Shown: positions 1-64,000 of the stretch, one piece after another
Position numbering within the stretch: position 1 is the first letter of the stretch
How the letters are laid out: each line of letters begins with the position of its first letter
Assembly (NCBI RefSeq): GCF_003865135.1
Contig: NZ_BHZC01000001.1
Location: 3,162,001-3,226,000, forward strand
DNA length: 64,000 nucleotides
Source: Streptomyces chrestomyceticus JCM 4735
Lineage (GTDB): Bacteria > Actinomycetota > Actinomycetes > Streptomycetales > Streptomycetaceae
Direction of reading: 5' to 3'
Made by a program: the position numbers and the translations under genes
Notes under the pieces: generated by a model
Seen by the model: only the letters and a program-made list of their open reading frames with translations
Told to the model about the DNA's origin: nothing
Databases searched by the model: none

Positions 1-665
1 AAATACGAGAGGGATTCCGATATGGCGCCGAAGGAGGCGTTGGCGCCGCTGAAAAGGTCGAAGCGGGCGGCGCTGAGCCGCTCGAAGTCCGCGCGGTCCT
101 CGTACGGAACTCCGAGGAGTTCGCAAATGACCAGCGAGGGAATGGGCAGGGCGAACATCTCGACCAGGTCGACCGGGTCGCCGGCGGCGCCGGCCTTCTC
201 CATGGCGTCCAGCCGCTCCTCCACGATCTCGTGGATACGGGGCGTGAGCCGGTTGAGGCGGCGCATGGTGAATTCGGGGGTCAGCAGCCGGCGCAGCCGG
301 GTGTGCACCGGCGGGTCGGCGAAACCGAGGCCGCCGGGGTTCTGGTCGGTGCTGGCGCCGGCCTGCCCGATGAGGTTGGTGAAGTCGGAGCTGAAGGCGT
401 TGCCCTTGCCCAGGACGGCCTTGACCTCGTCGTAACCGGTGACCAGCCACACATTGGCGGCGATCGGCACCGGCAGCTTGCTGATGGGCTCCTTCTCCCG
501 CACCGTCGCCAGCTCGCCCACCGGGTCCAGCCCGTTCCGCCGCAGCGGCATCAACACAGACTCGGGCAAGAAAGACATCCGAGACAGGTCGAAGCCCTTC
601 TTTCGTGTCCGTGCCATATACATACGGCCGGCCCAGGCGATGATCCGGGAACGGAGAGTCGTCAT
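1..665 (-). CDS. Cytochrome P450, N-terminal part (cut by window edge)
   Basis: The minus strand reads in frame from ATG at 665 to the window edge, giving about 221 residues. The order of segments is that of a bacterial soluble P450: a proline-bounded N-terminus, a GYDEVKAVL helix, a DPPVHTRLRRLLTPEFT block typical of the C-helix region, and an ALPIPSLVICELLGVPYED segment typical of the start of the F-G region. The I-helix, ExxR and haem-cysteine motifs lie beyond the left edge, so catalytic competence cannot be judged. The start is uncertain: GAAAGG lies a long 13-18 bases upstream, and a second ATG 14 codons in is possible. A short open frame ends 4 bases before this start. Substrate unknown; redox partners are not in the window. 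Confidence 0.85.
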   Translation of the reverse strand, partial: MTTLRSRIIAWAGRMYMARTRKKGFDLSRMSFLPESVLMPLRRNGLDPVGELATVREKEPISKLPVPIAANVWLVTGYDEVKAVLGKGNAFSSDFTNLIGQAGASTDQNPGGLGFADPPVHTRLRRLLTPEFTMRRLNRLTPRIHEIVEERLDAMEKAGAAGDPVDLVEMFALPIPSLVICELLGVPYEDRADFERLSAARFDLFSGANASFGAISESLSY

Positions 666-669
666 GACG

Positions 670-825
670 CTAATACTGCCTTTCGTCGAGGGGGACGGTC
701 ACCCGCCCTCGGCGGGCCCCGGTAAGGGCTGCCGAACGCCGGGACATCCGCTCGGCGTTCGCGGATGTGACGTGCGCCATGGACCGGTCGGCCGCATCCA
801 GCGTGACGAGCTCAGCCTTGTACAT
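670..825 (-). CDS. Possible 51-residue small protein upstream of the P450
   Basis: An open frame from ATG at 825 ends with TAG at 670, four bases before the P450 start. A GTG at 876 would make it 68 residues. Codon third positions are mostly G or C, but in this genome that is weak evidence. No good ribosome binding site is visible. The product is basic and polar, has no membrane segment, and ends in DERQY. No family is recognised. Its placement fits a small cotranscribed gene or simply the P450 leader. Confidence 0.3.
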   Translation of the reverse strand: MYKAELVTLDAADRSMAHVTSANAERMSRRSAALTGARRGRVTVPLDERQY

Positions 826-1404
826 ATGTGTGCGCGTGGTCTTGAGGGCGAGTTTACAAACTGCCATTGCACGCAATCACGGAACAACCCCTGTTCGCCC
901 CCTAGGGGCTTCCCCGGAGACGGCCGCGGCGCGGCCCGGTCCGCGCGAACCGGCCCTGCTCGCGGGCCAGTAGGCAGCCGCGCCGCGACGCGTCGCCGGG
1001 ACTGTGGAGCTACCGGGTGCCATGGACAAAAGCCAACCGTAAGCGGGGTGCGCGGCCCACCGTTTCCGTCACGGGCGAACGAGGCAACCCGCACGCCGTT
1101 TCGCGCGTCCGCCCCGCCCGGCCGGTGCGACGGCCGGACGCTACCGGGGCCGCCCAGCGCCATACGGCCGCGGAAACCGTGCCCGCCCGGCCCCGGCATC
1201 CTGCCCGACAGCCCTCGCGGGCCGGAGCGGCGCCTGCCCCGTTTACCGGCACCCGTACCCGTACGCCCCCTTGCACACGGCCGCACGCACGGCTCCGACG
1301 CACGGCCGTACACGTACATCCCGCACCTCGCACGCCACACCACACCCACCCCACCGAACCCGACATAAAGGACATATGCCTCAACGCTTGCTACGTTGCC
1401 TGTC
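826..1404. other. Intergenic region between divergent P450 and SEDS gene
   Basis: About 580 bases separate the two divergent transcription units. The part near 815-885 is AT-richer than its surroundings (it includes tacatatg and gtttacaaac) and is the likeliest promoter area for the leftward P450. The rest is GC-rich with scattered gtacg and cacgg repeats. I see no further gene. Confidence 0.4.
1369..1404 (+). promoter_or_regulatory. Candidate leaderless promoter of the SEDS/PBP operon
   Basis: TACGTT at 1392-1397 lies 7 bases before the ATG at 1405, and AGGACA at 1369-1374 sits 17 bases further upstream. No Shine-Dalgarno sequence precedes the ATG. The arrangement suggests transcription starting at or next to the start codon, which is common in Streptomyces. 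Confidence 0.4.
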
Positions 1405-2973
1405 ATGACCGCACCCACGGCGGACGCTCCCCCACCGGGCCTGAGGATGCCCGGACGCCGGGGCACCGAACTGGCCCTCCTCGCCGGCGCCGTCCTGATC
1501 AGCGTCTGCGGGTACATCGACGTCGGGCTCGCCCGGCAGAACGCCGTCCCCGGCGACGCCGCGAGCTACGGGGCGGGCCTGGCCGCCCTGGCCCTCCTGG
1601 GCCACCTCGCCGTCAGGTTCCGCGCCCCCTACGCCGACCCCCTGCTGCTCCCCATCGCCATCCTGCTGAACGGGCTCGGGCTGCTGCTGATCTTCCGGCT
1701 CGACCTGGAGACGCCCGCCGACCGGGCGTCGCCCACCCAGCTCGTCTGGTCCGCACTCGGCGTCGGCCTGTTCGCCGCCGTCGTCCTGCTGCTGCGGGAC
1801 CACCGCACTCTCCAGCGCTACGCCTATGTGTCGGTCGCCGCCGGGCTGGCCCTGATGGTCGTCCCGATCTTCTTCCCGGCCGTGAACGGGGCCAAGATCT
1901 GGATCCGGGTGGCGGGCTTCTCCTTCCAGCCCGGCGAGTTCGCGAAGATCCTCATCACCGTCTTCTTCGCCGCGTACCTGGCGGCCAACCGCAGCGCCCT
2001 CGCCCACACCGGCAAGCGGATGTGGAAGCTCCAGTTCCCCGCCGGCCGGGTGCTCGGCCCGGTCGTCGCCGTCTGGCTGGTCAGCGTCGGCGTCCTGGTC
2101 CTCGAACGCGACCTGGGCACCTCGCTCCTCTTCTTCGGCGTCTTCGTCGTCCTGCTGTACGTGGCCACCGGCCGCACCGGCTGGATCGCGGTGGGCCTGC
2201 TGCTCGCCGCCGCCGGTGCCGCCGCCGTCGGCGTCCTCGAACCGCATGTGCACAGCCGGGTCGCGGACTGGCTGCACCCGTTCGCCAGCATCACGGCGGG
2301 CCGGGGCGCGAGCCAGCTCGCCCAGTCGCTGTTCGCCTTCGCCGCCGGCGGGCTGCTCGGCACCGGCCTGGGCGAGGGGCACTCCGCCCTCATCGGCTTC
2401 GCCATGAAGTCCGACTTCATCCTGGCCACCTACGGCGAGGAACTGGGCCTGACCGGCCTCACCGCCCTCTTCCTCCTCTACGCGCTCCTGGTGGCCCGCG
2501 GCTTCCGGGCCGGACTGGCGCTGCGCGACCCGTTCGGCCGGCTGCTGGCCGTGGGCCTCGCCTCCCTCCTGGCCGTCCAGGTCTTCGTCATCGCGGGCGG
2601 CGTGATGGGCCTGATCCCGCTGACCGGCATGGCGATGCCGTTCCTCGCCCAGGGCGGCTCGTCCGTCGTCACCAACTGGGTCATCGTCGCGCTGCTCGTC
2701 CGGGTCAGCGACAGCGCCCGCCGACCGCTCCCGGACACCGCGGAGACCGGGGTGATCGCGGGCCTCGGCGGCACCCGGTCCGGCGCCTCCGCCCCGCCGT
2801 ACGAGGAGGACGACCTCCCGTACGGATACGGATACGGATACGGAGGCGGTGGGGGCGGAGACGGCGGCAGCCCCGGCGGCCCCCCTGACGGCCACGCCCC
2901 CCACGGCCGGGGCGCCCCCGCCGACCACGACGGCGTCCCCGACGACCACGACGACCAGGGCAGCCGCCGGTGA
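1405..2973 (+). CDS. FtsW/RodA/SpoVE (SEDS) family peptidoglycan glycosyltransferase
   Basis: A 522-residue polytopic membrane protein with about ten hydrophobic segments and SEDS signatures, including GAKIWIRVAGFSFQPGEFAKI, LERDLGTSLLFFG, and the late segment with PLTGMAMPFLAQGGSS. SEDS proteins polymerise lipid II glycan strands with a partner class B PBP; here that partner is encoded next, overlapping by the 4-base GTGA. I chose ATG 1405 over the in-frame TTG at 1396 because of the leaderless promoter geometry. The last 70 residues form a cytoplasmic low-complexity tail with YG repeats followed by Gly, Pro and Asp runs. Actinobacteria encode several SEDS/PBP pairs (division, elongation, sporulation); the sequence alone does not tell which this is. 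Confidence 0.93.
   Translation: MTAPTADAPPPGLRMPGRRGTELALLAGAVLISVCGYIDVGLARQNAVPGDAASYGAGLAALALLGHLAVRFRAPYADPLLLPIAILLNGLGLLLIFRLDLETPADRASPTQLVWSALGVGLFAAVVLLLRDHRTLQRYAYVSVAAGLALMVVPIFFPAVNGAKIWIRVAGFSFQPGEFAKILITVFFAAYLAANRSALAHTGKRMWKLQFPAGRVLGPVVAVWLVSVGVLVLERDLGTSLLFFGVFVVLLYVATGRTGWIAVGLLLAAAGAAAVGVLEPHVHSRVADWLHPFASITAGRGASQLAQSLFAFAAGGLLGTGLGEGHSALIGFAMKSDFILATYGEELGLTGLTALFLLYALLVARGFRAGLALRDPFGRLLAVGLASLLAVQVFVIAGGVMGLIPLTGMAMPFLAQGGSSVVTNWVIVALLVRVSDSARRPLPDTAETGVIAGLGGTRSGASAPPYEEDDLPYGYGYGYGGGGGGDGGSPGGPPDGHAPHGRGAPADHDGVPDDHDDQGSRR
2821..2844 (+). repeat. TACGGA hexamer repeated four times inside the SEDS gene
   Basis: Four perfect tandem copies of TACGGA encode the Tyr-Gly repeats in the C-terminal tail, followed by a Gly run. 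Units of 6 bp can expand or contract without changing frame. Confidence 0.85.
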
Positions 2974-4424
2974 ACCGCTACATCCGCCGCGCCGGCGTCT
3001 TCTGCCTGATCCTGCTCGTGGCGCTGCTCCTGAACGCCGTCCGCGTCCAGGTCTTCGAGGCCGAACGCTACGACGACAACTCCGCCAACCGGCGCGGCGC
3101 GCTGGCCCGTTACAGTCAGCCGCGCGGTGACATCCTCGTCGACGGGGAGCCGGTGACCGGCTCGCGCGACAGCGGCGGCACGCTGCGGTACGAGCGGACG
3201 TACGCCGAGGGGCCGCTCTACGCGCCCGTCACCGGCTACGCCTCCCAGATCTACGGCACCTCGCTGCTGGAGAGCGCCGAGGACGACGTGCTCTCCGGCA
3301 CCGACCCGCGGCTCGCGCCGTTCCCGCTGTGGACCGACATCAGCCGCGCGCAGCAGCCGGGCGGCGACGTGGTCAGCACGGTCGACGCGGCGGTGCAGCA
3401 GGCCGCGTTCGAGGGGCTGGGCGGCAAGAAGGGCGCGGTGGCCGCCGTGCAGCCGCGCACCGGCAAGATCCTCGCGCTGGTCAGCACGCCGTCGTACGAC
3501 CCGAACGAGCTGTCCGGCACCGAGCGGTCGGTGGCCGACACCTGGAACCGGCTCAACCGGAGCGGCGGCCGTCCGATGATCAACCGGGCCCTGAAGCAGA
3601 CGTACCCGCCGGGCTCCACCTTCAAGATCGTCACGGCCGCGGCGGCGCTGGACCACCGGAAGGTCACCGACCTCGACGCGGCCACCGACACTCCGAGCCC
3701 GTACACCCTTCCGGGGACGTCCACCCGGCTCACCAACGAGGCGGGCGACTGCGCGAACGCGTCGCTGCGGCACGCCTTCGAGGTCTCCTGCAACACCGTC
3801 TTCGCCCGCCTGGGCGTGGACGTCGGTCTGGACGGCATGGCGGAGGCCGCGGAGAAGTTCGGCTTCAACGACGCGGACCTGAAGGTCCCCTCGACCGCGG
3901 CCCGCAGCGTCTTCGACACCGACATGGACGCCGCGCAGGTGGCCCTCTCCTCCATCGGTCAGTACGACACCACGGCCACCCCGCTCCAGATGGCGATGGT
4001 CGCCGCAGCGGTGGCGAACGACGGCGAAGTCCGGGCCCCCTATCTGGTGGACAAGGTGACCGACGCGCACGGCGACACGGTCTCCGCCACCCGGCAGAAG
4101 ACCCTGCACCGGGCCATGAGCCGCGGCACCGCGCGGCACCTCCAGGAGATGATGACCGGCGTGGTCACGCGGGGTACCGGCACCGGCGCCGCGATCGACG
4201 GCGCCACCGTCGGCGGCAAGACCGGCACCGCCCAGCACGGCGTGGACAACAAGGGCACGCCGTACGCCTGGTTCGTCTCCTGGGCGAAGAAGGACGGCGC
4301 GGCCGATCCGGCGGTGGCCGTGGCGGTGGTCGTCGAGGACGCGGCCGCCGACCGCGCGGACATCAGCGGCGGCGGCAGCGCGGCGCCGATCGCCCGCGCG
4401 GTGATGCGGGCCGCGCTACGGTGA
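2970..4424 (+). CDS. Class B penicillin-binding protein (transpeptidase), PbpA-like
   Basis: A 484-residue protein with one N-terminal membrane anchor (about residues 9-25), a short dimerisation/pedestal region and a C-terminal transpeptidase domain. All three penicillin-binding motifs are present: STFK at 216-219 (acyl-enzyme serine 216), SCN at 273-275 and KTG at 417-419. It cross-links peptidoglycan stem peptides outside the membrane. The GTG start overlaps the stop of the preceding SEDS gene, so the pair is translationally coupled and should act as one polymerase/cross-linker unit. The length matches the shorter actinobacterial PbpA type rather than FtsI. No lipobox or PASTA domain is seen. 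Confidence 0.93.
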   Translation: MNRYIRRAGVFCLILLVALLLNAVRVQVFEAERYDDNSANRRGALARYSQPRGDILVDGEPVTGSRDSGGTLRYERTYAEGPLYAPVTGYASQIYGTSLLESAEDDVLSGTDPRLAPFPLWTDISRAQQPGGDVVSTVDAAVQQAAFEGLGGKKGAVAAVQPRTGKILALVSTPSYDPNELSGTERSVADTWNRLNRSGGRPMINRALKQTYPPGSTFKIVTAAAALDHRKVTDLDAATDTPSPYTLPGTSTRLTNEAGDCANASLRHAFEVSCNTVFARLGVDVGLDGMAEAAEKFGFNDADLKVPSTAARSVFDTDMDAAQVALSSIGQYDTTATPLQMAMVAAAVANDGEVRAPYLVDKVTDAHGDTVSATRQKTLHRAMSRGTARHLQEMMTGVVTRGTGTGAAIDGATVGGKTGTAQHGVDNKGTPYAWFVSWAKKDGAADPAVAVAVVVEDAAADRADISGGGSAAPIARAVMRAALR

Positions 4425-4461
4425 CGTAAGGGGAAATAGACCGTGATGCGCAGGGGGACGC

Positions 4462-4989
4462 ATGGGACAGTCGGGACAGTCGGGACACGCACGTACGGGG
4501 CGACCGGGACGGCCGGGGCCCGGACATCAGGCCGGAGACCGGGACCGGGCGCTCCTCACCCTCACCGAGGTCGAGGCGCTGGCCCGCCGGGTCCACGCGG
4601 GGCAGACGGACAAGGCCGGCCGCCCGTACGCGGAGCATCTCGCGGCGGTCGCCGGAGGCGTACGGGCGCGCGGCGGCAGCGACGAGCAGATCGCCGCGGC
4701 CTGGCTGCACGACGCCGTCGAGGACGGCGCGCTCACGCCCGCGTGGCTGGCCGGCGCCGCGCTCACGGAGCGCACCAAGGCGATGGTCCGCGCGGTGACC
4801 AAGCGCCCGGGTGAGCCGGTCGAGGCGTACACGGCCCGCATCCTGGCCACCCCGGGCGCGCTGCTGATCAAGGAAGCGGACCTGGCGCACAACGCGGACC
4901 CGGCGCGGCTCGCGGTGCTGGACGCGGCGACGCGGGAGCGGCTGACCGTGAAGTACCGCCGGGTCCGGGGCCTGCTGGGGCTGGCGTAG
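4462..4989 (+). CDS. HD-domain hydrolase, RelA/SpoT-hydrolase-like
   Basis: A 175-residue cytosolic protein. After a 25-residue basic Gly/Pro-rich leader comes an HD fold: HAGQTDKAGRPYAEH, the metal pair in WLHDAVED, and a later Asp in KEADLAHNADP. This spacing is like the hydrolase half of RelA/SpoT and MESH1-type small alarmone hydrolases, so hydrolysis of a nucleotide such as (p)ppGpp is plausible. The synthetase and regulatory domains of full-length Rel are absent. AGGGGG about 5 bases upstream supports ATG 4462. It follows the PBP gene by 37 bases and may share its transcript. Confidence 0.75.
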   Translation: MGQSGQSGHARTGRPGRPGPGHQAGDRDRALLTLTEVEALARRVHAGQTDKAGRPYAEHLAAVAGGVRARGGSDEQIAAAWLHDAVEDGALTPAWLAGAALTERTKAMVRAVTKRPGEPVEAYTARILATPGALLIKEADLAHNADPARLAVLDAATRERLTVKYRRVRGLLGLA

Positions 4990-5075
4990 GGCGCCGCCGG
5001 CGCCCCCCGGTCCACACGGTCCACACCCCGGACACCGCCCTCACAAAGCTGCCCCATACAGCTACCCTGCCCGCC

Positions 5076-5924
5076 ATGACGACCTCGGAGCCCTCGGACC
5101 CCACCGCCCCTCCGGCCCCCGGCAGCCGGGTGATCGCGGCCCTCCACGACGCGAGCGTCCGCCGTCTCACCACCGGGCAGGTCATCCTCGACAGCATCGA
5201 CTGGACCGTACGCACCGGTGAGCACTGGGCCCTGCTCGGCGCCAACGGCGCGGGCAAGACCACCGTCCTGCGGCTGGTGGGCGCGCTGATGTTCCCCACG
5301 ACCGGCACGGTCGAGGTGCTCGGCCACCGCCTCGGCACCGTCGACGTACGCGAACTGCGCGCCGCCATCGGCCTGGTCTCCAGCGCGCAGAAGGTCCCTC
5401 AGGACGCCACCGGCCATACAGTCGTCCTCACCGGCGCGACCGGCACCGTACAGCCGCTCTGGGGAAAGTACGACGACGCCACCCGCGAGCGCGCGCACGA
5501 ACTGCTGGCCGAGCTGGACTGCAAGGAGCTGGCGGACCGGCCGTACGGTGTGTGTTCCGGCGGCCAGCGGGCCCGCCTCCTCATCGCCCGTGCGCTGATG
5601 GCCGACCCGTCGCTCCTCCTCCTGGACGAGCCGTTCAACGCGCTCGACCTGCCGTCCCGGGAGGACCTGATCGACACGATGCACCGCCTGGCCGAAGGCC
5701 GCCCCGGCCTGTCGACGGTCACCGTCACCCACCACCTGGAGGAGCTCTCCCCCGCCATCGGCCACGCGCTGCTGCTGCGCGAGGGCCGCGTGCAGGCGCA
5801 GGGCCCGGTGGCGGACGTCCTCACCGGCGAGCGCATGACGGCGTGCTTCGGCCGGCCCGTCGAGGTGACCTGCCACGACGGCCGGTGGCTGGCGCGCTCG
5901 GGGCGCCGCCGACCGTCCAACTGA
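5076..5924 (+). CDS. ABC transporter ATP-binding protein, YlmA-like
   Basis: A 282-residue single nucleotide-binding domain: Walker A GANGAGKTT, Q-loop region SSAQKVPQ, signature CSGGQRARL, Walker B LLLLDEP, and the switch His in VTHHLEEL. No membrane domain is fused and no permease or solute-binding gene is adjacent. The whole-length pattern, including a C-terminal extension, resembles stand-alone YlmA/ModF-like ATPases whose substrate is not established. TACCCT at 5063-5068 lies 7 bases before the ATG with no Shine-Dalgarno, so the mRNA may be leaderless. Confidence 0.85.
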   Translation: MTTSEPSDPTAPPAPGSRVIAALHDASVRRLTTGQVILDSIDWTVRTGEHWALLGANGAGKTTVLRLVGALMFPTTGTVEVLGHRLGTVDVRELRAAIGLVSSAQKVPQDATGHTVVLTGATGTVQPLWGKYDDATRERAHELLAELDCKELADRPYGVCSGGQRARLLIARALMADPSLLLLDEPFNALDLPSREDLIDTMHRLAEGRPGLSTVTVTHHLEELSPAIGHALLLREGRVQAQGPVADVLTGERMTACFGRPVEVTCHDGRWLARSGRRRPSN

Positions 5925-5931
5925 GCAGCCT

Positions 5932-5970
5932 TGACAGCGCGGCGCGGTACGCGGCCGGGCCGCGCTGTCA
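5932..5970. terminator. Stem-loop terminator between convergent genes
   Basis: Perfect 12-base arms TGACAGCGCGGC (5932-5943) and GCCGCGCTGTCA (5959-5970) flank a 15-base loop. The right arm includes the stop codon of the leftward diiron gene, and the ABC gene ends 8 bases before the left arm. There is no U-run on either side. A bidirectional terminator is the likely role. Confidence 0.7.
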
Positions 5971-7086
5971 GGCCGGGTCCCCGCCGTCCTCCCCCAGCGC
6001 GATCGCCTCCGTCACCTCGCCGACCCGTGCGCGCTCCTCCTCCGCGAAGCGCTCCGCGTCGAGCTGTTCGGCCAGTTCCTCGTCCTGGGCCATCAGCCGG
6101 TCCAGGTTGGAGTTCCCGAGGTCGAAGACGCCCATGTCCACGTAGGCGCGCTGGAGGCGTTCGCCCCACAGGCCGATGTCCTTCACGCACGGGACGATGC
6201 GGCTGAAGAGCAGTTTGCGGAAGAGGTGGAGGAATTCGGAGTTCTCGGTGATGTCGGCGGCTTCCTGGTGGGGGACGCCGAAGTTCTCCAGGACCTCCAG
6301 GCCGCGCAGCCGGTCGCGCATCAGGTAGCAGCCCTCGATGACGAATTCCTCGCGTTCGCGCAGTTCGGCGTCGGAGAGCTGTTGGTAGTAGTCGCGCAGT
6401 GCCAGCCGCCCGAAGGCGACGTGCCGGGCCTCGTCTTGCATGACGTAGGTCAGGATCTGCTTGGGGAGCGGCTGGGTGGTGGTGTCGCGGATCATGCCGA
6501 AGGCGGCCAGCGCGAGGCCCTCGATCAGTACCTGCATCCCGAGGTAGGGCATGTCCCAGCGGGAGTCCCTGAGGGTGTCGCCCAGGAGTGCCTGGAGGTT
6601 GTCGTTGACCGGGTAGAGCATCCCGATCTTGTCCTTGAGGAAGCGGCTGTAGATCTCGGCGTGCCGGGCCTCGTCCATGGTCTGGGTCGCGGAGTAGAAC
6701 TTCGCGTCGAGGTCGGGGACGGTCTCCACGATCCGCGCGGCGCAGACCATCGCGCCCTGCTCGCCGTGCAGGAACTGGCTGAACTGCCAGGCCGCGTAGT
6801 GCTGCCGCAGTTCACCGCGTTCCTTGTCCGACATCCGGTCCCAGTACGGCGTGCCGTACAGGGAAACCGATTCGTCCGGGGTGCCGAGCGGGTCGTACGG
6901 GTCCACCTCCTGCGCCCAGTCGATGCGCAGGTTCGCGTCCCACTGCTTGTCCTTGCCCTTCTGGTAGAGGGCCAGCAGCCGCTCCCGGCCGTCGTCGTAC
7001 TCCCAACTGAAGCGGGCCGGACTGCCCGCCGGCACGGTCCACAGGTACGCGCCCGGGTCCTGTGTGTACAGCTCGCGGCTCGACAC
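5968..7086 (-). CDS. Ferritin-like diiron protein, putative oxygenase/oxidase
   Basis: A 372-residue, mostly helical protein. Carboxylate and His ligands of a ferritin-like diiron site are visible in the helix with GEQGAM, in DEARHAEIY, and in DEARHVAFG (two DEARH repeats), plus Glu residues in between. This is the arrangement of R2-like and AurF-like non-haem diiron enzymes. I set the start at GTG 7086 because GAGGAGG lies 8 bases upstream; the longer frame to 7203 has no such site. It is transcribed away from a second diiron gene 171 bases to the right. The substrate is unknown; amine N-oxidation, as in AurF and CmlI, is only one possibility. Confidence 0.75.
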   Translation of the reverse strand: MSSRELYTQDPGAYLWTVPAGSPARFSWEYDDGRERLLALYQKGKDKQWDANLRIDWAQEVDPYDPLGTPDESVSLYGTPYWDRMSDKERGELRQHYAAWQFSQFLHGEQGAMVCAARIVETVPDLDAKFYSATQTMDEARHAEIYSRFLKDKIGMLYPVNDNLQALLGDTLRDSRWDMPYLGMQVLIEGLALAAFGMIRDTTTQPLPKQILTYVMQDEARHVAFGRLALRDYYQQLSDAELREREEFVIEGCYLMRDRLRGLEVLENFGVPHQEAADITENSEFLHLFRKLLFSRIVPCVKDIGLWGERLQRAYVDMGVFDLGNSNLDRLMAQDEELAEQLDAERFAEEERARVGEVTEAIALGEDGGDPA

Positions 7087-7257
7087 TCGCGCCTCCTCGC
7101 TTCGCTTCCGACCCCCGTACCGGAGTGGGTCGTTGGCAGGCTCACACGGACTTACCGGCGGGTCAACAATTCGCGCGCAGGGGATTGACGGGCTTGCTGA
7201 CAAGCAGTCTCATAAGACGGTGACCGCGGGTAACCCACGAGCGAGGTAGCCACAGCC
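7087..7257. promoter_or_regulatory. Divergent promoter region between two diiron genes
   Basis: This 171-base gap must hold promoters in both directions. Visible elements are TTGACG at 7185-7190 (plus-strand -35-like), TTGACC on the minus strand at 7162-7167, and a small inverted repeat GCTTG-CTGA-CAAGC at 7192-7205 that could be an operator for the nearby TetR protein. None is proven. Confidence 0.35.
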
Positions 7258-8205
7258 ATGACAACCGTGACGACAGCGACGACCGTGACGGAGCCGGAAG
7301 TCCTCCGGGACGCCCTCGGGCTGCTCAAGGACCGCGAGCAGGTGGCGGAACGACTGCTCGACTCCTCCGCCAAGCACTCCTTCGACCCGGACACCGAACT
7401 CGACTGGGACGCGCCCCTGGAAGAGGGCAAGTGGTTCTGGCCGCCGGAGCTGGTGTCCCTCTACGACACCCCGCTGTGGAAGAAGATGTCCGAGGAGCAG
7501 CGGATGGAGCTGTCCCGGCACGAGGCCGCCTCCCTGGCCTCGCTGGGTATCTGGTTCGAGATCATCCTGATGCAGTTGCTGGTACGGCACATCTACGACA
7601 AGTCCGTCACCAGCGCGCACGTCCGCTACGCCCTGACCGAGATAGCCGACGAGTGCCGGCACTCGAAGATGTTCGCGCGCATGATCCAGAAGGGCGAGGC
7701 ACCCGCGTACCCCGTCTCCCGCCTCAACCACAACCTCGCGCGCATCCTCAAGACCGTCTCCACGACGCCCGGTTCGTTCGCCTGCACGCTGCTCGGCGAG
7801 GAGATCCTGGACTGGATGCAGCGGCTGACCTTCCCGGACGAGCGGGTGCAGACGATCGTGCGCGGCGTCACCCGCATCCACGTCGTCGAGGAGGCCCGCC
7901 ACGTCCGGTACGCGCGCGAGGAACTGCGCCGCCAGATGGTCACCGCGCCGCGCTGGGAGCAGGAACTGACCCGCGTGAGCTGCGGCGAGGCGGCCCGCGT
8001 CTTCTCCATCGCCTTCGTCAACCCGCAGGTCTACACGAACGTCGGGCTGGACCGGCGGGAGGCGGTCGCGCAGGTGAAGGCTAGCGGCCACCGCCGTGAG
8101 GTGATGCAGTCCGGCGCGGGCCGGCTGACGGAGTTCCTCGACGACATCGGCGTCCTGCGCGGCGTGGGCCGCAGGCTCTGGAAGAGCTCGGGACTGCTGG
8201 CGTAA
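7258..8205 (+). CDS. AurF-like diiron oxygenase
   Basis: A 315-residue helical protein of the AurF (p-aminobenzoate N-oxygenase) type. Diiron ligands are apparent in RHEAASL, EIADECRHSKMF (ExxRH), GEEILDWMQR, and VVEEARHVRYAREE. Characterised members oxidise aromatic amines, or act as desaturases or hydroxylases, using O2 and reducing equivalents. No biosynthetic cluster is visible here, so the substrate cannot be named. It is divergent from the other diiron gene and followed 209 bases later by a TetR regulator in the same direction. GAGGTAG about 9 bases upstream of ATG 7258 is a modest ribosome binding site. Confidence 0.8.
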   Translation: MTTVTTATTVTEPEVLRDALGLLKDREQVAERLLDSSAKHSFDPDTELDWDAPLEEGKWFWPPELVSLYDTPLWKKMSEEQRMELSRHEAASLASLGIWFEIILMQLLVRHIYDKSVTSAHVRYALTEIADECRHSKMFARMIQKGEAPAYPVSRLNHNLARILKTVSTTPGSFACTLLGEEILDWMQRLTFPDERVQTIVRGVTRIHVVEEARHVRYAREELRRQMVTAPRWEQELTRVSCGEAARVFSIAFVNPQVYTNVGLDRREAVAQVKASGHRREVMQSGAGRLTEFLDDIGVLRGVGRRLWKSSGLLA

Positions 8206-8414
8206 CGGCCGGGACACGGCGGCGACTCGGGCCGGAACGCCCGGCGCCGCCGCCGGCCCGGTCGGTGTCCGGGGCGCACCGGCACGACCCGGGTCCGGTG
8301 CACACCGGCGCCTCCCCGGGGCGCACCGGCGCGGCGCGGGCCGCGTACGCGAACGCCTCCCGGGCCCCCGCACCCGCCCCGGCGCTTTCCCGGCAGGCCG
8401 GTTACGCTGCTGGG

Positions 8415-9155
8415 ATGAACGGCAGCGGCACCGCCCCAGCAGTACCCCGACCCGCCTACCGCAGGCTCAGCGTCGAGCAGCGCCGCTCCCAGCTTCTGAC
8501 CGCCGCCCTGGGCCTGTTCGCCCAGCGCGCCCCCGAAGACGTGTCGCTGGACGACGTGGCGGCCGCCGCGCAGGTGTCCCGGCCGCTGGTCTACCGCTAC
8601 TTCCCCGGCGGCAAGCAGCAGTTGTACGAGGCCGCCCTGCGCAGCGCGGCCGACATACTGGAGGGCTGCTTCGACGAGCCGGAGGACGGCCCGCTGACCC
8701 AGCGCCTCGGCCGGGCGCTCGACCGCTACCTGGCGTTCGTCGACGAGCACGACGCGGGGTTCAGCGCCCTCCTCCAGGGCGGCAGCGTCGTCGAGACGGC
8801 CCGTACGTCCGCGATCGTCGACGAGGTGCGGCGCACCGCCGCCGAGCAGATCCTGCACCACCTCGGCGCCGCGGCCCCCTCGCCCCGGCTGCGGATGGCG
8901 GTCCGTACGTGGATCACGGCCGTCGAGGCCGCCTCCCTGATCTGGCTGGACGAGGAGAAGCAGCCGCCGCTGGACGAACTGCGGGACTGGCTCGTCGACC
9001 ACTTCGTCGCGCTGCTGACCGCGACGGCGGCCACCGACGAGCAGGCCGGGCGGGTGGCGCGGTCGGCGCTGGCGAGGGAGACCGCCGAGGGGCCGGTCGG
9101 CCGGTTGGCCCGGCGCATCCTGCCGATCGTGGCCGACGCGGCCCATCTCCTGTGA
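8415..9155 (+). CDS. TetR/AcrR-family transcriptional regulator
   Basis: A 246-residue protein with an N-terminal TetR helix-turn-helix at about residues 20-66 (LGLFAQRAPEDVSLDDVAAA, then SRPLVYRYFPGGKQQLYEA) and an all-helical ligand domain. I chose ATG 8415 rather than the open GTG at 8265: family members begin within 20 residues of the HTH, and TACGCT at 8403-8408 suggests a leaderless start. It is the obvious candidate regulator of the diiron genes upstream; the ligand is unknown. Its stop codon lies inside the first copy of a 26-bp repeat array. Confidence 0.85.
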   Translation: MNGSGTAPAVPRPAYRRLSVEQRRSQLLTAALGLFAQRAPEDVSLDDVAAAAQVSRPLVYRYFPGGKQQLYEAALRSAADILEGCFDEPEDGPLTQRLGRALDRYLAFVDEHDAGFSALLQGGSVVETARTSAIVDEVRRTAAEQILHHLGAAAPSPRLRMAVRTWITAVEAASLIWLDEEKQPPLDELRDWLVDHFVALLTATAATDEQAGRVARSALARETAEGPVGRLARRILPIVADAAHLL

Positions 9156-9223
9156 GCCGGGACCGCTCGGGTCCCCTGTGAGCCGGGACCGCTCGGGCCT
9201 GCCGTGAGCCGGGACCGCTCGGG
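9153..9223 (+). repeat. Three direct repeats with a 26-bp period
   Basis: TGAGCCGGGACCGCTCGGG occurs perfectly at 9153-9171, 9179-9197 and 9205-9223, separated by 7-base spacers. Each copy contains GAGC...GCTC as a short inverted repeat. The first copy starts at the TGA stop of the TetR gene. It could be a terminator-like array, a protein-binding array, or a recent tandem duplication. Confidence 0.9.
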
Positions 9224-9291
9224 CGCGTTTCCGCCCGGACTGGCCTGACCTGCGCTTTCACCGGGCTGTACATCGATGTGAGACTGGTGGG

Positions 9292-9555
9292 GTGAGAAGC
9301 GAGAACACCCCGTTCGTCGGCGGCCCGCTGGACGGGCGGGTGCTGCCGGTCCTCGTCGGCGCGACCGGCCAGCCGCCGAAGACGTACGAGATCCCGGTAC
9401 CGAACGACGACGGCCGCCCGCCGACGGTCCACCTGTACCGGCGTGCGCCGGGCCGGGTGGGGCGGCTGGGCCTGCCCAGGGGCTGGAAGTACGAGTACGA
9501 CCCGGCGGGCCGGCTGCCGGGCGGCCCGAAGTGGCCGTGGACGAAGCGGCGTTGA
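9292..9555 (+). CDS. Small conserved-type hypothetical protein
   Basis: An 87-residue protein starting at GTG 9292 with a GGTGGG ribosome binding site just upstream. It opens with [17 protein letters not shown], contains a [11 protein letters not shown] strand pattern, and ends in a basic, Trp-containing tail. There is no signal peptide or membrane segment. The frame has strong high-GC codon bias. I recall similar small proteins in other streptomycetes but can assign no function. Confidence 0.65.
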
Positions 9556-9616
9556 CCGTCCGGCGGGCGCCCGCCGGCCGTACGGCCCGGTAACCCCGAC
9601 CGCCCACCATCCCACT

Positions 9617-9657
9617 TGGTCCGGACCATTGACAGTACTGGTCTAGTCCTGTTTGCT
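9617..9657 (+). promoter_or_regulatory. Chitinase promoter with DasR-like element and 12-bp repeats
   Basis: TGGTCCGGACCA (9617-9628, a perfect palindrome) is followed by a canonical -35 TTGACA (9629-9634) and, in the spacer, by TGGTCTAGTCCT (9639-9650). TTTGCT at 9652-9657 is 17 bases from the -35 and can serve as -10. The paired 12-bp repeats 22 bp apart around the -35 are the known layout of Streptomyces chitinase promoters, and the second copy matches the DasR element (ACTGGTCTAGACCANT-like). Expected control is repression by DasR, relieved by phosphorylated aminosugars. Confidence 0.8.
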
Positions 9658-9782
9658 GCCTGCCCAGGGGGAGCCGCGCCTGCGCCTCCCTGGCAAGGCC
9701 CCACCCCGCAGGGGCGGCCCCCTCCACCACCTTCGGCACCCGTGTACGTCCCCTCCGTACCGCCGTCGACAAGGAGCCCCCC

Positions 9783-10979
9783 ATGCGCCGCAGCCGTACC
9801 CGCAGTCACAGACCCGGCCCGTCCAGGAGACCGCCGGCCGCCACCCTGGCCGCCGCAGTCGCCGGCCTCCTCGGCGCCACGGCCCTGTTCGTCACCCCCG
9901 CCCAGGCCGCTCCGCCGCCCGCCAAGACCGCTCCCGCCGCGCCGGCCGCCCGCACCCAGGCCCTCCCGGAGCACGCCCTCGTCGGCTACCTCCACGCCGG
10001 CTTCGCCAACGGCTCCGGATACACGCGGCTGGCCGACGTCCCGGAAAGCTGGGACGTGATCAACCTCGCCTTCGGCGAGCCGGCCTCCGTCACCTCCGGC
10101 GACATCCGCTTCGCGCTCTGCCCGAAGTCCGAGTGTCCCGGCGTGGAGACCGAGGCCGAGTTCAAGGCCGCGGTCAAGGCGAAGCAGGCCGCGGGCAAGA
10201 AGGTGCAGATCTCGATCGGCGGGCAGAACGGGCAGGTGCAGCTCACCACCACCGCCGCCCGCGACCGGTTCGTCCAGTCGGTCGGCGCGATCATCGACCG
10301 CTACGGGCTGGACGGCCTGGACATCGACTTCGAGGGCCACTCCCTCTCACTGGCCACCGGCGACACCGACTTCAAGAACCCGAAGACCCCCGCGATCGTC
10401 AACCTGATCTCGGCGGTCAGGACCCTCAAGGCCAAGTACGGCGCCGGGTTCACCCTGACCATGGCGCCGGAGACGTTCTTCGTCCAGCTCGGCTACCAGT
10501 TCTACGGTTCGGGGCCCTGGGGCGGCCAGGACCCGCGCGCCGGCGCGTACCTGCCCGTCATCCACGCGCTGCGCGACGACCTGACCCTGCTGCACGTACA
10601 GGACTACAACTCCGGCCCGATCATGGGCCTGGACAACCAGTACCACTTCATGGGCGGCGCCGACTTCCACATCGCGATGACCGACATGCTGCTGACCGGC
10701 TTCCCGGTCGCCGGCAACCAGAACAACGTCTTCCCGGCGCTCAAGCCGTCCCAGGTCGCCATCGGCCTGCCCGCCTCCCCGTACGCGGGCAACGGGCACA
10801 CCGCCCCGGCCGAGGTCACCAAGGCCCTCAACTGCCTCACCCGGGGCACCGACTGCGGCACCTACCGGACGCACGGCCGCTGGCCCGGCATGCGCGGCCT
10901 GATGACCTGGTCCGTGAACTGGGACCGGTTCGGCGACTGGGAGTTCCAGAAGAACTTCGACCGCTACTACGGGAGCTGA
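9783..10979 (+). CDS. Secreted GH18 chitinase
   Basis: A 398-residue protein with a long Sec signal peptide (basic Arg-rich start, hydrophobic core about 20-37, AQA cleavage near 42). It then holds a single glycoside hydrolase family 18 barrel. The SIGG strand motif is at 144-147 and the catalytic DGLDIDFE at 177-184, with Glu184 as the acid/base. It hydrolyses beta-1,4 N-acetylglucosamine bonds in chitin outside the cell. No carbohydrate-binding or fibronectin module is present, so it is a compact single-domain enzyme. AAGGAG at 9770-9775 precedes the ATG. The promoter carries DasR-type elements. Confidence 0.93.
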   Translation: MRRSRTRSHRPGPSRRPPAATLAAAVAGLLGATALFVTPAQAAPPPAKTAPAAPAARTQALPEHALVGYLHAGFANGSGYTRLADVPESWDVINLAFGEPASVTSGDIRFALCPKSECPGVETEAEFKAAVKAKQAAGKKVQISIGGQNGQVQLTTTAARDRFVQSVGAIIDRYGLDGLDIDFEGHSLSLATGDTDFKNPKTPAIVNLISAVRTLKAKYGAGFTLTMAPETFFVQLGYQFYGSGPWGGQDPRAGAYLPVIHALRDDLTLLHVQDYNSGPIMGLDNQYHFMGGADFHIAMTDMLLTGFPVAGNQNNVFPALKPSQVAIGLPASPYAGNGHTAPAEVTKALNCLTRGTDCGTYRTHGRWPGMRGLMTWSVNWDRFGDWEFQKNFDRYYGS

Positions 10980-11170
10980 CCGCCCCTCAGCAGCACACCG
11001 GGGCCGCCGTCCGGCGCCGGGACACGCCCCCGGCCGCCGATCGGGTGACCGTACCGCTCCGGTGGCCCCACCCCCACGGCGAAGATACGACCACCGTGGC
11101 ACGATCCGAACGAACCGGGCGGCGGACCAGGGGTCCGCCGGAGCCGCAGCAGTCCGTCGGAGGTGGGTTC

Positions 11171-12532
11171 GTGTCGCAGCGGTGCACGTCGGGGCAGTGC
11201 GCGCCAAGGCGGTCCGGGCCGCGCCGGACCGGACCGGGGCGGTCGGGGCCGTCCCGGCTCGTACGGTCGGTCTGCGCGACGGCCCTGGCGGGCGCGGTCG
11301 CCCTGGCCCTGCCCGCCGCGCCGGTGCACGCCGTACCGGAGCCGGACCCGGCCGCGACCGGAGCGCTGGAGCTGCCGGACGGTCCCGGCGGGCCGGGTGA
11401 ACCGGACGGACTCGCCGGACCGGACGCATCCGAAGTACCGGACGCCACCGAAGCAACCGGCTCCGGCACCGACACCGGCACCGCCTCCAACGAGGACCCC
11501 TCCCTCCGCCGCCTGCTGACCCGCCTCCAGGACCTCTACCGGCGGACCGAACAGGCCACCGAGGCGTACAACGCCACCGAGGAGGACCTCAAGGCCCAGC
11601 GCAAGGAGTCGCAGGACCTCAACGTCCGGCTGGCCCGCGCCCGTACCCGGCTCGCCGACGGGCAGGCCGACGCGGGACGGCTCGCCCGCCAGCAGTACCA
11701 GGGCGGCGCCGCCGCCGGGCTCTCCACGTACCTGCGGATGCTGCTCTCCGCCGACCCGCAGGAGGTGCTGGAGGAGGGCCACCTCTTCAAGGAGGCGGCC
11801 GGCAGCCAGGCCGCCACCGTCGCCCGGCTCACCGGCAACGAGAAGCGGGCGGACGAGCTGGCGAAGGCGTCGCGCGCCGCGCTGGACGAGCAGCAGGTGC
11901 TCACCGAGCGGCGCCGTAAGCAGCGGGACGCGGTCGAGGGCCGCCTCAAGGAGGTCGAGGAACTGCTCTCCACGCTCTCCGAGGACCAGCTCGCCGAACT
12001 GGGCCGGATGGAGCAGCAGGGCACGGACGAGGCACAGCGCGGCCTGGTGTCCTCCGGCGAGCTGAACGGGTCCCGGGCGCCGTCGGCGAGTGGCGACCGG
12101 GCCGTGCGGTACGGCCTCCGGCAGGTCGGCAAGCCGTACGTCTGGGGAGCGCAGGGGCCCGGCTCCTTCGACTGCTCCGGCCTGACGTCGCAGGCGTGGT
12201 CGCACGCCGGGCGGCCCGTCCCGCGAACCAGCCAGGAACAGTGGCGCCGGCTGCCGCACGTGCCGCTGCGGGCGCTGCGCCCCGGCGACCTGGTGATCTA
12301 CTTCCCCGGCGCCACGCACGTCGCGATGTACCTGGGCGACGGCATGGTGGTCCAGGCGCCCCGCCCCGGCGCCCGGGTCAAGGTCTCCCCCGTCGCGTCG
12401 AACCCCCTGCTGGGCGCCGTCCGCCCGGACCAGGGCGCTCCGTCCCTGCGCGCCTACGTCCCGCCGCCGCTGCCGGACGACGCGACGGCGGGCGCCGATT
12501 CGGGGTACGGGTCGGCGGCGGGCCCGGCCTGA
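11171..12532 (+). CDS. Secreted NlpC/P60 cell-wall hydrolase with coiled coil
   Basis: A 453-residue exported protein. A long N-terminal signal (hydrophobic core about 33-52, AHA-type cleavage near 54) precedes a Pro/Gly-rich linker, a coiled-coil region at about 111-275, and a C-terminal NlpC/P60 domain from about 307. The catalytic Cys is in DCSG (335) and the His in ATHVAMYLG (383). Such enzymes cut D-Glu to diaminopimelate links in peptidoglycan stem peptides; the coiled coil is typical of RipA-like actinobacterial members. GTG 11171 is preceded by GGAGGTGG. It follows the chitinase by 191 bases and probably has its own promoter. Confidence 0.88.
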   Translation: MSQRCTSGQCAPRRSGPRRTGPGRSGPSRLVRSVCATALAGAVALALPAAPVHAVPEPDPAATGALELPDGPGGPGEPDGLAGPDASEVPDATEATGSGTDTGTASNEDPSLRRLLTRLQDLYRRTEQATEAYNATEEDLKAQRKESQDLNVRLARARTRLADGQADAGRLARQQYQGGAAAGLSTYLRMLLSADPQEVLEEGHLFKEAAGSQAATVARLTGNEKRADELAKASRAALDEQQVLTERRRKQRDAVEGRLKEVEELLSTLSEDQLAELGRMEQQGTDEAQRGLVSSGELNGSRAPSASGDRAVRYGLRQVGKPYVWGAQGPGSFDCSGLTSQAWSHAGRPVPRTSQEQWRRLPHVPLRALRPGDLVIYFPGATHVAMYLGDGMVVQAPRPGARVKVSPVASNPLLGAVRPDQGAPSLRAYVPPPLPDDATAGADSGYGSAAGPA

Positions 12533-12654
12533 CCGGGGGTGGTACTGGTGCCACCCGCACAAGTGAAACCTGGGTGATCGATACCGTCCGCCCCGCACCG
12601 CAGCATCTTCCCTGTACGGCAGTACGGCCGTACGCGTATCCCGGGGAGGAACGT

Positions 12655-14190
12655 ATGCGGGTGTTCGGAAAGAGCCGATGGCGAAGGGCCTCCGTGGCGG
12701 GGCTGGTCACCGTGGCGACGGCCGCTCTGCTGCCGGCAGCCACCGGGCCCGCCGCGGCTGCGGGCGACGGGCACGTTCCCGCGCGCTATACGGAGCAGCG
12801 GCTCGACTGGCACACCTGTGACGGCGCACCGTCGCTGGACTGCGCGACGATGAGCGTGCCGCGCGACTGGCACCACCCGGCGGACGGCCCGGACATCAGC
12901 GTGTCCGTGTCCCGGCACCGGGCGGCCGATCCGGCTGCGCGGCGGGGCGTCCTGATGATGGCGGCGGGCGGGCCGGGCGGCCAGGGCCTGCTCAGACCGG
13001 CGGACTTCGCCAAGCGCTCGCCCACCGTGGCCGCCGCCTACGACATCGTGAGTTTCGATCAGCGCGGACTGCCGCGCAGCACACCCCTGGCCTGCCAGAC
13101 CCGGGCCGAGTTCGACGCGTTCTTCGGCGACGACTCCCGGGACCGCTCGCCCTCGGCGGTACGCGGCGTCGTACAGCGCTCGCGGCAACTGGCCCGGTCC
13201 TGCCAGGAGCGCGGCGGCGGTCTGGCGCCGTACCTCACCACCGACCAGACCGTGCGCGACATGGACCTGTTCCGCGCGCTGCTCGGCGCCCGCAAGTTCG
13301 CGTATTACGGTCCCTCGTACGCGGGGATGATCGGCGCGTACTACGCGACGGAGTTCCCGCACCGCGTGGACCGGCTCGTCCTGGACAGCACCGTCGCTTT
13401 CGACGGCACCTGGGAGTCCTTCCTGATGGACCAGCCGCGCAGCTTCCAGCGCCGGTTCGAGCGGGACTTCCTGCCCTGGCTGGCCGCGCGCGACGCGACG
13501 TACCACTACGGACGTACGGCCGCCGCGGTCGAGGCGAAGTGGGAAGCGCGGCGCCGGGCGCTGCGTGACCGCCCGGCCGTCCTCGACGACGGACGGCGGG
13601 TGACGCCGAACCGCCTGGACTTCGGCACCAGCCAGGCCCTCTACAACGCGGCCCGGGGCTTCGCGCCGCTGGCCACCGCGCTCGCCGCGCTCGACCACTG
13701 GGACACCGCCGCACCGGCCGAGCGCGGCGCCGCCAAGGAGGTCTTCGGCGACTACCTCAGTCCGGAGTTCCTCGCCGAGTACACCGCGGTGACCTGCAAC
13801 GACACGCCGTGGAGCCACGACATGGACCGCTGGGTGCGCCGCACCGCCACCTACACCGCGACGTACCCGCTGGTCGGGGCGCGGGCCCTGGCCTTCGCGG
13901 CGACCTGCGCCGCCTGGCCCGCCTCCCGCGCCCCGCGCGTCCGTGTCACCGGCAAGGGCCTGCCGACGACGCTCATGCTCGGCTCGCTGCACGACCCCGC
14001 CATCTACTACGAGGGCGTTCTGCGGTCCCACCGCGCGCTGCGCGGCTCCCGCCTGGTCACCGTCGCGGGCGGTGACCACGGCCAGTACCAGAACCACAAC
14101 CCGTGCGTGGACGCGCTGGTGGACCGCTACCTGCTCACGGGCGCGGCTCCGGCGAAGGACATCGGCTGCCCGGCGCCGGGCCCAGGATGA
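12655..14190 (+). CDS. Secreted alpha/beta hydrolase, tripeptidyl-aminopeptidase-like (S33)
   Basis: A 511-residue protein with a Sec signal peptide (AAAAG cleavage near 36) and no lipobox. The pattern matches the Streptomyces Tap/SlpD/SlpE family: oxyanion segment GGPGG at about 105-109, DQRG at 135-138, the nucleophile elbow YGPSYAG around Ser221, LGSLHDPAIYY carrying the Asp, and GGDHGQY carrying the His. The elbow reads G-x-S-x-A instead of G-x-S-x-G. Paired cysteines fit an extracellular fold. It probably removes N-terminal tripeptides or similar groups. GGGGAGGA precedes ATG 12655. Confidence 0.85.
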   Translation: MRVFGKSRWRRASVAGLVTVATAALLPAATGPAAAAGDGHVPARYTEQRLDWHTCDGAPSLDCATMSVPRDWHHPADGPDISVSVSRHRAADPAARRGVLMMAAGGPGGQGLLRPADFAKRSPTVAAAYDIVSFDQRGLPRSTPLACQTRAEFDAFFGDDSRDRSPSAVRGVVQRSRQLARSCQERGGGLAPYLTTDQTVRDMDLFRALLGARKFAYYGPSYAGMIGAYYATEFPHRVDRLVLDSTVAFDGTWESFLMDQPRSFQRRFERDFLPWLAARDATYHYGRTAAAVEAKWEARRRALRDRPAVLDDGRRVTPNRLDFGTSQALYNAARGFAPLATALAALDHWDTAAPAERGAAKEVFGDYLSPEFLAEYTAVTCNDTPWSHDMDRWVRRTATYTATYPLVGARALAFAATCAAWPASRAPRVRVTGKGLPTTLMLGSLHDPAIYYEGVLRSHRALRGSRLVTVAGGDHGQYQNHNPCVDALVDRYLLTGAAPAKDIGCPAPGPG

Positions 14191-14205
14191 TCCGAAAGAC
14201 GCGCC

Positions 14206-15465
14206 CTAGACCTGGGAAGTCAGCGAAGCCAGGTACGCCTCCGTCTTCTCCGGCTCGTAGAAGAAGTTCTCGAAGTCCGCCGGGTCGTTGAACCCGTTCG
14301 CGAAGCGGTCGGCCACCGGCTGGAGCTGCCCCGCCGCCCCGATCAGGTTGAGCACGTGCTCGGGCGGCGGCGCCAGCATCGCGTTGGTCCACTTCGTGAC
14401 GTGCTGGGCGGTCTGCCAGTAGCGGTCGAACGTGGTCCGCATCCACTCCGCGTCGAAGGGGCGGTCACCGTGCTCGATGATCGAGGCGAGGTAGGAAGCG
14501 GCGCACTTGGAGGCCGAGTTGGAGCCCTGGCCGGTGATCGGATCGTTGGCGACGACGACGTCCGCGACGCCGAGGACCAGGCCGCCGGAGGGGAGTTGGC
14601 CGACGGGGTTGCGCACGGTCGGGGCGTACCGCCCGGCCAGGGTGCCGTTGGCGTCGGTCAGCTCGACCTTCGTGGCGCGCGCGTACTCCCAGGGGGTGAA
14701 GCGCTCCATGAGCTCCAGGGTCGTCGCCAGGTGCTCGTCGGGGTCCCGCATGCCCGCGAAGACGTCCAGGGGGCCGCCGGGTATGCCCTCCCAGAAGAGG
14801 ATGTCGGCACGGCCGGAGTTGGTCAGCGTCGGCATGATGAACAGCTCGCCGACGCCCGGTACGAGGTTGCAGCGCACCGCGTCGAAGTCGGGGTGCTCGG
14901 GGCGGGGGGCCAGGCCGTGCACGTACGCGACGGACAGCGCGCGCTGCGGGGCGTCGTACGGCGAACGCGAGGCGTCCCGGCCGAACATCGACACCAGCTC
15001 GCCCTTGCCGGCGGAGACCAGCGTCAGGTCGTAGCGGCTCGCGAAGAAGTCGAGGTCGGAGACGGCGGCGCCGTGGATGACCAGTTGTCCGCCGCGCTGC
15101 GCGAAGGTCTCCATCCAGCCGGCCATCTTCAGGCGCTGGTCGACGGACTGGGCGTAGCCGTCCAGCTTGCCGACCCAGTCGACGGCGCGCTGGGTGCCGC
15201 CGGGCTCCGCGTGGCTGCCGGGCGCGGCCACCGAGACGCCGAGGCCCTCGATGCGCGGGGCCTGGCTCTCCCAGAAGTTCAGCGCCAGGTCGCGCTCGTG
15301 CTGGAGGGCGGTGTGGAACATGCACTGCGTGGACATGACCCGGCCGGAGCGGATCTCGTCCGCGGTGCGGTTGGACATGAGGGTGACCTCATAGCCCTGG
15401 GCCTGCAGCCCGAGGGCGAGCTGGAGACCGGACTGGCCGGCTCCGACGATGAGTATCTTCCGCAT
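14206..15465 (-). CDS. StyA-type styrene/indole monooxygenase (FAD-binding)
   Basis: A 419-residue flavoprotein, the length of StyA (about 415). It starts with the Rossmann fingerprint GAGQSGLQLALGLQ (about 8-21). The middle contains the family's FWESQAPRIEGLGVSVA segment and the end the GLVLGVADVVVANDPITGQGSNSASKCA segment, which resembles the second FAD contact region. Group E monooxygenases epoxidise styrene- or indole-like double bonds using FADH2 from a separate reductase; no reductase gene is adjacent. It lies 40 bases downstream of cvnD on the same strand and could be the last gene of that operon. Confidence 0.82.
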   Translation of the reverse strand: MRKILIVGAGQSGLQLALGLQAQGYEVTLMSNRTADEIRSGRVMSTQCMFHTALQHERDLALNFWESQAPRIEGLGVSVAAPGSHAEPGGTQRAVDWVGKLDGYAQSVDQRLKMAGWMETFAQRGGQLVIHGAAVSDLDFFASRYDLTLVSAGKGELVSMFGRDASRSPYDAPQRALSVAYVHGLAPRPEHPDFDAVRCNLVPGVGELFIMPTLTNSGRADILFWEGIPGGPLDVFAGMRDPDEHLATTLELMERFTPWEYARATKVELTDANGTLAGRYAPTVRNPVGQLPSGGLVLGVADVVVANDPITGQGSNSASKCAASYLASIIEHGDRPFDAEWMRTTFDRYWQTAQHVTKWTNAMLAPPPEHVLNLIGAAGQLQPVADRFANGFNDPADFENFFYEPEKTEAYLASLTSQV

Positions 15466-15505
15466 GGTGGTGCTCTCTTCCCAGGTACGGGGGGGCGGCT
15501 CGGGG

Positions 15506-16189
15506 CTATTCGGGAGTGGCTTCGAGGGCGTGGGCGACGAGCGCGAGCAGCGACTCGACGACCGTGATCCGCCGGCGCGCGTCCATGATCACGACGGGCA
15601 CGTGCGGCGGTACGGTCAGCGCCTCGCGTACGTGCTCGACGGCGTACGCGGCCGTCCCCTCGAAGTGGTTGACCGCGACGATGTACGGCAGGCCGCAGCT
15701 CTCGAAGTAGTCCAGCGCGGGGAAGCAGTCGTCCAGCCGGCGGGTGTCGGCCATCACGACGGCGCCGATCGCGCCGCGTACCAGGTCGTCCCACATGAAC
15801 CAGAACCGCTGCTGCCCCGGCGTGCCGAACAGGTACAGCACCAGGTCGGAGTCGAGGGTGATCCGCCCGAAGTCCATCGCGACCGTGGTGGTGGTCTTGT
15901 GCGGGGTGGCGGACAGGTCGTCGGTGCCCTCGCTGGCCTGCGTCATCACCGCCTCGGTCTGCAAGGGGGTGATCTCCGAGACCGAGCCCACGAACGTGGT
16001 CTTGCCCACGCCGAAGCCGCCCGCCACCACGATCTTGGTCGCGATGGGGGCGCGGGAACGATCCGTCTGCCAGCTCTGCAGCCCCGCCTCGTCGTCGACG
16101 GCGGGCGCCCCGGCCCCGGCGGATCCGCGCGGCGCTCCGGCCACCCCGGCCGTACCGGCCGTCATCGTGTCAGAGCCTGCGAAGTCCAC
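15506..16189 (-). CDS. cvnD: Conservon small GTP-binding protein CvnD
   Basis: A 227-residue Ras-like GTPase of the Streptomyces conservon type. The P-loop GGFGVGKTT (about 58-66), switch residues in a TTTTVAMDFG segment and DTPG-equivalent LFGTPGQQR are visible; NHFEG stands in the NKxD region. It opens with an acidic and Ala/Gly-rich leader. The MDF start (GTG 16189) overlaps the end of cvnC by 20 bases, usual for conservons; ATG 16165 is an alternative. In the model for these operons, CvnA-D form a membrane-associated complex resembling eukaryotic G-protein signalling. Confidence 0.92.
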   Translation of the reverse strand: MDFAGSDTMTAGTAGVAGAPRGSAGAGAPAVDDEAGLQSWQTDRSRAPIATKIVVAGGFGVGKTTFVGSVSEITPLQTEAVMTQASEGTDDLSATPHKTTTTVAMDFGRITLDSDLVLYLFGTPGQQRFWFMWDDLVRGAIGAVVMADTRRLDDCFPALDYFESCGLPYIVAVNHFEGTAAYAVEHVREALTVPPHVPVVIMDARRRITVVESLLALVAHALEATPE

Positions 16190-16571
16190 CCAACACCCTT
16201 TCGAGCAGCGCGCGGTCCGGCCGGCCGGTGCCGTGCCCGGTGCCGTAGACGCGGATCTTTCCTTGGTCGGCGAGGTCGCTGAGCAGGACGCGGACCACGC
16301 CCAGCGGCATCTTGAGCAGCGCGGAGATCTCCGCCACCGAACGCATCCGGCGGCACAGCTCCACGATCGCCCGCATCTCCGGCATCACCCGGTCGCCCCA
16401 GCCGCCGGACGTCAGCTCCCGCCGCTCCTCGGGGGCGTCCAGCGCCGCCACGAACGTCTCCACGAGCAGGACGTGGCCGAAGCGGGTGCGGCCGCCGGTC
16501 AGTGAGTACGGGCGCACGCGCGCGGGTTTCTTGTCCCCGCCGCGCACGGGGAGCTGGGGCGGGGTGCTCAC
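16170..16571 (-). CDS. cvnC: Conservon protein CvnC (DUF742)
   Basis: A 133-residue protein of the DUF742 family. It has the conserved RVRPYSLTGGRT start of the domain and a C-terminal winged-helix-like segment ending GVVRVLLSDLADQGKIRVY. The GTG start overlaps the cvnB stop in GTGA. DUF742 proteins are always found between the roadblock and GTPase genes of conservons, and probably bridge complex members. Confidence 0.92.
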   Translation of the reverse strand: MSTPPQLPVRGGDKKPARVRPYSLTGGRTRFGHVLLVETFVAALDAPEERRELTSGGWGDRVMPEMRAIVELCRRMRSVAEISALLKMPLGVVRVLLSDLADQGKIRVYGTGHGTGRPDRALLERVLGGLRRL

Positions 16572-17065
16572 TGGGCGCTCTCCATCGACTTGCGCAGCTC
16601 ACTGCGGAGTTCGGGGGTCAGGACATGGCCGGCCCGGCCGACGAACAGCGCCATGTGGTAGGCGATGACGCTCATGTCGCAGTCCGGCGTGGCGTGCACC
16701 CCGAGCAGCGAGCCGTCGCTGACCGACATGACGAAGAGGCTGCCCTCCTCCATCGCGACCATCGTCTGCTTGACCGTTCCGCCGTCCATCAGCCGGGCGG
16801 CGCCCGTGGTGAGGCTGCCCAGCCCGGAGACGATGGTCGCCAGGTCCGCGCTGGACCCCCGGGGCCCCGCCGGGGCGCCCGGCTGCCCGGCCGGGAGGGC
16901 CGCGGCGGCCGCTCCCGGGTCGGAGGAGAGCAGCAGCAGCCCGTCGGAGGAGACCACGGCCACCGAGCGGATGCCCGGTACCTCGTCGACCAGGTTCGTC
17001 AGCAACCAGTGCAGATTCCGTGCCTCACTGCTCAGTCCGTAAGCAGCCGGCGCTTGCGCCTTCAA
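16568..17065 (-). CDS. cvnB: Conservon roadblock/LC7 protein CvnB
   Basis: A 165-residue roadblock/LC7 (MglB-like) protein: LHWLLTNLVDEVPGIRSVAVVSSDG begins the fold and the GSLLGVHATPDCDMSVIAYHM segment ends it. Family members bind the partner GTPase and can act as its regulator. The start is a rare TTG at 17065, supported by GAGGAGG 7 bases upstream, and it overlaps the cvnA stop in TTGA. Confidence 0.92.
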   Translation of the reverse strand: MKAQAPAAYGLSSEARNLHWLLTNLVDEVPGIRSVAVVSSDGLLLLSSDPGAAAAALPAGQPGAPAGPRGSSADLATIVSGLGSLTTGAARLMDGGTVKQTMVAMEEGSLFVMSVSDGSLLGVHATPDCDMSVIAYHMALFVGRAGHVLTPELRSELRKSMESAQ

Positions 17066-20000
17066 TCGCGTGCCTCCTCGACAACGTGGCTCTGTCCCGG
17101 GGCCCCCGCTCCGTCGGTGTCCGTCTGTGGGATGGTCTGCTCCGCTGTGCGTTCCGCGACCTCGGCCTCGACGTCGCGCCGGCCGTCCCGCGCCCCCTGC
17201 TGGAAGCCGCCGAGCCGGGCCCGCAAAGCCTCGGCGTTGACCGCCGCGCTGCCGGCGCGGGGGGTGGCGGGCGGCTTCTGCGCCACGATGCGCGGTGTGC
17301 GCTTGGGCAGGCCCTGGTCGGTCAGCCGGGGCTTGCGCGGCGCGTCGGCGCTCCCGTCGCCGGCGGGTGCGGCACCGGGCCGGGCGTGCTCGCCGGTTCC
17401 GGTGGTGTACGTGCCGGGGCCGCCGGTCGTGGCCGAGGCGGGGGCGCCGGAAGGTGTCCCGCCGGGCGCCTGGGGCGCCGTTTCCGCGGGCCGGTCGTGC
17501 TCCGCGGTCTCCTTGGCGTACGGGCCGGGCGACTGCGGGCCGTACGGGCTCGCCGGGGCCGCCGGGGCGTCGTCCGCCACGGGGCCGTCATCCGCGGTGG
17601 TGCCTGCGGGCGCCTCGGGACCGGTGGGTGCGTCGGTGCCGGCCGGCGCCTCGGGCGCCGCCGCCTCCACCGCGCGCTCCGCCGCCTCGACCAGGGGGTC
17701 GTCCGCGTTCGTACCCGCGTGCGTGTCCGTCTCCGCGGACGTCCGCCCGGTGTCCGTGCCGCCCTGCTCCAGGCGCGGCAGCCGCGTCTGGAGCGTGTTG
17801 GAGTTGGCCTCGGCGACCGAGCCGGGCAGGCTCTGGACGGCCTCGCCGGGCATCGGGGGAGCGACGGTCCCCGGCGCGGGGCGGGGGGGCAGGATGGCGG
17901 CGGGCAGCACGACGACGGCCGTGATCCCGCCCTGCTTCTGGTCGCGTAGCTGTACGCGCACACCGTGGCGCGCGGCGAGCCGTACGACGACGTACAGGCC
18001 GAGGCCGAGCGTCTCGTCCGCCGTGTCCAGGCTGTCGTCGCTCCCGGTCGCGTCCGCGAGGCGTTCGTTCAGCTCCGCCAGCCGTTCCGCGGTCATCCCT
18101 ATGCCCTCGTCCTGCACGGAGAGCATGACCTCGCCGCTCTCCAGCAGCCAGCCGGACAGCTCGACATGGGCGTCCGGCGGGGAGAACGCGGTGGCGTTGT
18201 CCAGGAGTTCCGCGACGAGGTGGCTGATGTCGTCGGCGGCGAACCCGGCGACCTGGGAGTGCGGCGGCAGCGACTGGACGCGCACCCGCTCGTACCGCTC
18301 GATCTCACTGATCGAGGCGCGCAGCACGTCCAGCAGCGGCACCGGCCCCGGCTGCCCGGCGCTGTGCTCCGTACCGGCCAGGACCAGCAGGTTCTCGCTG
18401 TTGCGCCGCATCCGGGCGGCGAAGTGGTCCAGCTTGAAGAGGGTTTCCAGGCGTTCCGGGTCCTGCTCCTTCTGCTCCAGCGACTCGATGACGGTGAGCT
18501 GGCGCTCGACGAGGTTCAGGGTGCGCAGCGCGAGGTTGACGAACCGGCCGTGCACGCCGGTACGCAGGGCCGCCATCCGCGCGGTGAGGTCCGCGACCTC
18601 CTGGCGCAGCGACTCCCGCTCCTCCTGGAGCACCTCGCGCTCGGCGGCGAGCCGCTTGCGCCCGCCGACCAGCCGGGCGCGTTCGCCCTCCAGTTCGGCG
18701 GCCCGGCGGGTGGCCTCGCCCACCTGGGCGTGCAGGGCGTTGACGGACCGTACGGCGTCGGCGAACTCGTCGTTGCGGCCCTTGAAGGTGACCGGCGGCT
18801 CGCCCGCCGGGTCGGCCGCCACCCGTCCGGCGCCCAGCCGCAGCGCTGCGAGCGGCCGGGTCACCGAGCGCCATGCGGAGATGCTGGCGCCGACCGCCAG
18901 CAGCAGGCAGACGCCGACCAGGGCGATACGGATCTCCATCGCCGTCACGTCGTCGTCGCGCAGCGCGCCCAGCCGGTCGATGTCGGCGGTGGCCATCGAC
19001 GCCTCGACGCCGCGCATCAGGCCGATGCGGGCGGTGAGCGCGGTCTTCACGCGTGCGCTGCTCAGCCGCTGGTCGTCGGCGTCCAGGCGGGGCTGGTCGG
19101 TGAGCTTGGCGAGGTAGCTGTCGGCGGTGTTGACCTCGCCGCCGTTGACGGTGCGGTCGTAGGCGTCCCGGGCCTTGGTGCTCGCGGACTGCTTGAAGGC
19201 GGCCAGCGCGGCCTGTTCACGGACGTACGCCTGCTGTGCGGCGGCGGTCAGCTTGGCCTGCGGGCCGCCGGCGGCGAGGGCCGGGACGAGCAGGGCGCGG
19301 GTCGCGGCGGCCTGGTCGGTGGCGCGGCCGAGCTGCGGCAGGGCCCGTACGTCCGGGGCGACGTCGCTCGCGCGGGCGGGCAGACCGCCGGCGATGGCGT
19401 CGGAGAGCGCGCCGAGCGCTTGGACGGCGGCCGTGTAGGCGTCGAAGGTCTCGGTGACCGGGCCCGGCCCGGAGAGCGCCTTCTGCCGGGTCTGCGGCAG
19501 TGCGGCGAGGAGCTTGTCGGCCGCCCGGTACGTCTCGGTGGCACCGGCGGCGCCGTGGGACGCGGCCCGCAGTTCGGCGATCTGGCGGTCCACCCGGGCC
19601 CGCTGGGCCTCGGAGAGCCCGGCGCCGCCGTTCTTGGCGGAGCGTCCGCCCGCGACGTACTCGGTCATCGCGTCGCGCTCGTCGGCGAGGGAGTGCGCGA
19701 GGGTGACCGCGTGCGCGTTCAGGCCGGCCAGGTCGACCAGTTGCTGGGAGTCGTGGACGTCGTCCAGGGCGGAGACGACGGCGGGCGCGCCGGCCCCGAG
19801 GACGGCGAGCGCGGCGACGGCCACGGCGCCGACGAGCCGGTTGCGCACGCGCGCGCGGCGGCCGGTCGGGACGGAGGCGGGAACAGGGGCAGGGGTCGCC
19901 GGGGTCTTCTTCGGGGTGCTCTTGGGGTTGTTCTCGGGGGCGCGCGCGGGGACGGCCGCTCCGGTCAGGGTGTCGGCAGCGGGAGGCGTCGTGGCCGCAC

Positions 20001-20220
20001 CGGAAGGCACACCGGTGCCCTGAGGCGCACCGATCCCCGGCGGCACACCGGGTCCAGGAGGCGCACCGGCGCCCGGAGGCACACTGCCCCCCGCAGACGC
20101 ACCGGTCCCCGGCGGCACGCCCGGTCCCGTGCCCGGCGCCGTACCCGAAAACGAACCGGCCGGTGATCCCGGCCCGACCGCGCCGTCCCGAAGCCGCTTC
20201 TTCCGCACCGCTGCTCGCAT
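17062..20220 (-). CDS. cvnA: Conservon sensor histidine-kinase-like protein CvnA
   Basis: A protein of about 1052 residues. After a Pro/Gly-rich cytoplasmic leader come two membrane helices flanking an extracellular region of roughly 280 residues (nitrate/nitrite-sensor-like), a HAMP-like segment, a long coiled coil with two-helix dimerisation features, and a GHKL ATPase domain with N-box HLVAELLDNATAFSPP. The C-terminal 300 residues are disordered and rich in Ala, Pro and Thr. A classical phospho-acceptor H-box is not obvious, as in other CvnA proteins. ATG 20220 gives the family-like MRAAVRKKRLRDG start; its ribosome site is weak. It is the first gene of cvnABCD. Confidence 0.9.
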   Translation of the reverse strand: MRAAVRKKRLRDGAVGPGSPAGSFSGTAPGTGPGVPPGTGASAGGSVPPGAGAPPGPGVPPGIGAPQGTGVPSGAATTPPAADTLTGAAVPARAPENNPKSTPKKTPATPAPVPASVPTGRRARVRNRLVGAVAVAALAVLGAGAPAVVSALDDVHDSQQLVDLAGLNAHAVTLAHSLADERDAMTEYVAGGRSAKNGGAGLSEAQRARVDRQIAELRAASHGAAGATETYRAADKLLAALPQTRQKALSGPGPVTETFDAYTAAVQALGALSDAIAGGLPARASDVAPDVRALPQLGRATDQAAATRALLVPALAAGGPQAKLTAAAQQAYVREQAALAAFKQSASTKARDAYDRTVNGGEVNTADSYLAKLTDQPRLDADDQRLSSARVKTALTARIGLMRGVEASMATADIDRLGALRDDDVTAMEIRIALVGVCLLLAVGASISAWRSVTRPLAALRLGAGRVAADPAGEPPVTFKGRNDEFADAVRSVNALHAQVGEATRRAAELEGERARLVGGRKRLAAEREVLQEERESLRQEVADLTARMAALRTGVHGRFVNLALRTLNLVERQLTVIESLEQKEQDPERLETLFKLDHFAARMRRNSENLLVLAGTEHSAGQPGPVPLLDVLRASISEIERYERVRVQSLPPHSQVAGFAADDISHLVAELLDNATAFSPPDAHVELSGWLLESGEVMLSVQDEGIGMTAERLAELNERLADATGSDDSLDTADETLGLGLYVVVRLAARHGVRVQLRDQKQGGITAVVVLPAAILPPRPAPGTVAPPMPGEAVQSLPGSVAEANSNTLQTRLPRLEQGGTDTGRTSAETDTHAGTNADDPLVEAAERAVEAAAPEAPAGTDAPTGPEAPAGTTADDGPVADDAPAAPASPYGPQSPGPYAKETAEHDRPAETAPQAPGGTPSGAPASATTGGPGTYTTGTGEHARPGAAPAGDGSADAPRKPRLTDQGLPKRTPRIVAQKPPATPRAGSAAVNAEALRARLGGFQQGARDGRRDVEAEVAERTAEQTIPQTDTDGAGAPGQSHVVEEARD

Positions 20221-20680
20221 TCCTGTCTCGCCTGCCCACACCGTGTGGTCCCGCGGACCCGGTCGCTCTCGCTCGCGGCGCGTACCTGTGCGAAGACCGC
20301 AGCAATTCACACGTCCGCGAGGGAAGCAGCCCGGCTCTGCGCGTCGCGACGAGTGGCCTGGCGCCTCCCATGATCCGGGCCACGACCATTCCACCGGCAT
20401 CGCGCAGCGGCCCGGCAACGTACACCCGGCCACTCGAATGAGTGAACATCAATCGGAAGTTGACCATCAACTTCCGATCATGGCCGCCCCGGGATGCAAC
20501 CTCGCGCAACCCCCGAGCGGGTTTGGAGAACCGTGCGGCGCCTGGAAAGATGCCCGCCCGCATCCCGGCAGACCGCGATTTTCAGCCCCGCCGTACGCCT
20601 CTGACCTGCTGATACTCGCCGGAGCCCGGCGAAGTCCGCACACTGCGGGAAACCGGACGCGCTGCGGCAGACTGGCCGCC
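20221..20680. promoter_or_regulatory. Divergent regulatory region with a perfect 12-bp inverted repeat
   Basis: The gap lies between leftward cvnA and a rightward PP2C-like gene. ATCGGAAGTTGA (20452-20463) and its perfect complement TCAACTTCCGAT (20467-20478) are separated by only CCA. A smaller repeat CACTC-GAAT-GAGTG lies immediately to the left (20431-20444). Either could be an operator or an RNA hairpin. The remainder shows no gene. Confidence 0.6.
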
Positions 20681-21526
20681 ATGCGCATCGAACTGGCCAC
20701 CGAGCCGGGAGACCCCCAACACCCGAACGAGGACTACGCGTCCGTCGCCCTGCCCGCCTCCGGCCAGGGCGGAGTCATGGTCCTGCTGGACGGCGTGACC
20801 CCGCCCCCGGACGGGACCGGCTGCCCGCACGGGGTGCCGTGGTACACCGCGCGCCTCGGGGGCGCGATGCTCGAACTGTCCGGTTCATTCCGGGATATGA
20901 CGCTCCCTGAGGCGCTGTCGGCCGCCATCTCCCGGACGGCTGAAGTTCACCGGTCGACCTGTGACCTTTCTCACCCCCGCACACCACAGGCAACCGCCGT
21001 GGCCGTCCGGTGGTCGCCGGTCACCGTCGAGTACCTGGTCCTGTCCGATTCCGTCCTGCTCGCCGAGCATCCGGACGGTACGGTACGGCCCATTCTGGAC
21101 ACCCGCCTCGACGAACTGCCGCCCGCCGTGCAGGCCCTGCGCGAGACCGTACGGGCCCTGCCGCGCGGCTCCGCCGAACGCGCCGCCGCAGGCCGCGAGT
21201 ACGGAGCGGCCGTGGAGGCGCTGCGCAACGCCGAGGGCGGGTTCTTCACCGCGGCGGCCGACCCGGCGGTGGCGGCGCGCGCGGTCACCGGCTCCCTCCC
21301 GCGCGCCGAAGTACGAGCGCTGGCCGCGCTCAGTGACGGCGCGTCACGGTGGGTCGAGGTCTTCGGCGAGGGTTCGTGGGCGGACTGCCTCGCGGTGGTG
21401 CGCAAGGAGGGACCGCAGGCGCTGGTCGACCGGGTGCGGGCGCTGGAGGACGCCGACCCGGACGGCGCGCGCTTCCCGCGCGGCAAGTCCCGGGACGACG
21501 CGACGGTGGTGCTGGTCGAGCCGTGA
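20681..21526 (+). CDS. PP2C-like protein phosphatase domain protein
   Basis: A 281-residue cytosolic protein with a divergent PP2C/SpoIIE pattern. The metal aspartates are suggested by HPNEDYA (about 16), VMVLLDGV (about 37), ALSDGAS and the terminal KSRDDATVVLVEP. It would dephosphorylate Ser/Thr on a protein partner, but the fold assignment rests on these scattered motifs. ATG 20681 has no Shine-Dalgarno and may be leaderless. It stands alone and divergent from cvnA. Confidence 0.7.
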   Translation: MRIELATEPGDPQHPNEDYASVALPASGQGGVMVLLDGVTPPPDGTGCPHGVPWYTARLGGAMLELSGSFRDMTLPEALSAAISRTAEVHRSTCDLSHPRTPQATAVAVRWSPVTVEYLVLSDSVLLAEHPDGTVRPILDTRLDELPPAVQALRETVRALPRGSAERAAAGREYGAAVEALRNAEGGFFTAAADPAVAARAVTGSLPRAEVRALAALSDGASRWVEVFGEGSWADCLAVVRKEGPQALVDRVRALEDADPDGARFPRGKSRDDATVVLVEP

Positions 21527-21633
21527 TCCGGGCGGGCGGGGCGGCAGTTGCCGGCGGGCCGGGCGCCGGTTGCCGTAACTCCGCCCGTACGGCTGGAAAG
21601 AGCCTGTCACGGCGGACGCCGCCCGGCCTAGCT

Positions 21634-21672
21634 TTGACCACGTGACCAGATTCGACATCCGGTCACGTGGTC
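21634..21672 (+). promoter_or_regulatory. TetR operator: perfect 12-bp inverted repeat
   Basis: GACCACGTGACC (21636-21647) and its exact reverse complement GGTCACGTGGTC (21661-21672) are separated by 13 bases. Each half itself has a CACGTG core. TTGACC at 21634-21639 is a plausible -35, and the ribosome site AGGAGGGG follows immediately. Binding here would block transcription of the downstream TetR-P450 pair, so autoregulation is expected. Confidence 0.75.
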
Positions 21673-21682
21673 AGGAGGGGCC

Positions 21683-22393
21683 GTGGAAGCCGACGAACGC
21701 GCGGAACGGGGCGAACGCGTCCTGGACGCCGCATGCGAGCTGCTGCTCGCCTGGGGCTACCGTCGCGTGACCGCCGACGAGATCGCCCGCCGGGCGGACG
21801 TCGGCAAGGGCACGGTCTACCTGCACTGGAAGAACAAGGACGCGCTGCTGCTGGCCGTGGTGCTCCGCGCCAAGGCGGCCGACCACCGCAGGCAGTTGGA
21901 CCGGATGCGGGCCGACCACCGCTGCATTCTGCCCAGCCGGGCGCTGCGCGGGTCCCTCCTGGACTTCATGGACGACCCGGTGCTGCGCGCCCTCTACCTC
22001 GACGACTCCGACATCCTCGGGCGCCTCAACGACATCGCCAAGAAGGAACTCGTGGAACTGGTGGAGGCGAGCCACGAGACGCTGCGCTCGCAGTTGACCA
22101 CCCTGCGCGCCCACGGCCTGGTGCGCGAAGACCTGAGCGTCGACCAGCAGATGTACGTCTGCATGGCGACGGTCACCGGTTACGTCCAGGCCGAGGTGCT
22201 GCTTCCCGACCGCGCCCCGGGCGCCCCGGAGGAGCGGGCCGACCTGCTGTGCCACACGGTCCGCACCGCGCTGGAGCCGCCCGGCGACCCCGACCCGGAG
22301 GCCGTCGCCGCGGCGGCCCCCGCCGTCATCACGCGCTACGCGCGTCTGGAGGAGCTGAGCCGGCAGGAAGTACGGCGCCAGCTCCGCCCGTGA
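21683..22393 (+). CDS. TetR-family regulator of the adjacent P450
   Basis: A 236-residue protein with a standard TetR HTH at about 12-58 (VTADEIARRADVGKGTVYLHWKN spans the recognition helix) and a helical effector domain. GTG 21683 sits 4 bases after AGGAGGGG. It is encoded 35 bases upstream of a P450 and downstream of a 12-bp inverted repeat, so it probably represses its own operon. The inducer may be the P450 substrate. Confidence 0.88.
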   Translation: MEADERAERGERVLDAACELLLAWGYRRVTADEIARRADVGKGTVYLHWKNKDALLLAVVLRAKAADHRRQLDRMRADHRCILPSRALRGSLLDFMDDPVLRALYLDDSDILGRLNDIAKKELVELVEASHETLRSQLTTLRAHGLVREDLSVDQQMYVCMATVTGYVQAEVLLPDRAPGAPEERADLLCHTVRTALEPPGDPDPEAVAAAAPAVITRYARLEELSRQEVRRQLRP

Positions 22394-22428
22394 CCCTCGG
22401 TCACGCCTGATCAGGAGGAGAACGCACG

Positions 22429-23841
22429 ATGACCACATCGCCCACCGAGTCCCGGGCGGCCACCCCGCCCGACTCCACCGCCTCCCCCTCGACCGCTTCC
22501 GCCCCGGCCACCACCCCTTCGGCCGCCGCCTCTCCGGACACCACCGACCGCACCACGCTCCCCTCCTACGTCGGCCTCCACCCGGGCGAGCCGAACCTGA
22601 TGGAACCGGAGCTGCTGGAGAACCCGTACACCGGCTACGGCACGCTGCGCGAGCAGGCCCCGCTCGTCCGCGCCCGGTTCATCGACGACTCGCCCATCTG
22701 GCTGGTGACCCGCTTCGACGTGGTGCGCGAGGTGATGCGTGACCAGCGGTTCGTCAACAACCCGACCCTGGTGCCCGGCATCGGCGCGGACAAGGACCCG
22801 CGTGCCCGGCTGATCGAGCTGTTCGGCATCCCCGAGGACCTGGCCCCGTACCTCACCGACAACATCCTCACCAGCGACCCGCCGGACCACACCCGGCTGC
22901 GCCGCCTGGTCTCCCGCGCCTTCACCGCACGCCGTATCCAGGACCTGCGGCCGCGCGTCGAGCGGATCACCGACGAGCTGCTGGAACGGCTGCCGGACCA
23001 TGCCGAGGACGGCGTCGTCGACCTCGTCGAGCACTTCGCCTACCCGCTGCCCATCACGGTCATCTGCGAGCTGGTCGGCATCGACGAGGAGGATCGGGCG
23101 CTGTGGCGGCGGTTCGGCGCCGACCTCGCCTCGCTGAACCCCAAGCGCATCGGCGCCACCATGCCGGAGATGATCTCGCACATCCACGAGCTGATCGACG
23201 AACGGCGCGCGGCCCTGCGGGACGACCTGCTCAGCGGGCTCATCCGGGCGCAGGACGACGACGGCGGCCGGCTGAGCGACGTCGAGATGGTCACCCTGGT
23301 CCTGACCCTGGTACTGGCCGGTCACGAGACCACCGCCCACCTCATCAGCAACGGCACCCTCGCCCTGCTCACCCACCCCGACCAGCGGCGGCTGATCGAC
23401 GAGGACCCGGCGCTGCTGCCGCGCGCGGTCCACGAGCTGATGCGCTGGTGCGGGCCGATCCAGGCCACCCAGCTTCGGTACGCCCTGGAGGACACCGAGG
23501 TGGCCGGAGTCCAGGTCCGCCAGGGCGAGGCCCTGATGTTCAGCCTCGTCGCGGCCAACCACGACCCGCGCCACTACACCGGGCCGGAGCGGCTCGACCT
23601 GACGCGGCAGCCGGCCGGCCGCGCCGAGGACCACGTCGGCTTCGGCCACGGCATGCACTACTGCCTGGGTGCCTCACTCGCCCGGCAGGAGGCCGAGGTG
23701 GCCTACGGGAAGCTGCTCACCCGCTACCCGGACCTGGCGCTCGCCCTCACCCCGGAACAGTTGGAGGACCAGGAACGCCTGCGGCAGCCCGGCACCTGGC
23801 GCCTGCGACGGCTGCCGCTGAGGCTGCACGCGCAGAGCTGA
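22429..23841 (+). CDS. Cytochrome P450
   Basis: A 470-residue soluble P450 with a 45-residue Thr/Ala/Pro-rich leader. Key motifs are all present: I-helix AGHETT at 297-302, K-helix ExxR at 336-339, and haem loop FGHGMHYCLG with thiolate Cys412. AGGAGGAG lies 9 bases before ATG 22429. It is the second gene of a TetR-P450 unit. No ferredoxin or reductase gene is nearby, so electrons must come from elsewhere. The substrate cannot be inferred; induction by a small molecule through the TetR partner suggests detoxification or tailoring. Confidence 0.92.
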   Translation: MTTSPTESRAATPPDSTASPSTASAPATTPSAAASPDTTDRTTLPSYVGLHPGEPNLMEPELLENPYTGYGTLREQAPLVRARFIDDSPIWLVTRFDVVREVMRDQRFVNNPTLVPGIGADKDPRARLIELFGIPEDLAPYLTDNILTSDPPDHTRLRRLVSRAFTARRIQDLRPRVERITDELLERLPDHAEDGVVDLVEHFAYPLPITVICELVGIDEEDRALWRRFGADLASLNPKRIGATMPEMISHIHELIDERRAALRDDLLSGLIRAQDDDGGRLSDVEMVTLVLTLVLAGHETTAHLISNGTLALLTHPDQRRLIDEDPALLPRAVHELMRWCGPIQATQLRYALEDTEVAGVQVRQGEALMFSLVAANHDPRHYTGPERLDLTRQPAGRAEDHVGFGHGMHYCLGASLARQEAEVAYGKLLTRYPDLALALTPEQLEDQERLRQPGTWRLRRLPLRLHAQS

Positions 23842-24000
23842 CCCGTACGGGGAAAGTGGAGAACTGATCCGTACGGGGTCCGTACGGGAGCCTGTACGGC
23901 GAGCCCCGTACGCGCTGCCGGCCGTCCGCGGAGGAGGCGGCCGTCACGGATGACCGCCCGGGAGCCGGTGCGCACGCCCGCAGGGGCCGCGCGCCGGCTC

Positions 24001-24540
24001 TCAGCCGTTGCCGCCCTTCCCGCTCCGCTCGCCCCTGGCGGCCGCCCCGCACCCCTCTTCCGCGTCCTGCTCCGCGTTCAACCGGTGGAGCAGGCGCGCC
24101 AGTTCCGCGACCTCGCGCCGGTCCCAGGAGGCGAGCCGCCGCGCGTACTGGGCGCGGCGGCTGTTGCGTACCCGGCCGAACCGGTCGTGCCCCTCGTCGG
24201 TGAGCCGGACCAGCACGGCCCGCCCGTCGGCCGGGTCCGGCTCGCGGTCGATCAGCCCGAGGTCCTCCAGGGCGCGCAGTTGCCGGCTCATGGTCGCCTT
24301 GCCCACGCCGAAGTATCCGGCGAGTTCGGTGGCCCGCTGCTGCCCCGCGTCGGCGAGTCGGACGAGCAGGCCGTACGCGGCCGCCTCCAGCTCCGGGTGC
24401 ACCTCCCGGGCCAGCTCGCCGGAGGTGGCCCGGGCGCGGCGCAGGAAGACCGCCAGCTCCCGCTCCAGGGAGAGGAACACCTGGTCCACACCACCGGGTT
24501 CGTCCGTCCCTGCCACACTGTCGGCTCTGGTGTCGTGCAC
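24001..24540 (-). CDS. MarR-family transcriptional regulator
   Basis: A 179-residue winged-helix regulator. The HTH spans QRATELAGYFGVGKATMSRQ and the wing contains the family signature EPDPADGRAVLVRLTDEG. Flanking helices form the dimer interface; the C-terminus is Gly-rich and basic. GTG 24540 is preceded by GGGAGAGGG. It is convergent with the P450 gene and divergent from the lysozyme gene, which is a possible target. Confidence 0.88.
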   Translation of the reverse strand: MHDTRADSVAGTDEPGGVDQVFLSLERELAVFLRRARATSGELAREVHPELEAAAYGLLVRLADAGQQRATELAGYFGVGKATMSRQLRALEDLGLIDREPDPADGRAVLVRLTDEGHDRFGRVRNSRRAQYARRLASWDRREVAELARLLHRLNAEQDAEEGCGAAARGERSGKGGNG

Positions 24541-24829
24541 GTCGGCGCCCTCTCCCGCTTTCCGTACCGTGAAAGTTTCCTGCGGCGGCGGCCGAAGCCG
24601 CAGCTTGTCCAGTATTTCGCAGGATTAGACCAACGGAAGCCCGGCTCCCCTCTTTGCCCGCCGCATCTACGCGCGTACCGTCGTCGGCACGTTCTTGGCA
24701 TGACCACACCACACCGCCCGGTACGGCCACGCCACTCCCCTCGTCCCGCCCCGCGCGCCCCGCGGCGCGCCGTGGCCCGCCCGGCCGGTCCCCCCTCAGG
24801 TCAGTTCACCGAGATCCTCGGAGGCACGT
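24541..24829. other. Divergent intergenic region, MarR gene and lysozyme gene
   Basis: The 289-base gap is AT-richer at 24565-24640 (gaaagtttcc, agtatttcgcaggatt) and should hold promoters for both genes. I see no clear MarR palindrome and no additional gene. Confidence 0.35.
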
Positions 24830-25687
24830 ATGCCCGTGCACAGATCCGGCCGCCCCGCCGTCCGCCGCCCGCGCTCCTTCGCGGCCCTGGCGTGGACGTT
24901 CCTCACCGTCGCCGCCCTCCTCCTCGGACTGCCGGGCACCGCCGGCGCCGCCCCGTACGGCGCCGCCCCCGAACCCGCCCACCCCGGCCTGGACTGGGCC
25001 GGCTCCCAGGTCGCCCGCCACGAGGGCGACGCGCCGGGCGAGGCGCCGCCGCCCACCCTCGCCTCCGTCGAAGGCGTCGACGTCAGCAGCCACAACGGCG
25101 ACGTCCCGTGGCAGACCCTCTGGAACGCCGGAGTCCGCTTCGCCTACGTCAAAGCCACCGAATCCACCAGCTACACCAACCCCTACTTCGCGCAGCAGTA
25201 CAACGGCTCCTACAACGTCGGCATGATCCGCGGCGCGTACCACTTCGCCACCCCGGACACCTCCAGCGGCGCCGCCCAGGCCAATTACTTCGTGGACCAC
25301 GGCGGCGGCTGGTCCCGGGACGGCCGCACCCTGCCCGGCGCCCTCGACATGGAGTACAACCCGTACGGCGCCACCTGCTACGGCAAGAGCGCGGCCGCCC
25401 TGATCAACTGGATCAAAGACTTCTTCGCCACCTACAAGGCACGCACCGGCCGCGACGCCCTCATCTACACCTCCACCAACTGGTGGAAACAGTGCACCGG
25501 CAACTACGCGGGCTTCGGCTCCGTGAACCCCCTGTGGATCCCCCGCTACGGCTCCTCGGCCGGCGAACTCCCGGCAGGCTGGGACTTCCACACCGTCTGG
25601 CAGTACACGTCGTCGGGCGCCACGGTCGGCGACCGGAACCGGTTCAACGGGTCGTACGACCGGTTGCAGGCGCTGGCGAACGGGTGA
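24830..25687 (+). CDS. Secreted GH25 lysozyme (N,O-acetylmuramidase type)
   Basis: A 285-residue protein with a Sec signal peptide (cleavage near AGA-AP at 40) and one GH25 domain. The domain starts EGVDVSSHNG (Asp84) and carries the catalytic pair in ALDMEYN (Asp173, Glu175). It hydrolyses the MurNAc-GlcNAc bond of peptidoglycan and resembles the secreted Streptomyces lysozymes cellosyl and SCO5284-type proteins as I recall them. No binding module is attached. GGAGG lies 5 bases before ATG 24830. Confidence 0.92.
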   Translation: MPVHRSGRPAVRRPRSFAALAWTFLTVAALLLGLPGTAGAAPYGAAPEPAHPGLDWAGSQVARHEGDAPGEAPPPTLASVEGVDVSSHNGDVPWQTLWNAGVRFAYVKATESTSYTNPYFAQQYNGSYNVGMIRGAYHFATPDTSSGAAQANYFVDHGGGWSRDGRTLPGALDMEYNPYGATCYGKSAAALINWIKDFFATYKARTGRDALIYTSTNWWKQCTGNYAGFGSVNPLWIPRYGSSAGELPAGWDFHTVWQYTSSGATVGDRNRFNGSYDRLQALANG

Positions 25688-25743
25688 GACGCCGACGGGT
25701 CCCGGCAGCGCGGGGGCGCCGGGGCCCGGATCGGCTTGCGTCG

Positions 25744-26343
25744 TCACCTCCGGTCGAAGTCCGACGTCTCCAGCGTCAGGCCGACGGCCGTTCCGGTCAG
25801 GTCCACCGGGGCACCGAAGTCGAGGGTCAGGTAGTCCTGGTACTTCCCGTCCTTGGGCAGCGCGTAGCGATGCCACCTGCCCGAGTAGGGGTCGACGATG
25901 AGGTAGACCGGGACCTCGGCCACTGCGTAGGCATCCAGCTTGGGGCCGTAGTCGTTGTGCGAGGTGCCCCGGGAGATGACCTCGGCGACGAATTCGACGT
26001 CCTGGTACCGCCATCGTCCCTTGTCGTCCTTCTCCGCTCCGTCCCGCAGCGCGACCACGTCGCAAGCGAAGCCGTTGAGGCCGCCGGGGAAGTCGAAGCG
26101 CACATCCGACTTGATCCTCTTCCTCGGGTACTTCGTGCGTAATTGTTCGACGATCCCCAGGATGATGTCCCAGTGGTTGTCCCGCTGCGGCGACATGACG
26201 ACGGCCCCCTCGACGATCTCTGCTTTCCAGCCCTCGGGGACGGGCATCTGCTCCAGCTGGTCGAACATCTCGTCCAGGCTGAGCTCGTCGCTGTCGGCCA
26301 TCTCGATCTCGATCCTGTTGTCGGTCAGCTCGATGGTCATCAT
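25744..26343 (-). CDS. Uma2-family (DUF820) putative endonuclease
   Basis: A 199-residue protein with the Uma2 PD-(D/E)XK-like core: WKAEIVEGAVVMSP, CDVVALRDG (Asp), VEFVAEVISRGTSHND (Glu) and PKLDAYAVAEVPVYLIVDP (Lys). Such proteins are abundant in actinobacteria and cyanobacteria, and their biological substrate is unproven. GGGGAGGAGC precedes the double ATG at 26343. It is convergent with the lysozyme gene. Confidence 0.85.
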   Translation of the reverse strand: MMTIELTDNRIEIEMADSDELSLDEMFDQLEQMPVPEGWKAEIVEGAVVMSPQRDNHWDIILGIVEQLRTKYPRKRIKSDVRFDFPGGLNGFACDVVALRDGAEKDDKGRWRYQDVEFVAEVISRGTSHNDYGPKLDAYAVAEVPVYLIVDPYSGRWHRYALPKDGKYQDYLTLDFGAPVDLTGTAVGLTLETSDFDRR

Positions 26344-26415
26344 GCGCTCCTCCCCACCGCCGCGAAGTGCGGGCAGTCGCGCAGTACAACGATACGCACG
26401 GTGACCGGGACACGC

Positions 26416-26453
26416 GCGGCCCGGAGCCCCCCTGTGAGGGGACTCCGGGCCGC
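26416..26453 (-). terminator. Terminator hairpin downstream of lon
   Basis: Perfect 11-base arms GCGGCCCGGAG (26416-26426) and CTCCGGGCCGC (26443-26453) enclose a second short stem of C and G runs. It begins 17 bases after the lon stop in the direction of lon transcription. No U-run is present. Confidence 0.75.
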
Positions 26454-26470
26454 TGGGCCGGCCGCGTCCG

Positions 26471-28879
26471 TCACGCCGCGACCGGGACCTCCGGGGTGGC
26501 CGGGGCCGAGGCCGGGGTCAGGGCCAGGTCGAGGACCTGGCGGACGTCGGAGACCGGGTGGACGTCCAGCTTGTCCAGGATCTCGGCGGGGACGTCGTCC
26601 AGGTCCGGCTCGTTGCGCTTGGGGATGACCACGGTCGTGATGCCCGCCCGGTGCGCCGCGAGCAGCTTCTGCTTGACGCCGCCGATCGGCAGCACCCGCC
26701 CGGTCAGCGAGACCTCGCCGGTCATCGCCACGTCCGGGCGCACCTGCCGCCCGGAGAGCAGCGAGGCCAGTGCCGTCGTCATCGTCACGCCCGCGCTCGG
26801 TCCGTCCTTCGGCACGGCTCCCGCCGGTACGTGCAGGTGGACGCCGCGTTCCTTCAGGTCACCGACCGGCAGCTCCAGTTCGGCGCCGTGCGAGCGCAGG
26901 AAGGACAGCGCGATGTGCGCGGACTCCTTCATCACGTCGCCCAACTGACCCGTGAGCTGGAGGCCGGACGCGCCGGTCTCCGGGTCGGCGAGCGAGGCTT
27001 CGACGTACAGCACGTCGCCGCCCGCGCCGGTGACCGCGAGGCCGGTGACCACGCCGGGCACCGACGTGCGCCGCTCGGCCGGGTCCTGAGCAGACTCGGG
27101 AGTGTGGTGCGGGCGCCCGATCAGCGGGCGCAGTTCGTCCACGCCCACCGTGAACGGCAGGTCGCGCTCGCCCAGTTCGCTCTGGGCCGCGACCTTCCGC
27201 AGCAGCCGCCCGACGGCCCGCTCCAGGTTCCGTACGCCCGCCTCGCGGGTGTACTCACCCGCCAGCTTGTGCAGCGCCTCGTCCGTGAGCGTGACCTCGC
27301 CGGACTCCAGCCCGGCCCGCTCCAACTGGCGCGGCAGCAGGTGGTCCCGGGCGATGACGACCTTCTCGTCCTGGGTGTAGCCGTCGAGCCGGACCAGCTC
27401 CATGCGGTCGAGCAGCGGCTCCGGGATGGCCTCCAGGACGTTGGCGGTGGCCAGGAAGACCACGTCGCTGAGGTCCAGCTCGACCTCCAGGTAGTGGTCC
27501 CGGAAGGTGTGGTTCTGGGCCGGGTCGAGGACTTCGAGGAGGGCGGCGGCCGGGTCGCCCCGGAAGTCCGAGCCGACCTTGTCGATCTCGTCGAGCAGGA
27601 CGACCGGGTTCATCGAACCGGCCTCCTTGATGGCGCGGACGATACGGCCGGGCAGCGCGCCGACGTACGTACGCCGGTGGCCGCGGATCTCCGCCTCGTC
27701 CCGTACGCCGCCGAGGGCGACCCGGACGAACTTGCGGCCCATGGAACGGGCCACGGACTCGCCCAGCGAGGTCTTGCCGACGCCGGGCGGCCCGACCAGC
27801 GCCAGCACGGCGCCGCCGCGGCGGCCGCCGACCAGCCCGAGGCCGCGGTCCGCGCGCCGCTTGCGCACGGCCAGGTACTCGGTGATGCGCTCCTTGACGT
27901 CCTCCAGACCGGCGTGGTCGGCGTCCAGGATCTCCTTGGCGCCGGGGATGTCGTACGCGTCCTCCGTGCGCTCGTTCCACGGCAGCTCCAGCACCGTGTC
28001 CAGCCAGGTCCTGATCCAGCTCCCCTCGGGGCTCTGGTCGCTGGACCGCTCCAGCTTGTCGACCTCCTTGAGGGCCGCCTTGCGGACGTCCTCGGGCAGT
28101 TGGGCGGCCTCGACGCGGGCGCGGTAGTCCTCGCCCTCGTCCTCCGGGTCGCCGTTCAGCTCGGCCAGCTCCTTGCGGACGGCCTCCATCTGGCGGCGCA
28201 GCAGGAACTCGCGCTGCTGCTTGTCGACGCCCTCCTGGACGTCCTTGGCGATGGCCTCCGCCACGTCCTGCTCGGCGAGGTGGTCGCGCAGCGCTTCGGT
28301 GGCCTGCTTCAGCCGCGCCACCGGGTCGGTGGTCTCCAGCAGGCGCACCTTCTGCTCGGTGCTCAGGAACGGCGAGTAGCCGGAGTTGTCCGCGAGCTGC
28401 GAGACGTCCTCGATCTGCTGGACGCGGTCCACGACCTGCCAGGCGCCGCGCTTCTTGAGCCAGTCGGTGGCCAGCGCCTTGTACTCCTTGACCAGCTCGG
28501 TGACCGCGCCGGGCAGGGGCTCGGGCACCGTCTCGTCGACGGTGGTGCCCTCCACCCACAGCGCGGCTCCGGGCCCGGTGGTGCCCGCGCCGATCCGCAC
28601 CCGGCCGAGGCCGCGGATGAGCGCGCCGGGGTCGCCGTCGGACAGCCGCCCGACCTGCTCGACGCGGCCCAGCACGCCGATGCCCGCGTACGAGCCGTCG
28701 ATCCGCGGCACAAGAAGCACCCGCGGCTTGTTACCCGGTGAGGCGGCGGACTGCGCGGCCTCGACCGCGGCCCGCACGTCCGCCTCGGAAAGGTCCAGCG
28801 GCACCACCATGCCGGGCAGCACGACCTCGTCGTCGAGGGGCAGCACGGGCAGAGTGAGCGAGGTGGACGTCGAAGCCAT
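26471..28879 (-). CDS. lon: ATP-dependent protease Lon
   Basis: An 802-residue Lon A-type protease: N-terminal substrate domain, coiled coil around 200-280, AAA+ module with Walker A GPPGVGKT (363-370), and C-terminal serine peptidase domain. The catalytic dyad is Ser at about 695 in KDGPSAGVTM and Lys at about 736 in GGVKQK. It degrades misfolded and regulatory proteins in the cytosol. I chose ATG 28879 because it gives the usual length and LPVLPL start; a longer frame to 29035 runs through the operator region. Upstream lie a HAIR box and a ClgR-type box, matching known control of actinomycete lon by HspR and ClgR. Confidence 0.97.
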   Translation of the reverse strand: MASTSTSLTLPVLPLDDEVVLPGMVVPLDLSEADVRAAVEAAQSAASPGNKPRVLLVPRIDGSYAGIGVLGRVEQVGRLSDGDPGALIRGLGRVRIGAGTTGPGAALWVEGTTVDETVPEPLPGAVTELVKEYKALATDWLKKRGAWQVVDRVQQIEDVSQLADNSGYSPFLSTEQKVRLLETTDPVARLKQATEALRDHLAEQDVAEAIAKDVQEGVDKQQREFLLRRQMEAVRKELAELNGDPEDEGEDYRARVEAAQLPEDVRKAALKEVDKLERSSDQSPEGSWIRTWLDTVLELPWNERTEDAYDIPGAKEILDADHAGLEDVKERITEYLAVRKRRADRGLGLVGGRRGGAVLALVGPPGVGKTSLGESVARSMGRKFVRVALGGVRDEAEIRGHRRTYVGALPGRIVRAIKEAGSMNPVVLLDEIDKVGSDFRGDPAAALLEVLDPAQNHTFRDHYLEVELDLSDVVFLATANVLEAIPEPLLDRMELVRLDGYTQDEKVVIARDHLLPRQLERAGLESGEVTLTDEALHKLAGEYTREAGVRNLERAVGRLLRKVAAQSELGERDLPFTVGVDELRPLIGRPHHTPESAQDPAERRTSVPGVVTGLAVTGAGGDVLYVEASLADPETGASGLQLTGQLGDVMKESAHIALSFLRSHGAELELPVGDLKERGVHLHVPAGAVPKDGPSAGVTMTTALASLLSGRQVRPDVAMTGEVSLTGRVLPIGGVKQKLLAAHRAGITTVVIPKRNEPDLDDVPAEILDKLDVHPVSDVRQVLDLALTPASAPATPEVPVAA

Positions 28880-28900
28880 GATCTCCCCTTCGGCATTCAA

Positions 28901-28921
28901 GTTGAGCAATACCCACTCAAT
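28901..28921 (-). promoter_or_regulatory. HAIR-type HspR operator of lon
   Basis: TTGAG (28902-28906) and CTCAA (28916-28920) are separated by 9 bases, the exact spacing of the HAIR consensus CTTGAGT-N7-ACTCAAG; the match is good but not perfect at the outer bases. lon is an established member of the HspR heat-shock regulon in actinomycetes. The site lies 23-40 bases upstream of the start codon. Confidence 0.8.
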
Positions 28922-28953
28922 GCTTGTGAGCCGTGAGATGTTCCCCCGGCCGT

Positions 28954-28967
28954 GTTCGCTGTGAGCG
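28954..28967 (+). promoter_or_regulatory. ClgR-type operator of lon
   Basis: GTTCGC (28954-28959), then five bases, then GCG (28965-28967), exactly the published ClgR box GTTCGC-N5-GCG found at clpP1, clgR and lon. It lies about 75-88 bases upstream of the start codon, consistent with an activator site. Confidence 0.75.
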
Positions 28968-29120
28968 ATCAGGCACACCAGTGTCCGGTACGGCTTGACC
29001 TTGCAGACGTCAGCTTTAGGTATGCGATCTTGCATAGGTCAACGTGACCTTGCATCGGGGGGAGGTAGCTGTACATGGCGTGCGTCAGAGGTCTTTCAGG
29101 GCAGTTCCGCCGGGCCGCCG

Positions 29121-29505
29121 ATGGCCGGGTTCGAGGTGGCGTACGTCGTCCCGGGCGGGGCGGAGGTACGGCGCCCGCTGGCGGACGTACGGGCGGTGCG
29201 GTCTGAGGACATCGCACCTGTACGCGCGTTCACCTCGTGCCGCGGCCAGCGGAACTTTCCGGGCCTGTGATGGTCGGCGACGGCGGGCGGGAAGATCGGG
29301 TACGTGTCCTGACCGGGGCGGGATCACGTGATGCTGCGGGGCGTCGACCCGGCGGTGGTCGGCATCTTCTCGCGGCCGTTGTGGCTGTCCGGGCCCTGCC
29401 AGGCGGGCTTGCCCGCCTGGCAGGGCCGGGCTGTTTCGACCGCCGGGGCGACGGCTCGGCGAGTCATGGACTGCCGCCCGGCCGGGCGGCGCCGAACGGG
29501 CTGGA
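29121..29505 (+). pseudogene. Decayed TnsA-like PD-(D/E)XK endonuclease gene
   Basis: From ATG 29121 one frame reads like the start of the TnsA-like endonucleases common in Streptomyces: FEVAYVVPGGAEVRRPLADV, then PVRxFxSxRGQRNFPGL. It stops with TGA at 29268, continues W-SATAGGKIGYVS, meets a second TGA at 29310, and continues DHVMLRGVDPAVVGI, then RPLWL and finally RRVMDCRPAGRR. From memory, both TGA codons occupy positions that are Trp in intact relatives. The middle catalytic stretch after RPLWL is replaced by a palindrome, and the C-terminal part is missing. I judge it non-functional. Confidence 0.7.
29392..29427. repeat. Perfect 36-bp palindrome with 17-bp arms
   Basis: The arms at 29392-29408 and 29411-29427 are exact reverse complements around TT. 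It lies inside the TnsA-like remnant at the point where similarity to the family is lost. It could act as a terminator, or mark where a small element or deletion joined. Confidence 0.85.
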
Positions 29506-29574
29506 TGACGCAGGTGGCTTGTGATCGGGTGGGTGGCATGGTCGGCGGGGCCGAGGTGGGGTTGTCGTTCGGTG

Positions 29575-30264
29575 TTAGTCGAGGCGGTGGTGGTCGAGGA
29601 CGTGTGCGGCGGTGCGTAGCAGGGGTTGGTTGTGGCGGAAGGAGTGGGCGCGCAGCCGGGCCAGGGCGTCGTCGGGGGTGAGGTTGTGCGTTGCGGCGAG
29701 GATGCCGGCGGCCATGTGGACGGTGGGTGGGTAACCCTGTGGTCCGCGCTGGGCGGGGCGGGCGTGGGTTGTGATCAGGTGGGGGTGTTCGTCGAGGGTG
29801 AGCAGGGCGAGGATGCGGGCGTAGGCGGCGGCCCGGTCCTGGTGCTGTGCGGTGAAGGGGGTGGGGGTGCTGCGGTAGAGGTCCATGGCGCCGATGAGGA
29901 GGTTGCCGAGGGCCAGGGGCAGGGCCAGGACGCGGCGGGCTCCGGTTTCGCACGCGGTCGGTGTGAAGGCGGGCCACCGCCCGCCCGCCTGGTGCAGGTC
30001 CGCTTCGACGGTGCGGCGGTGGACGTAGGCGTCGGTGCACGGTCCTTCGCCGGTGACCAACTGGGCGTCCTCCACGGCCCGGGCGCGCTCGTCGGTGGCG
30101 CAACCCAGCACCCGCAGTTCGCCGGTGGTGACCACGGTGACGCCGCCGAAGTCGGCGTCCAGGTCTTCGACGCAGGCTTGACAGGCGGTGTGGAGGGTGA
30201 CGGCATCGGTAGCGCCCGCGGCGCCGATGCGCTGCCACGCCGCGTCATGGTGCTCGGGGGTCAT
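29575..30264 (-). CDS. GAF and ANTAR domain regulator (1 of 5)
   Basis: A 229-residue protein. An N-terminal GAF-like sensor (about 10-165, with TACQACVEDLDADFGGVTVV and TGEGPCTDAYVHRR) is followed by a C-terminal ANTAR-like three-helix domain (VHMAAGILAATHNLTPDDALARLR). ANTAR proteins bind paired hexaloop RNA hairpins and relieve transcription termination. This ANTAR lacks the usual EQAKG sequence (MAAGI instead), so RNA binding is less certain. ATG 30264 was chosen over an upstream in-frame start because the GAF domain begins shortly after it. Confidence 0.8.
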   Translation of the reverse strand: MTPEHHDAAWQRIGAAGATDAVTLHTACQACVEDLDADFGGVTVVTTGELRVLGCATDERARAVEDAQLVTGEGPCTDAYVHRRTVEADLHQAGGRWPAFTPTACETGARRVLALPLALGNLLIGAMDLYRSTPTPFTAQHQDRAAAYARILALLTLDEHPHLITTHARPAQRGPQGYPPTVHMAAGILAATHNLTPDDALARLRAHSFRHNQPLLRTAAHVLDHHRLD

Positions 30265-30369
30265 AGGACTGTCCCTTTCCGTTGGGTTGCCCCGGGCACT
30301 GGACGGGGGCCGATGTTGCCGCCGGGGGCTGGGGCGGGTGTCGGCTGGAGCAGCGGGCACGGCTTGGGG

Positions 30370-31098
30370 TCAGGGACGCTGGATGATGGAGGTGTCGAGC
30401 GAGCCGTCGATCAGCTGTTGGCACAGCGCGGTCAGGGGCTGCCGGTGCGCGCGGGCGTGCCGGCGCAGGGCGTCGAAGGCGTCGTCGAGGGTGATGTTCC
30501 AGCGTTCGGCCAGGATGCCCTTGGCCTGCTCGATGCTGATGCGGCTGGTCAGAGCGGCCCGCAGCTGGGCCCGTTCGATGTTGCCGTGGGCGATGGTGCG
30601 GTGCTGCAGGATCGCGATGGTCGCCACGTCCGCCAGCGCCTGCGCCACGCCTGCGTCGGTTGTGCTGAGGTCCTGTTCGCGGGTGTCGAAGAGGTTCAGG
30701 GCGCCCACGATCTGCTGGCGCAGCCGCAGGGGCAGGGCGTGGGTGGTGACGAAGCCGGCCTGGCGGGCGTGCCCGGCGAAGCGCGCGAACCCGGCGGTCT
30801 GGACGGGGGAGTTCAGGACGATGTTCAGCCGGGCGGTGCCGCTGCGGTGACACTCCACGCACGGCCCCTGGTCGGCCTGCAAGGCGAACAGTTCCAGCAG
30901 CCGGGTGTGCTCGTCGGAGGCGGCGATCACCTGGAGGCTGCCGCCCGGGTCGGCGAGCATGACACCGACCGCCGACACGTCCAGCAGTTCGTTGCACCGG
31001 TCGCACAGCCGGTGCAGGAAATCGATCAGGTCGAAGTCGTCGACCAGCGTGTCCACGGCCTCGACCATGGCCGCCAGCAGTCGTTCCTCACGCCTCAT
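30370..31098 (-). CDS. GAF and ANTAR domain regulator (2 of 5)
   Basis: A 242-residue protein with a GAF domain (about 20-165: CNELLDVSAVGVMLAD, then LQADQGPCVECHRSG) and a canonical ANTAR domain from about 180 (SRISIEQAKGILAERWNITLDDAFDALRRHAR). It closely resembles the fourth protein of the island (32807-33541). The start overlaps the end of the third gene by 4 bases (ATGA), so the two are translationally coupled. Likely role: RNA-binding antitermination in response to a small molecule or redox cue. Confidence 0.88.
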   Translation of the reverse strand: MRREERLLAAMVEAVDTLVDDFDLIDFLHRLCDRCNELLDVSAVGVMLADPGGSLQVIAASDEHTRLLELFALQADQGPCVECHRSGTARLNIVLNSPVQTAGFARFAGHARQAGFVTTHALPLRLRQQIVGALNLFDTREQDLSTTDAGVAQALADVATIAILQHRTIAHGNIERAQLRAALTSRISIEQAKGILAERWNITLDDAFDALRRHARAHRQPLTALCQQLIDGSLDTSIIQRP

Positions 31099-31835
31099 GG
31101 CCCGTCAGTCCCTTCGCCGGAAATTCCCGGCCCCTTTTCATCATTGTGAAAGCGCAACCGCCGGGCCACCACGTCCTCGGCGGCCTCCACCACGCTCTGC
31201 CGGTGTCCGTAGGCGTAGCCGCGCAAGAGCAGCAACGCCCGGGCCAGCGGCACCCCGGCCTGCACACTGATCATCCCGGTGGCCTGGTGGACGACGGCCC
31301 GGTAGAGCTCGGAGCCGCTGTCGGCTCTGGCGAACGCCTCCTGCTGCGGGCCACCGTGCAGGAACACGGCGGTCAGGGCGTTGGCCACCAGCCAGGCGTC
31401 GGTCAGCGTCGCATCCGGGAGGGGGCCGGATGCCGCGCGCTGCAAGGTCAAGGTGCCCAGGCACGCGGAGCCGACGTGCAGCGGCAGGCAGAAGACGGCC
31501 CCGATGCCCAGGGCCGTGGCTTCCGGCAGCAGCGCGGGCCACCGGCTGGCCGCGACCCGCGACAGATCCGGCACCAGAACCTGCGCGCAGGACACCATCA
31601 CCTCGGGCCCCGGCCCTTGGCCCAGCGTGAACTGCAGGTCTTCCAGCCGTGTGCTGGTGCCCTCGGTGCACCACAGCGGTTCGCTCTGGCCGTCGGCCGT
31701 CGTGACACAGGCGGCGATGCCGTCCACGCCGAGGAGCTGGGCGCACAGGTTCGGGTCGGCGCCGACCAGCCTCCTGTCCCCGGCGGCGGGCTGCAGGCTC
31801 CTGAGCACCGCAGCCAGATCACGGCCGGTTGCCAC
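31095..31835 (-). CDS. GAF and ANTAR domain regulator (3 of 5)
   Basis: A 246-residue protein. The GAF region includes LCAQLLGVDGIAACVTTADG and LQFTLGQGPGPEVMVS; the ANTAR region reads YRAVVHQATGMISVQAGVPLARALLLLRGYAYGH. It resembles the fifth protein (33634-34353), including the HQATGM variant of the ANTAR core. GTG 31835 is chosen because GGGAGG lies 8 bases upstream; the longer frame to 31916 has no ribosome site. First gene of a minus-strand pair with the second regulator. Confidence 0.82.
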   Translation of the reverse strand: MATGRDLAAVLRSLQPAAGDRRLVGADPNLCAQLLGVDGIAACVTTADGQSEPLWCTEGTSTRLEDLQFTLGQGPGPEVMVSCAQVLVPDLSRVAASRWPALLPEATALGIGAVFCLPLHVGSACLGTLTLQRAASGPLPDATLTDAWLVANALTAVFLHGGPQQEAFARADSGSELYRAVVHQATGMISVQAGVPLARALLLLRGYAYGHRQSVVEAAEDVVARRLRFHNDEKGPGISGEGTDGP

Positions 31836-32806
31836 CGCTCTCACCTCCCGGCACGACCACCGGTCGCCCGCGAGCGATATCCCGTCGTGGCGGGACGTAC
31901 TCCTGATGCCTTCCACTCTAGGGATTCCCTGGCAGTCGGCGGACGAAGACGCCAGAGGACGGCCTGCCCCGGCTGTGGCGGCGAGCGGGCGGTGCTGGAG
32001 GCCGCCGCCCGCGGGTGCAGCTCGGACACGTGATCGCCTCGGTCGGCGGCCGGGAACCCGTACTGGCCGTACGGGCTTTCACGGACCTGCGGTGTCTGCA
32101 TCCGGCGGTCGGCGCACCCCTCGTGGTGACGGCGCACCGTGGGCTTCGCGGCCGTGCGAGCCCTGGGAGCCTCCGCCCCAGTGACGTGCCCCGCCAGCCG
32201 GCGCGCACCCGTCACCCACGGGACGACGGCGCCGTACGCCCGACTCCGCCGACGATCTTGAAGGGGAGAACAACCGCCGTCCGGCTGCCAGGGCTTGAGG
32301 GAGATCCTCGTGTCGCTCCAGAAAGGACCGGGCGGCGGTCGGCGACCGCGATGGGCGTTCTTGCCGGACCCGAGACGCTCGACGCCAACGGCAGCAGCCC
32401 CAGCACGTGCTGGGGACGGCGCTCGCCCGTCCCCGGGAGCGGCAGTGGCACATGCCGAGCCCGTGGAGACTCGTTGATGGCGCCCTGGTCCGAGGCGGAC
32501 CCACGCACGCTCCTTCCCCGCCCAAGGCTAGGGAGATGGAAGTGCGCGGTGCAGGGGCGGGAAATCGCTGTGCGGACCGGTCACGGCGCGCTACGCTGGG
32601 TAGTGCATCGTGAGGCCGCCCAGGCCGTGTGGAACCGGCCCAAGCGGCGGCCCCGGACGGGCCAGAAGGAGCCGAGGCGAGAAGCAGTCCCTGTCAGCGG
32701 GCATATCGCGGTCCCCTGTGACCGGACTCCTTCTCCCACCGCCGAGCGCGCGCCCAGCCCCCGCTCCCGTCGCGGAGGCGGGAGCCTGCCGACAGGCGGC
32801 CCCGAC
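31836..32806. other. Long intergenic region between divergent GAF-ANTAR genes
   Basis: About 970 bases without a convincing gene. Open frames exist on both strands but have no ribosome sites or recognisable domains, and one simply runs into the fourth regulator. TACGCT at 32592-32597 resembles a -10 box. Because ANTAR proteins act on RNA leaders, a long untranslated leader for the rightward pair is possible. I could not identify the paired hexaloops by eye. Confidence 0.4.
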
Positions 32807-33541
32807 GTGGATATCACCGAATCTCAAGCGCGCGTCGCCGAAGCGATGCGCGACCTGGTGCACCGCACCAGCGACTTCGACCCCCTGGAACTGCTGCACG
32901 ACCTGACCGCCCACGTGGCGCAGCTGCTGCCGGTGGCCGGGGCGGGCGTCACCGTCCTGGACGAGATGAGGCGGGTGGAGTACGCCACCGCCTCCGATGA
33001 ACGCTGCCGGCACCTGGAACAGGTCCAGATCGACTTGGACGAAGGGCCGTGCCTGGAGGCCACGCGTACCGGGGTTGCGCTGGCGGTCAGCTCGCTGACC
33101 GGTCCGCCGGCCCTGCGCTGGCCCCGCTTCGCCCGCAACGCCCGGCGCGTGGGCATCACCGCGGTGGCCGCCGTCCCGCTGCGCTCTCCGGCCCTCACCA
33201 TCGGCGCGCTGAACCTGATGAGCGACCAGGACAGCGATGCGGCGCCCGACGGCCCGCGGTTGCGCATCGCCCAGGCCCTGGCCGACGCCGCCGCCAGCTG
33301 CTTCGGCCACCGGCAACAGGCCCGCGACCAGGCCGCCGTGATCGAGCAGTTGACCATCGCGCTCGACAGCCGCCTGGTGATCGAACAGGCCAAGGGGGTG
33401 CTGTCGGAGCGCCTCAAGGTCTCGGTGGACGAGGCGTTCCAGCGCCTGCGCCGGCACGCCCGGGCCCGGCAGCAGAAACTCACCGCCCTGGCCGCCGAGG
33501 TCGCCCAGGGCACCATCCCCACCGAACTGGCCCGCAGCTGA
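32807..33541 (+). CDS. GAF and ANTAR domain regulator (4 of 5)
   Basis: A 244-residue protein with GAF (about 25-165: VAQLLPVAGAGVTVLDE, then IDLDEGPCLEATRTG) and ANTAR (DSRLVIEQAKGVLSERLKVSVDEAFQRLRRHARARQQKL) domains. It is a paralogue of the second protein. GTG 32807 has only a weak AGGCGG upstream; ATG 32845 is an alternative. The stop is followed by a 9-bp tandem repeat and then the fifth regulator. Confidence 0.85.
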   Translation: MDITESQARVAEAMRDLVHRTSDFDPLELLHDLTAHVAQLLPVAGAGVTVLDEMRRVEYATASDERCRHLEQVQIDLDEGPCLEATRTGVALAVSSLTGPPALRWPRFARNARRVGITAVAAVPLRSPALTIGALNLMSDQDSDAAPDGPRLRIAQALADAAASCFGHRQQARDQAAVIEQLTIALDSRLVIEQAKGVLSERLKVSVDEAFQRLRRHARARQQKLTALAAEVAQGTIPTELARS

Positions 33542-33577
33542 GCCCGGCCAGCCGGCCGGACCGCACCCGTACTGTAG

Positions 33578-33618
33578 CCTGCCGTGCCTGCCGTGCCTGC
33601 CGTGCCTGCCGTGCCTGC
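33578..33618 (+). repeat. 9-bp tandem repeat CCTGCCGTG, 4.5 copies
   Basis: Four perfect copies of CCTGCCGTG begin at 33578, followed by a partial copy. The array fills the gap between the stop of one GAF-ANTAR gene and the ribosome site (GGAAGG) of the next. Copy-number change here would alter intergenic spacing but no protein. Confidence 0.92.
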
Positions 33619-33633
33619 GACGGAAGGTAACCC

Positions 33634-34353
33634 ATGCCCCGTACCGACCTGGACCAGTTGTGGAACCAGGTGCGTGGCGCCACCCGCGCCGGCCAGGGAC
33701 TGGGCTCCCTCTCGCCGGGCCTCGCCGCGCGCCAACTCGGCTACGACGCCCTGACCCTGTGCCTGGCCACCCCCCGCGGACACCTGGAACTGCTGTGGAG
33801 CGACGACGCCGCCGGCCGGCTCGGCCCGGTGCTGGACGACCTGCAGTACACCCTCGGCGAAGGCCCCACCCTGGACGCCGCCCGCACCGGCCGCACCATC
33901 ACCGAACCCGACCTCACCCGCACCCCCATCGACCGCTGGCCGCAGTTTTTGCCCGCCGCCGCCCGCACCCGCGCCCGCACCATCCTCGCCACCCCCCTGC
34001 ACCTGGGGGTCGTACCCGCCGGGGCCCTGACCGTCTACGGCACCACCGCCGGCGCGCCCACCGCCCACCAGCACGAGAGCATCGTCCGCTTCGCCCGTGC
34101 CGCCCTGCTCCTGCTCCTGCAGGCCTCCCCCGCCCGGCTGCTCACCGGCGACCACGCCCCGGGCATCACCCTCTACCGAGCCGAAGTCCACCAGGCCACC
34201 GGGATGCTGGCCGTCCAGCTCGCCCTCCCCCTCGACCAAGCCCTGCTGCGGCTGCGCGCCCACGCCTACGCCCACGACCGCGCCCTGCTCGACGTCGCCC
34301 ACGACATCCTCGCCCACCGCCTCCACCTGGAGCCGGAGGACACCGCACCCTGA
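33634..34353 (+). CDS. GAF and ANTAR domain regulator (5 of 5)
   Basis: A 239-residue protein: GAF region with LQYTLGEGPTLDAARTGRT and ILATPLHLGVVPAGALTVYG, and ANTAR-like region YRAEVHQATGMLAVQLALPLDQALLRLRAHAYAHD. It is a paralogue of the third protein. GGAAGG lies about 8 bases before ATG 33634. With the fourth gene it forms a rightward pair that mirrors the leftward third-second pair. Confidence 0.85.
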   Translation: MPRTDLDQLWNQVRGATRAGQGLGSLSPGLAARQLGYDALTLCLATPRGHLELLWSDDAAGRLGPVLDDLQYTLGEGPTLDAARTGRTITEPDLTRTPIDRWPQFLPAAARTRARTILATPLHLGVVPAGALTVYGTTAGAPTAHQHESIVRFARAALLLLLQASPARLLTGDHAPGITLYRAEVHQATGMLAVQLALPLDQALLRLRAHAYAHDRALLDVAHDILAHRLHLEPEDTAP

Positions 34354-34401
34354 CCCCGCCGCCCCGTCCGGCGAACGCCCCAGGCGGCGCGGCGGGCCCG
34401 C

Positions 34402-34761
34402 TCAGCCCGCCCGCAGCCCGCGTGGCACCGGCGGCGCGCCGCGGCCCGCGCCCGACCGCCCCGGCCGCCCGTGCGCGGACGGCACCAGACCATCAGCCGT
34501 GTGCAGTCGCAGGTCGCCTCCAAGGTGCCGCAGCCGGTCCCGGGTGGCCACCACCAGCGCCGCCCCGGCCAGATCCAGCGCGGTCACCGCCGTCAGATCC
34601 AGATGGACGCCGCGGCCGGGAAACCGCCGTGCAAGTTCCCCCAGGTACCGCTCCAGAACCTGGTGCGTGCGCGGCTCGACGGCGCCGCTCAGGCGCAGGC
34701 CGGGCGGACGCACGGTCCACCGCGCCCGTAACACGGCCGGAGAGGACGGCGGTGTCAACAT
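34402..34761 (-). CDS. STAS-domain protein (anti-sigma antagonist-like)
   Basis: A 119-residue protein with a STAS-like strand-helix order: LRLSGAVEPRTHQVLERYLGELARR, VHLDLTAVTALDLAGAALVV and GGDLRLHTADG. The usual phosphorylatable Ser/Thr position (D-x-S-G) reads LDLAG, so classical phosphoregulation by an RsbW-type kinase is unlikely. The C-terminus is disordered. It is convergent with the fifth GAF-ANTAR gene. Confidence 0.7.
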   Translation of the reverse strand: MLTPPSSPAVLRARWTVRPPGLRLSGAVEPRTHQVLERYLGELARRFPGRGVHLDLTAVTALDLAGAALVVATRDRLRHLGGDLRLHTADGLVPSAHGRPGRSGAGRGAPPVPRGLRAG

Positions 34762-34887
34762 GATCGCTCCAGGGTCCGGGGAGCTGAATGAACGTGACGT
34801 ACTCAGGCGACAGCCCGCCCGCCGCAGCCGGTTTCAACCTACCGCCCGAGCCGCGAAGCGCGAGAAGGTACCGGGGCCGAGCCGCGG

Positions 34888-35196
34888 CTAGGAGGCCAGT
34901 GCGTCGGTGAGCGTCGCCACGGGCCGCAGCAGCGCGGCCGTACCGGTGAGGTGCAACAACCGCAGGATCCGCTCGTCGTCGCACACCACCCGCAACTGAC
35001 CGCTGCGGGCCCAAACGAGTTGACGCGCCCACAGCAGCAGCCGCAGCCCCGAACAGTCGAAGAACGTCACCGGCCGCAGATCGATAACGACGGCCGCCCC
35101 GGGTACCGCGGCGGCAGGCGCCAGGCGGCTGGGAGCGGCCGTCGCGCTCGCGATGTCGATCTCGCCATGAAACTCGATCACGGCCACCTCACGCAT
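34888..35196 (-). CDS. STAS-domain anti-sigma factor antagonist
   Basis: A protein of about 102 residues from ATG 35196. EFHGEIDIASA starts the STAS fold, and VVIDLRPVTFFDCSGLRLLL carries the conserved D-x-S-G with the phosphorylatable serine. SpoIIAA/RsbV-type proteins bind an anti-sigma kinase in the unphosphorylated state and free a sigma factor. No kinase or sigma gene is in the window. The frame stays open to 35283, so earlier starts (for example 35211) are possible. Confidence 0.8.
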   Translation of the reverse strand: MREVAVIEFHGEIDIASATAAPSRLAPAAAVPGAAVVIDLRPVTFFDCSGLRLLLWARQLVWARSGQLRVVCDDERILRLLHLTGTAALLRPVATLTDALAS

Positions 35197-35785
35197 CCAG
35201 TAGCCGCACATCCACCACCGACCGGCCGCAGCCTGCCGGCCCGGTGGCCTACGGCCCAAGTGAGCTTCCTGGCAATGGGACATCCCGTCTCCACCGGGCA
35301 GCAGCCGAACAAGTCACAGAGCACTGCGTCCGGCAGCCCACCGGGCGCGGCACACAGCCAATCTAGGAGCAGCCCAACGCCCCGGGAACGCACAAACGTT
35401 CACGTCCTTCGTCACGGCACCCATCGCGGTGACTACCCGCCCGTTCCCAGGACAGCGCCACCCACACCGTGCTATAAGCGTGCGCGACTCGGCGCTGCCG
35501 ACGAGCCCGCACCCTGCGCGGGCTACGCCGCCTCTACGTGACGCGGAGGACGCGCAATGCGTGAAGACTTCCAGGGGAAGGTGCGCTTGCGGCCCCAGCG
35601 TATGGAAAATGCAAGGACGGGTTGGGCAGACGAGCCCAACATCGGTCGCCCTGCCCCCTCATCGCCCAGTTGGCCTCGATGTCCTCATGCAAGTTCAGGA
35701 ATGAACGGACAACCAGGGGCACGACAGCGGCACAGGGGTGTCGGACCGACTGCCGTCCGGCGGATCGGCCTGTCGGGGGGCGAGT
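35197..35785. other. Intergenic region, no gene seen
   Basis: About 590 bases between two leftward genes. Open frames on both strands (for example 35557-35802 plus, 35534-35722 minus) lack ribosome sites and known domains, and base composition is less extreme than in the coding neighbours. It should contain the promoter of the STAS gene. I see no RNA gene or repeat. Confidence 0.4.
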
Positions 35786-36325
35786 TCAGTCGGACGCCGT
35801 GACCGGGGGCCGCATGCCGAGCCACTGCTCGGCGCCCCAGGCATGGAACCGCTCCACTTCGGTGAATCCCAGCTTCGCCGCGAGGCGCATTGAGCCGGTG
35901 TTGGCGGTCTGGGTAGCGAGCACCACCGGCTCGCCGGGAAAGGCACCGTCGAACCAGTCCAGCGCCGCAGCGCACGCCTCGGCGGCGTACCCGAAGCCCC
36001 ACGCCCGCGGCAGGAAGAGGTAGCCGAGATCGACCTTCCCCACGGCAGCCGGGCGATGGTGCTCCGGTGCCCGCCTGAGCAGGATCTGGCCGATCATCGA
36101 CCCGTCGAGATCGACGACGAAACTCCCGGGCCACCGTTCGGGCACCCCGGGCATCGCGCGCTCCAGCTCGTCACGGGCGCGGGGGCCGCCGAGGTAGGTG
36201 TGCACCTCCGGCGATGCCAGCAGTTCGATGAACGCCGCACGGTCCCGGGCCTCGGGCTCACGGAGCACGAGCCTCTCGGTCCTGATCGGGGCAGGTGGCC
36301 AAGCGACGGGTCCGAGCTCGGTCAT
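35786..36325 (-). CDS. GNAT-family N-acetyltransferase (RimJ/RimL-like)
   Basis: A 179-residue protein with the GNAT order: IRTERLVLREPEARDRAAF at the start, GQILLRRAPEHHRP, VDLGYLFLPRAWGFGYAAEA (acetyl-CoA loop region), and ATQTANTGSMRLAAKLGFTEVERFHAWG at the end. It transfers an acetyl group from acetyl-CoA to an amine; the substrate is unknown. I prefer ATG 36325 to the upstream TTG at 36361. Confidence 0.85.
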   Translation of the reverse strand: MTELGPVAWPPAPIRTERLVLREPEARDRAAFIELLASPEVHTYLGGPRARDELERAMPGVPERWPGSFVVDLDGSMIGQILLRRAPEHHRPAAVGKVDLGYLFLPRAWGFGYAAEACAAALDWFDGAFPGEPVVLATQTANTGSMRLAAKLGFTEVERFHAWGAEQWLGMRPPVTASD

Positions 36326-36449
36326 GCCGGCCACCCAATCAGCAGACTCGGCGGCGTTCAAGAGAGGAGAACCGGGGGGAGTCAGGCATCCGGCACGCCC
36401 CGAAGGCGGCCCGCCCCCGGCTGACCTCCGAGGGCCGGGCGGGAAGCGT

Positions 36450-36839
36450 TCAGCCCTGTGCCATGTGCATGAACTCCCAGACGTGGCCGTCGAGGTCCTG
36501 GAAGCTGACGCCGTACATCGGCCCCGCCTCCATCGCCGGCTTCCAGGGGGTGGCGCCGGCGGCCAGGGCCTCGGCGAGGACGGTGTCCACCTCTTCGCGG
36601 CTGTCGCACGACAGACACGTGAGGACTTCCTTGGTCTTCGCGGCGTCGCTGATGTCGCCGTTGATGAAGTCCCGGAAGCGGTCCTCCTGGAGGAGCATGA
36701 CGCAGATGTTCTCCTCGACGACCACGCACAGGGTGTGCTCGTCGGAGAAGTCGGGGTTGAAGGCGAAGCCGAGGCGGGTGAAGAACTCGCGGGACGCGGA
36801 GATGTCCTTGACCGGCAGGTTCACGAAGATCATGCGCAT
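36450..36839 (-). CDS. VOC-family (glyoxalase-like) protein
   Basis: A 129-residue protein with two beta-alpha-beta-beta-beta units. It begins MRMIFVNLPVKDISASREFFTRLG and ends with the GPMYGVSFQDLDGHVWEFMHM motif carrying a candidate Glu metal ligand. VOC proteins include glyoxalases, dioxygenases and antibiotic-binding proteins; this short type is often called glyoxalase/lactoylglutathione lyase-like without proof. GGAAGAGG precedes ATG 36839. Confidence 0.85.
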   Translation of the reverse strand: MRMIFVNLPVKDISASREFFTRLGFAFNPDFSDEHTLCVVVEENICVMLLQEDRFRDFINGDISDAAKTKEVLTCLSCDSREEVDTVLAEALAAGATPWKPAMEAGPMYGVSFQDLDGHVWEFMHMAQG

Positions 36840-36940
36840 GGTGGGTGCCTCTTCCTGACGGAGCGGGGCCCCGGCCTCCGCGGCCGGGTGCGACCCTCGC
36901 TCCACCTCCCCGTCGAGCGTGGAGAAGCGTGTTCAGGAAG

Positions 36941-37903
36941 CTAGCAACGGCCACTGACAATCGCCGCCGGACGCGGTCCGCGGGGGCGTCGCAGGAGGGG
37001 CCAGGTGAGGGTGCCGAGGACGAGGGCGAGGAAGTGGCCCGAGTCGCTGACGGGGTCGCCGGAGAGCAGCAGGCTGCTGACGGCGAACCAGGTCACGCCC
37101 GCCAGGAGCGGCCACCGGGCCCAGCCGGGCAGCAGGCCCGCCAGGGCGCCGGTGCAGGCCATCACGCCGAAGCTGATGCCGTAGTCGAGGCGTTGCAGCG
37201 AGTCGACGGGGAGGTGGCCGAGGGCGACCGCGGCGCCGACCGGGAGTTCGGTGGCGAGCGTCGCGATCGCGTGACCGCCGAAGAAGACCGCGGCCGTCCG
37301 CAGGGCGCCGGCCCGGCGCTCCAGGGCCGTCAGGACGAGCAGGAAGGCGACGGCGTACGCGGAGGCCGGGCCGCCCGCGATCCACAGGGCGCTGGCGACG
37401 AGCACCAGCAGGGGCGCCTGCGCCAGGTGCTCGACGTCCGTGCTGGATGCCTGGAGGAGGGTGTGGACCAGCTCCGGGTCGGCGTGCTCGGCGAAGAGCG
37501 AGGTCGCGGCGAGGAGGAGGGTGTAGGCGAAGGTGAAGGGGGTGGCGCGGGGGCCGGGGAGGAGGCGCCAGGGTTTGGGCCACCGGCTCCGGCTCCGGCT
37601 CGGCCATGCCGGCCGCGTCACCCGGACGGGGGCCGGGGCCGGTACGGGTTCGGCGGAGGGCAGCCCACCGGCGACCGGTACGGAATCGGCCGACGGCATC
37701 CCACCCGCGCCCCGTACGGGATCGGCCACCGCGGCAGCCCCGCCCCCGGCCGCCCCGCCGTCCGCCCGCTGTCTGGGCACCCCCTCCAGGGACACCGCCT
37801 CGCCGGCGCCCCCGCTTCCCGCGAAAGGGGCCGTTTGCGGGGTGGGGGCTCCCTCGTTGGGTGGGGTCTTGGCGGAGGCTGCTGCCGTGTTCACCCGGCT
37901 CAC
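36941..37903 (-). CDS. Rhomboid-like multi-pass membrane protein
   Basis: About 320 residues. A disordered Ala/Gly/Pro-rich cytoplasmic leader of roughly 110 residues is followed by about six hydrophobic segments (starting FTFAYTLLLAATSLF). A rhomboid GxSG serine is not evident: the relevant segments read GGHAIATLATELP and DYGISFGVMACTG, so peptidase activity is doubtful. Actinobacterial rhomboid-like membrane proteins of this size are known without function. GTG 37903 has GGAAGGGG upstream; the frame extends further to 38101, so the start is uncertain. Confidence 0.65.
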   Translation of the reverse strand: MSRVNTAAASAKTPPNEGAPTPQTAPFAGSGGAGEAVSLEGVPRQRADGGAAGGGAAAVADPVRGAGGMPSADSVPVAGGLPSAEPVPAPAPVRVTRPAWPSRSRSRWPKPWRLLPGPRATPFTFAYTLLLAATSLFAEHADPELVHTLLQASSTDVEHLAQAPLLVLVASALWIAGGPASAYAVAFLLVLTALERRAGALRTAAVFFGGHAIATLATELPVGAAVALGHLPVDSLQRLDYGISFGVMACTGALAGLLPGWARWPLLAGVTWFAVSSLLLSGDPVSDSGHFLALVLGTLTWPLLRRPRGPRPAAIVSGRC

Positions 37904-38099
37904 TGGTGGCTGGCCCCTTCCGTCCGTGGCTGCCGGCACCGTCCGCGCGCCCGCCACTGAAGATCTACGTACGGGACAGCCTGCACGTTCAACCCATGAG
38001 CGAGCTGTGCCCGTGACGTGCGTCACGGGCGGCGCGGCCCGGCGCCGGGCCCGTAAACCGGTTGGACCCGTCCCGGCCCGGTTGGTCAGGATGGCCGTC

Positions 38100-38866
38100 A
38101 TGTCTCATCCCGCGCACGCCATGCCCGACCACCCCGTGCACGTATCCGGCCCGCCCGCGCCCGGTGGCGGGCCACGGGTCCTCGACCGCCGCGAGGGCCC
38201 GTACGGCGAGGTGGTGCTGCGGGAGCGGGGCGAGCACTTCGAGATCATCGCGAACGGGTGCTTCCTGATGGACACCTCGGACGGGCGGTCCGAGCGGCTG
38301 CTGGTGGACGCGGCACTCGCGGAGCTGGCGGAGTCAGGGGAGCCGGGTGGCGCGACGGGGGCGCACGACGGGGCGCACAGTGTGCTGATCGGCGGGCTCG
38401 GGGTCGGGTTCTCCCTGGTCAGGGCGGTGGAGGAGAGCCGGTGGGGCGGATCACGGTGGTGGAGCGGGAGGCCGCGGTCATCGACTGGCACCGTGCCGGG
38501 CCGCTGTCGGCCGTGTCGGGGGCGGCGCTCGCCGATCCCCGTACCGAGATCGTCGCCGCCGACCTGGTCGCGTACGTACGGGAGGGCGCCGGGCCGCGCA
38601 GGTTCGACGCGCTGTGCCTGGACATCGACAACGGGCCGGAGTGGACCGTCACCGAGGACAACGGCGGCCTCTACTCCCCCGCCGGTCTGGCGGCCTGCCG
38701 GGCGCGGCTGACGCCCGGCGGGGTGCTCGCCGTGTGGTCGGCGCAGCCGTCGGCCGCGTTCGAAGAGGCGCTCCGAAATGCCGGGTTCACCGGCGTACGT
38801 ACCGAAGAGATCCCCGTTGTCCGAGGCGTCCCGGACGTGGTGCACCTCGCGCGCAAGGGCGCGTAG
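38100..38866 (+). pseudogene. Spermidine-synthase-like methyltransferase-fold gene, one frameshift
   Basis: The first frame gives MSHPAHAMPDHPV, then GPYGEVVLRERGEHFEI, then HSVLIGGLGVGFSLVRAV, a spermidine synthase/SAM-fold start. At the GGGG run 38444-38447 the frame breaks. The next frame continues without loss as RITVVEREAAVIDWHR, FDALCLDIDNGPEW and LTPGGVLAVWSAQ to the stop at 38866. One added G restores a product of about 255 residues. Proteins of this group bind S-adenosylmethionine-type cofactors; the polyamine substrate is unproven. A possible leaderless promoter precedes ATG 38100; ATG 38091 is an alternative. Confidence 0.7.
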
Positions 38867-38944
38867 CCGATGGTCATACCCTGCCCTTACGCTGCTGCCC
38901 AGCAGTACGCGACCATGCAGCACGGGGACACGCAGGGGCGGGCG

Positions 38945-39685
38945 ATGGATCAGACGCAGACCACCCAGGGCGGCACCGCCGCGGCCACGCCCGGCGCCCA
39001 GCGCCGGATCCTCGTCGTGGAGGACGACCCGACGATCGTCGACGCCATCGCGGCCCGGCTGCGTGCCGAGGGCTTCCAGGTGCAGACGGCCACCGACGGC
39101 CCGGCCGCGGTGGACACCGCCGAGGCGTGGCAGCCGGACCTGCTGGTCCTGGACGTGATGCTGCCGGGCTTCGACGGGCTGGAGGTGTGCCGCCGGGTGC
39201 AGGCGCGGCGTCCGGTGCCCGTCATGATGCTCACCGCGCGTGACGACGAGACGGACATGCTGGTGGGTCTCGGTGTCGGCGCGGACGACTACATGACCAA
39301 ACCGTTCTCCATGCGGGAGCTGGCGGCCCGGGTGCACGTACTGCTGCGGCGCGTGGAGCGGGCGGCGCTGGCCGCGCACACCCCGCGCAGCGGCATCCTG
39401 CGCCTGGGCGAGCTGGAGATCGACCACGCGCAGCGCCGGGTGCGGGTGCGCGGCACCGACGTGCACCTGACGCCGACCGAGTTCGACCTGCTGGTGTGTC
39501 TGGCCAACACGCCGCGCGCGGTGCTCTCCCGCGAGCAGTTGCTGGCCGAGGTGTGGGACTGGGCGGACGCCTCCGGCACCCGTACGGTCGACAGCCACAT
39601 CAAGGCGCTGCGCCGCAAGATCGGCGCGGAGCGCATCCGTACGGTGCACGGTGTCGGGTACGCGCTGGAGACCCCGCCGGTATGA
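38945..39685 (+). CDS. OmpR/PhoB-type response regulator
   Basis: A 246-residue two-domain regulator. The receiver domain has acidic residues VVEDDP, phospho-acceptor Asp70 in LLVLDVMLPG, and the conserved Lys in YMTKPF. The C-terminal winged helix ends RTVDSHIKALRRKIG and RTVHGVGYALE. The stop overlaps the start of a histidine kinase (ATGA), so the two form a two-component system. ATG 38945 lacks a strong ribosome site; ATG 38915 is an alternative. Confidence 0.93.
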   Translation: MDQTQTTQGGTAAATPGAQRRILVVEDDPTIVDAIAARLRAEGFQVQTATDGPAAVDTAEAWQPDLLVLDVMLPGFDGLEVCRRVQARRPVPVMMLTARDDETDMLVGLGVGADDYMTKPFSMRELAARVHVLLRRVERAALAAHTPRSGILRLGELEIDHAQRRVRVRGTDVHLTPTEFDLLVCLANTPRAVLSREQLLAEVWDWADASGTRTVDSHIKALRRKIGAERIRTVHGVGYALETPPV

Positions 39686-40899
39686 CGGCCCCCACCCGCC
39701 GCCGGCCGGCCGCCGAGAAGGAGCGGGCCGGACGCCCGGCCCGCGACCGGGGCGGGGAGCGTCCGTGGGACGGCCGGACAGCCCTGCGGGAGCGGGTCTG
39801 GAAGCCGTTCTGGCGGCGGGTCTGGGAGGGTCTGCGCCCGCTGGACCCGTACCGCTCGGTCAAGGCGGCGCTCGGCGCGCTGGTCATCGTCTCGGTGGTC
39901 ATCACGACACTGCTGGTGTTCGTCGCCATCCACTCCGACACCGAGCTGCGGGTCATCACGGTCTTCTCGATCATCGCCTCGCTGCTGGTCACCCAGTTCG
40001 TCGCGCAGGGCCTGACGGCGCCGCTGGACGACATGACGGACGTGACCCGGGCGATGGCGGACGGCGACTACACCCGCCGGGTGCGCGGCGGGCGGCGCGA
40101 CGAGTTCGGCGACCTGGCCGACGCGTTCAACCGGATGGCCGCCGACCTGGAGGCGGTGGACACCCACCGCAAGGAGCTGGTCGCCAACGTCTCGCACGAG
40201 CTGCGCACCCCGATAGCGGCCCTGCGCGCCGTCCTGGAGAACGTGGTGGACGGGGTCTGCGAGCCCGATCCGGAGACGATGCGTACGGCGCTGAAGCAGA
40301 CCGAGCGGCTGGGGCGGCTGGTGGAGCACCTGCTGGACCTGTCGCGGCTGGACAACGGGGTGGTGCCGTTGCACGCCCGCCGCTTCGAGGTGTGGCCCTA
40401 TCTGTCAGGGGTTCTGAAGGAGGCCAACATGAGTCGCGGCGCCTCCACGCTCTCGGGGCTGGCCGGCTCCGGCACCCACACCCGTACGGACGTACATCTG
40501 CACCTGGACGTCTCGCCGCCGGAACTGGCCGCGTACGCGGACGCCGAACGGCTCCACCAGGTCGTGGCGAACCTGATCGACAACGCCATCAAGCACAGCC
40601 CGCGGCACGGCCGGGTCACGGTGCTGGCGCGGGGCGGCGAGACGCCCGGGGGCCTGGAGCTGGAGGTGCAGGACGAGGGGCCGGGCATCCCGGAGGCCGA
40701 GCGGCACCACGTCTTCGAGCGGTTCAACCGCGGCGACCCGGCGGCGTCGGGCCCGGGCAGCGACGGCGGTACGGGGCTGGGCCTGGCCATCGCGCGCTGG
40801 GCGGTGGATCTGCACGGGGGACGGATCCGGGTGGCCGAATCGCCACGCGGCTGCCGCATCCGCGTCACTCTCCCGGGAAGCGACTCCGTTCGAGGTTGA
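39682..40899 (+). CDS. Membrane sensor histidine kinase
   Basis: A 405-residue kinase. Two close membrane helices (about 62-83 and 91-109) are followed by a HAMP segment, the H-box ANVSHELRTPI with His172, and a GHKL ATPase domain (N-box NLIDNAIKHSP, G-boxes DEGPGIPE and GTGLGLAIARW). The extracellular loop is only about 8 residues, so the signal is probably sensed in or near the membrane. It is translationally coupled to the response regulator just upstream. Upstream of kgd, in S. coelicolor as I recall, a similar pair occupies this place. Confidence 0.93.
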   Translation: MTAPTRRRPAAEKERAGRPARDRGGERPWDGRTALRERVWKPFWRRVWEGLRPLDPYRSVKAALGALVIVSVVITTLLVFVAIHSDTELRVITVFSIIASLLVTQFVAQGLTAPLDDMTDVTRAMADGDYTRRVRGGRRDEFGDLADAFNRMAADLEAVDTHRKELVANVSHELRTPIAALRAVLENVVDGVCEPDPETMRTALKQTERLGRLVEHLLDLSRLDNGVVPLHARRFEVWPYLSGVLKEANMSRGASTLSGLAGSGTHTRTDVHLHLDVSPPELAAYADAERLHQVVANLIDNAIKHSPRHGRVTVLARGGETPGGLELEVQDEGPGIPEAERHHVFERFNRGDPAASGPGSDGGTGLGLAIARWAVDLHGGRIRVAESPRGCRIRVTLPGSDSVRG

Positions 40900-41136
40900 C
40901 GCCGGGTGTCGTAGGGTCGGTGGTGGAAGCACACAATCCGGGGTGCAGCGGCGATGGCGCGTACCCGGACGCAGGTGAACCTGGTGTGTTTCCCGCCAAG
41001 TCATGCCCCGAAACCCCGTGCCGAATGTGACGTGCACGACGACTGACGGCCCCGGACTGCACCGAAGGTCCGGAGAGGCGTAGCCTTTATTCCCGCTGTC
41101 CACCACCTTAGGAAGCGGAAGAGGGCGGTTGCCGCC

Positions 41137-44100
41137 GTGTCGCCACAGTCCCCCAACAGTTCGAGCACTTCGACTGACCAAGAGGGGCAGGGTAAGAACC
41201 CTGCTGCCGCGTTCGGTCCGAACGAGTGGCTCGTCGACGAGATCTACCAGCAGTACCTCCAGGACCCGAACTCGGTAGACCGAGCCTGGTGGGACTTCTT
41301 CGCCGACTACAAGCCAGGAGCGGGCGCCAGCACGCCGGCCGCGGCGAGTGAAGGCAGCCCCGCCGCTCCGGCCTCCGGAACGCCCCAGGCCGCCCCGGCG
41401 GCGCCGAGCGCGCCCGCGGCACCCGCCGCGCAGCAGCCCGCGCCGAAGGCCGCCGCGCCCGCAGCGCAGCAGCCCGCCGCCCCGGCGAAGCCCGCCGCGA
41501 GTGCCCCGGCGCCCGCCCAGGCCGCTCCGGCGAAGACCGCACCCGCACAGCCCGCTCCCAAGAAGGACGACGTGAAGCCCGACGAGGCGCCCGCAGGCCC
41601 GGAACTGGTCACCCTCCGTGGCCCCTCCGCCGCTGTCGCGAAGAACATGAACGCCTCCCTGGAGCTGCCCACGGCCACGTCCGTGCGCGCCGTCCCGGTG
41701 AAGCTGCTGTTCGACAACCGCATCGTCATCAACAACCACCTCAAGCGCGCCCGTGGCGGGAAGGTCTCCTTCACCCACCTCATCGGGTACGCGATGGTGC
41801 AGGCCCTCAAGGCCATGCCGTCGATGAACTACTCCTTCCAGGAGAAGGACGGCAAGCCGACCCTGGTCAAGCCCGAGCACGTCAACCTGGGCCTGGCCAT
41901 CGACCTGGTGAAGCCCAACGGTGACCGCCAGCTCGTCGTCGCGGCGATCAAGAAGGCGGAGACGCTCAGCTTCTTCGAGTTCTGGCAGGCGTACGAGGAC
42001 ATCGTCCGCCGCGCCCGCAACAACAAGCTGACGATGGACGACTTCACCGGGGTCACCGCGTCGCTGACCAACCCGGGCGGCATCGGCACCGTCCACTCCG
42101 TGCCCCGCCTGATGCCCGGCCAGGGCCTCATCATCGGCGTCGGCGCGATGGACTACCCGGCGGAGTTCCAGGGCACCTCGCAGGACACCCTGAACAAGCT
42201 GGGCATCTCCAAGGTCATGACGCTGACCAGCACGTACGACCACCGCGTGATCCAGGGCGCCGCCTCCGGCGAGTTCCTGCGCATCATGAACCAGTTGCTG
42301 CTCGGCGAGAACGACTTCTTCGACGACATCTTCAAGTCGCTGCGCATCCCCTACGAGCCGGTGCGCTGGCTGCGCGACATCGACGTCAGCCACGACGACG
42401 ACGTCACCAAGGCGGCCCGGGTCTTCGACCTGATCCACGCCTACCGGGTGCGCGGCCACGTCATGGCCGACACCGACCCGCTGGAGTACGAGCAGCGCAA
42501 GCACCCCGACCTCGACATCATCGAGCACGGGCTGACGCTGTGGGACCTGGAGCGCGAGTTCGCCGTCGGCGGCTTCGCCGGCAAGACCATGATGAAGCTG
42601 CGCGACATCCTGGGCGTGCTGCGCGACTCGTACTGCCGCACCACCGGCATCGAGTTCATGCACATCCAGGACCCGAAGCAGCGCAAGTGGATCCAGGACC
42701 GGGTCGAGCGCGGGCACTCCAAGCCGGAGCGCGAGGAGCAGCTTCGCATCCTGCGCCGGCTGAACTCCGCCGAGGCGTTCGAGACCTTCCTCCAGACGAA
42801 GTACGTCGGCCAGAAGCGGTTCTCCCTGGAGGGCGGCGAGTCCGTCATCCCGCTGCTGGACGCGGTGATCGACTCGGCCGCCGAGTCTCGCCTGGACGAG
42901 GTCGTCATCGGCATGGCCCACCGCGGCCGCCTGAACGTCCTCGCCAACATCGTCGGCAAGTCGTACGCGCAGATCTTCCGCGAGTTCGAGGGCAACCTCG
43001 ACCCGAAGTCGATGCACGGCTCCGGCGACGTGAAGTACCACCTGGGCGCCGAAGGCACCTTCACCGGCCTGGACGGCGAGCAGATCAAGGTCTCGCTGGC
43101 CGCCAACCCCTCGCACCTCGAAGCGGTCGACCCGATCGTCGAGGGCATCGCCCGCGCCAAGCAGGACATCATCGGCAAGGGCGGCACGGACTTCACCGTC
43201 CTGCCGGTCCAGTTGCACGGTGACGCGGCGTTCGCCGGCCAGGGTGTGGTCGCCGAGACGCTGAACATGTCGCAGCTTCGCGGCTACCGCACCGGCGGCA
43301 CGGTGCACATCGTCATCAACAACCAGGTCGGCTTCACCGCCGCGCCGGAGTCGGCCCGCTCCTCCATGTACGCCACCGACGTGGCCCGCATGATCGAGGC
43401 GCCGATCTTCCACGTGAACGGTGACGACCCGGAGGCCGTGGTGCGGGTCGCGCGCCTCGCCTTCGAGTTCCGCCAGGCGTTCAACAAGGACGTCGTCATC
43501 GACCTGATCTGCTACCGGCGCCGCGGTCACAACGAGACCGACAACCCGGGCTTCACGCAGCCGCTGATGTACGACCTGATCGACAAGAAGCGCTCGGTGC
43601 GCAAGCTCTACACCGAGTCGCTGATCGGCCGCGGCGACATCACGCTGGAGGAGGCCGAGCAGGCCCTCCAGGACTTCCAGGGCCAACTGGAGAAGGTCTT
43701 CACGGAGGTCCGCGAGGCCACCACCGCCCCGGCCGCCCCCGAGGTGCCGGAGCCGCAGGCCGAGTTCCCGGTCGCCGTGGACACCGCGATCTCCCAGGAG
43801 GTCGTCAAGCGGATCGCCGAGTCCCAGGTCAACATCCCCGAGCGGGTCACCGTCCACCCGCGCCTGCTGCCGCAGTTGCAGCGCCGCGCGGCCCAGGTGG
43901 AGGACGACACCATCGACTGGGGCACGGGCGAGACCCTCGCCTTCGGTTCGCTGCTGATGGAGGGCACCCCGGTCCGCCTGTCGGGCCAGGACTCCCGCCG
44001 CGGCACCTTCGGCCAGCGCCACGCGGTGCTGGTGGACCGGGAGACCGGCGAGGACTACACCCCGCTGCTCTACCTGTCCGAGGACCAGGCGCGCTTCAAC

Positions 44101-44961
44101 GTCTACGACTCGCTGCTCAGCGAGTACGCGGCGATGGGCTTCGAGTACGGCTACTCGCTCGCCCGCCCCGAGGCGCTGGTCATGTGGGAGGCGCAGTTCG
44201 GTGACTTCGTCAACGGCGCGCAGACGGTCGTCGACGAGTTCATCTCCTCGGCGGAGCAGAAGTGGGGCCAGACCTCCGGCGTCACGCTGCTGCTGCCGCA
44301 CGGCTACGAGGGCCAGGGCCCGGACCACTCCTCGGCCCGTATCGAGCGCTTCCTCCAGTTGTGCGCGCAGAACAACATGACCGTCGCCATGCCGACGCTC
44401 CCGTCGAACTACTTCCACCTGCTGCGCTGGCAGGTGCACAACCCGCACCACAAGCCGCTGGTCGTCTTCACCCCGAAGTCGATGCTGCGTCTGAAGGCCG
44501 CGGCGTCGAAGACGGCGGAGTTCACCACGGGCGGCTTCCGGCCGGTGATCTCGGACGACGCGGCGAAGGCCGAGGACGTCACCAAGGTCATCTTCTGCTC
44601 CGGCAAGGTCTACTACGACCTGGAGGCGGAGCGGGTCAAGCGCGGCGCGTTCGACACGGCGCTGGTCCGTATCGAGCGGCTGTACCCGCTGCCCGGCAAG
44701 GAGCTCCAGGCGGAGATCGCCAAGTACCCGAACGCGGGCAAGTACCTGTGGGTGCAGGAGGAGCCGGCGAACCAGGGTGCGTGGCCGTTCCTGGGTCTGA
44801 ACCTGATCGACCACCTGGACCTGTCGGTCGGCGCCGACGTGCCGCACGGCGAGCGCCTGCGCCGCATCTCGCGGCCGCACTCCTCGTCGCCGGCCGTGGG
44901 TTCGGCCAAGCGCCACCAGGCCGAGCAGGCCGCGCTGATCGCCGAGGCGTTCGACGCGTAA
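41137..44961 (+). CDS. kgd: Multifunctional 2-oxoglutarate decarboxylase/dehydrogenase (Kgd)
   Basis: A 1274-residue enzyme like mycobacterial Kgd. The order is: a short [20 protein letters not shown]1 N-terminal segment, an Ala/Pro-rich linker, an E2-type acyltransferase catalytic domain with [10 protein letters not shown] (His about 369), and a full E1 module from about residue 420 ([43 protein letters not shown], then [18 protein letters not shown]). There is no lipoyl domain, as in the actinobacterial enzyme that borrows it from another protein. It links 2-oxoglutarate to succinyl-CoA or succinate semialdehyde in the TCA cycle. GTG start. Confidence 0.95.
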
Positions 44962-44980
44962 TCCGTACACCGGTGTGACA

Positions 44981-45029
44981 GCCCGGGGCCCCGCCGCGAA
45001 CGACCGACGTTCGCGGCGGGGCCCCGGGC
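44981..45029. terminator. Strong bidirectional terminator between kgd and fxsT
   Basis: Perfect 22-base arms (44981-45002 and 45008-45029) enclose a 5-base loop. On the plus strand a CTTTTCC run follows directly, so kgd has a classical intrinsic terminator. The convergent fxsT gene ends 23 bases away and probably shares it. Confidence 0.92.
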
Positions 45030-45051
45030 CTTTTCCGTAGTGCGGGCGGGC

Positions 45052-48000
45052 TCAGACCGGCTGGGGTTCGAAGTCCCAGTACGGGCGGCGCCTGCGGCGC
45101 GCGGAGAGCGTGTGCGGGTGTTCGGCGCCCAGCGTCTCGGTGAGCTGCTGTACGGCCTGCTGCTCCAGCTTGGAGGCTTCCTGGCCGCGCCGCAGCGCCC
45201 GCAGGTCGTCGGCGAGCGCCGTCTTGGCGGAGAGCGTCAGCGGGTGGGTGTCGCCGAGCACCTGCTTGGCGCGCTCCAGGGTCTCCCGGCTCAGCTCTGC
45301 GGCGCTCTCCTCGTCGTCGACGCGGTTGCGGGCGCCGGCGGCGTTCAGGGCGCAGCCCAGCGTCCAGGGGTGGTCGGCGCCCACCGCCCGGGTCATGCCC
45401 CGGAGCGCCTCCTCGGCGATGGCCAGCGCGTTGTCCCGCTCGCCGAACTCCCACGACACCAGACCGGTGTTGCCGAGCGTGCCGACCGCGAACGGGTGGG
45501 CCTCGCCGACCAGGGCGCGGTACCGCTCGGCGGCCTCCTCGCCCAGGTCCCTGGCTCGGCCGAGGTCACCGTGCTCGCGCAGGAACGTGGCGTAGTTGGC
45601 CTGCATCATGAGCGTCTCCGGATGCCGGGGGCCGTGCACCCGGCGGGAGCGTTCCACGACATCGCCCATCAGGGCGTCGGCCTGGGTGACGGCGCCGGAG
45701 CGGCGCAGGCACAGCGCGAGGTTGTGCTCGGCGCGCAGGGTCAGCGGGGTGTGCTTGCCCATGGTCTGGCGGTAGAGCCGTGCGTTCAGCTCCTGGCGGG
45801 ACAGGGCGTCGGTGTAGTGGCCGAGCAGGCGCAGCATCCGGGCGTAGGAGTAGGCGGCGCCGAGGGTGAGGTGGTGGCGGGCGCGCAGTTCGCGTTCCCA
45901 GACGAGCAGCACTTCGCCGAAGAGTTCGAGGGCCTCCTGGTAGCGGCCCAGGGCGCTGAGCGCCGAGGCGAGGTTGCTGCGGGAGGAGAGGGTGAGCGGC
46001 GCCTCGGGCCCGAGGAGTTCCGTACGGCCCCGGACGACCGACTCGAACATCTCCAGCGCGTGCCCGTAGGATCCCAGCGCCATCAGGGTGCCGGCGAGGC
46101 CGTCCTGGGCGCGCAGCAGCGCGCCGTCGCCCGGCTCCCGCTCGGCGGTCAGCTCCTCGACGATGGCGCTGCCGACCGCTTCGGCCTCGCGGTAGCGGCC
46201 CAGCCTGCGCAGCATGTTGGCGTGCTGGTGGGTGATCACGAGCATGGTGCGCTGGGTGGGGGCGATGCGGTTGCGCCAGCGGGAGAGGAACTGTTCGCAC
46301 AGCCGCAGGCCGATGCGGTACTCGCCGCGGACCCGCAGGTACTCGATGCAGTTCAGCAGCAGTTCCTGGACGGCGGTCTCCGGGCTGTCCAGGACGCCGG
46401 CCGGTTCCAGGTGCGGGATGAGGGCGGCGTACTGCTCCCAGGTCCGGGTGTCGGAGGGGCCCTGCGGGTCGGCGGTGGCCAGCACCCGGCAGGCCGTGGC
46501 GGACATCGCGTCCCGCTCGTCCTCCGCCATGTCGCTGCGCAGGAACCGGTGGTAGAGCCGGTGCATCTGCGCGGTCTCGACGGCGGGGTCCGAGGTGGTC
46601 TGGGCGACCTGGTAGTCCAGGCGTACGGCGGTGGACTCGGTGAGCCGGCGCAGCGCGGTGTTCCAGGCGATGGGCTCGGCGGCCAGGTCGGCGAGGTATT
46701 CGGGCAGGTCGCCGCGGCGGGCGCGGGCGAGCATCGGCACCGGGATCGCGTCCGGCGCGAAGAAGGCGAACAGTTTGAGCAGTTCGACGGCGGCGGGGCT
46801 GCGTTCGCGCAGCGTGTTCAGCGTTATGGCCCAACTGGTCTGGAAGGCCATCGGGTAGTCGGTGGAGATGCGGATGCCGACCAGGCTCGGCTCGCCGCGG
46901 CGGATCAGCTCGATGTACTCCTTGGGCGCCATCGGGTTGGCGTCCAGCCAGGCGGCGGTCTGGGCGAGCAGCAGCGGCAGGTCCTGCACGGCCTCGGCGA
47001 GCAGGTCGGCTTCCATGGTGGTCAGCCGGGGCGCGCGGCGCCGCGCGTAGGCGACGGACTCGATCCGGGTGAAGGGCAGCACCTCGATCTCCTGGGCGCT
47101 GCCGGAGCCGGACCAGTCGCGGGTGAGGGTGGTGATCAGGACGTGGCCGCGGCCGTCCGGCACCAGGTCCTCGATCTGCTCCATGTCGTCCGCGCTGTCG
47201 AAGATCAGCAGCCAGCGGCGGTACGGACGGCCGACCCGCAGCGCCTCGTGGACGGCGCGGATCCGGTCGCCCAGCTCCTGGCCGACCGGCAGCCCGAGGC
47301 GGGTGGCCAGCTCGGCGAGCTGTTCGCGGGCCGCGCCCCGGTTGGTGGCGCTGATCCACCACACGACGTCGTAGTCGTTGCCGAAGCGGTGGGCGTACTC
47401 GGCGGCGATCTGGCTCTTGCCGACGCCGGAGATGCCGTACAGCGCGATCCGGGTCTCCAGCGGCTGGCCGAGGCCGGGCAGCGGGCCCGCCAGCTTGCCG
47501 TGCAGCTCCTCCAGCGCGGTGTCGCGGCCGGTGAAGCGGTTGTTGCGGCGGGGGATGTTCCAGATCTCGGGCGGGTCGTTGGGGAAGCGCGGCGCGTTGG
47601 CGGCGGGCTCGGCGGGGCGGCGGGCGCCGGCCGGCACGCCGAGGCGGTTCAGGACGCGGCGGTTGGCCTCGACGGCGTCCAGGTCGCGCAGGTCGGCGGG
47701 GCGCAGCACGGAGGCGGTGGCGGGCAGCCGCTGGGTGGCGACGCTGACGGCGGCGAACCGGTCGGCGTGGTCCGGCACGACCTCCTGGAGGGCGGTCGTC
47801 CACTCGTCGTGCGTCTTGGGGCCGAGCTTGAAGTACCAGTCGTCCAGGACCATCAGCAGGCGGCCCTCGGCCGCGAGCAGACCGGCCAGCTCCTCGGTGA
47901 GGGGGCTGTCGGCCGGGGGGTCCCAGCGCAGCATGGTGGTGCCGTGGCCGAGCTGTTCGAGCTGGTGCGAAATCCACGCCGCCCACGGCCGGTTGAAGCC

Positions 48001-48057
48001 CGCATAGCTGATGGTGATGTGCTCTGCGGAGCCGGTGTTACCGGACTGATCGACCAT
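45052..48057 (-). CDS. fxsT: FxsT-like TIR/NTPase/TPR protein of an FxSxx-COOH system
   Basis: A 1001-residue protein. A TIR-like N-terminal domain (about 12-140: ITISYAGFNRPWAAWISHQL) leads into an NB-ARC STAND NTPase with Walker A GISGVGKS (208-215) and RWLLIFDSADD as Walker B, a winged-helix region, and about ten TPR/kinesin-light-chain-type repeats (about 530-995, recurring HPLTLSAK-like units). This is the layout of the TPR protein of FxSxx-COOH radical-SAM systems. STAND proteins oligomerise on ligand binding and often trigger immunity or signalling. ATG 48057 has GAGGAG 8 bases upstream. Last gene of the seven-gene block. Confidence 0.88.
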   Translation of the reverse strand: MVDQSGNTGSAEHITISYAGFNRPWAAWISHQLEQLGHGTTMLRWDPPADSPLTEELAGLLAAEGRLLMVLDDWYFKLGPKTHDEWTTALQEVVPDHADRFAAVSVATQRLPATASVLRPADLRDLDAVEANRRVLNRLGVPAGARRPAEPAANAPRFPNDPPEIWNIPRRNNRFTGRDTALEELHGKLAGPLPGLGQPLETRIALYGISGVGKSQIAAEYAHRFGNDYDVVWWISATNRGAAREQLAELATRLGLPVGQELGDRIRAVHEALRVGRPYRRWLLIFDSADDMEQIEDLVPDGRGHVLITTLTRDWSGSGSAQEIEVLPFTRIESVAYARRRAPRLTTMEADLLAEAVQDLPLLLAQTAAWLDANPMAPKEYIELIRRGEPSLVGIRISTDYPMAFQTSWAITLNTLRERSPAAVELLKLFAFFAPDAIPVPMLARARRGDLPEYLADLAAEPIAWNTALRRLTESTAVRLDYQVAQTTSDPAVETAQMHRLYHRFLRSDMAEDERDAMSATACRVLATADPQGPSDTRTWEQYAALIPHLEPAGVLDSPETAVQELLLNCIEYLRVRGEYRIGLRLCEQFLSRWRNRIAPTQRTMLVITHQHANMLRRLGRYREAEAVGSAIVEELTAEREPGDGALLRAQDGLAGTLMALGSYGHALEMFESVVRGRTELLGPEAPLTLSSRSNLASALSALGRYQEALELFGEVLLVWERELRARHHLTLGAAYSYARMLRLLGHYTDALSRQELNARLYRQTMGKHTPLTLRAEHNLALCLRRSGAVTQADALMGDVVERSRRVHGPRHPETLMMQANYATFLREHGDLGRARDLGEEAAERYRALVGEAHPFAVGTLGNTGLVSWEFGERDNALAIAEEALRGMTRAVGADHPWTLGCALNAAGARNRVDDEESAAELSRETLERAKQVLGDTHPLTLSAKTALADDLRALRRGQEASKLEQQAVQQLTETLGAEHPHTLSARRRRRPYWDFEPQPV

Positions 48058-48150
48058 GCGACCGTCTCCTCGGTATGCGGTGGTTCGCGCGGGCGCGAGC
48101 TGGCTGTTCGGCACGATAGCCCAAGTATCGTCCCGCACGGCGACGCCACG

Positions 48151-49437
48151 TCAGGTCTTGTTCGCCGTACGCCAGTTGACGGATACCCCGGTCGGCGTGG
48201 GGGCGGGCCGGGCCGGCCGGCCCATCCGGACCTCGGCGTCCAGCCGGGCGGCGATGTGCCGGATCACCCGTTCCAGGTCGGCGCAGTACACGGACGGGTT
48301 ACGGAAGCCGCTGCCGCCGGCCCGGTAGCGGTGGGCGTAGTTGCCGCCGCCGCAGACCGTCATCAGCGCGCAGCCGCGGCACCGGTCGCACAGGCCGTCC
48401 GCGCCGAGCCGCCGGGCGGTCATCCCGGGGTGGCGGAGCGCCTCGTCGAAGCTGTTGCGGAAGACGTCCAGGCCGGTGGCGGCGGCGCCCTCGTACGCCG
48501 ATTTGAGGGAGTCGACCTGCTCGATGGCGCCGTCGGTGTCGACGATGAGCGCGACGACGGGTGACAGGCCGACCGCCTCGCTGGTGCTGGGGCGGCCCAG
48601 CAGCAGTCCGATGATCTCGGTGAAGAGGCGGACGCGGGGCGCCGGCTCCCGTTCGGCCCACCACAGGTCGAAGACGGCGCACAGCCAGTCGCCGTACGGG
48701 GTGGGGCCCGCCGGGCCGGGCGGCAGCGGCGGGCGGCTGGTCCAGTTGGCGTGCGGCAGGAGGAAGTCGAGCATCGGCGGGCCGAGGGCGCGCAGCGAGC
48801 CGTAGACCTGGGCGGGGTCGGAGGTGAGGTCGACGGTGCACAGGATGCCGGCGAAGACGCCGGGGCGGCCGGCCAGCAGGCGGGCGGCGCGGGACGCGGC
48901 GGGCCAGGAGGAGCGGCCCGCGTGGTCGACGCGGCGGCGGTTGAGGCCCGGGGTGCCGCCGTCCAGGCTGAGGCCGACGCGGAAGCCCGCGCCGGCCAGC
49001 GTGTCGAGCGTCGCCGGGGTGAGGAGGGTACCGTTTGTCTGTACGCCCAGGTGGGCGTGGCAGTCGGCGGGGAGCTCGGCGCGCAGCGCGGCCGCCTGGT
49101 CGAGGAGCGGGCCGGGGCCGGTGAGCAGGGGTTCGCCGCCGTGCAGGTCGATGCGTATCTCGTCCAGGCCGTGGGCGCGTACGTGTTCCGCTATGCGCCG
49201 GGCGGTCTGGCGTACGGTGCCGGGCGGGGCGTGCGGCGGGCGGTCGCGCCAGGTGCGGTCCGGGCTGGTGTAGATGTAGCAGTAGGTGCAGGCGAGGTTG
49301 CAGCGGCTGTGCGTCTTCAGGACGAACTGCCGGAAGGGGATCGCGGCCCGCTGATGGTTCTGGCACACCACGACGCCGCCCCCCTGCCCGCGTCCGACGT
49401 CCGGGCACCCCGGAGACGGCCCGCTGTCGCCATACAT
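48151..49437 (-). CDS. fxsB: FxsB-like radical SAM/SPASM cyclophane-forming peptide maturase
   Basis: About 428 residues. The radical SAM 4Fe-4S motif is CNLACTYC (C46, C50, C53), followed by LHGGEPLL (glycine-rich SAM contact) and VQTNGTLL. Near residues 350-390 there is a SPASM-type Cys cluster (LCDRCRGCALMTVCGGGNYAHRY and VYCADLE). FxsB enzymes cross-link an aromatic ring to a nearby side chain in a small precursor. The precursor gene lies about 100 bases upstream on the same strand. The start is uncertain: ATG 49437 is used here and ATG 49458 is also open, neither with a strong ribosome site. Confidence 0.88.
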   Translation of the reverse strand: MYGDSGPSPGCPDVGRGQGGGVVVCQNHQRAAIPFRQFVLKTHSRCNLACTYCYIYTSPDRTWRDRPPHAPPGTVRQTARRIAEHVRAHGLDEIRIDLHGGEPLLTGPGPLLDQAAALRAELPADCHAHLGVQTNGTLLTPATLDTLAGAGFRVGLSLDGGTPGLNRRRVDHAGRSSWPAASRAARLLAGRPGVFAGILCTVDLTSDPAQVYGSLRALGPPMLDFLLPHANWTSRPPLPPGPAGPTPYGDWLCAVFDLWWAEREPAPRVRLFTEIIGLLLGRPSTSEAVGLSPVVALIVDTDGAIEQVDSLKSAYEGAAATGLDVFRNSFDEALRHPGMTARRLGADGLCDRCRGCALMTVCGGGNYAHRYRAGGSGFRNPSVYCADLERVIRHIAARLDAEVRMGRPARPAPTPTGVSVNWRTANKT

Positions 49438-49538
49438 GGCTCGGCCGCCGGGAGACATGCACAGGGCATCGACAACTGTCCGGATACGCGGCCTGGTTGG
49501 CCGGATACCGCTGATCAGGAGCGGTCGGGGCACGCCCC

Positions 49539-49772
49539 TCAGCGGTCGTCCCTGGGGTCCCCCGGGCCGTCGTCGTAGTACGCCACCGCCCGCTCGGCGG
49601 GGGTCCAGGTGCGCAGCAGGAGGGCCGTCACCTCCCCCAGCACCCGGTGGTCCGTCCCTGCGGCCACCGCGGCCACATCGACACCGCCGAAGTCCGGCAG
49701 CGGCTCGGCCGACGGGCCGGACGGCTCGGCCGGTGCGGCCGGGGCCGTACCGGTGACGGGGACTGTCGCCAC
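49539..49772 (-). CDS. FxsA-like RiPP precursor with non-canonical C-terminus
   Basis: A 77-residue protein from GTG 49772, with AGAGGAG upstream. After an Ala/Pro-rich start it carries the FxsA-like leader LPDFGGVDVAAVAAGTDHRVLGEVTALL. The family is named for a terminal F-x-S-x-x motif, which is missing here: the protein ends AVAYYDDGPGDPRDDR. Tyr-x-Asp triplets (YYD, YDD) are known cross-link motifs in three-residue cyclophane peptides, so the tail may still be modified. Alternatively the gene is degraded or only the leader is used. It lies between the vWA gene and the radical SAM gene. Confidence 0.65.
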   Translation of the reverse strand: MATVPVTGTAPAAPAEPSGPSAEPLPDFGGVDVAAVAAGTDHRVLGEVTALLLRTWTPAERAVAYYDDGPGDPRDDR

Positions 49773-49853
49773 GCTGTTCTCCTCTGGGCCGGGTGGACGG
49801 GTGTTTCCCGCGCGCGCGGGCACGGAAACCCCCGGGCCGGCCGGGTCAGGCGG

Positions 49854-52800
49854 TCATTCGGACGGGTCCAGGGCGCGCATCCGCTCCCTCGTGCGCCGGG
49901 CCTCGGGGCCGTTCTCCTCGGCCGCGTGCTGCCACTGCTCCCAGCTCTCCCGGTACGCCACCAGGGCCGCCTGCGGCCCGGCCGTGTCCTCCAGCACCCC
50001 GGCCCGCCGGTGGTGGGCGCGCGCCGCCAGCAGGGGGCTGCCCGCGCGGTCGGCGTCGGCCGCGGCCCGGCGGTAGCAGGCGGCGGCGCGGTCGTGCCGC
50101 TCCCGGGAGCCGAAGCGCCGGTCGAGTGCGAGCTGGACGTCGCCGACCTCCAGCCATGCCTCCGCGGCGACGGCCGGGTCGTGCGAGCTGCGCGCGGCCA
50201 GCTCCAGCACCCAGTCGGCCTCGTGCAGGTCGGCCAGCGAGGGCTGCCGGTCGTGGCGCAGCCGCAGGGCGCGGCCGAACAGCAGCCGGTGGGCGCCCAG
50301 TTCGGGGTCGTTCGGGGCGACCCGGCCGAGCGCTTCGCGCAGGACGTGCACCGCCTCGTTCGCCAGCCGCTTGCCGTGTTCGCCGGGGGGCTCCAGCCGG
50401 GCGCGCAGCAGCAGGGCCGCGCCGCGCTCGGCCAGCAGCGTGCTGTGCTCGGGCGAGTCGGGGGTGATCAGGCGCAGTGCGGCGGCCAGTGCCTCGATCG
50501 CCTTGTCCAGGGCGGCGGCGTCGCCGGTGCGGGTGTGCACGGCGCGGTGCGCGGCGGCCGTACGGGTCAGGCTCTCCGCCTCCAGGGCCGGGTCGCGCAG
50601 CTCGCGGGCGAGCGCGCGAGCCAGCGCGAGGACGGGCAGGACGGTGTCCGGTCCGGTGCCGGCGCCGAGCAGCGAGCGGGCCTGGGCCAGCTCCAGCAGC
50701 GTCTCGCACACCTTGCGGTCGGCGCCGCCGCCCTTGCGGCGCAGCAGGACCGTGGCGGCGTCCAGGTCGGCGGTGGCACGCAGGGCGAGCGCTCCGGTGT
50801 GCGCCTCGGTGCCGGACTCCGCGCCGGCGGCGCGGCGCGCCTGGTCCAGCAGGACGCCGCCGCGGGCGGCGTAGATCTCGCCGGGCACCTGTTCGCCGCT
50901 GGGCCACTGTTCGAGGAGGACGGTCAGGGCGTGCTCGGCCTCGTCGAGGGGGTCGCCGGGGCGGCCGGCGGCTCCGGTGGCCGGGGCCAGCGCGGCCAGC
51001 CGCCGCAGCACTTCGGTACGCAGCACCATGCTCTCCAATACGCGGGGGTCCAGCAGGCTCATCAGCCCGCACGCGGTGTCCAGGTGGCGCGCGGCGTCCT
51101 CCAGCGCGCTCCGTTCACCGTCCGGGTACCCCGCGGCGCCGCGTTCCTGCGCGGCGGCGTAGCGCACCCGGGCGAGCACGATCAGGGCTCTGACGCGTGC
51201 TTCGCCGTCCCCGTCCGGCGCCTGTGCCGGGTCGTCGCCGACGGCTTCCGCCGCCGCCCGGACCGACCGTTCCGCCTCTTCCAGGGCGTCCGGCTGCCGC
51301 CACTCCGCCCAGCCGTGCAGCAGCGCGCGGGCGAGGTCGGTGCCCGCGGCGGGAAGCTGCCGGGCCGCGGCGCGCAGCAGGCGCACCGCTTCCATCAAGT
51401 CGCGTACCGTGCCGTCCTGTTCGTAGCGCTCCAGCAGTGCGGCACCCTCGGCAGCGGGCCCGTCGGGCGCGTACGGCGGCGGGGCGGGTGTCCTGAGGGC
51501 CGGTTCGAAGCGGCGCAGGACCCGTTCGGAGATCCGCGCGAACGGTTCGGGCACGGCGCGCTGCCCGGTGGTCGGCTCCCGGCCGCTGCCGGAGAGCATG
51601 GCGACCGCCACGGCCGGGAAGTTGCGGGCGCTGCGGCCGAACGTGCGCTCGATGTACAGGGAGCAGTGCTTGAGGACGAGGGCGGCCTCGCCGGCGCTCA
51701 GGCGGCTCAGCAGCTCGTCGCGTACGCCGGGCACGAACTCGTACCAGGGACCGCCGGCCGCGCCCGCGTGGGCGGGCCCGCCCGTCGGGTCGGGCAACTG
51801 CTCGACCAGGCCGCTGAGCAGCACCTCCGCCAGTTCGGCGGGGCCGGTCTGGGGCAGCATGGCGCGCTGGACGAGCTGGATGACGGGCAGCGCGAGCGGT
51901 ACGGCCGACAGGTGGACGGCCAGGTGCCGGGCGTCCGGGGAGGCGGTCTGCTCGAACTCCCGCACCAGGTCGCCGGGTTCGGGCCGATCGGTGCGGCGGA
52001 CGAGGTCCGTGCCGAGGCCGTGGTCGCTGCGGACGACGGCGGCGGCGCCGCGCAGCGAGAGGCCCGACTCGGCCGCGGCCAGCCGGGCCCAGGAGCCGAG
52101 GGCGGCGGGGGCGGCCGACAGGACCGGCACGGCGCGCTCGCGCACCTCGCCCTGCGGGCGCCCGCTCGCGGACGGGGCGCGGCGGCGGCGCCGGGCGGGC
52201 CTGAAGCCGAGGGCGCTGTACGGGCCCTGGCGCCGCACGAGGGTGCCCGCGACGGCCGGGAGCAGGGTGCGGGCCCACATCCGCTGCGGCAGCGGCTGCA
52301 CCACGGCCAGCGGCGCGTCGGCCGCCCAGCGGTACAGCAGCCGCTGGATGCGCCCGTCGCGCCACAGCGGGCCCGCGCAGTCGCTGACGACGAGGGTGAG
52401 GTGGTGGCCCGTGGGGTCGTGCAGTTGGTCGGCGGGGCGCAGCGGGGCGTCCCGGCCGGGGCCGGCGGCGACGCCGACCTCGTCGCCGTGCGGGTGGAGG
52501 TAGTGCACCGTGACGTCACGGAAGGCGCCGACCCGTTCGCAGACCTGCCGCAGGTCGTGCAGCATCTGCTCCCACACGGCCATGGAGGAGGAGCCGTCCA
52601 TCAGCAGCCGCAGGCTGGCCGCGCGGCGGCGGACGCCGCGCAGCACCGGGATGATCAGTTCGGCGTGTGCGGAGAGGTCGGCGGTGGCGGCCTCGTCCAG
52701 TTCCTGGCGGGCCGGGGCGACCGGCGGGTGGTAGCGCTGGACCGGCCGCAGGGCGCGCTGCAGCGGCAGCAGTCCGGGGAAGGCGGAGGCGACGGGGATG

Positions 52801-53159
52801 CCGACCTCGCCCAGCCGCCCCTGACCGGGGCCGAGGGTGCGGTCGTCCTGTGCGGGCAGCAGGTCCACCTCCGGGCGGCGGGGGCGGTCGCGCGCGGCGG
52901 GCTCCGTACGGGACGGTGTGTCGCGGGCCGGTTCGCGGCTGCGGGGGTCCACGGAGAATGTGGCTGGTTTTGGCCTCTGCACGGCGGCCGGAACGGTGCC
53001 GTCGGCGGGCTCTTCGTCGCCTTCGGAGGGCGCGGGGGTGATCCACCGGGCCAGCCACAGCGCGTCCGCCATGGAGCGGGCGTCGGCGGGCAGCCCGGCC
53101 GCGCGCAGCCGCGCGACGATCTCACCGAGAGGGCCGAAGCCCGGTCCGCCGGCCGGCAC
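49854..53159 (-). CDS. vWA-containing SAV_2336-family protein with helical repeats
   Basis: An 1101-residue protein. The first 45 residues match the start of the SAV_2336-type N-terminal domain (FGPLGEIVARLRAAGLPADARSMADALWLARWI). A von Willebrand A-like domain follows, with a MIDAS-type LLMDGSSSM (DxSxS at 188-192) and LTLVVSDCAGPLW. From about 560 to the end are TPR-like helical repeats. In vWA-MoxR-VMAP systems the vWA protein binds the MoxR ATPase, whose gene ends 6 bases upstream. GTG 53159 start. The repeats could hold the FxsA/FxsT partners, though that is inference. Confidence 0.82.
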   Translation of the reverse strand: MPAGGPGFGPLGEIVARLRAAGLPADARSMADALWLARWITPAPSEGDEEPADGTVPAAVQRPKPATFSVDPRSREPARDTPSRTEPAARDRPRRPEVDLLPAQDDRTLGPGQGRLGEVGIPVASAFPGLLPLQRALRPVQRYHPPVAPARQELDEAATADLSAHAELIIPVLRGVRRRAASLRLLMDGSSSMAVWEQMLHDLRQVCERVGAFRDVTVHYLHPHGDEVGVAAGPGRDAPLRPADQLHDPTGHHLTLVVSDCAGPLWRDGRIQRLLYRWAADAPLAVVQPLPQRMWARTLLPAVAGTLVRRQGPYSALGFRPARRRRRAPSASGRPQGEVRERAVPVLSAAPAALGSWARLAAAESGLSLRGAAAVVRSDHGLGTDLVRRTDRPEPGDLVREFEQTASPDARHLAVHLSAVPLALPVIQLVQRAMLPQTGPAELAEVLLSGLVEQLPDPTGGPAHAGAAGGPWYEFVPGVRDELLSRLSAGEAALVLKHCSLYIERTFGRSARNFPAVAVAMLSGSGREPTTGQRAVPEPFARISERVLRRFEPALRTPAPPPYAPDGPAAEGAALLERYEQDGTVRDLMEAVRLLRAAARQLPAAGTDLARALLHGWAEWRQPDALEEAERSVRAAAEAVGDDPAQAPDGDGEARVRALIVLARVRYAAAQERGAAGYPDGERSALEDAARHLDTACGLMSLLDPRVLESMVLRTEVLRRLAALAPATGAAGRPGDPLDEAEHALTVLLEQWPSGEQVPGEIYAARGGVLLDQARRAAGAESGTEAHTGALALRATADLDAATVLLRRKGGGADRKVCETLLELAQARSLLGAGTGPDTVLPVLALARALARELRDPALEAESLTRTAAAHRAVHTRTGDAAALDKAIEALAAALRLITPDSPEHSTLLAERGAALLLRARLEPPGEHGKRLANEAVHVLREALGRVAPNDPELGAHRLLFGRALRLRHDRQPSLADLHEADWVLELAARSSHDPAVAAEAWLEVGDVQLALDRRFGSRERHDRAAACYRRAAADADRAGSPLLAARAHHRRAGVLEDTAGPQAALVAYRESWEQWQHAAEENGPEARRTRERMRALDPSE

Positions 53160-53165
53160 CGCGGG

Positions 53166-54224
53166 TCACCTGGTCCGATCCAGGGGCCGCAGCAGTTCGG
53201 CCGTCAGGCGCCGCCGCGTCTCCTCCTCGTCCTCGTCCGCCCAGCCGGCCTTCTGCGTCAGGTGGATGGCGTTGAGCAACTGGTCGACGGCGCGTACGTC
53301 ACCGGGCTCGCGGTCCAGGAAGCGGTCGATCAGCGGCTCGTAGTCGGCGGCCGCGCTCTCGCCGAAGTGCGCCCGGACCATGTCGGCGAGCCGCTCCTTG
53401 TCCGGGGTGGGGATGTTCAGGTGGATGCAGCGGCGCAGCAGCGGAGCGGGGAAGTCCCGTTCGCCGTTGCTGGTCAGCACGATGAACGGGAAGGCGCGGC
53501 AGCGCACCCGGCCGTCGCGGACGGTGACCTGGCCGCCGTCGTCGCTGAGCACCGGCACCTCGGGGGCGGATCCGGCCAGCCGCTCCAGCTCCGGAATCCG
53601 GAACTCCCCTTCCTCCAGGACGTTGAGCAGGTCGTTCGGCAGGTCGATGTCGCTCTTGTCCAGCTCGTCGACGAGCAGGACGCGGGGCTTCGCGGCGGGC
53701 AGCAGGGCCGTGCCGAGCGGGCCGAGGCGGATGTAGCGGCCGATGCCGCCGCCCGGCTCGTCCGGTGTCCGCGGGCGTCCCTCGGCCGGGTCGGGGCCGG
53801 GCCGCGGCTGGGCGGCGCGGGCGATCTGGAGGTCCTGGAGGCGGCCGATGGCGTCGTACTCGTACAGCCCGTCGCGCAGCGAACTGCGGCTGACGATGGA
53901 CCAGTTCAGCACCCGGCCCAGGCCCAGCTCGTAGGCGACCGAGTGCGCGAGGGTGGACTTGCCGCTGCCCGGGGCGCCGGTGACCAGCAGCGGACGGCGC
54001 AGGTAGAGCGCGGCGTTGACCAGCTCGCGCTCGGTCTCGCCCGGCCGGTGGTAGCTGGCCTCGCGGCGCTGTACGCCGAGCCTGCGCTCGGAGGCGTGGT
54101 CGAGGGCGGCGGGCGGCGCCACCGGCGGGCCGCCGTCGAAATCCCGCCAGGGAGGGGGCGGTGGTAACTGCTCGATGCCGTCGTGCGGAGCCCCCGCGCC
54201 ACGGTAGATGAGCCAGTCGCTCAC
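53166..54224 (-). CDS. MoxR-type AAA+ ATPase
   Basis: A 352-residue AAA+ protein: Walker A VTGAPGSGKS (81-90), Walker B RVLLVDELDKSD (181-192), sensor 1 FIVLTSNGERDFP, and an arginine-finger region PAPLLRRCIHL. MoxR ATPases remodel partner complexes together with vWA proteins, and the vWA gene follows after 6 bases. GTG 54224 is chosen because GAGGAG lies about 7 bases upstream; the frame is open to 54341. A 187-base gap separates it from the trypsin gene and may carry an internal promoter. Confidence 0.87.
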   Translation of the reverse strand: MSDWLIYRGAGAPHDGIEQLPPPPPWRDFDGGPPVAPPAALDHASERRLGVQRREASYHRPGETERELVNAALYLRRPLLVTGAPGSGKSTLAHSVAYELGLGRVLNWSIVSRSSLRDGLYEYDAIGRLQDLQIARAAQPRPGPDPAEGRPRTPDEPGGGIGRYIRLGPLGTALLPAAKPRVLLVDELDKSDIDLPNDLLNVLEEGEFRIPELERLAGSAPEVPVLSDDGGQVTVRDGRVRCRAFPFIVLTSNGERDFPAPLLRRCIHLNIPTPDKERLADMVRAHFGESAAADYEPLIDRFLDREPGDVRAVDQLLNAIHLTQKAGWADEDEEETRRRLTAELLRPLDRTR

Positions 54225-54333
54225 GTCGGAACTCCTCGTCGCCGGCCGGCCATCGGGCAGGGGCGAAGGGGCCGCGGAAGAGCAACCCCGGCAAGCGTCG
54301 GCATCCGCTTCCCGCCCTCCCCCGACCCGTCCC

Positions 54334-54358
54334 CCTAGCAATCTCTCACGACGCTAGG
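54334..54358. repeat. Short inverted repeat upstream of the MoxR gene
   Basis: CCTAGC (54334-54339) and GCTAGG (54353-54358) are separated by 13 bases in the gap between the VMAP and MoxR genes. It may be an operator or part of an internal promoter. Evidence is weak. Confidence 0.35.
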
Positions 54359-54411
54359 ACAGTAGCCAGCCGGACGGAAGGATGCGGGGCGTTTTCCGGT
54401 CTCGGGGGACG

Positions 54412-56628
54412 TCATGGGGGCGACAATTGCGTGGCGCCGGGGAAGAGTTGGGGAATCGGGTTGTCCGGGTCGTCGTAGAGGAGCACGAGGTCGCGGGCCC
54501 AGGAGGCGCCGCCCTCGGCGGCCTTGGCCCGCAGTTCCCGCACCAGTTCGGGTATCTCGGCGACCGACTTCGGCGCGCCGAGCAACTGTGACACCTCCCG
54601 GTGGAACGCGTCGCACACCCGGTCGCAGTCCCGTTCGCCGTGGCCCTCCGCGAGCCACAGCGCGACCGGGTGGCCGGTGTCCAGGGTCCAGCCGACGGCC
54701 TCCAGCCCCGTACCGTCCGCCACCGACCGGCACAGCGCCGGTACCGCGCCCTCGTCCGCCTCCTCCAGCAGCCGGGACAGCCCCGACACCGAGGCGCGGG
54801 GGCCGGCCGGCACCCGCAGCGCGGTCATCCGCCCGGCCGCGGTCAGGCCCTGCCAGCGCCGCAGCCAGGCCGGGTCCACCTCCTGGCGGCGCCCCTGGTC
54901 GCGCAGCACCACCGCGCGCGTCGGGCCCAGCGGGCGCAGGCGCGCGGACCGGCGCGTCGAGGCCGGTACGCGCCAGCGGGCCGCCGGCGTGTGCCACCGC
55001 TCCTCCGGCACCGCGACCTCCAGGCGCACCCGGGCGCCGCCCGCCGCGTCGTCGGCGCGCAGCAGCCGTGGGCCGAGCCGTTGCAGCACCTGGTCGCAAG
55101 CCTGCTCGAAGGGCACGCCGTCCCGCGTCTCCTGGATCTCGACGCGCTGCCACCGGCCCTGCCCGTACCCCTCGCTGACCGACCAGTTGAACAGTTGGCG
55201 GCCGCCCGCGTCGTCGTAGAACAGCGGCTCGAACTCCACCAGCAGCGCGTCGGGGCGGCGGCGTACCGGTCCGATCCGCTCCCGGTCCCTGGGCAGGAGG
55301 ACGACCGCCTTGGCCGTGACGAACAGTTCCAGCCGCTCGGCGGCCGTGCGGAGCGCGACGCCCTCGTCGCCGGGGACCTCCCGCGCCTCGTCGGCCGTGC
55401 GCTGCGCGACGATGCGCAGGTAGTGCACGAAGGCGCACAGCTCCGTGTACGGGTCGCTGCCCTGGTAGAGCGCCCCGTGCCCGTCCCGCCAGGTGCGCAG
55501 CGTCCACGGCCCGGCCCGGCCGGTACGGCCCTGCGGGTCCGCGCGGCCCAGCGCCTCGGCGACCGCGGCGGCCACCACGAGCGGGTCGCGCGGCGCGGGC
55601 AGCGACGCCAGCAGGTCGAGCGCCTGCAGCCGCTCCTGCACGCCCCACAGCCGGCCGCGCCCCGACATGATCGCGTGCTGCGCGTCGAACCAGGTGGGCT
55701 CGCCCGGCCCGCCGAGGTCCTGCCCGGCCCAGTGCCAGCGGTCGTGCAGGCCCATCAGCGCGTGGTACGGGTCGTCGCCGAGCCCGGCGGCGCCCGGTAC
55801 GAGGTGGTGCGGCGCCAGCCCGCGCAGTTCGGTGACCGGCACCGCGAGGCCGAGCCGGTCCTCGCGGTGGCTGCCTTTGACGATGCCGACGACCTCGCCC
55901 CGGTCGCAGTCCAGCAGCGGTCCGCCGGACGCGCCCGGCGTCACCCGGACGTCGGTGCCGAACTGGAGGCCGCGGGCGTCGCGGGCGCCGAAGCGGACGG
56001 CGATGAAGGGGTCGACGGGGGCGGCACCCGGGTCGGGGGCGGCGCCGGAGACGGGGCCGCGTCCGGCGCCGGGCGGGTCCTGGTCATGGCCGCGGAAGAT
56101 GAACGCGTCCTCCAGGAGCGCGGCCGGCTGGTCGCTGAGCCAGGCGCACGGGTGCCGGATGCCGGGATCGAGGAGCCGCAGGAGGGCCAGGTCCACGCGG
56201 GGGCCCGGAGCGGGCGCCGGGCCGCTCCCGGCCGCCTCCCGGCCGGTGTCCGGGTCTTCCGGTGCTTCCGGTCTGTCCTCCCCCGCCGTCCCGCACGGCG
56301 GGGGAGCCGCCCGTAAGGGGGCCGGGCGGCTCAGGTCGTACTCCAGGCGCGCGGCGGCCACCCGCCCGTCGAACGCCACCCCGACCTCGCCGTCCGGGCC
56401 CGTGGCGCGGCGCCGGCCGTCGCCGCTGGTGAGCACGTGGGCGCAGGTCAGCACCCAGCCGGGGGCGACGAAGACGCCGCTGCCCCACAACGGCGCCGGG
56501 GTCACACCGGGCGCCGGGCGGATGGCGACGGTCGCCCGGCCCGCGTGCCCGAGGAGGTGCGCGTACTTCTCGCGGTCCGCGCGTTCACCCCGTCCGGGCC
56601 CGTGGCCGCCTTCCGGGGCCGCCATCAC
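54412..56628 (-). CDS. Trypsin-like serine protease with VMAP C-terminal region
   Basis: A 738-residue cytosolic protein with no signal peptide. The N-terminal third is a trypsin-like protease with an intact triad: His64 in LTCAHVL, Asp146 in RVDLALL, Ser234 in TPGASGGPLL. The middle helical segment contains ERLQALDLLASLP. The C-terminal half resembles the VMAP-C region of vWA-MoxR-associated proteins (LRTWRDGHGALYQGSDPYTELCAFVHYLR, then the closing RDLVLLYDDPDNPIP). An intracellular protease in a ternary vWA-MoxR-VMAP system is the likely effector, activated by the ATPase. Start GTG 56628 or ATG 56625, overlapping the upstream stop. Confidence 0.85.
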   Translation of the reverse strand: MMAAPEGGHGPGRGERADREKYAHLLGHAGRATVAIRPAPGVTPAPLWGSGVFVAPGWVLTCAHVLTSGDGRRRATGPDGEVGVAFDGRVAAARLEYDLSRPAPLRAAPPPCGTAGEDRPEAPEDPDTGREAAGSGPAPAPGPRVDLALLRLLDPGIRHPCAWLSDQPAALLEDAFIFRGHDQDPPGAGRGPVSGAAPDPGAAPVDPFIAVRFGARDARGLQFGTDVRVTPGASGGPLLDCDRGEVVGIVKGSHREDRLGLAVPVTELRGLAPHHLVPGAAGLGDDPYHALMGLHDRWHWAGQDLGGPGEPTWFDAQHAIMSGRGRLWGVQERLQALDLLASLPAPRDPLVVAAAVAEALGRADPQGRTGRAGPWTLRTWRDGHGALYQGSDPYTELCAFVHYLRIVAQRTADEAREVPGDEGVALRTAAERLELFVTAKAVVLLPRDRERIGPVRRRPDALLVEFEPLFYDDAGGRQLFNWSVSEGYGQGRWQRVEIQETRDGVPFEQACDQVLQRLGPRLLRADDAAGGARVRLEVAVPEERWHTPAARWRVPASTRRSARLRPLGPTRAVVLRDQGRRQEVDPAWLRRWQGLTAAGRMTALRVPAGPRASVSGLSRLLEEADEGAVPALCRSVADGTGLEAVGWTLDTGHPVALWLAEGHGERDCDRVCDAFHREVSQLLGAPKSVAEIPELVRELRAKAAEGGASWARDLVLLYDDPDNPIPQLFPGATQLSPP

Positions 56629-57029
56629 TCACCCGGGTCGTGCGGCCCTCGGCCGCCGGCGCGGCCGCCCTGCTCCGGGGCGGTGCCGGTCCCGGGCGTC
56701 TCCCGCTTCCGCCACGTGAGCGTCACGGACAGGTTGGCCTTGGCCTCGCCGTCCGCGAGCAGCGCCACCGCCCGGCCGGGCTTGGCCGCCACCTCCACGC
56801 CGAAGGTCACACTGGTCTCGTCCGGCGCCACCCGTTCGGTGGCCTCGCGCAGGCTCGCCGCGACCCCGCCGACCAGGTCCCGCAGCCCCTCGACCCGGGC
56901 GCCGAGCGCCTCCCAGGCCCCGACGTCGTCGTATTCCTCGTCCGGCGTCCCGGCGACGTCCAGCCGGGAGACCCGGGCCCAGACCGCCGTACCGTCGGGC
57001 AGCTCGATGAGATGTGCGCGATCGCGCAT
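56625..57029 (-). CDS. Trypsin-co-occurring domain (CU044_2847 family) protein
   Basis: A 134-residue protein: LIELPDGTAVWARVSRLD start, a helical middle, then VTFGVEVAAKPGRAVALLADGEAKANLSVTLTWRK, the beta-rich core of the trypco1/CU044_2847 family, and a disordered tail. These small proteins are encoded beside trypsin-like proteases of conflict systems and probably act as adaptor or substrate. The stop overlaps the protease start. GGAGG lies 5 bases before ATG 57029. First gene of the seven-gene minus-strand block. Confidence 0.75.
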   Translation of the reverse strand: MRDRAHLIELPDGTAVWARVSRLDVAGTPDEEYDDVGAWEALGARVEGLRDLVGGVAASLREATERVAPDETSVTFGVEVAAKPGRAVALLADGEAKANLSVTLTWRKRETPGTGTAPEQGGRAGGRGPHDPGE

Positions 57030-57180
57030 CACGGCCTCCTGCTCCCCCTGAGCGGCAGAGTCCCACTGCCCCAGGGCCGTTGACAGGTGATCAGGTTATC
57101 CCCAGGGTGCGAGTGACGCGAGGGGTCGCGACGCCTGCCTATCCTGGCCGGGTACGTCCCGAAAACCTGGTGGAGAGCGC

Positions 57181-57360
57181 GTGTATTTCACGGATCGCGG
57201 TATCGAGGAGCTGGAGAGCCGGCGCGGCGAGGAGGAGGTCACCCTCGGCTGGGTCGCCGAACAACTGCGGACCTTTGTCGACCTCAACCCCGACTTCGAG
57301 GTCCCCGTCGAGCGGCTGGCCACCTGGCTGGCGCGGCTGGACGACGAGGACGACGACTGA
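57181..57360 (+). CDS. Small conserved actinobacterial protein (DUF6104)
   Basis: A 59-residue acidic protein from GTG 57181: it begins VYFTDRGIEELESRRG, has the middle segment VAEQLRTFVDLNPDFEVPVERLA, and ends in LARLDDEDDD. I recognise this as the DUF6104 family, very conserved in Streptomyces and of unknown function. GGTGGAGAG precedes the start. It is divergent from the trypco gene. Confidence 0.85.
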   Translation: MYFTDRGIEELESRRGEEEVTLGWVAEQLRTFVDLNPDFEVPVERLATWLARLDDEDDD

Positions 57361-57506
57361 CCCGGCGCCGCGTGCGACGCGGTGCGTGCCCGGGCCCGGC
57401 CGGCCGGCGGTCCTCCCGCCGTCCCGGCCGGGCGCTTTTGTGTGCCGGGGCGCCGCCGTGCCCTCGCCGTGGCATCCGGGGCGCCGCCCTTGGAAAGGAC
57501 GCCGGG

Positions 57507-57538
57507 CGCGATATATCGTGTCGGTAGAGACGCGATAT
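57507..57538 (+). promoter_or_regulatory. Candidate PadR operator
   Basis: CGCGATAT occurs at 57507-57514 and again at 57531-57538, 24 bases apart. The first copy extends into the perfect palindrome CGATATATCG (57509-57518). It is an AT-rich island 34 bases before the DUF4097 start, in an operon that ends with a PadR gene, so autoregulation is likely. Confidence 0.6.
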
Positions 57539-57571
57539 GTTGCGTTGTCGTCATGCCAGGGAGGCCAGGAC

Positions 57572-58448
57572 ATGCCAGAACGGGCCGAGTGGTCGGTCTC
57601 CGAGCCGCGCACGCTGGAGATCGAGGGCGCCGTCACCGCACTGGAGGTGCGGGTGGTGGGCGGGACCGTCAACGTCGTCGGCACGACGGACGGCGGCCCC
57701 GCGCGGGTGGAGATCAGCGAGATCTCCGGGCCGCCGCTGACCGTCCGGCGGGAGGCGGGGACGCTCACCGTCACGTACGAGGACCTGCCCTGGAAGGGCC
57801 TGCTGAAGATGATCGGCCGGGGGCCTGGCAGCGCACCGCGGTCGTCTCGGTCACCGTGCCCGCCGCGACCCGCGTCGAGGTCGGCACGGTGGGCGCGAGC
57901 GCGGTGCTCTCGGGGATCTCCGGGCGTACGGAGCTGCGCGGGGTCAGCGGCGACAGCACCCTGGTCGGCCTGACCGGGCCCGTGCGGGCCGAGACCGTGT
58001 CGGGCGGGGTCGAGGGGCAGGCCGTCACGGGGGACCTGAGCTTCCACTCCGTCTCCGGCGACCTGACGCTCCTGGAGGGCTCCGGCGGCTCCGTACGGGC
58101 CGAGTCGGTCAGCGGCGACCTGGCCCTGGACCTCGATCCGGCGGGCGCGGGCGCGGACGTGCGGCTGACCACGGTCTCCGGCGAGGTCGCCATCCGGCTG
58201 CCCGCGCCGGGCGACACCCGGGTCGAGGCGAACACCACCAGCGGCACGGTCGCCAACGCCTTCGAGGATCTGCGGGTCAGCGGCCGGTGGGGGCCAAGCG
58301 GATCACGGGCCGGCTCGGCTCGGGCAACGGCACGCTGAAGGTCACCACGGTCTCCGGAGGTCTGGCCCTCCTGCGCCGCCCACCGTCCGAGTCCCCCGAG
58401 GACTCCCCCGCCGACAGCGCCGACCAGGCCGACAAGAAGGTGCTCTGA
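57572..58448 (+). pseudogene. DUF4097 family beta-repeat protein, two frameshifts
   Basis: Starts MPERAEWSVSEPRTLEIEG at ATG 57572 (GGGAGG upstream) and continues through VNVVGTTDG and VTYEDLPWKGLLKMIGRG. At the GGGGG run near 57827-57832 the frame shifts; the next frame reads WQRTAVVSVTVPAATRVEVG and many G-x-S-G-D-L repeats (VSGDLTLLEG, VSGDLALDL). At a second GGGGG run (58288-58292) it shifts again and continues ITGRLGSGNGTLKVTTVSGG to TGA 58446-58448. Each shift is repaired by one extra G, giving about 293 residues. The repeats form a right-handed beta solenoid-like adhesin fold. The function is unknown; it precedes a PadR regulator by 5 bases. Confidence 0.78.
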
Positions 58449-58453
58449 CAGCC

Positions 58454-59611
58454 ATGCCCCCCGTCTTCGCCCACGGCCGCCTCCGCCTCTACCTCCTCAA
58501 GCTGCTGGACGAGGCCCCGCGGCACGGTTACGAGATCATCCGGCTCCTGGAGGAACGCTTCCAGGGGCTCTACGCGCCGTCCGCCGGGACGGTCTACCCG
58601 CGGCTGGCCAAACTGGCGGCCGAGGGCCTGGTCACCCACACCACCGAGGGCGGCCGCAAGGTCTACGCGATCACCGCGGCGGGCCGTGCCGAACTGGCCG
58701 ACCGGGGCGGTGAACTGGCCGACCTGGAGCTGGAGATCCGGGAGTCGGTCGCCGCGCTGGCCTCCGACATCCGGGAGGACGTGAGCGGCTCGGCGCGGAA
58801 CCTGCGCCGCGAGATGCGCGAGGCGGCGCAGCAGGCCCGCGAGGGCCGGCGGAGCACCGCCGGGGGCCGCGGCACGGAGCACGGATTCCCCGACGCCGCC
58901 GAGTACTTCGAGGACCGCTTCGGCGACAAGGAGGGCTGGCGGCAGGCGAAGGAGGAGTTCCGGCGCGCCAAGGAGGAGTGGAAGGAGCAGGCGCGGCGGG
59001 CCAAGGAGGAGAGCCGGCGCGCGAAGCAGGACGCGCAGCGGGCCCGCAAACAGGCCCGGGACGCGCAGTCGTTCGTACGGGACGAGGTGCAGCAGGCCAT
59101 CAAGCGCGTACAGGAACAGGCCCAGGAGCACGTACGTACCGGGGACTGGGCGGGGGCGCTGCGCGAGGCGCTGTCGGAGGTCTCGCGCGAGATGGGCCGC
59201 TTCGGCGCCGGGCCGGAGCCGGCCGAGGGCGGACCGGCGGACGCGGACCGTCCCGGCGGCGCGCGCGGACAGGGCCCGGCGGAGGCCCCCGGTGTCGGCC
59301 TCACCAAGGAAGACGCGGCGGCGGGAGCCGACAGTACGGACGGCTCGCGGGCGGCCCGGACGGAGACCGGCGGCGGTGCGCCCGCCGAGCCCGCGTGGGC
59401 GTCCGAGCCCGGATCCGGTGACCCGGCCCGGGACTTCGACCGGCTGCTGGACCGCTTCCGGGACGACCTGCGGGACGCGGCGCGCGACCACGGCGTCAGC
59501 GCCGAGCAGTTGACGGACGTACGCCGCCGTCTGGCGTCGACTGCTGCGCACGTCGGAGCACTGCTGCGGGACCCGGAGGCATATGCGGCCAGGCGGGAAC
59601 CCCCGCACTGA
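58454..59611 (+). CDS. PadR-family regulator with long charged helix
   Basis: A 385-residue protein. The N-terminal PadR winged helix (about 5-85: LYLLKLLDEAPRHGYEIIRLLEE and SAGTVYPRLAKLAAEGLVTH) is followed by a very long Arg/Lys/Glu/Ala helix (about 100-220, repeats such as EEWKEQARRAKEE), a disordered segment and a short C-terminal helical part. Ordinary PadR proteins are 100-200 residues, so the extension is notable. It is coupled to the DUF4097 gene (5-base gap) and probably regulates that operon. Confidence 0.88.
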   Translation: MPPVFAHGRLRLYLLKLLDEAPRHGYEIIRLLEERFQGLYAPSAGTVYPRLAKLAAEGLVTHTTEGGRKVYAITAAGRAELADRGGELADLELEIRESVAALASDIREDVSGSARNLRREMREAAQQAREGRRSTAGGRGTEHGFPDAAEYFEDRFGDKEGWRQAKEEFRRAKEEWKEQARRAKEESRRAKQDAQRARKQARDAQSFVRDEVQQAIKRVQEQAQEHVRTGDWAGALREALSEVSREMGRFGAGPEPAEGGPADADRPGGARGQGPAEAPGVGLTKEDAAAGADSTDGSRAARTETGGGAPAEPAWASEPGSGDPARDFDRLLDRFRDDLRDAARDHGVSAEQLTDVRRRLASTAAHVGALLRDPEAYAARREPPH

Positions 59612-59650
59612 CCGCTCCGGCCGATCGCCCGTCCGTCACGCACAGTTGTC

Positions 59651-59709
59651 TGCGAGGGTCTGGATTCACCGCCCGTAATCGGGGAACTCAGACCCTCGCA
59701 CGGCTTTTT
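59651..59709 (+). terminator. Intrinsic terminator after padR, with nested stem
   Basis: TGCGAGGGTCTG (59651-59662) pairs perfectly with CAGACCCTCGCA (59689-59700), followed by CGGCTTTTTG. The 26-base loop contains its own CCCG-TAAT-CGGG stem. The T-run makes it a good factor-independent terminator for the DUF4097-padR operon. Confidence 0.82.
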
Positions 59710-59815
59710 GCCCGACGACGGGATCTGCCGTAGGAAATCGCAGACCTGTGGCCGTGTCCGCCCTTACAGTCAACTCTCCCTGTCTGAACGGATCTTGAAG
59801 GCCAAGAGGTAAGCG

Positions 59816-60700
59816 ATGTCGGAATACCCTGCCGTGGCCCGCCGGATGTGGCGCCAACTGGAGCCCGTCCACGCCATTCTCTACTTCGCACCGGAGGCGT
59901 TCGAGGAGGCGGCGGCACTCGGTTACGACACCGATTCCCGCTGGCCCAGCTACTTCGCCTGGCGCACGGCGCCGCTCGGTGCGGCGGGTCCCGAACTGGT
60001 GGCCGCGACGTTCTACAGCTTCAGCCCGCGGATGATCGCCCGGTACGTGCCGGCGATCTGGTCGACGGCGGCGCCCGGCAAGGTGCTGGACGCCCGGATG
60101 CAGGCGGTGGACCGCATAATGACCGGTCTGACGAGAGCCGCCGGCATGTCCGCCGCGCAGCTCGCCGAGGCGGCCGGGCTGGCCCGGCAGGCCGCCGAGA
60201 ACGCCTCGACGGCCGCCCGCCCGCTGGCCGCCGCCAACCGCGACCTGCCCTGGCCGGACGCCCCGCACCTGGCGCTCTGGCACGCCATCACGGTACTGCG
60301 CGAGCACCGCGGCGACGGCCACCTGGCGGCCCTGCTGACCTACGACCTCGAACCGTGCGAGGCCCTGGTGTCGTTCGCCGCGATCGGCGCCGTGCCGAAG
60401 GCCAACTTCAAGGGGCGCGGCTGGACGTCGCAGGAGTGGAGCGCCGCGCACGACCGGCTCGCCGCGCGCGGCTGGATCGACCCGGCCGGGCGGCCGACGG
60501 ACCGGGCGCGCGAGGGGCGGGACGACGTCGAGCGCATGACGGACCGGCTGGCCGCCGGGCCCTGGCGGGCGCTGGGCCGGTCCCGCGCGGAACGGCTCGC
60601 CCAGCTTCTCAACCCGCTGCTGGGCGCGGTCTCCGAGGCCGGGCTGCTGCCGCGGCACGGCACGTCGGGGATCGGGGCGGTGAAGGTCGCGTACCCGTAG
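59816..60700 (+). CDS. SCO6745-family protein (winged-helix-like)
   Basis: A 294-residue protein beginning EYPAVARRMWRQLEPVHAILYFAPEAFE, the start I associate with the SCO6745 family of actinobacteria. Further conserved parts are PLGAAGPELVAATFYSFSPRM and the C-terminal MarR-like segment KGRGWTSQEWSAAHDRLAARGWID. The family's function is not established; a DNA-binding role is suggested by the C-terminal wing. AAGAGGTAAG precedes ATG 59816. Monocistronic. Confidence 0.8.
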   Translation: MSEYPAVARRMWRQLEPVHAILYFAPEAFEEAAALGYDTDSRWPSYFAWRTAPLGAAGPELVAATFYSFSPRMIARYVPAIWSTAAPGKVLDARMQAVDRIMTGLTRAAGMSAAQLAEAAGLARQAAENASTAARPLAAANRDLPWPDAPHLALWHAITVLREHRGDGHLAALLTYDLEPCEALVSFAAIGAVPKANFKGRGWTSQEWSAAHDRLAARGWIDPAGRPTDRAREGRDDVERMTDRLAAGPWRALGRSRAERLAQLLNPLLGAVSEAGLLPRHGTSGIGAVKVAYP

Positions 60701-60785
60701 CGGGCGGCGGGCGCCACCGCACCCGCCCGTCACCTCGCCGCAGCGGCCCCCACGCCCGTCCGTCCCGCCACCACGGCAGGCCCGC

Positions 60786-61349
60786 TCACCCCGCCGCGGC
60801 CCGCTCCCCCAGCACCCGTACGACGTCGGCGTGCTCGCCGCCGTGTTCGGCCAGTACGGACGCGGCGAGGCCCGGGCCGGACACCATGGCGAGCAGCAGG
60901 TGTTCGTCGCCGATGTGCTTGTCGCCGCGGCCGAGCGCGACGCGCAGCGACCGTTCCAGTACGGCCTTGGCCTCCGGGCGGAACGGTCCGCGCAACGAGC
61001 GTCCGCGGCGCTCCTTCGGCGCGGAGGCGGAGTCCAGCGCGCCGGCGCCGTGCGCCCGTTCCACCCGGGTGACGATCTCCGCCACGTCGATGCCGAGCCC
61101 GGCCAGCGCCTCCGCGTCGGCGGAGGTCAGACCGCCCCGCCTGCGGGCCTGCTCCAGCGACCGTTCCACGGACGCCCGGCGCTCGCGCACGCCGAGGGCG
61201 GCGAGCGCCTCGGCGCCCGGGGAGCCCCGGCCGTCCAGCAGGGCGAGCAGCAGTTCGCCCTCGCCGACCGTGCCGGAGCCCGGCCGTACCGCGTAGGCGC
61301 GAGCGCCGCGCACCACGTCGCGGGCGCTCGCCGTGAACCGTTCGAACAT
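60786..61349 (-). CDS. Clp N-terminal repeat domain protein
   Basis: A 187-residue protein with two ClpA/ClpC-type N-terminal repeats: FERFTASARDVVRGARAYA with GEGELLLALLD, and FRPEAKAVLERSLRVALGRGD with IGDEHLLLAMV. No AAA+ module is present, so it cannot unfold proteins alone. It may bind substrates or arginine-phosphate-like tags as an adaptor, or be a stand-alone sensor. The ATG overlaps the stop of the upstream HTH gene (TGATG), and GGGAGG precedes it. Confidence 0.87.
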   Translation of the reverse strand: MFERFTASARDVVRGARAYAVRPGSGTVGEGELLLALLDGRGSPGAEALAALGVRERRASVERSLEQARRRGGLTSADAEALAGLGIDVAEIVTRVERAHGAGALDSASAPKERRGRSLRGPFRPEAKAVLERSLRVALGRGDKHIGDEHLLLAMVSGPGLAASVLAEHGGEHADVVRVLGERAAAG

Positions 61350-61558
61350 CAACGCCTCCCGTACTTCTTGTGGACCGCCTGCCGGCTGACACCCAGCTCG
61401 GCGGCGATGTCCTGCCACGACCAGCCCTTCACGCGGGCACTGCGCACCTGTACGGCTTCCAACTGCTCCAGCAGCCGGCGGAGCGCGGCCACCGCCCGCA
61501 GGCCGATCCGGGGGTCCTGGTCGCCCGCCCGCTCGGCGAGCTTCGTTGCTTCGCTCAT
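61349..61558 (-). CDS. Small HTH DNA-binding protein
   Basis: A 69-residue protein. Two helices (LGLRAVAALRRLLEQLEAVQV) precede an HTH at the C-terminus (GWSWQDIAAELGVSRQAVHKKYG). This type is typically encoded upstream of a Clp-N protein. ATG 61558 has no Shine-Dalgarno; a near-consensus promoter ends 6 bases upstream, so the mRNA is leaderless. Twin palindromes in that promoter are likely its operators. Confidence 0.87.
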   Translation of the reverse strand: MSEATKLAERAGDQDPRIGLRAVAALRRLLEQLEAVQVRSARVKGWSWQDIAAELGVSRQAVHKKYGRR

Positions 61559-61604
61559 GGTGTCAATGTAGGTTGACGCGCCGATCGTGTCAATGGCGGT
61601 TGAC
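61559..61604 (-). promoter_or_regulatory. Leaderless promoter with twin GTCAA-N6-TTGAC operators
   Basis: On the minus strand a -35 TTGACA (61593-61588) and -10 TACATT (61570-61565) are 17 bases apart, and ATG 61558 follows 6 bases later. Two palindromes, GTCAATGTAGGTTGAC (61562-61577) and GTCAATGGCGGTTGAC (61589-61604), repeat every 27 bases and cover the -10 and -35. The HTH protein encoded downstream is the expected repressor. Confidence 0.85.
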
Positions 61605-61816
61605 GGCCGGATATCGGCCCGCCACCCGTGGACGGACGGCGACGCGCACCGGGAACGGGCCCGCCATCGGCGCCCCACCACCGTCGCCCATATCGACGAG
61701 TCGATTCCCGACATCCGACGGCCCGAGGTGACCCCGCACGGGCGCAACCGCGACTACGCCACCCGGCGGACCCCCGGACGACGCCCCGGCCACCCCCGGC
61801 CCATACCCCGCCCCGC
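61605..61816. other. Intergenic region between the HTH operon and TetR gene
   Basis: About 210 bases upstream of the leftward HTH operon and downstream of the leftward TetR gene. It is GC-rich with no gene or clear hairpin. Confidence 0.4.
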
Positions 61817-62596
61817 TCAGACGAAGATCCGGTCGAGGTGGTAGTCGATGGTGCGCTGGACCTCCGCCATCGTGCGGCGCCCGTGCAGTACGTCGAGCCC
61901 CAGTCCGGAGACGCCCGACACCAGCAGGTCCGCCTCGCGCGCGGGATCGACGCCGGGCCGTACGCCGCCGGCCTCCCGGATCAGGGTGGCGACCAGGGAC
62001 TCCACCACCTGCTCGCCGTGCAGGAAGACCTCGGCCATCGCCGGGTCGGTCAGACTGCGGACGAAGTACGCGGTGAACACGCGCAGCGCGAGGGCGCGTT
62101 GCGCGTCCAGCGGCAGGAACTCGACCAGTACGGCGCGCAGTACGGCCCGCAGCTCACCGGCATCGTGCAGCTCCGCCATGCGCGCGCGGGCGCGGCGGTC
62201 GTTCTCCTCGTGCAGGAGTTGCAGCGACTCGACCAGCAGCCGGTGCTTACTGCCGAAGTAGTACTGCACCACCCTCAGCGAGACCCCGGCCTCCGCCGCG
62301 ACCTCGCGCATGCTCGCCGACTCCAGGCCGCGAGCGGCCGCGATCCGCCAGACGGCTTCGGCGACCTCGCGTCGCCGCCGCTCCCGCGCGCTGCCGGCGG
62401 GCGACCGGGGAGCCACTGAGGGGTCGGGCACCGAGCGCTCGGGGCGCTCCTCCACGGCCGCACGGGCCGCCTTCTTGCGCCGCCGGTACGCCTTCGCCTG
62501 GCAGCTCCGCGAGCAGTAGGCGGGCGGGCGACCCCGTACCGCGTCGGGCAGCCCGGCACCGCAGATCCGGCACTCGGCCGTCTTTTCGTCACGCAC
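61817..62596 (-). CDS. TetR regulator with N-terminal zinc-ribbon-like Cys motif
   Basis: A 259-residue protein. Residues about 8-45 hold a Cys4-type motif CRICG (C-x2-C) and YCSRSCQAKAYRRR (C-x3-C), as in small actinobacterial zinc ribbons. A linker leads to a TetR HTH at about 78-125 (ASMREVAAEAGVSLRVVQYYFGSK) and a ligand domain. The fusion is not the standard TetR layout. GTG 62596 follows TACGCT by 6 bases, suggesting a leaderless start. It is divergent from a small membrane protein gene, and a shared palindromic region lies between. Confidence 0.85.
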   Translation of the reverse strand: MRDEKTAECRICGAGLPDAVRGRPPAYCSRSCQAKAYRRRKKAARAAVEERPERSVPDPSVAPRSPAGSARERRRREVAEAVWRIAAARGLESASMREVAAEAGVSLRVVQYYFGSKHRLLVESLQLLHEENDRRARARMAELHDAGELRAVLRAVLVEFLPLDAQRALALRVFTAYFVRSLTDPAMAEVFLHGEQVVESLVATLIREAGGVRPGVDPAREADLLVSGVSGLGLDVLHGRRTMAEVQRTIDYHLDRIFV

Positions 62597-62677
62597 ATAC
62601 AGAGCGTACCGCGCCCGCAAAAGCGTGACGAATATCAGATGATGCCGAGCAAGTCAAGGCAGCACGCCTGAACCTTT

Positions 62678-62699
62678 GATACGTTCGTATCCACGAACG
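62678..62699. promoter_or_regulatory. Overlapping palindromes between divergent genes
   Basis: GATACG-TT-CGTATC (62678-62691) overlaps a second inverted repeat, CGTTCG (62682-62687) and CGAACG (62694-62699). The stretch lies 33 bases before the small membrane gene and is a candidate operator for the divergent zinc-ribbon TetR protein. Confidence 0.6.
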
Positions 62700-62731
62700 G
62701 AGCAATACCGTCACGGAACGGGGAGACGACC

Positions 62732-63013
62732 ATGCACGAAGCCTGGTACCGGCTGCTGTCCATCCTGGTGTTCACCGCGGGCTTCTGGGAGGGCCCGGCG
62801 GCCGTCCTCTACCGGATCGTCGGCGACGACCACGGCCACCCCATGCGGCCCGTCAACTACCTCGACGCGCCGTGGAACTTCGTCGCCTCGGGCGTGGCGA
62901 CCGCCGTCACCGTCGTCCTGCTCGCCGTACTGGACAAGGGGCGCGAGAAGGCGCTCGCCCGCGAGCGCGACGCCGGGGACGCCCGCGCCCACGCGGGCTC
63001 GCACACGGGCTGA
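62732..63013 (+). CDS. Small two-helix membrane protein
   Basis: A 93-residue protein with two hydrophobic segments (about 7-28 and 50-68) separated by a polar loop DDHGHPMRPVNYLDAPW, and a charged cytoplasmic tail. GGGGAGACGACC precedes ATG 62732. The family is unknown. As the only gene divergent from the zinc-ribbon TetR regulator, it is the natural target of that repressor. Confidence 0.75.
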   Translation: MHEAWYRLLSILVFTAGFWEGPAAVLYRIVGDDHGHPMRPVNYLDAPWNFVASGVATAVTVVLLAVLDKGREKALARERDAGDARAHAGSHTG

Positions 63014-63049
63014 GCGCCCCCGCACCCGCCCGCGCCCGCCGCCCGGCCG

Positions 63050-63661
63050 TCACACCGGCTCGTAGACCTGCCCTGTCTGTCCGCCCTCGACCGACCGCAC
63101 GTACGCCGCGGCCACCTGCGCCAGGTCGACCGGCTTGACGCCCGGGAAGAAGTCCCCGTAGTCCGCGAGGGATTCGGTGACCACGGTCGGGCTCACGGCG
63201 TTCACCCGCTGCGGGGCGATGTCGAGCGCCGCGGCCCGTACGAACGCCTCCACCGCGCCGTTGGCCATCGCCGCCGCGCTGCCGGTGGGGATGGGGTCGC
63301 GGGCGAGCACTCCGGTGATCAGCGTGAAGGAACCACGCCCGGCGATGCGGGCGGTGCCCTGGCGCACCAGCTCGATCTGGCTGAGCACCTTGCCGCGGAA
63401 GCCCGCCGCGTAGTCCTCCGCGGTCATCTCGGCGACCGGCTTGAACGGGGTGTCGCCAGCCGCGCTCACCACCGCGTCCAGGGTTCCGGCCCGTTCGGCG
63501 GCCCGGTCGTACGCCTCGGTGACCTGCGCCGGGTCGGAGATGTCCAGCCGCAGGTCGCCGCCGCCGCGGCCGACGGTGATGATCTCGTGGCCGCGTCCGG
63601 CCAGCGTCTCGTGTACGGCGGCGCCGAGCTTTCCGGTCGCGCCGATCAGCAGAATCCTCAT
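63050..63661 (-). CDS. Atypical short-chain dehydrogenase (SDR)
   Basis: A 203-residue Rossmann protein: LLIGATGKLGAAVHETLAG (GxxGxxG), then DLRLDISDP, VVSAAGDTPF (NAG-equivalent), and GSFTLITGVLARDPIPTGSAAAMANGAVEAFV. The catalytic YxxxK of classical SDRs is not present at this point; MANGA occupies it. The length and sequence match a known compact SDR subgroup, so the gene is probably intact but chemically atypical. It is divergent from a LysR gene, which may control it. Confidence 0.85.
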   Translation of the reverse strand: MRILLIGATGKLGAAVHETLAGRGHEIITVGRGGGDLRLDISDPAQVTEAYDRAAERAGTLDAVVSAAGDTPFKPVAEMTAEDYAAGFRGKVLSQIELVRQGTARIAGRGSFTLITGVLARDPIPTGSAAAMANGAVEAFVRAAALDIAPQRVNAVSPTVVTESLADYGDFFPGVKPVDLAQVAAAYVRSVEGGQTGQVYEPV

Positions 63662-63789
63662 GCCGCCGACGCTAGGCCGGGCCGTCCGGGGAGGGAAATG
63701 CCTTCCGTGCGGGATTTATGCTCGGGAGTCATGAGTGGTGGGTGGCTTCTGGACGGGCAGCCCGGCCGTACCGAGGACGGAGGCGTGCG

Positions 63790-64000
63790 GTGAACGTGGA
63801 GTTGCGGCATCTGCGGGCGCTGGCCGCCATCGGGGACGAGGGCACGATCACCGGCGCGGCGGCGGTCCTGCGCGTCAGCCAGCCCGCGCTCTCGCGCACC
63901 CTGGACCAGTTGGAGAGCCGCCTGGGCACCTCCCTGGCCGAGCGGACCACCCGCCGGCTGCGGCTCACCCCGGCGGGCCGGCGGCTGCACGAGCACGCCC
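63790..64000 (+). CDS. LysR-family regulator, N-terminal part (cut by window edge)
   Basis: The first 70 residues from GTG 63790 (GGAGG 7 bases upstream) are a LysR winged HTH: VELRHLRALAAIGDEGTITGAAA, then RVSQPALSRTLDQLESRLGT and RLTPAGRRLHEHA. The effector domain lies beyond the right edge. It is divergent from the SDR gene across 128 bases, the usual layout for a LysR protein and its target. Confidence 0.9.
   Translation, partial: MNVELRHLRALAAIGDEGTITGAAAVLRVSQPALSRTLDQLESRLGTSLAERTTRRLRLTPAGRRLHEHA

What the first reader, a model, noticed from the sequence alone, without database searches (positions are those of the whole stretch)
45052..57029. Seven-gene block joining a vWA-MoxR-VMAP/trypsin system to a radical SAM peptide system
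All seven genes are on the minus strand in the order trypco1, trypsin-VMAP, MoxR ATPase, vWA/SAV_2336, FxsA-like precursor, FxsB radical SAM maturase, FxsT TIR-NTPase-TPR. vWA-MoxR-VMAP ternary systems with trypsin-like effectors, and FxSxx-COOH peptide systems, are each known from comparative genomics. Here they look like one functional unit. A working idea is that the modified peptide is the sensor or trigger, the TIR-STAND and vWA-MoxR proteins transmit the signal, and the intracellular protease is the effector. The mechanism is inference.
Basis: partly seen in the sequence, partly recalled or inferred. Interest (0 to 1): 0.85.

Follow-up and report, generated by a model that had tools for sequence, protein, structure and literature searches.

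The report
Peptide-coupled bacterial alarm gene block
In Streptomyces, genes that make a small, probably ring-shaped peptide are inherited as one unit with genes for an immune-receptor-like protein, a molecular motor pair and a protease; the union was already in print, but this copy is a distinct version with different peptide chemistry.

Summary
In detail: seven tightly spaced minus-strand genes, 45052-57032. The halves are one inherited unit: in related named Streptomyces records, 60 of 66 loci whose contig spans the region keep trypsin-VMAP, MoxR, vWA, FxsB and FxsT in order; 40 of 41 linked FxsBs form one clade; the block sits beside kgd. The union is not new: Kaur et al. 2020 (PMC7159879, section 24) describes it. 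One label is wrong: the precursor is YxD-tail, not FxSxx. What I add: two chemistries at one address. FxS-like cores come with a separate HExxH peptide-hydroxylase gene (45 of 46; the 46th has it fused to FxsB); YxD-like cores, as here, lack it (47 of 48). FxsT's TPRs resemble kinesin light chain, which binds aromatic-acidic peptides, and FxsT itself ends in an aromatic-acidic tail (104 of 108). Best mechanism (inferred): FxsB makes a Tyr-x-Asp ring; the ring peptide is an internal ligand of the TIR-NB-ARC-TPR receptor, armed by the MoxR-vWA-VMAP complex; the trypsin domain is the only recognised protease. Anti-phage function is untested. New variant of a known kind.

The parts
56625..57032 (-). 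Trypco1 (trypsin-co-occurring domain 1), first gene of the block; overlaps the next gene by 4 nt
   Evidence: PF19493 64.7 bits, cut-off 24.6; gap
54412..56628 (-). Trypsin-VMAP: HtrA-like serine protease domain (residues 49-249) fused to VMAP-C (479-721); His, Asp and Ser of the triad present
53166..54341 (-). MoxR-type AAA+ ATPase (likely start GTG 54224); carries WLIYRG and PPWRDF, which fit the two N-terminal motifs that Kaur et al. give for VMAP-system MoxRs
   Evidence: AAA_5; sequence; motif definition
49854..53159 (-). vWA protein, SAV_2336 N-terminal family, MIDAS-type motif DGSSS from residue 188, long C-terminal region
   Evidence: NF041121 428.6 bits; motif
49539..49823 (-). Precursor peptide of the YxD type (FxsA position; likely start GTG 49772)
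   Evidence: NF041709 77.3 bits, cut-off 55; starts
49569..49577 (-). Predicted ring, residues Tyr83-Asp84-Asp85 of the 94-residue reading, in the tail AVAYYDDGPGDPRDDR
   Evidence: core pattern [YHF]-x-D in 48 YxD-like precursors, a pattern that my search itself requires; Tyr C3-Asp C-beta link known for YxdB (PMC11002830 passages)
48151..49533 (-). FxsB-family radical SAM/SPASM cyclophane-forming maturase (likely start GTG 49371 or 49368)
   Evidence: TIGR04269 414.6 bits, cut-off 370; CxxxCxxC and four later cysteines invariant in 24 aligned sequences
45052..48138 (-). FxsT: TIR (residues 41-157), NB-ARC (230-344), kinesin-light-chain-like TPRs (about 674-926)
45055..45087 (-). FxsT C-terminal aromatic-acidic tail RPYWDFEPQPV
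   Evidence: [YFH]-W-D then hydrophobic-acid in 104 of 108 FxsTs of this kind of block
41137..44961 (+). kgd (2-oxoglutarate dehydrogenase), the constant neighbour on one side; not part of the block
   Evidence: near the block in 32 of 40 sample loci and 61 of 79 named loci
58454..59611 (+). PadR-like regulator, a recurrent neighbour on the other side (with a DUF4097 gene at 57382-58338 +); not part of the block
   Evidence: near the block in 26 of 40 sample loci

Best explanation
The block is one inherited operon-like unit: a VMAP-type vWA-MoxR ternary system with a built-in ring-peptide module, of the YxD subtype. SHOWN by sequence: gene content, conserved order, essentially one clade of FxsB in it, one chromosomal address, an intact protease triad, conserved radical-SAM cysteines, a YxD core, and no HExxH hydroxylase. 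INFERRED: FxsB links the Tyr of Y-x-D to the Asp two residues on, locking an acidic, aromatic tail into a ring. None of the seven proteins matches a transporter family, so the peptide probably acts inside the cell. It is a ligand for the groove of FxsT's kinesin-light-chain-like TPRs, where FxsT's own aromatic-acidic C-terminus may compete with it and set the off-state. The vWA-MoxR pair, held by VMAP, remodels this complex when it meets a trigger, which frees the TIR-NB-ARC part to act. The HtrA-like trypsin on VMAP is the only recognised protease in the block, and cleaves either the precursor or the armed complex.
For: Unit: 60 of 66 spanning named loci in full order; in the 150-genome survey 37 of 72 fetched short FxsB loci are linked, plus the divergent L103; 40 of 41 linked FxsBs in one clade; kgd neighbour in 32 of 40 and 61 of 79 loci against 0 of 54 unlinked FxsB loci; distance matrices of the five large proteins correlate at r 0.88-0.97 over 35 loci. 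Chemistry: NF041709 and TIGR04269 over cut-off; YxdB precedent; no hydroxylase-domain match in any of the 11 YxD-clade sample loci. Ligand idea: the 16 PDB sequence matches of FxsT at 1e-3 are all named kinesin light chain or light-chain TPR-like repeats; kinesin light chain TPRs bind Y-acidic and W-acidic peptides and an in-cis acidic segment (PMC6214655 passages); conserved FxsT tail. Protease: triad in 35 of 35 block VMAPs, against Trypsin_2 matches in 21 of 37 sampled VMAPs without FxsB.
Against: No experiment. The correlated distances lack a species-tree control, since the gyrB letters could not be cut out. The FxsA core and FxsT tail are not significantly alike: median shuffle p 0.14 for FxS and 0.375 for YxD loci. 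L165, whose genome has no FxsB match at 1e-80, keeps the YWDFE tail, so the tail is not tied to the ring enzyme. Five VMAPs with an HExxH gene but no FxsB nearby show no trypsin motif, so a trypsin is not needed for peptide-coupled systems in general. The AU test does not reject one origin of linkage (p 0.096), so L103 is no firm independent replicate. The 35 block VMAPs are relatives, so 35 of 35 is not 35 independent events.
Confidence: 0.4

Rival explanations
1. The peptide is the weapon: a released toxin or cell-to-cell signal that amplifies the ternary system, as Kaur et al. suggest.
For: PMC7159879 section 24 says the processed peptide likely acts as a toxin or signal; the core differs between loci.
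Against: None of the seven proteins matched a transporter family. The HExxH domain read there as the processing peptidase is an alpha-ketoglutarate-dependent hydroxylase in a characterised radical-SAM-fused case (PMC12636437 passages; NCBIfam names it so), and it is absent here.
Confidence: 0.22
2. A core stress or developmental checkpoint, not anti-phage defence: the stable address and inheritance mark it as a chromosomal regulator.
For: kgd/PadR address in both subtypes; a PADLOC scan of six of the seven proteins gave only generic radical-SAM and AAA matches.
Against: TIR-NB-ARC-TPR, VMAP and peptidase parts match predicted conflict systems; 43 of 150 genomes of the family have no VMAP-C match at 1e-5 at all, so it is dispensable.
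Confidence: 0.25
3. Two independent systems that merely sit together at a permissive site.
For: FxsB-FxsT pairs without VMAP are common, and VMAP systems without FxsB too.
Against: Same order and strand, essentially one FxsB clade, same address, receptor tail specific to this kind of block.
Confidence: 0.07
4. The trypsin-VMAP is mainly the leader peptidase of the precursor, and the TIR of FxsT is the effector (compatible with the main reading; it settles what the protease does).
For: Only recognised protease in the block; triad in 35 of 35; trypsin motif also in L165, where an HExxH protein stands in for FxsB.
Against: Most of the sampled VMAPs with a trypsin motif have no HExxH match and no FxsB in the fetched region; no cleavage site is known.
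Confidence: 0.3

Closest known systems
FxSxx-type VMAP ternary system with peptide-processing module (Kaur et al. 2020, eLife 9:e52696, PMC7159879)
   Same: VMAP, MoxR, vWA in that order; trypsin with Trypco; radical SAM-SPASM gene; separate TIR-AP-ATPase-TPR gene downstream
   Different: Precursor tail is Y-x-D, not FxSxx, RxD or an acidic run; no HExxH gene. Their supplementary gene tables and figures were not seen.
YxdB triceptide pathway (Sugiyama et al. 2022, JACS; seen only as passages of the review PMC11002830)
   Same: Radical SAM enzyme and Y-x-D core; predicted Tyr C3-Asp C-beta link
   Different: Whether that pathway lies in a VMAP block is not stated in the passages seen
Kinesin light chain TPR with Y-acidic, W-acidic and in-cis LFP-acidic peptides (PMC6214655, passages)
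   Same: FxsT TPR sequence; aromatic-acidic tail
   Different: Analogy of working only; the in-cis segment lies N-terminal of the TPRs in kinesin light chain and C-terminal in FxsT; no binding data
DegS/HtrA serine proteases
   Same: Fold of the trypsin domain
   Different: Fused to VMAP-C; no PDZ family among the Pfam matches

Membership tests
VMAP-type vWA-MoxR ternary system | VMAP-C domain | tested here: met
   PF20028 131.8 bits, cut-off 27
VMAP-type vWA-MoxR ternary system | Gene order VMAP, MoxR, vWA on one strand | tested here: met
   definition
VMAP-type vWA-MoxR ternary system | MoxR N-terminal motifs WxhapG and PsWRxa | tested here: met
   WLIYRG and PPWRDF read by eye; definition
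VMAP-type vWA-MoxR ternary system | vWA with the metal-site aspartates | tested here: inconclusive
   first aspartate in DGSSS; the second was not checked against a profile
VMAP-type vWA-MoxR ternary system | Trypsin accompanied by Trypco1 or 2 | tested here: met
   PF13365 and PF19493
FxSxx-type peptide-coupled VMAP system | Radical SAM-SPASM gene and separate TIR-AP-ATPase-TPR gene downstream | tested here: met
FxSxx-type peptide-coupled VMAP system | FxSxx precursor C-terminus | tested here: not met
   tail AVAYYDDGPGDPRDDR, NF041709
FxSxx-type peptide-coupled VMAP system | HExxH ('zincin-like') gene | tested here: not met
   no hydroxylase-domain match at 1e-5 in window 40001-60500, motif required or not
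FxSxx-type peptide-coupled VMAP system | vWA with TPRs fused C-terminally | tested here: inconclusive
   no Pfam match at 1e-3; only two weak matches to designed proteins
YxD triceptide system | Precursor over family cut-off | tested here: met
   NF041709 77.3 bits, cut-off 55
YxD triceptide system | FxsB-family radical SAM with CxxxCxxC and SPASM cysteines | tested here: met
   TIGR04269 414.6 bits, cut-off 370; invariant C17, C21, C24, C324, C327, C333, C356; which of these belong to SPASM is recalled
YxD triceptide system | Tyr-Asp cyclophane in the product | not testable with these tools
   needs mass spectrometry or NMR
Known anti-phage system (PADLOC) | System-specific protein match | tested here: inconclusive
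   six of seven proteins scanned; only generic viperin-like, mad8 and IetA matches, 5.9e-11 to 4e-4

The most novel reading that the evidence does not exclude
FxsB has two substrates: the small precursor and the C-terminus of the immune receptor FxsT itself. The 104 block-type FxsT tails with the motif are all [Tyr/Phe/His]-Trp-Asp, the i,i+2 pattern that such enzymes cross-link, so the receptor's tail could be locked into a ring and the free ring peptide would be its mobile competitor. A radical-SAM-modified NLR-like receptor would be a new kind of immune-receptor control.
Probability: 0.06. Interest if true: 0.9.

Novelty: new variant of a known kind. Interest (0 to 1): 0.5.

Why it matters
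It gives a naturally varied series at one orthologous site: constant receptor, motor pair and protease; variable peptide chemistry (ring plus hydroxylase, ring only, hydroxylase only). That makes the open question of what these coupled peptides do testable by comparing or deleting peptide modules in harmless Streptomyces strains. It also puts in doubt the published idea that an HExxH peptidase releases the peptide, and leaves the VMAP trypsin as the candidate protease to test.

Tried and rejected
Peptide as FxSxx type: rejected on NF041709 and the sequence. FxsB-FxsT as a general partner of VMAP: rejected, it is clade-specific. Sequence mimicry between FxsA core and FxsT tail: tested, not significant. 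Trypsin as obligate partner of every peptide-coupled VMAP: not supported, five HExxH-only cases lack the motif. Species-tree control with gyrB: hits found, letters not available. Empty-site test at kgd-PadR in genomes without the block: not answered. VMAP model: mean pLDDT 83; the listed structural matches lie mainly in the protease part, so VMAP-C is barely tested; the Foldseek job was not accepted. vWA model: not accepted. The HExxH profile was first seeded with L165's own protein; rebuilt without it, L165 still matches at 3.1e-53, and NCBIfam TIGR04267 names it an aKG-HExxH-type peptide beta-hydroxylase (138.5 bits, cut-off 40). Of the 20 long FxsBs that seeded the profile only 7 keep HE..H; one that I scanned matches NF040587, the 'inactivated' form. 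Trypco1 was found by my HMM in only 18 of 40 sample loci against 61 of 66 spanning named loci. The sample of VMAPs without FxsB was to be 60; 40 were fetched, of which three proved linked (L173, L191, L194) and were set aside, leaving 37. Papers: PMC7159879 section 24 in full, section 9 part 1, and passages; PMC12636437, PMC11002830 and PMC6214655 passages only. Searches for prior art on this union. In those listings (titles and starts of abstracts) only PMC7159879 showed it; PMC8195603, PMC10907252, PMC10910872, PMC9239279, PMC12839542 and PMC12734244 hold some of the terms and were not opened, and most subscription papers are not held.
Full report
What is there. The seven genes exist as described, on the minus strand from 57032 down to 45052: Trypco1, trypsin-VMAP, MoxR, vWA/SAV_2336, precursor, FxsB, FxsT. 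Third-position GC of 0.88-0.95 and gaps of -4 to 70 nt fit one operon. The precursor is not FxSxx: it matches NF041709, the YxD-tail family, and ends AVAYYDDGPGDPRDDR. The genome is one contig of 9.38 Mb with two VMAP-C matches, one FxsB over its cut-off, a second FxsB split over two frames, and one FxsT over cut-off. The nearest named FxsB is from Streptomyces monomycini, 95% identical in the best segment.

Is the union real? I surveyed 150 genomes of the same family. FxsB matched at 1e-80 in 123 of 150. From the rows that one search listed (the list was cut) I fetched 71 short FxsB loci and 20 long ones. Of 72 short loci including the window, 37 carry a vWA of this kind upstream on the same strand, and 35 of these show MoxR and trypsin-VMAP too; in L080 and L088 those lie outside the stretch held. 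L103 is a divergent 38th case. The other 34 have none on the same strand, though L063 has a vWA-MoxR system on the opposite strand; none of the 20 long loci has one. Seen from the other side, 39 of 150 listed VMAP-C domains (a cut list) have a precursor match within 12 kb, near the 'about 20%' of PMC7159879. A second set, 79 named records, gave 66 whose contig spans the block; 60 of 66 hold trypsin, VMAP-C, MoxR, vWA, FxsB and FxsT in order, and 61 a Trypco1 match. The six others are L215, L241, L261, L273, L279 and L281. L261 and L279 have FxsB and FxsT beside a different MoxR-type ATPase (weakly MadB-like in L261) and no VMAP in view; L273 holds a VMAP block upstream as well as that arrangement.

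One clade, one address. On a tree of 96 FxsBs, 40 of 41 linked ones fall in one supported clade (99/94), with one unlinked member, L203, inside it (the same contig as L261). L103 lies elsewhere on a long branch, but the AU test does not reject a single clade (p 0.096). The block sits between kgd and a DUF4097-PadR pair: kgd was seen in 32 of 40 sample loci and 61 of 79 named ones (I did not sort every miss; several stretches end short), in 0 of 54 unlinked FxsB loci, and in 1 of 37 unlinked VMAP loci, L165, which is the same block with another enzyme. Distances of the five large proteins correlate at r 0.88-0.97 over 35 loci, without a species control.

Two chemistries at one site. Of 107 loci with FxsT in view (40 sample loci and 70 named ones after dropping duplicates, less three without FxsT), 46 have FxS-like cores such as LWGFNSAF, 48 YxD-like cores, 3 other cores, and in 10 no core was recognised. 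A separate HExxH reading frame on the same strand is present in 45 of 46 FxS-like and 1 of 48 YxD-like loci; the median gap from FxsB to FxsT is 1472 nt against 21 nt. The FxS-like exception, L264, has FxsB fused to the domain (TIGR04267 159.6 bits, cut-off 40). The YxD-like exception, L273, is the double locus, and its HExxH frame (5275-6474) lies in the upstream VMAP block. With a profile that does not require the motif, 0 of 11 YxD-clade sample loci match, and 28 of 29 other sample loci match with the motif; the one miss, L088, is a 4.2-kb contig. NCBIfam calls the gene an aKG-HExxH-type peptide beta-hydroxylase (L053 161.7 bits, L165 138.5). [quoted passage not shown] The YxD subtype is one FxsB clade of 11 (100/94; L201's core was not recognised by my pattern) and most FxS loci another of 26 (100/99). 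YxD cores read mostly V-A-[YH]-[YHF]-[ED]-D-[ASG]-P; my pattern itself demands [YFH]-x-D-[AGS], so only the neighbours are informative. A known enzyme, YxdB, links Tyr C3 to Asp C-beta (PMC11002830 passages). L165 has the HExxH protein and no FxsB.

Verdict. What remains as new, to the extent of my searches, is the YxD, hydroxylase-free variant, the fixed address with exchangeable peptide enzymes, and the aromatic-acidic receptor tail. The mechanism is inference.

Noticed in passing
L165:222-12370: Same kgd-side block in a genome with no FxsB match at 1e-80: an aKG-HExxH-type hydroxylase stands in the FxsB place and the likely precursor ends EAWCEGQGDQAA; the FxsT tail is still YWDFE.
   Followed up: partly
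L261:9815-21132 and L279:9629-21124: FxsB and YxD precursor beside another MoxR-type ATPase, a TIR-NB-ARC-TPR reading frame of 1640-1684 residues and a second FxsT, with no VMAP in view: an alternative MoxR coupling.
   Followed up: partly
L108 (G000:C1:849030-850329): The window's genome has a second YxD precursor with an FxsB split over two frames and no MoxR, vWA or FxsT match in the 20 kb fetched; looks like a relic or an assembly error.
   Followed up: partly
window:45055-45087: FxsT C-terminal tail RPYWDFEPQPV; a D-h-E/D-P-like tail is common in related NB-ARC-TPR proteins, aromatic-Trp-Asp was seen only in block-type ones.
   Followed up: partly
L103:10500-16400: Divergent Trypco1-VMAP-MoxR-vWA-radical SAM-FxsT locus whose FxsB falls outside the main clade; possible second coupling.
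   Followed up: partly
L063: A short FxsB with a vWA-MoxR system on the opposite strand nearby.
   Followed up: no
L282: Precursor with two YxD-like cores in tandem (GAYFSDAPAVGAYFADAP).
   Followed up: no
L080: About 7.5 kb separates the vWA gene from FxsB, the precursor match lying on the vWA side; looks like an insertion.
   Followed up: no
L109 (G000:C1:2942581-2943249): A second VMAP system in the window's genome, with no FxsB match in the stretch fetched.
   Followed up: no
window:36941-38101: Rhomboid-like protein (PF20401), minus strand.
   Followed up: no
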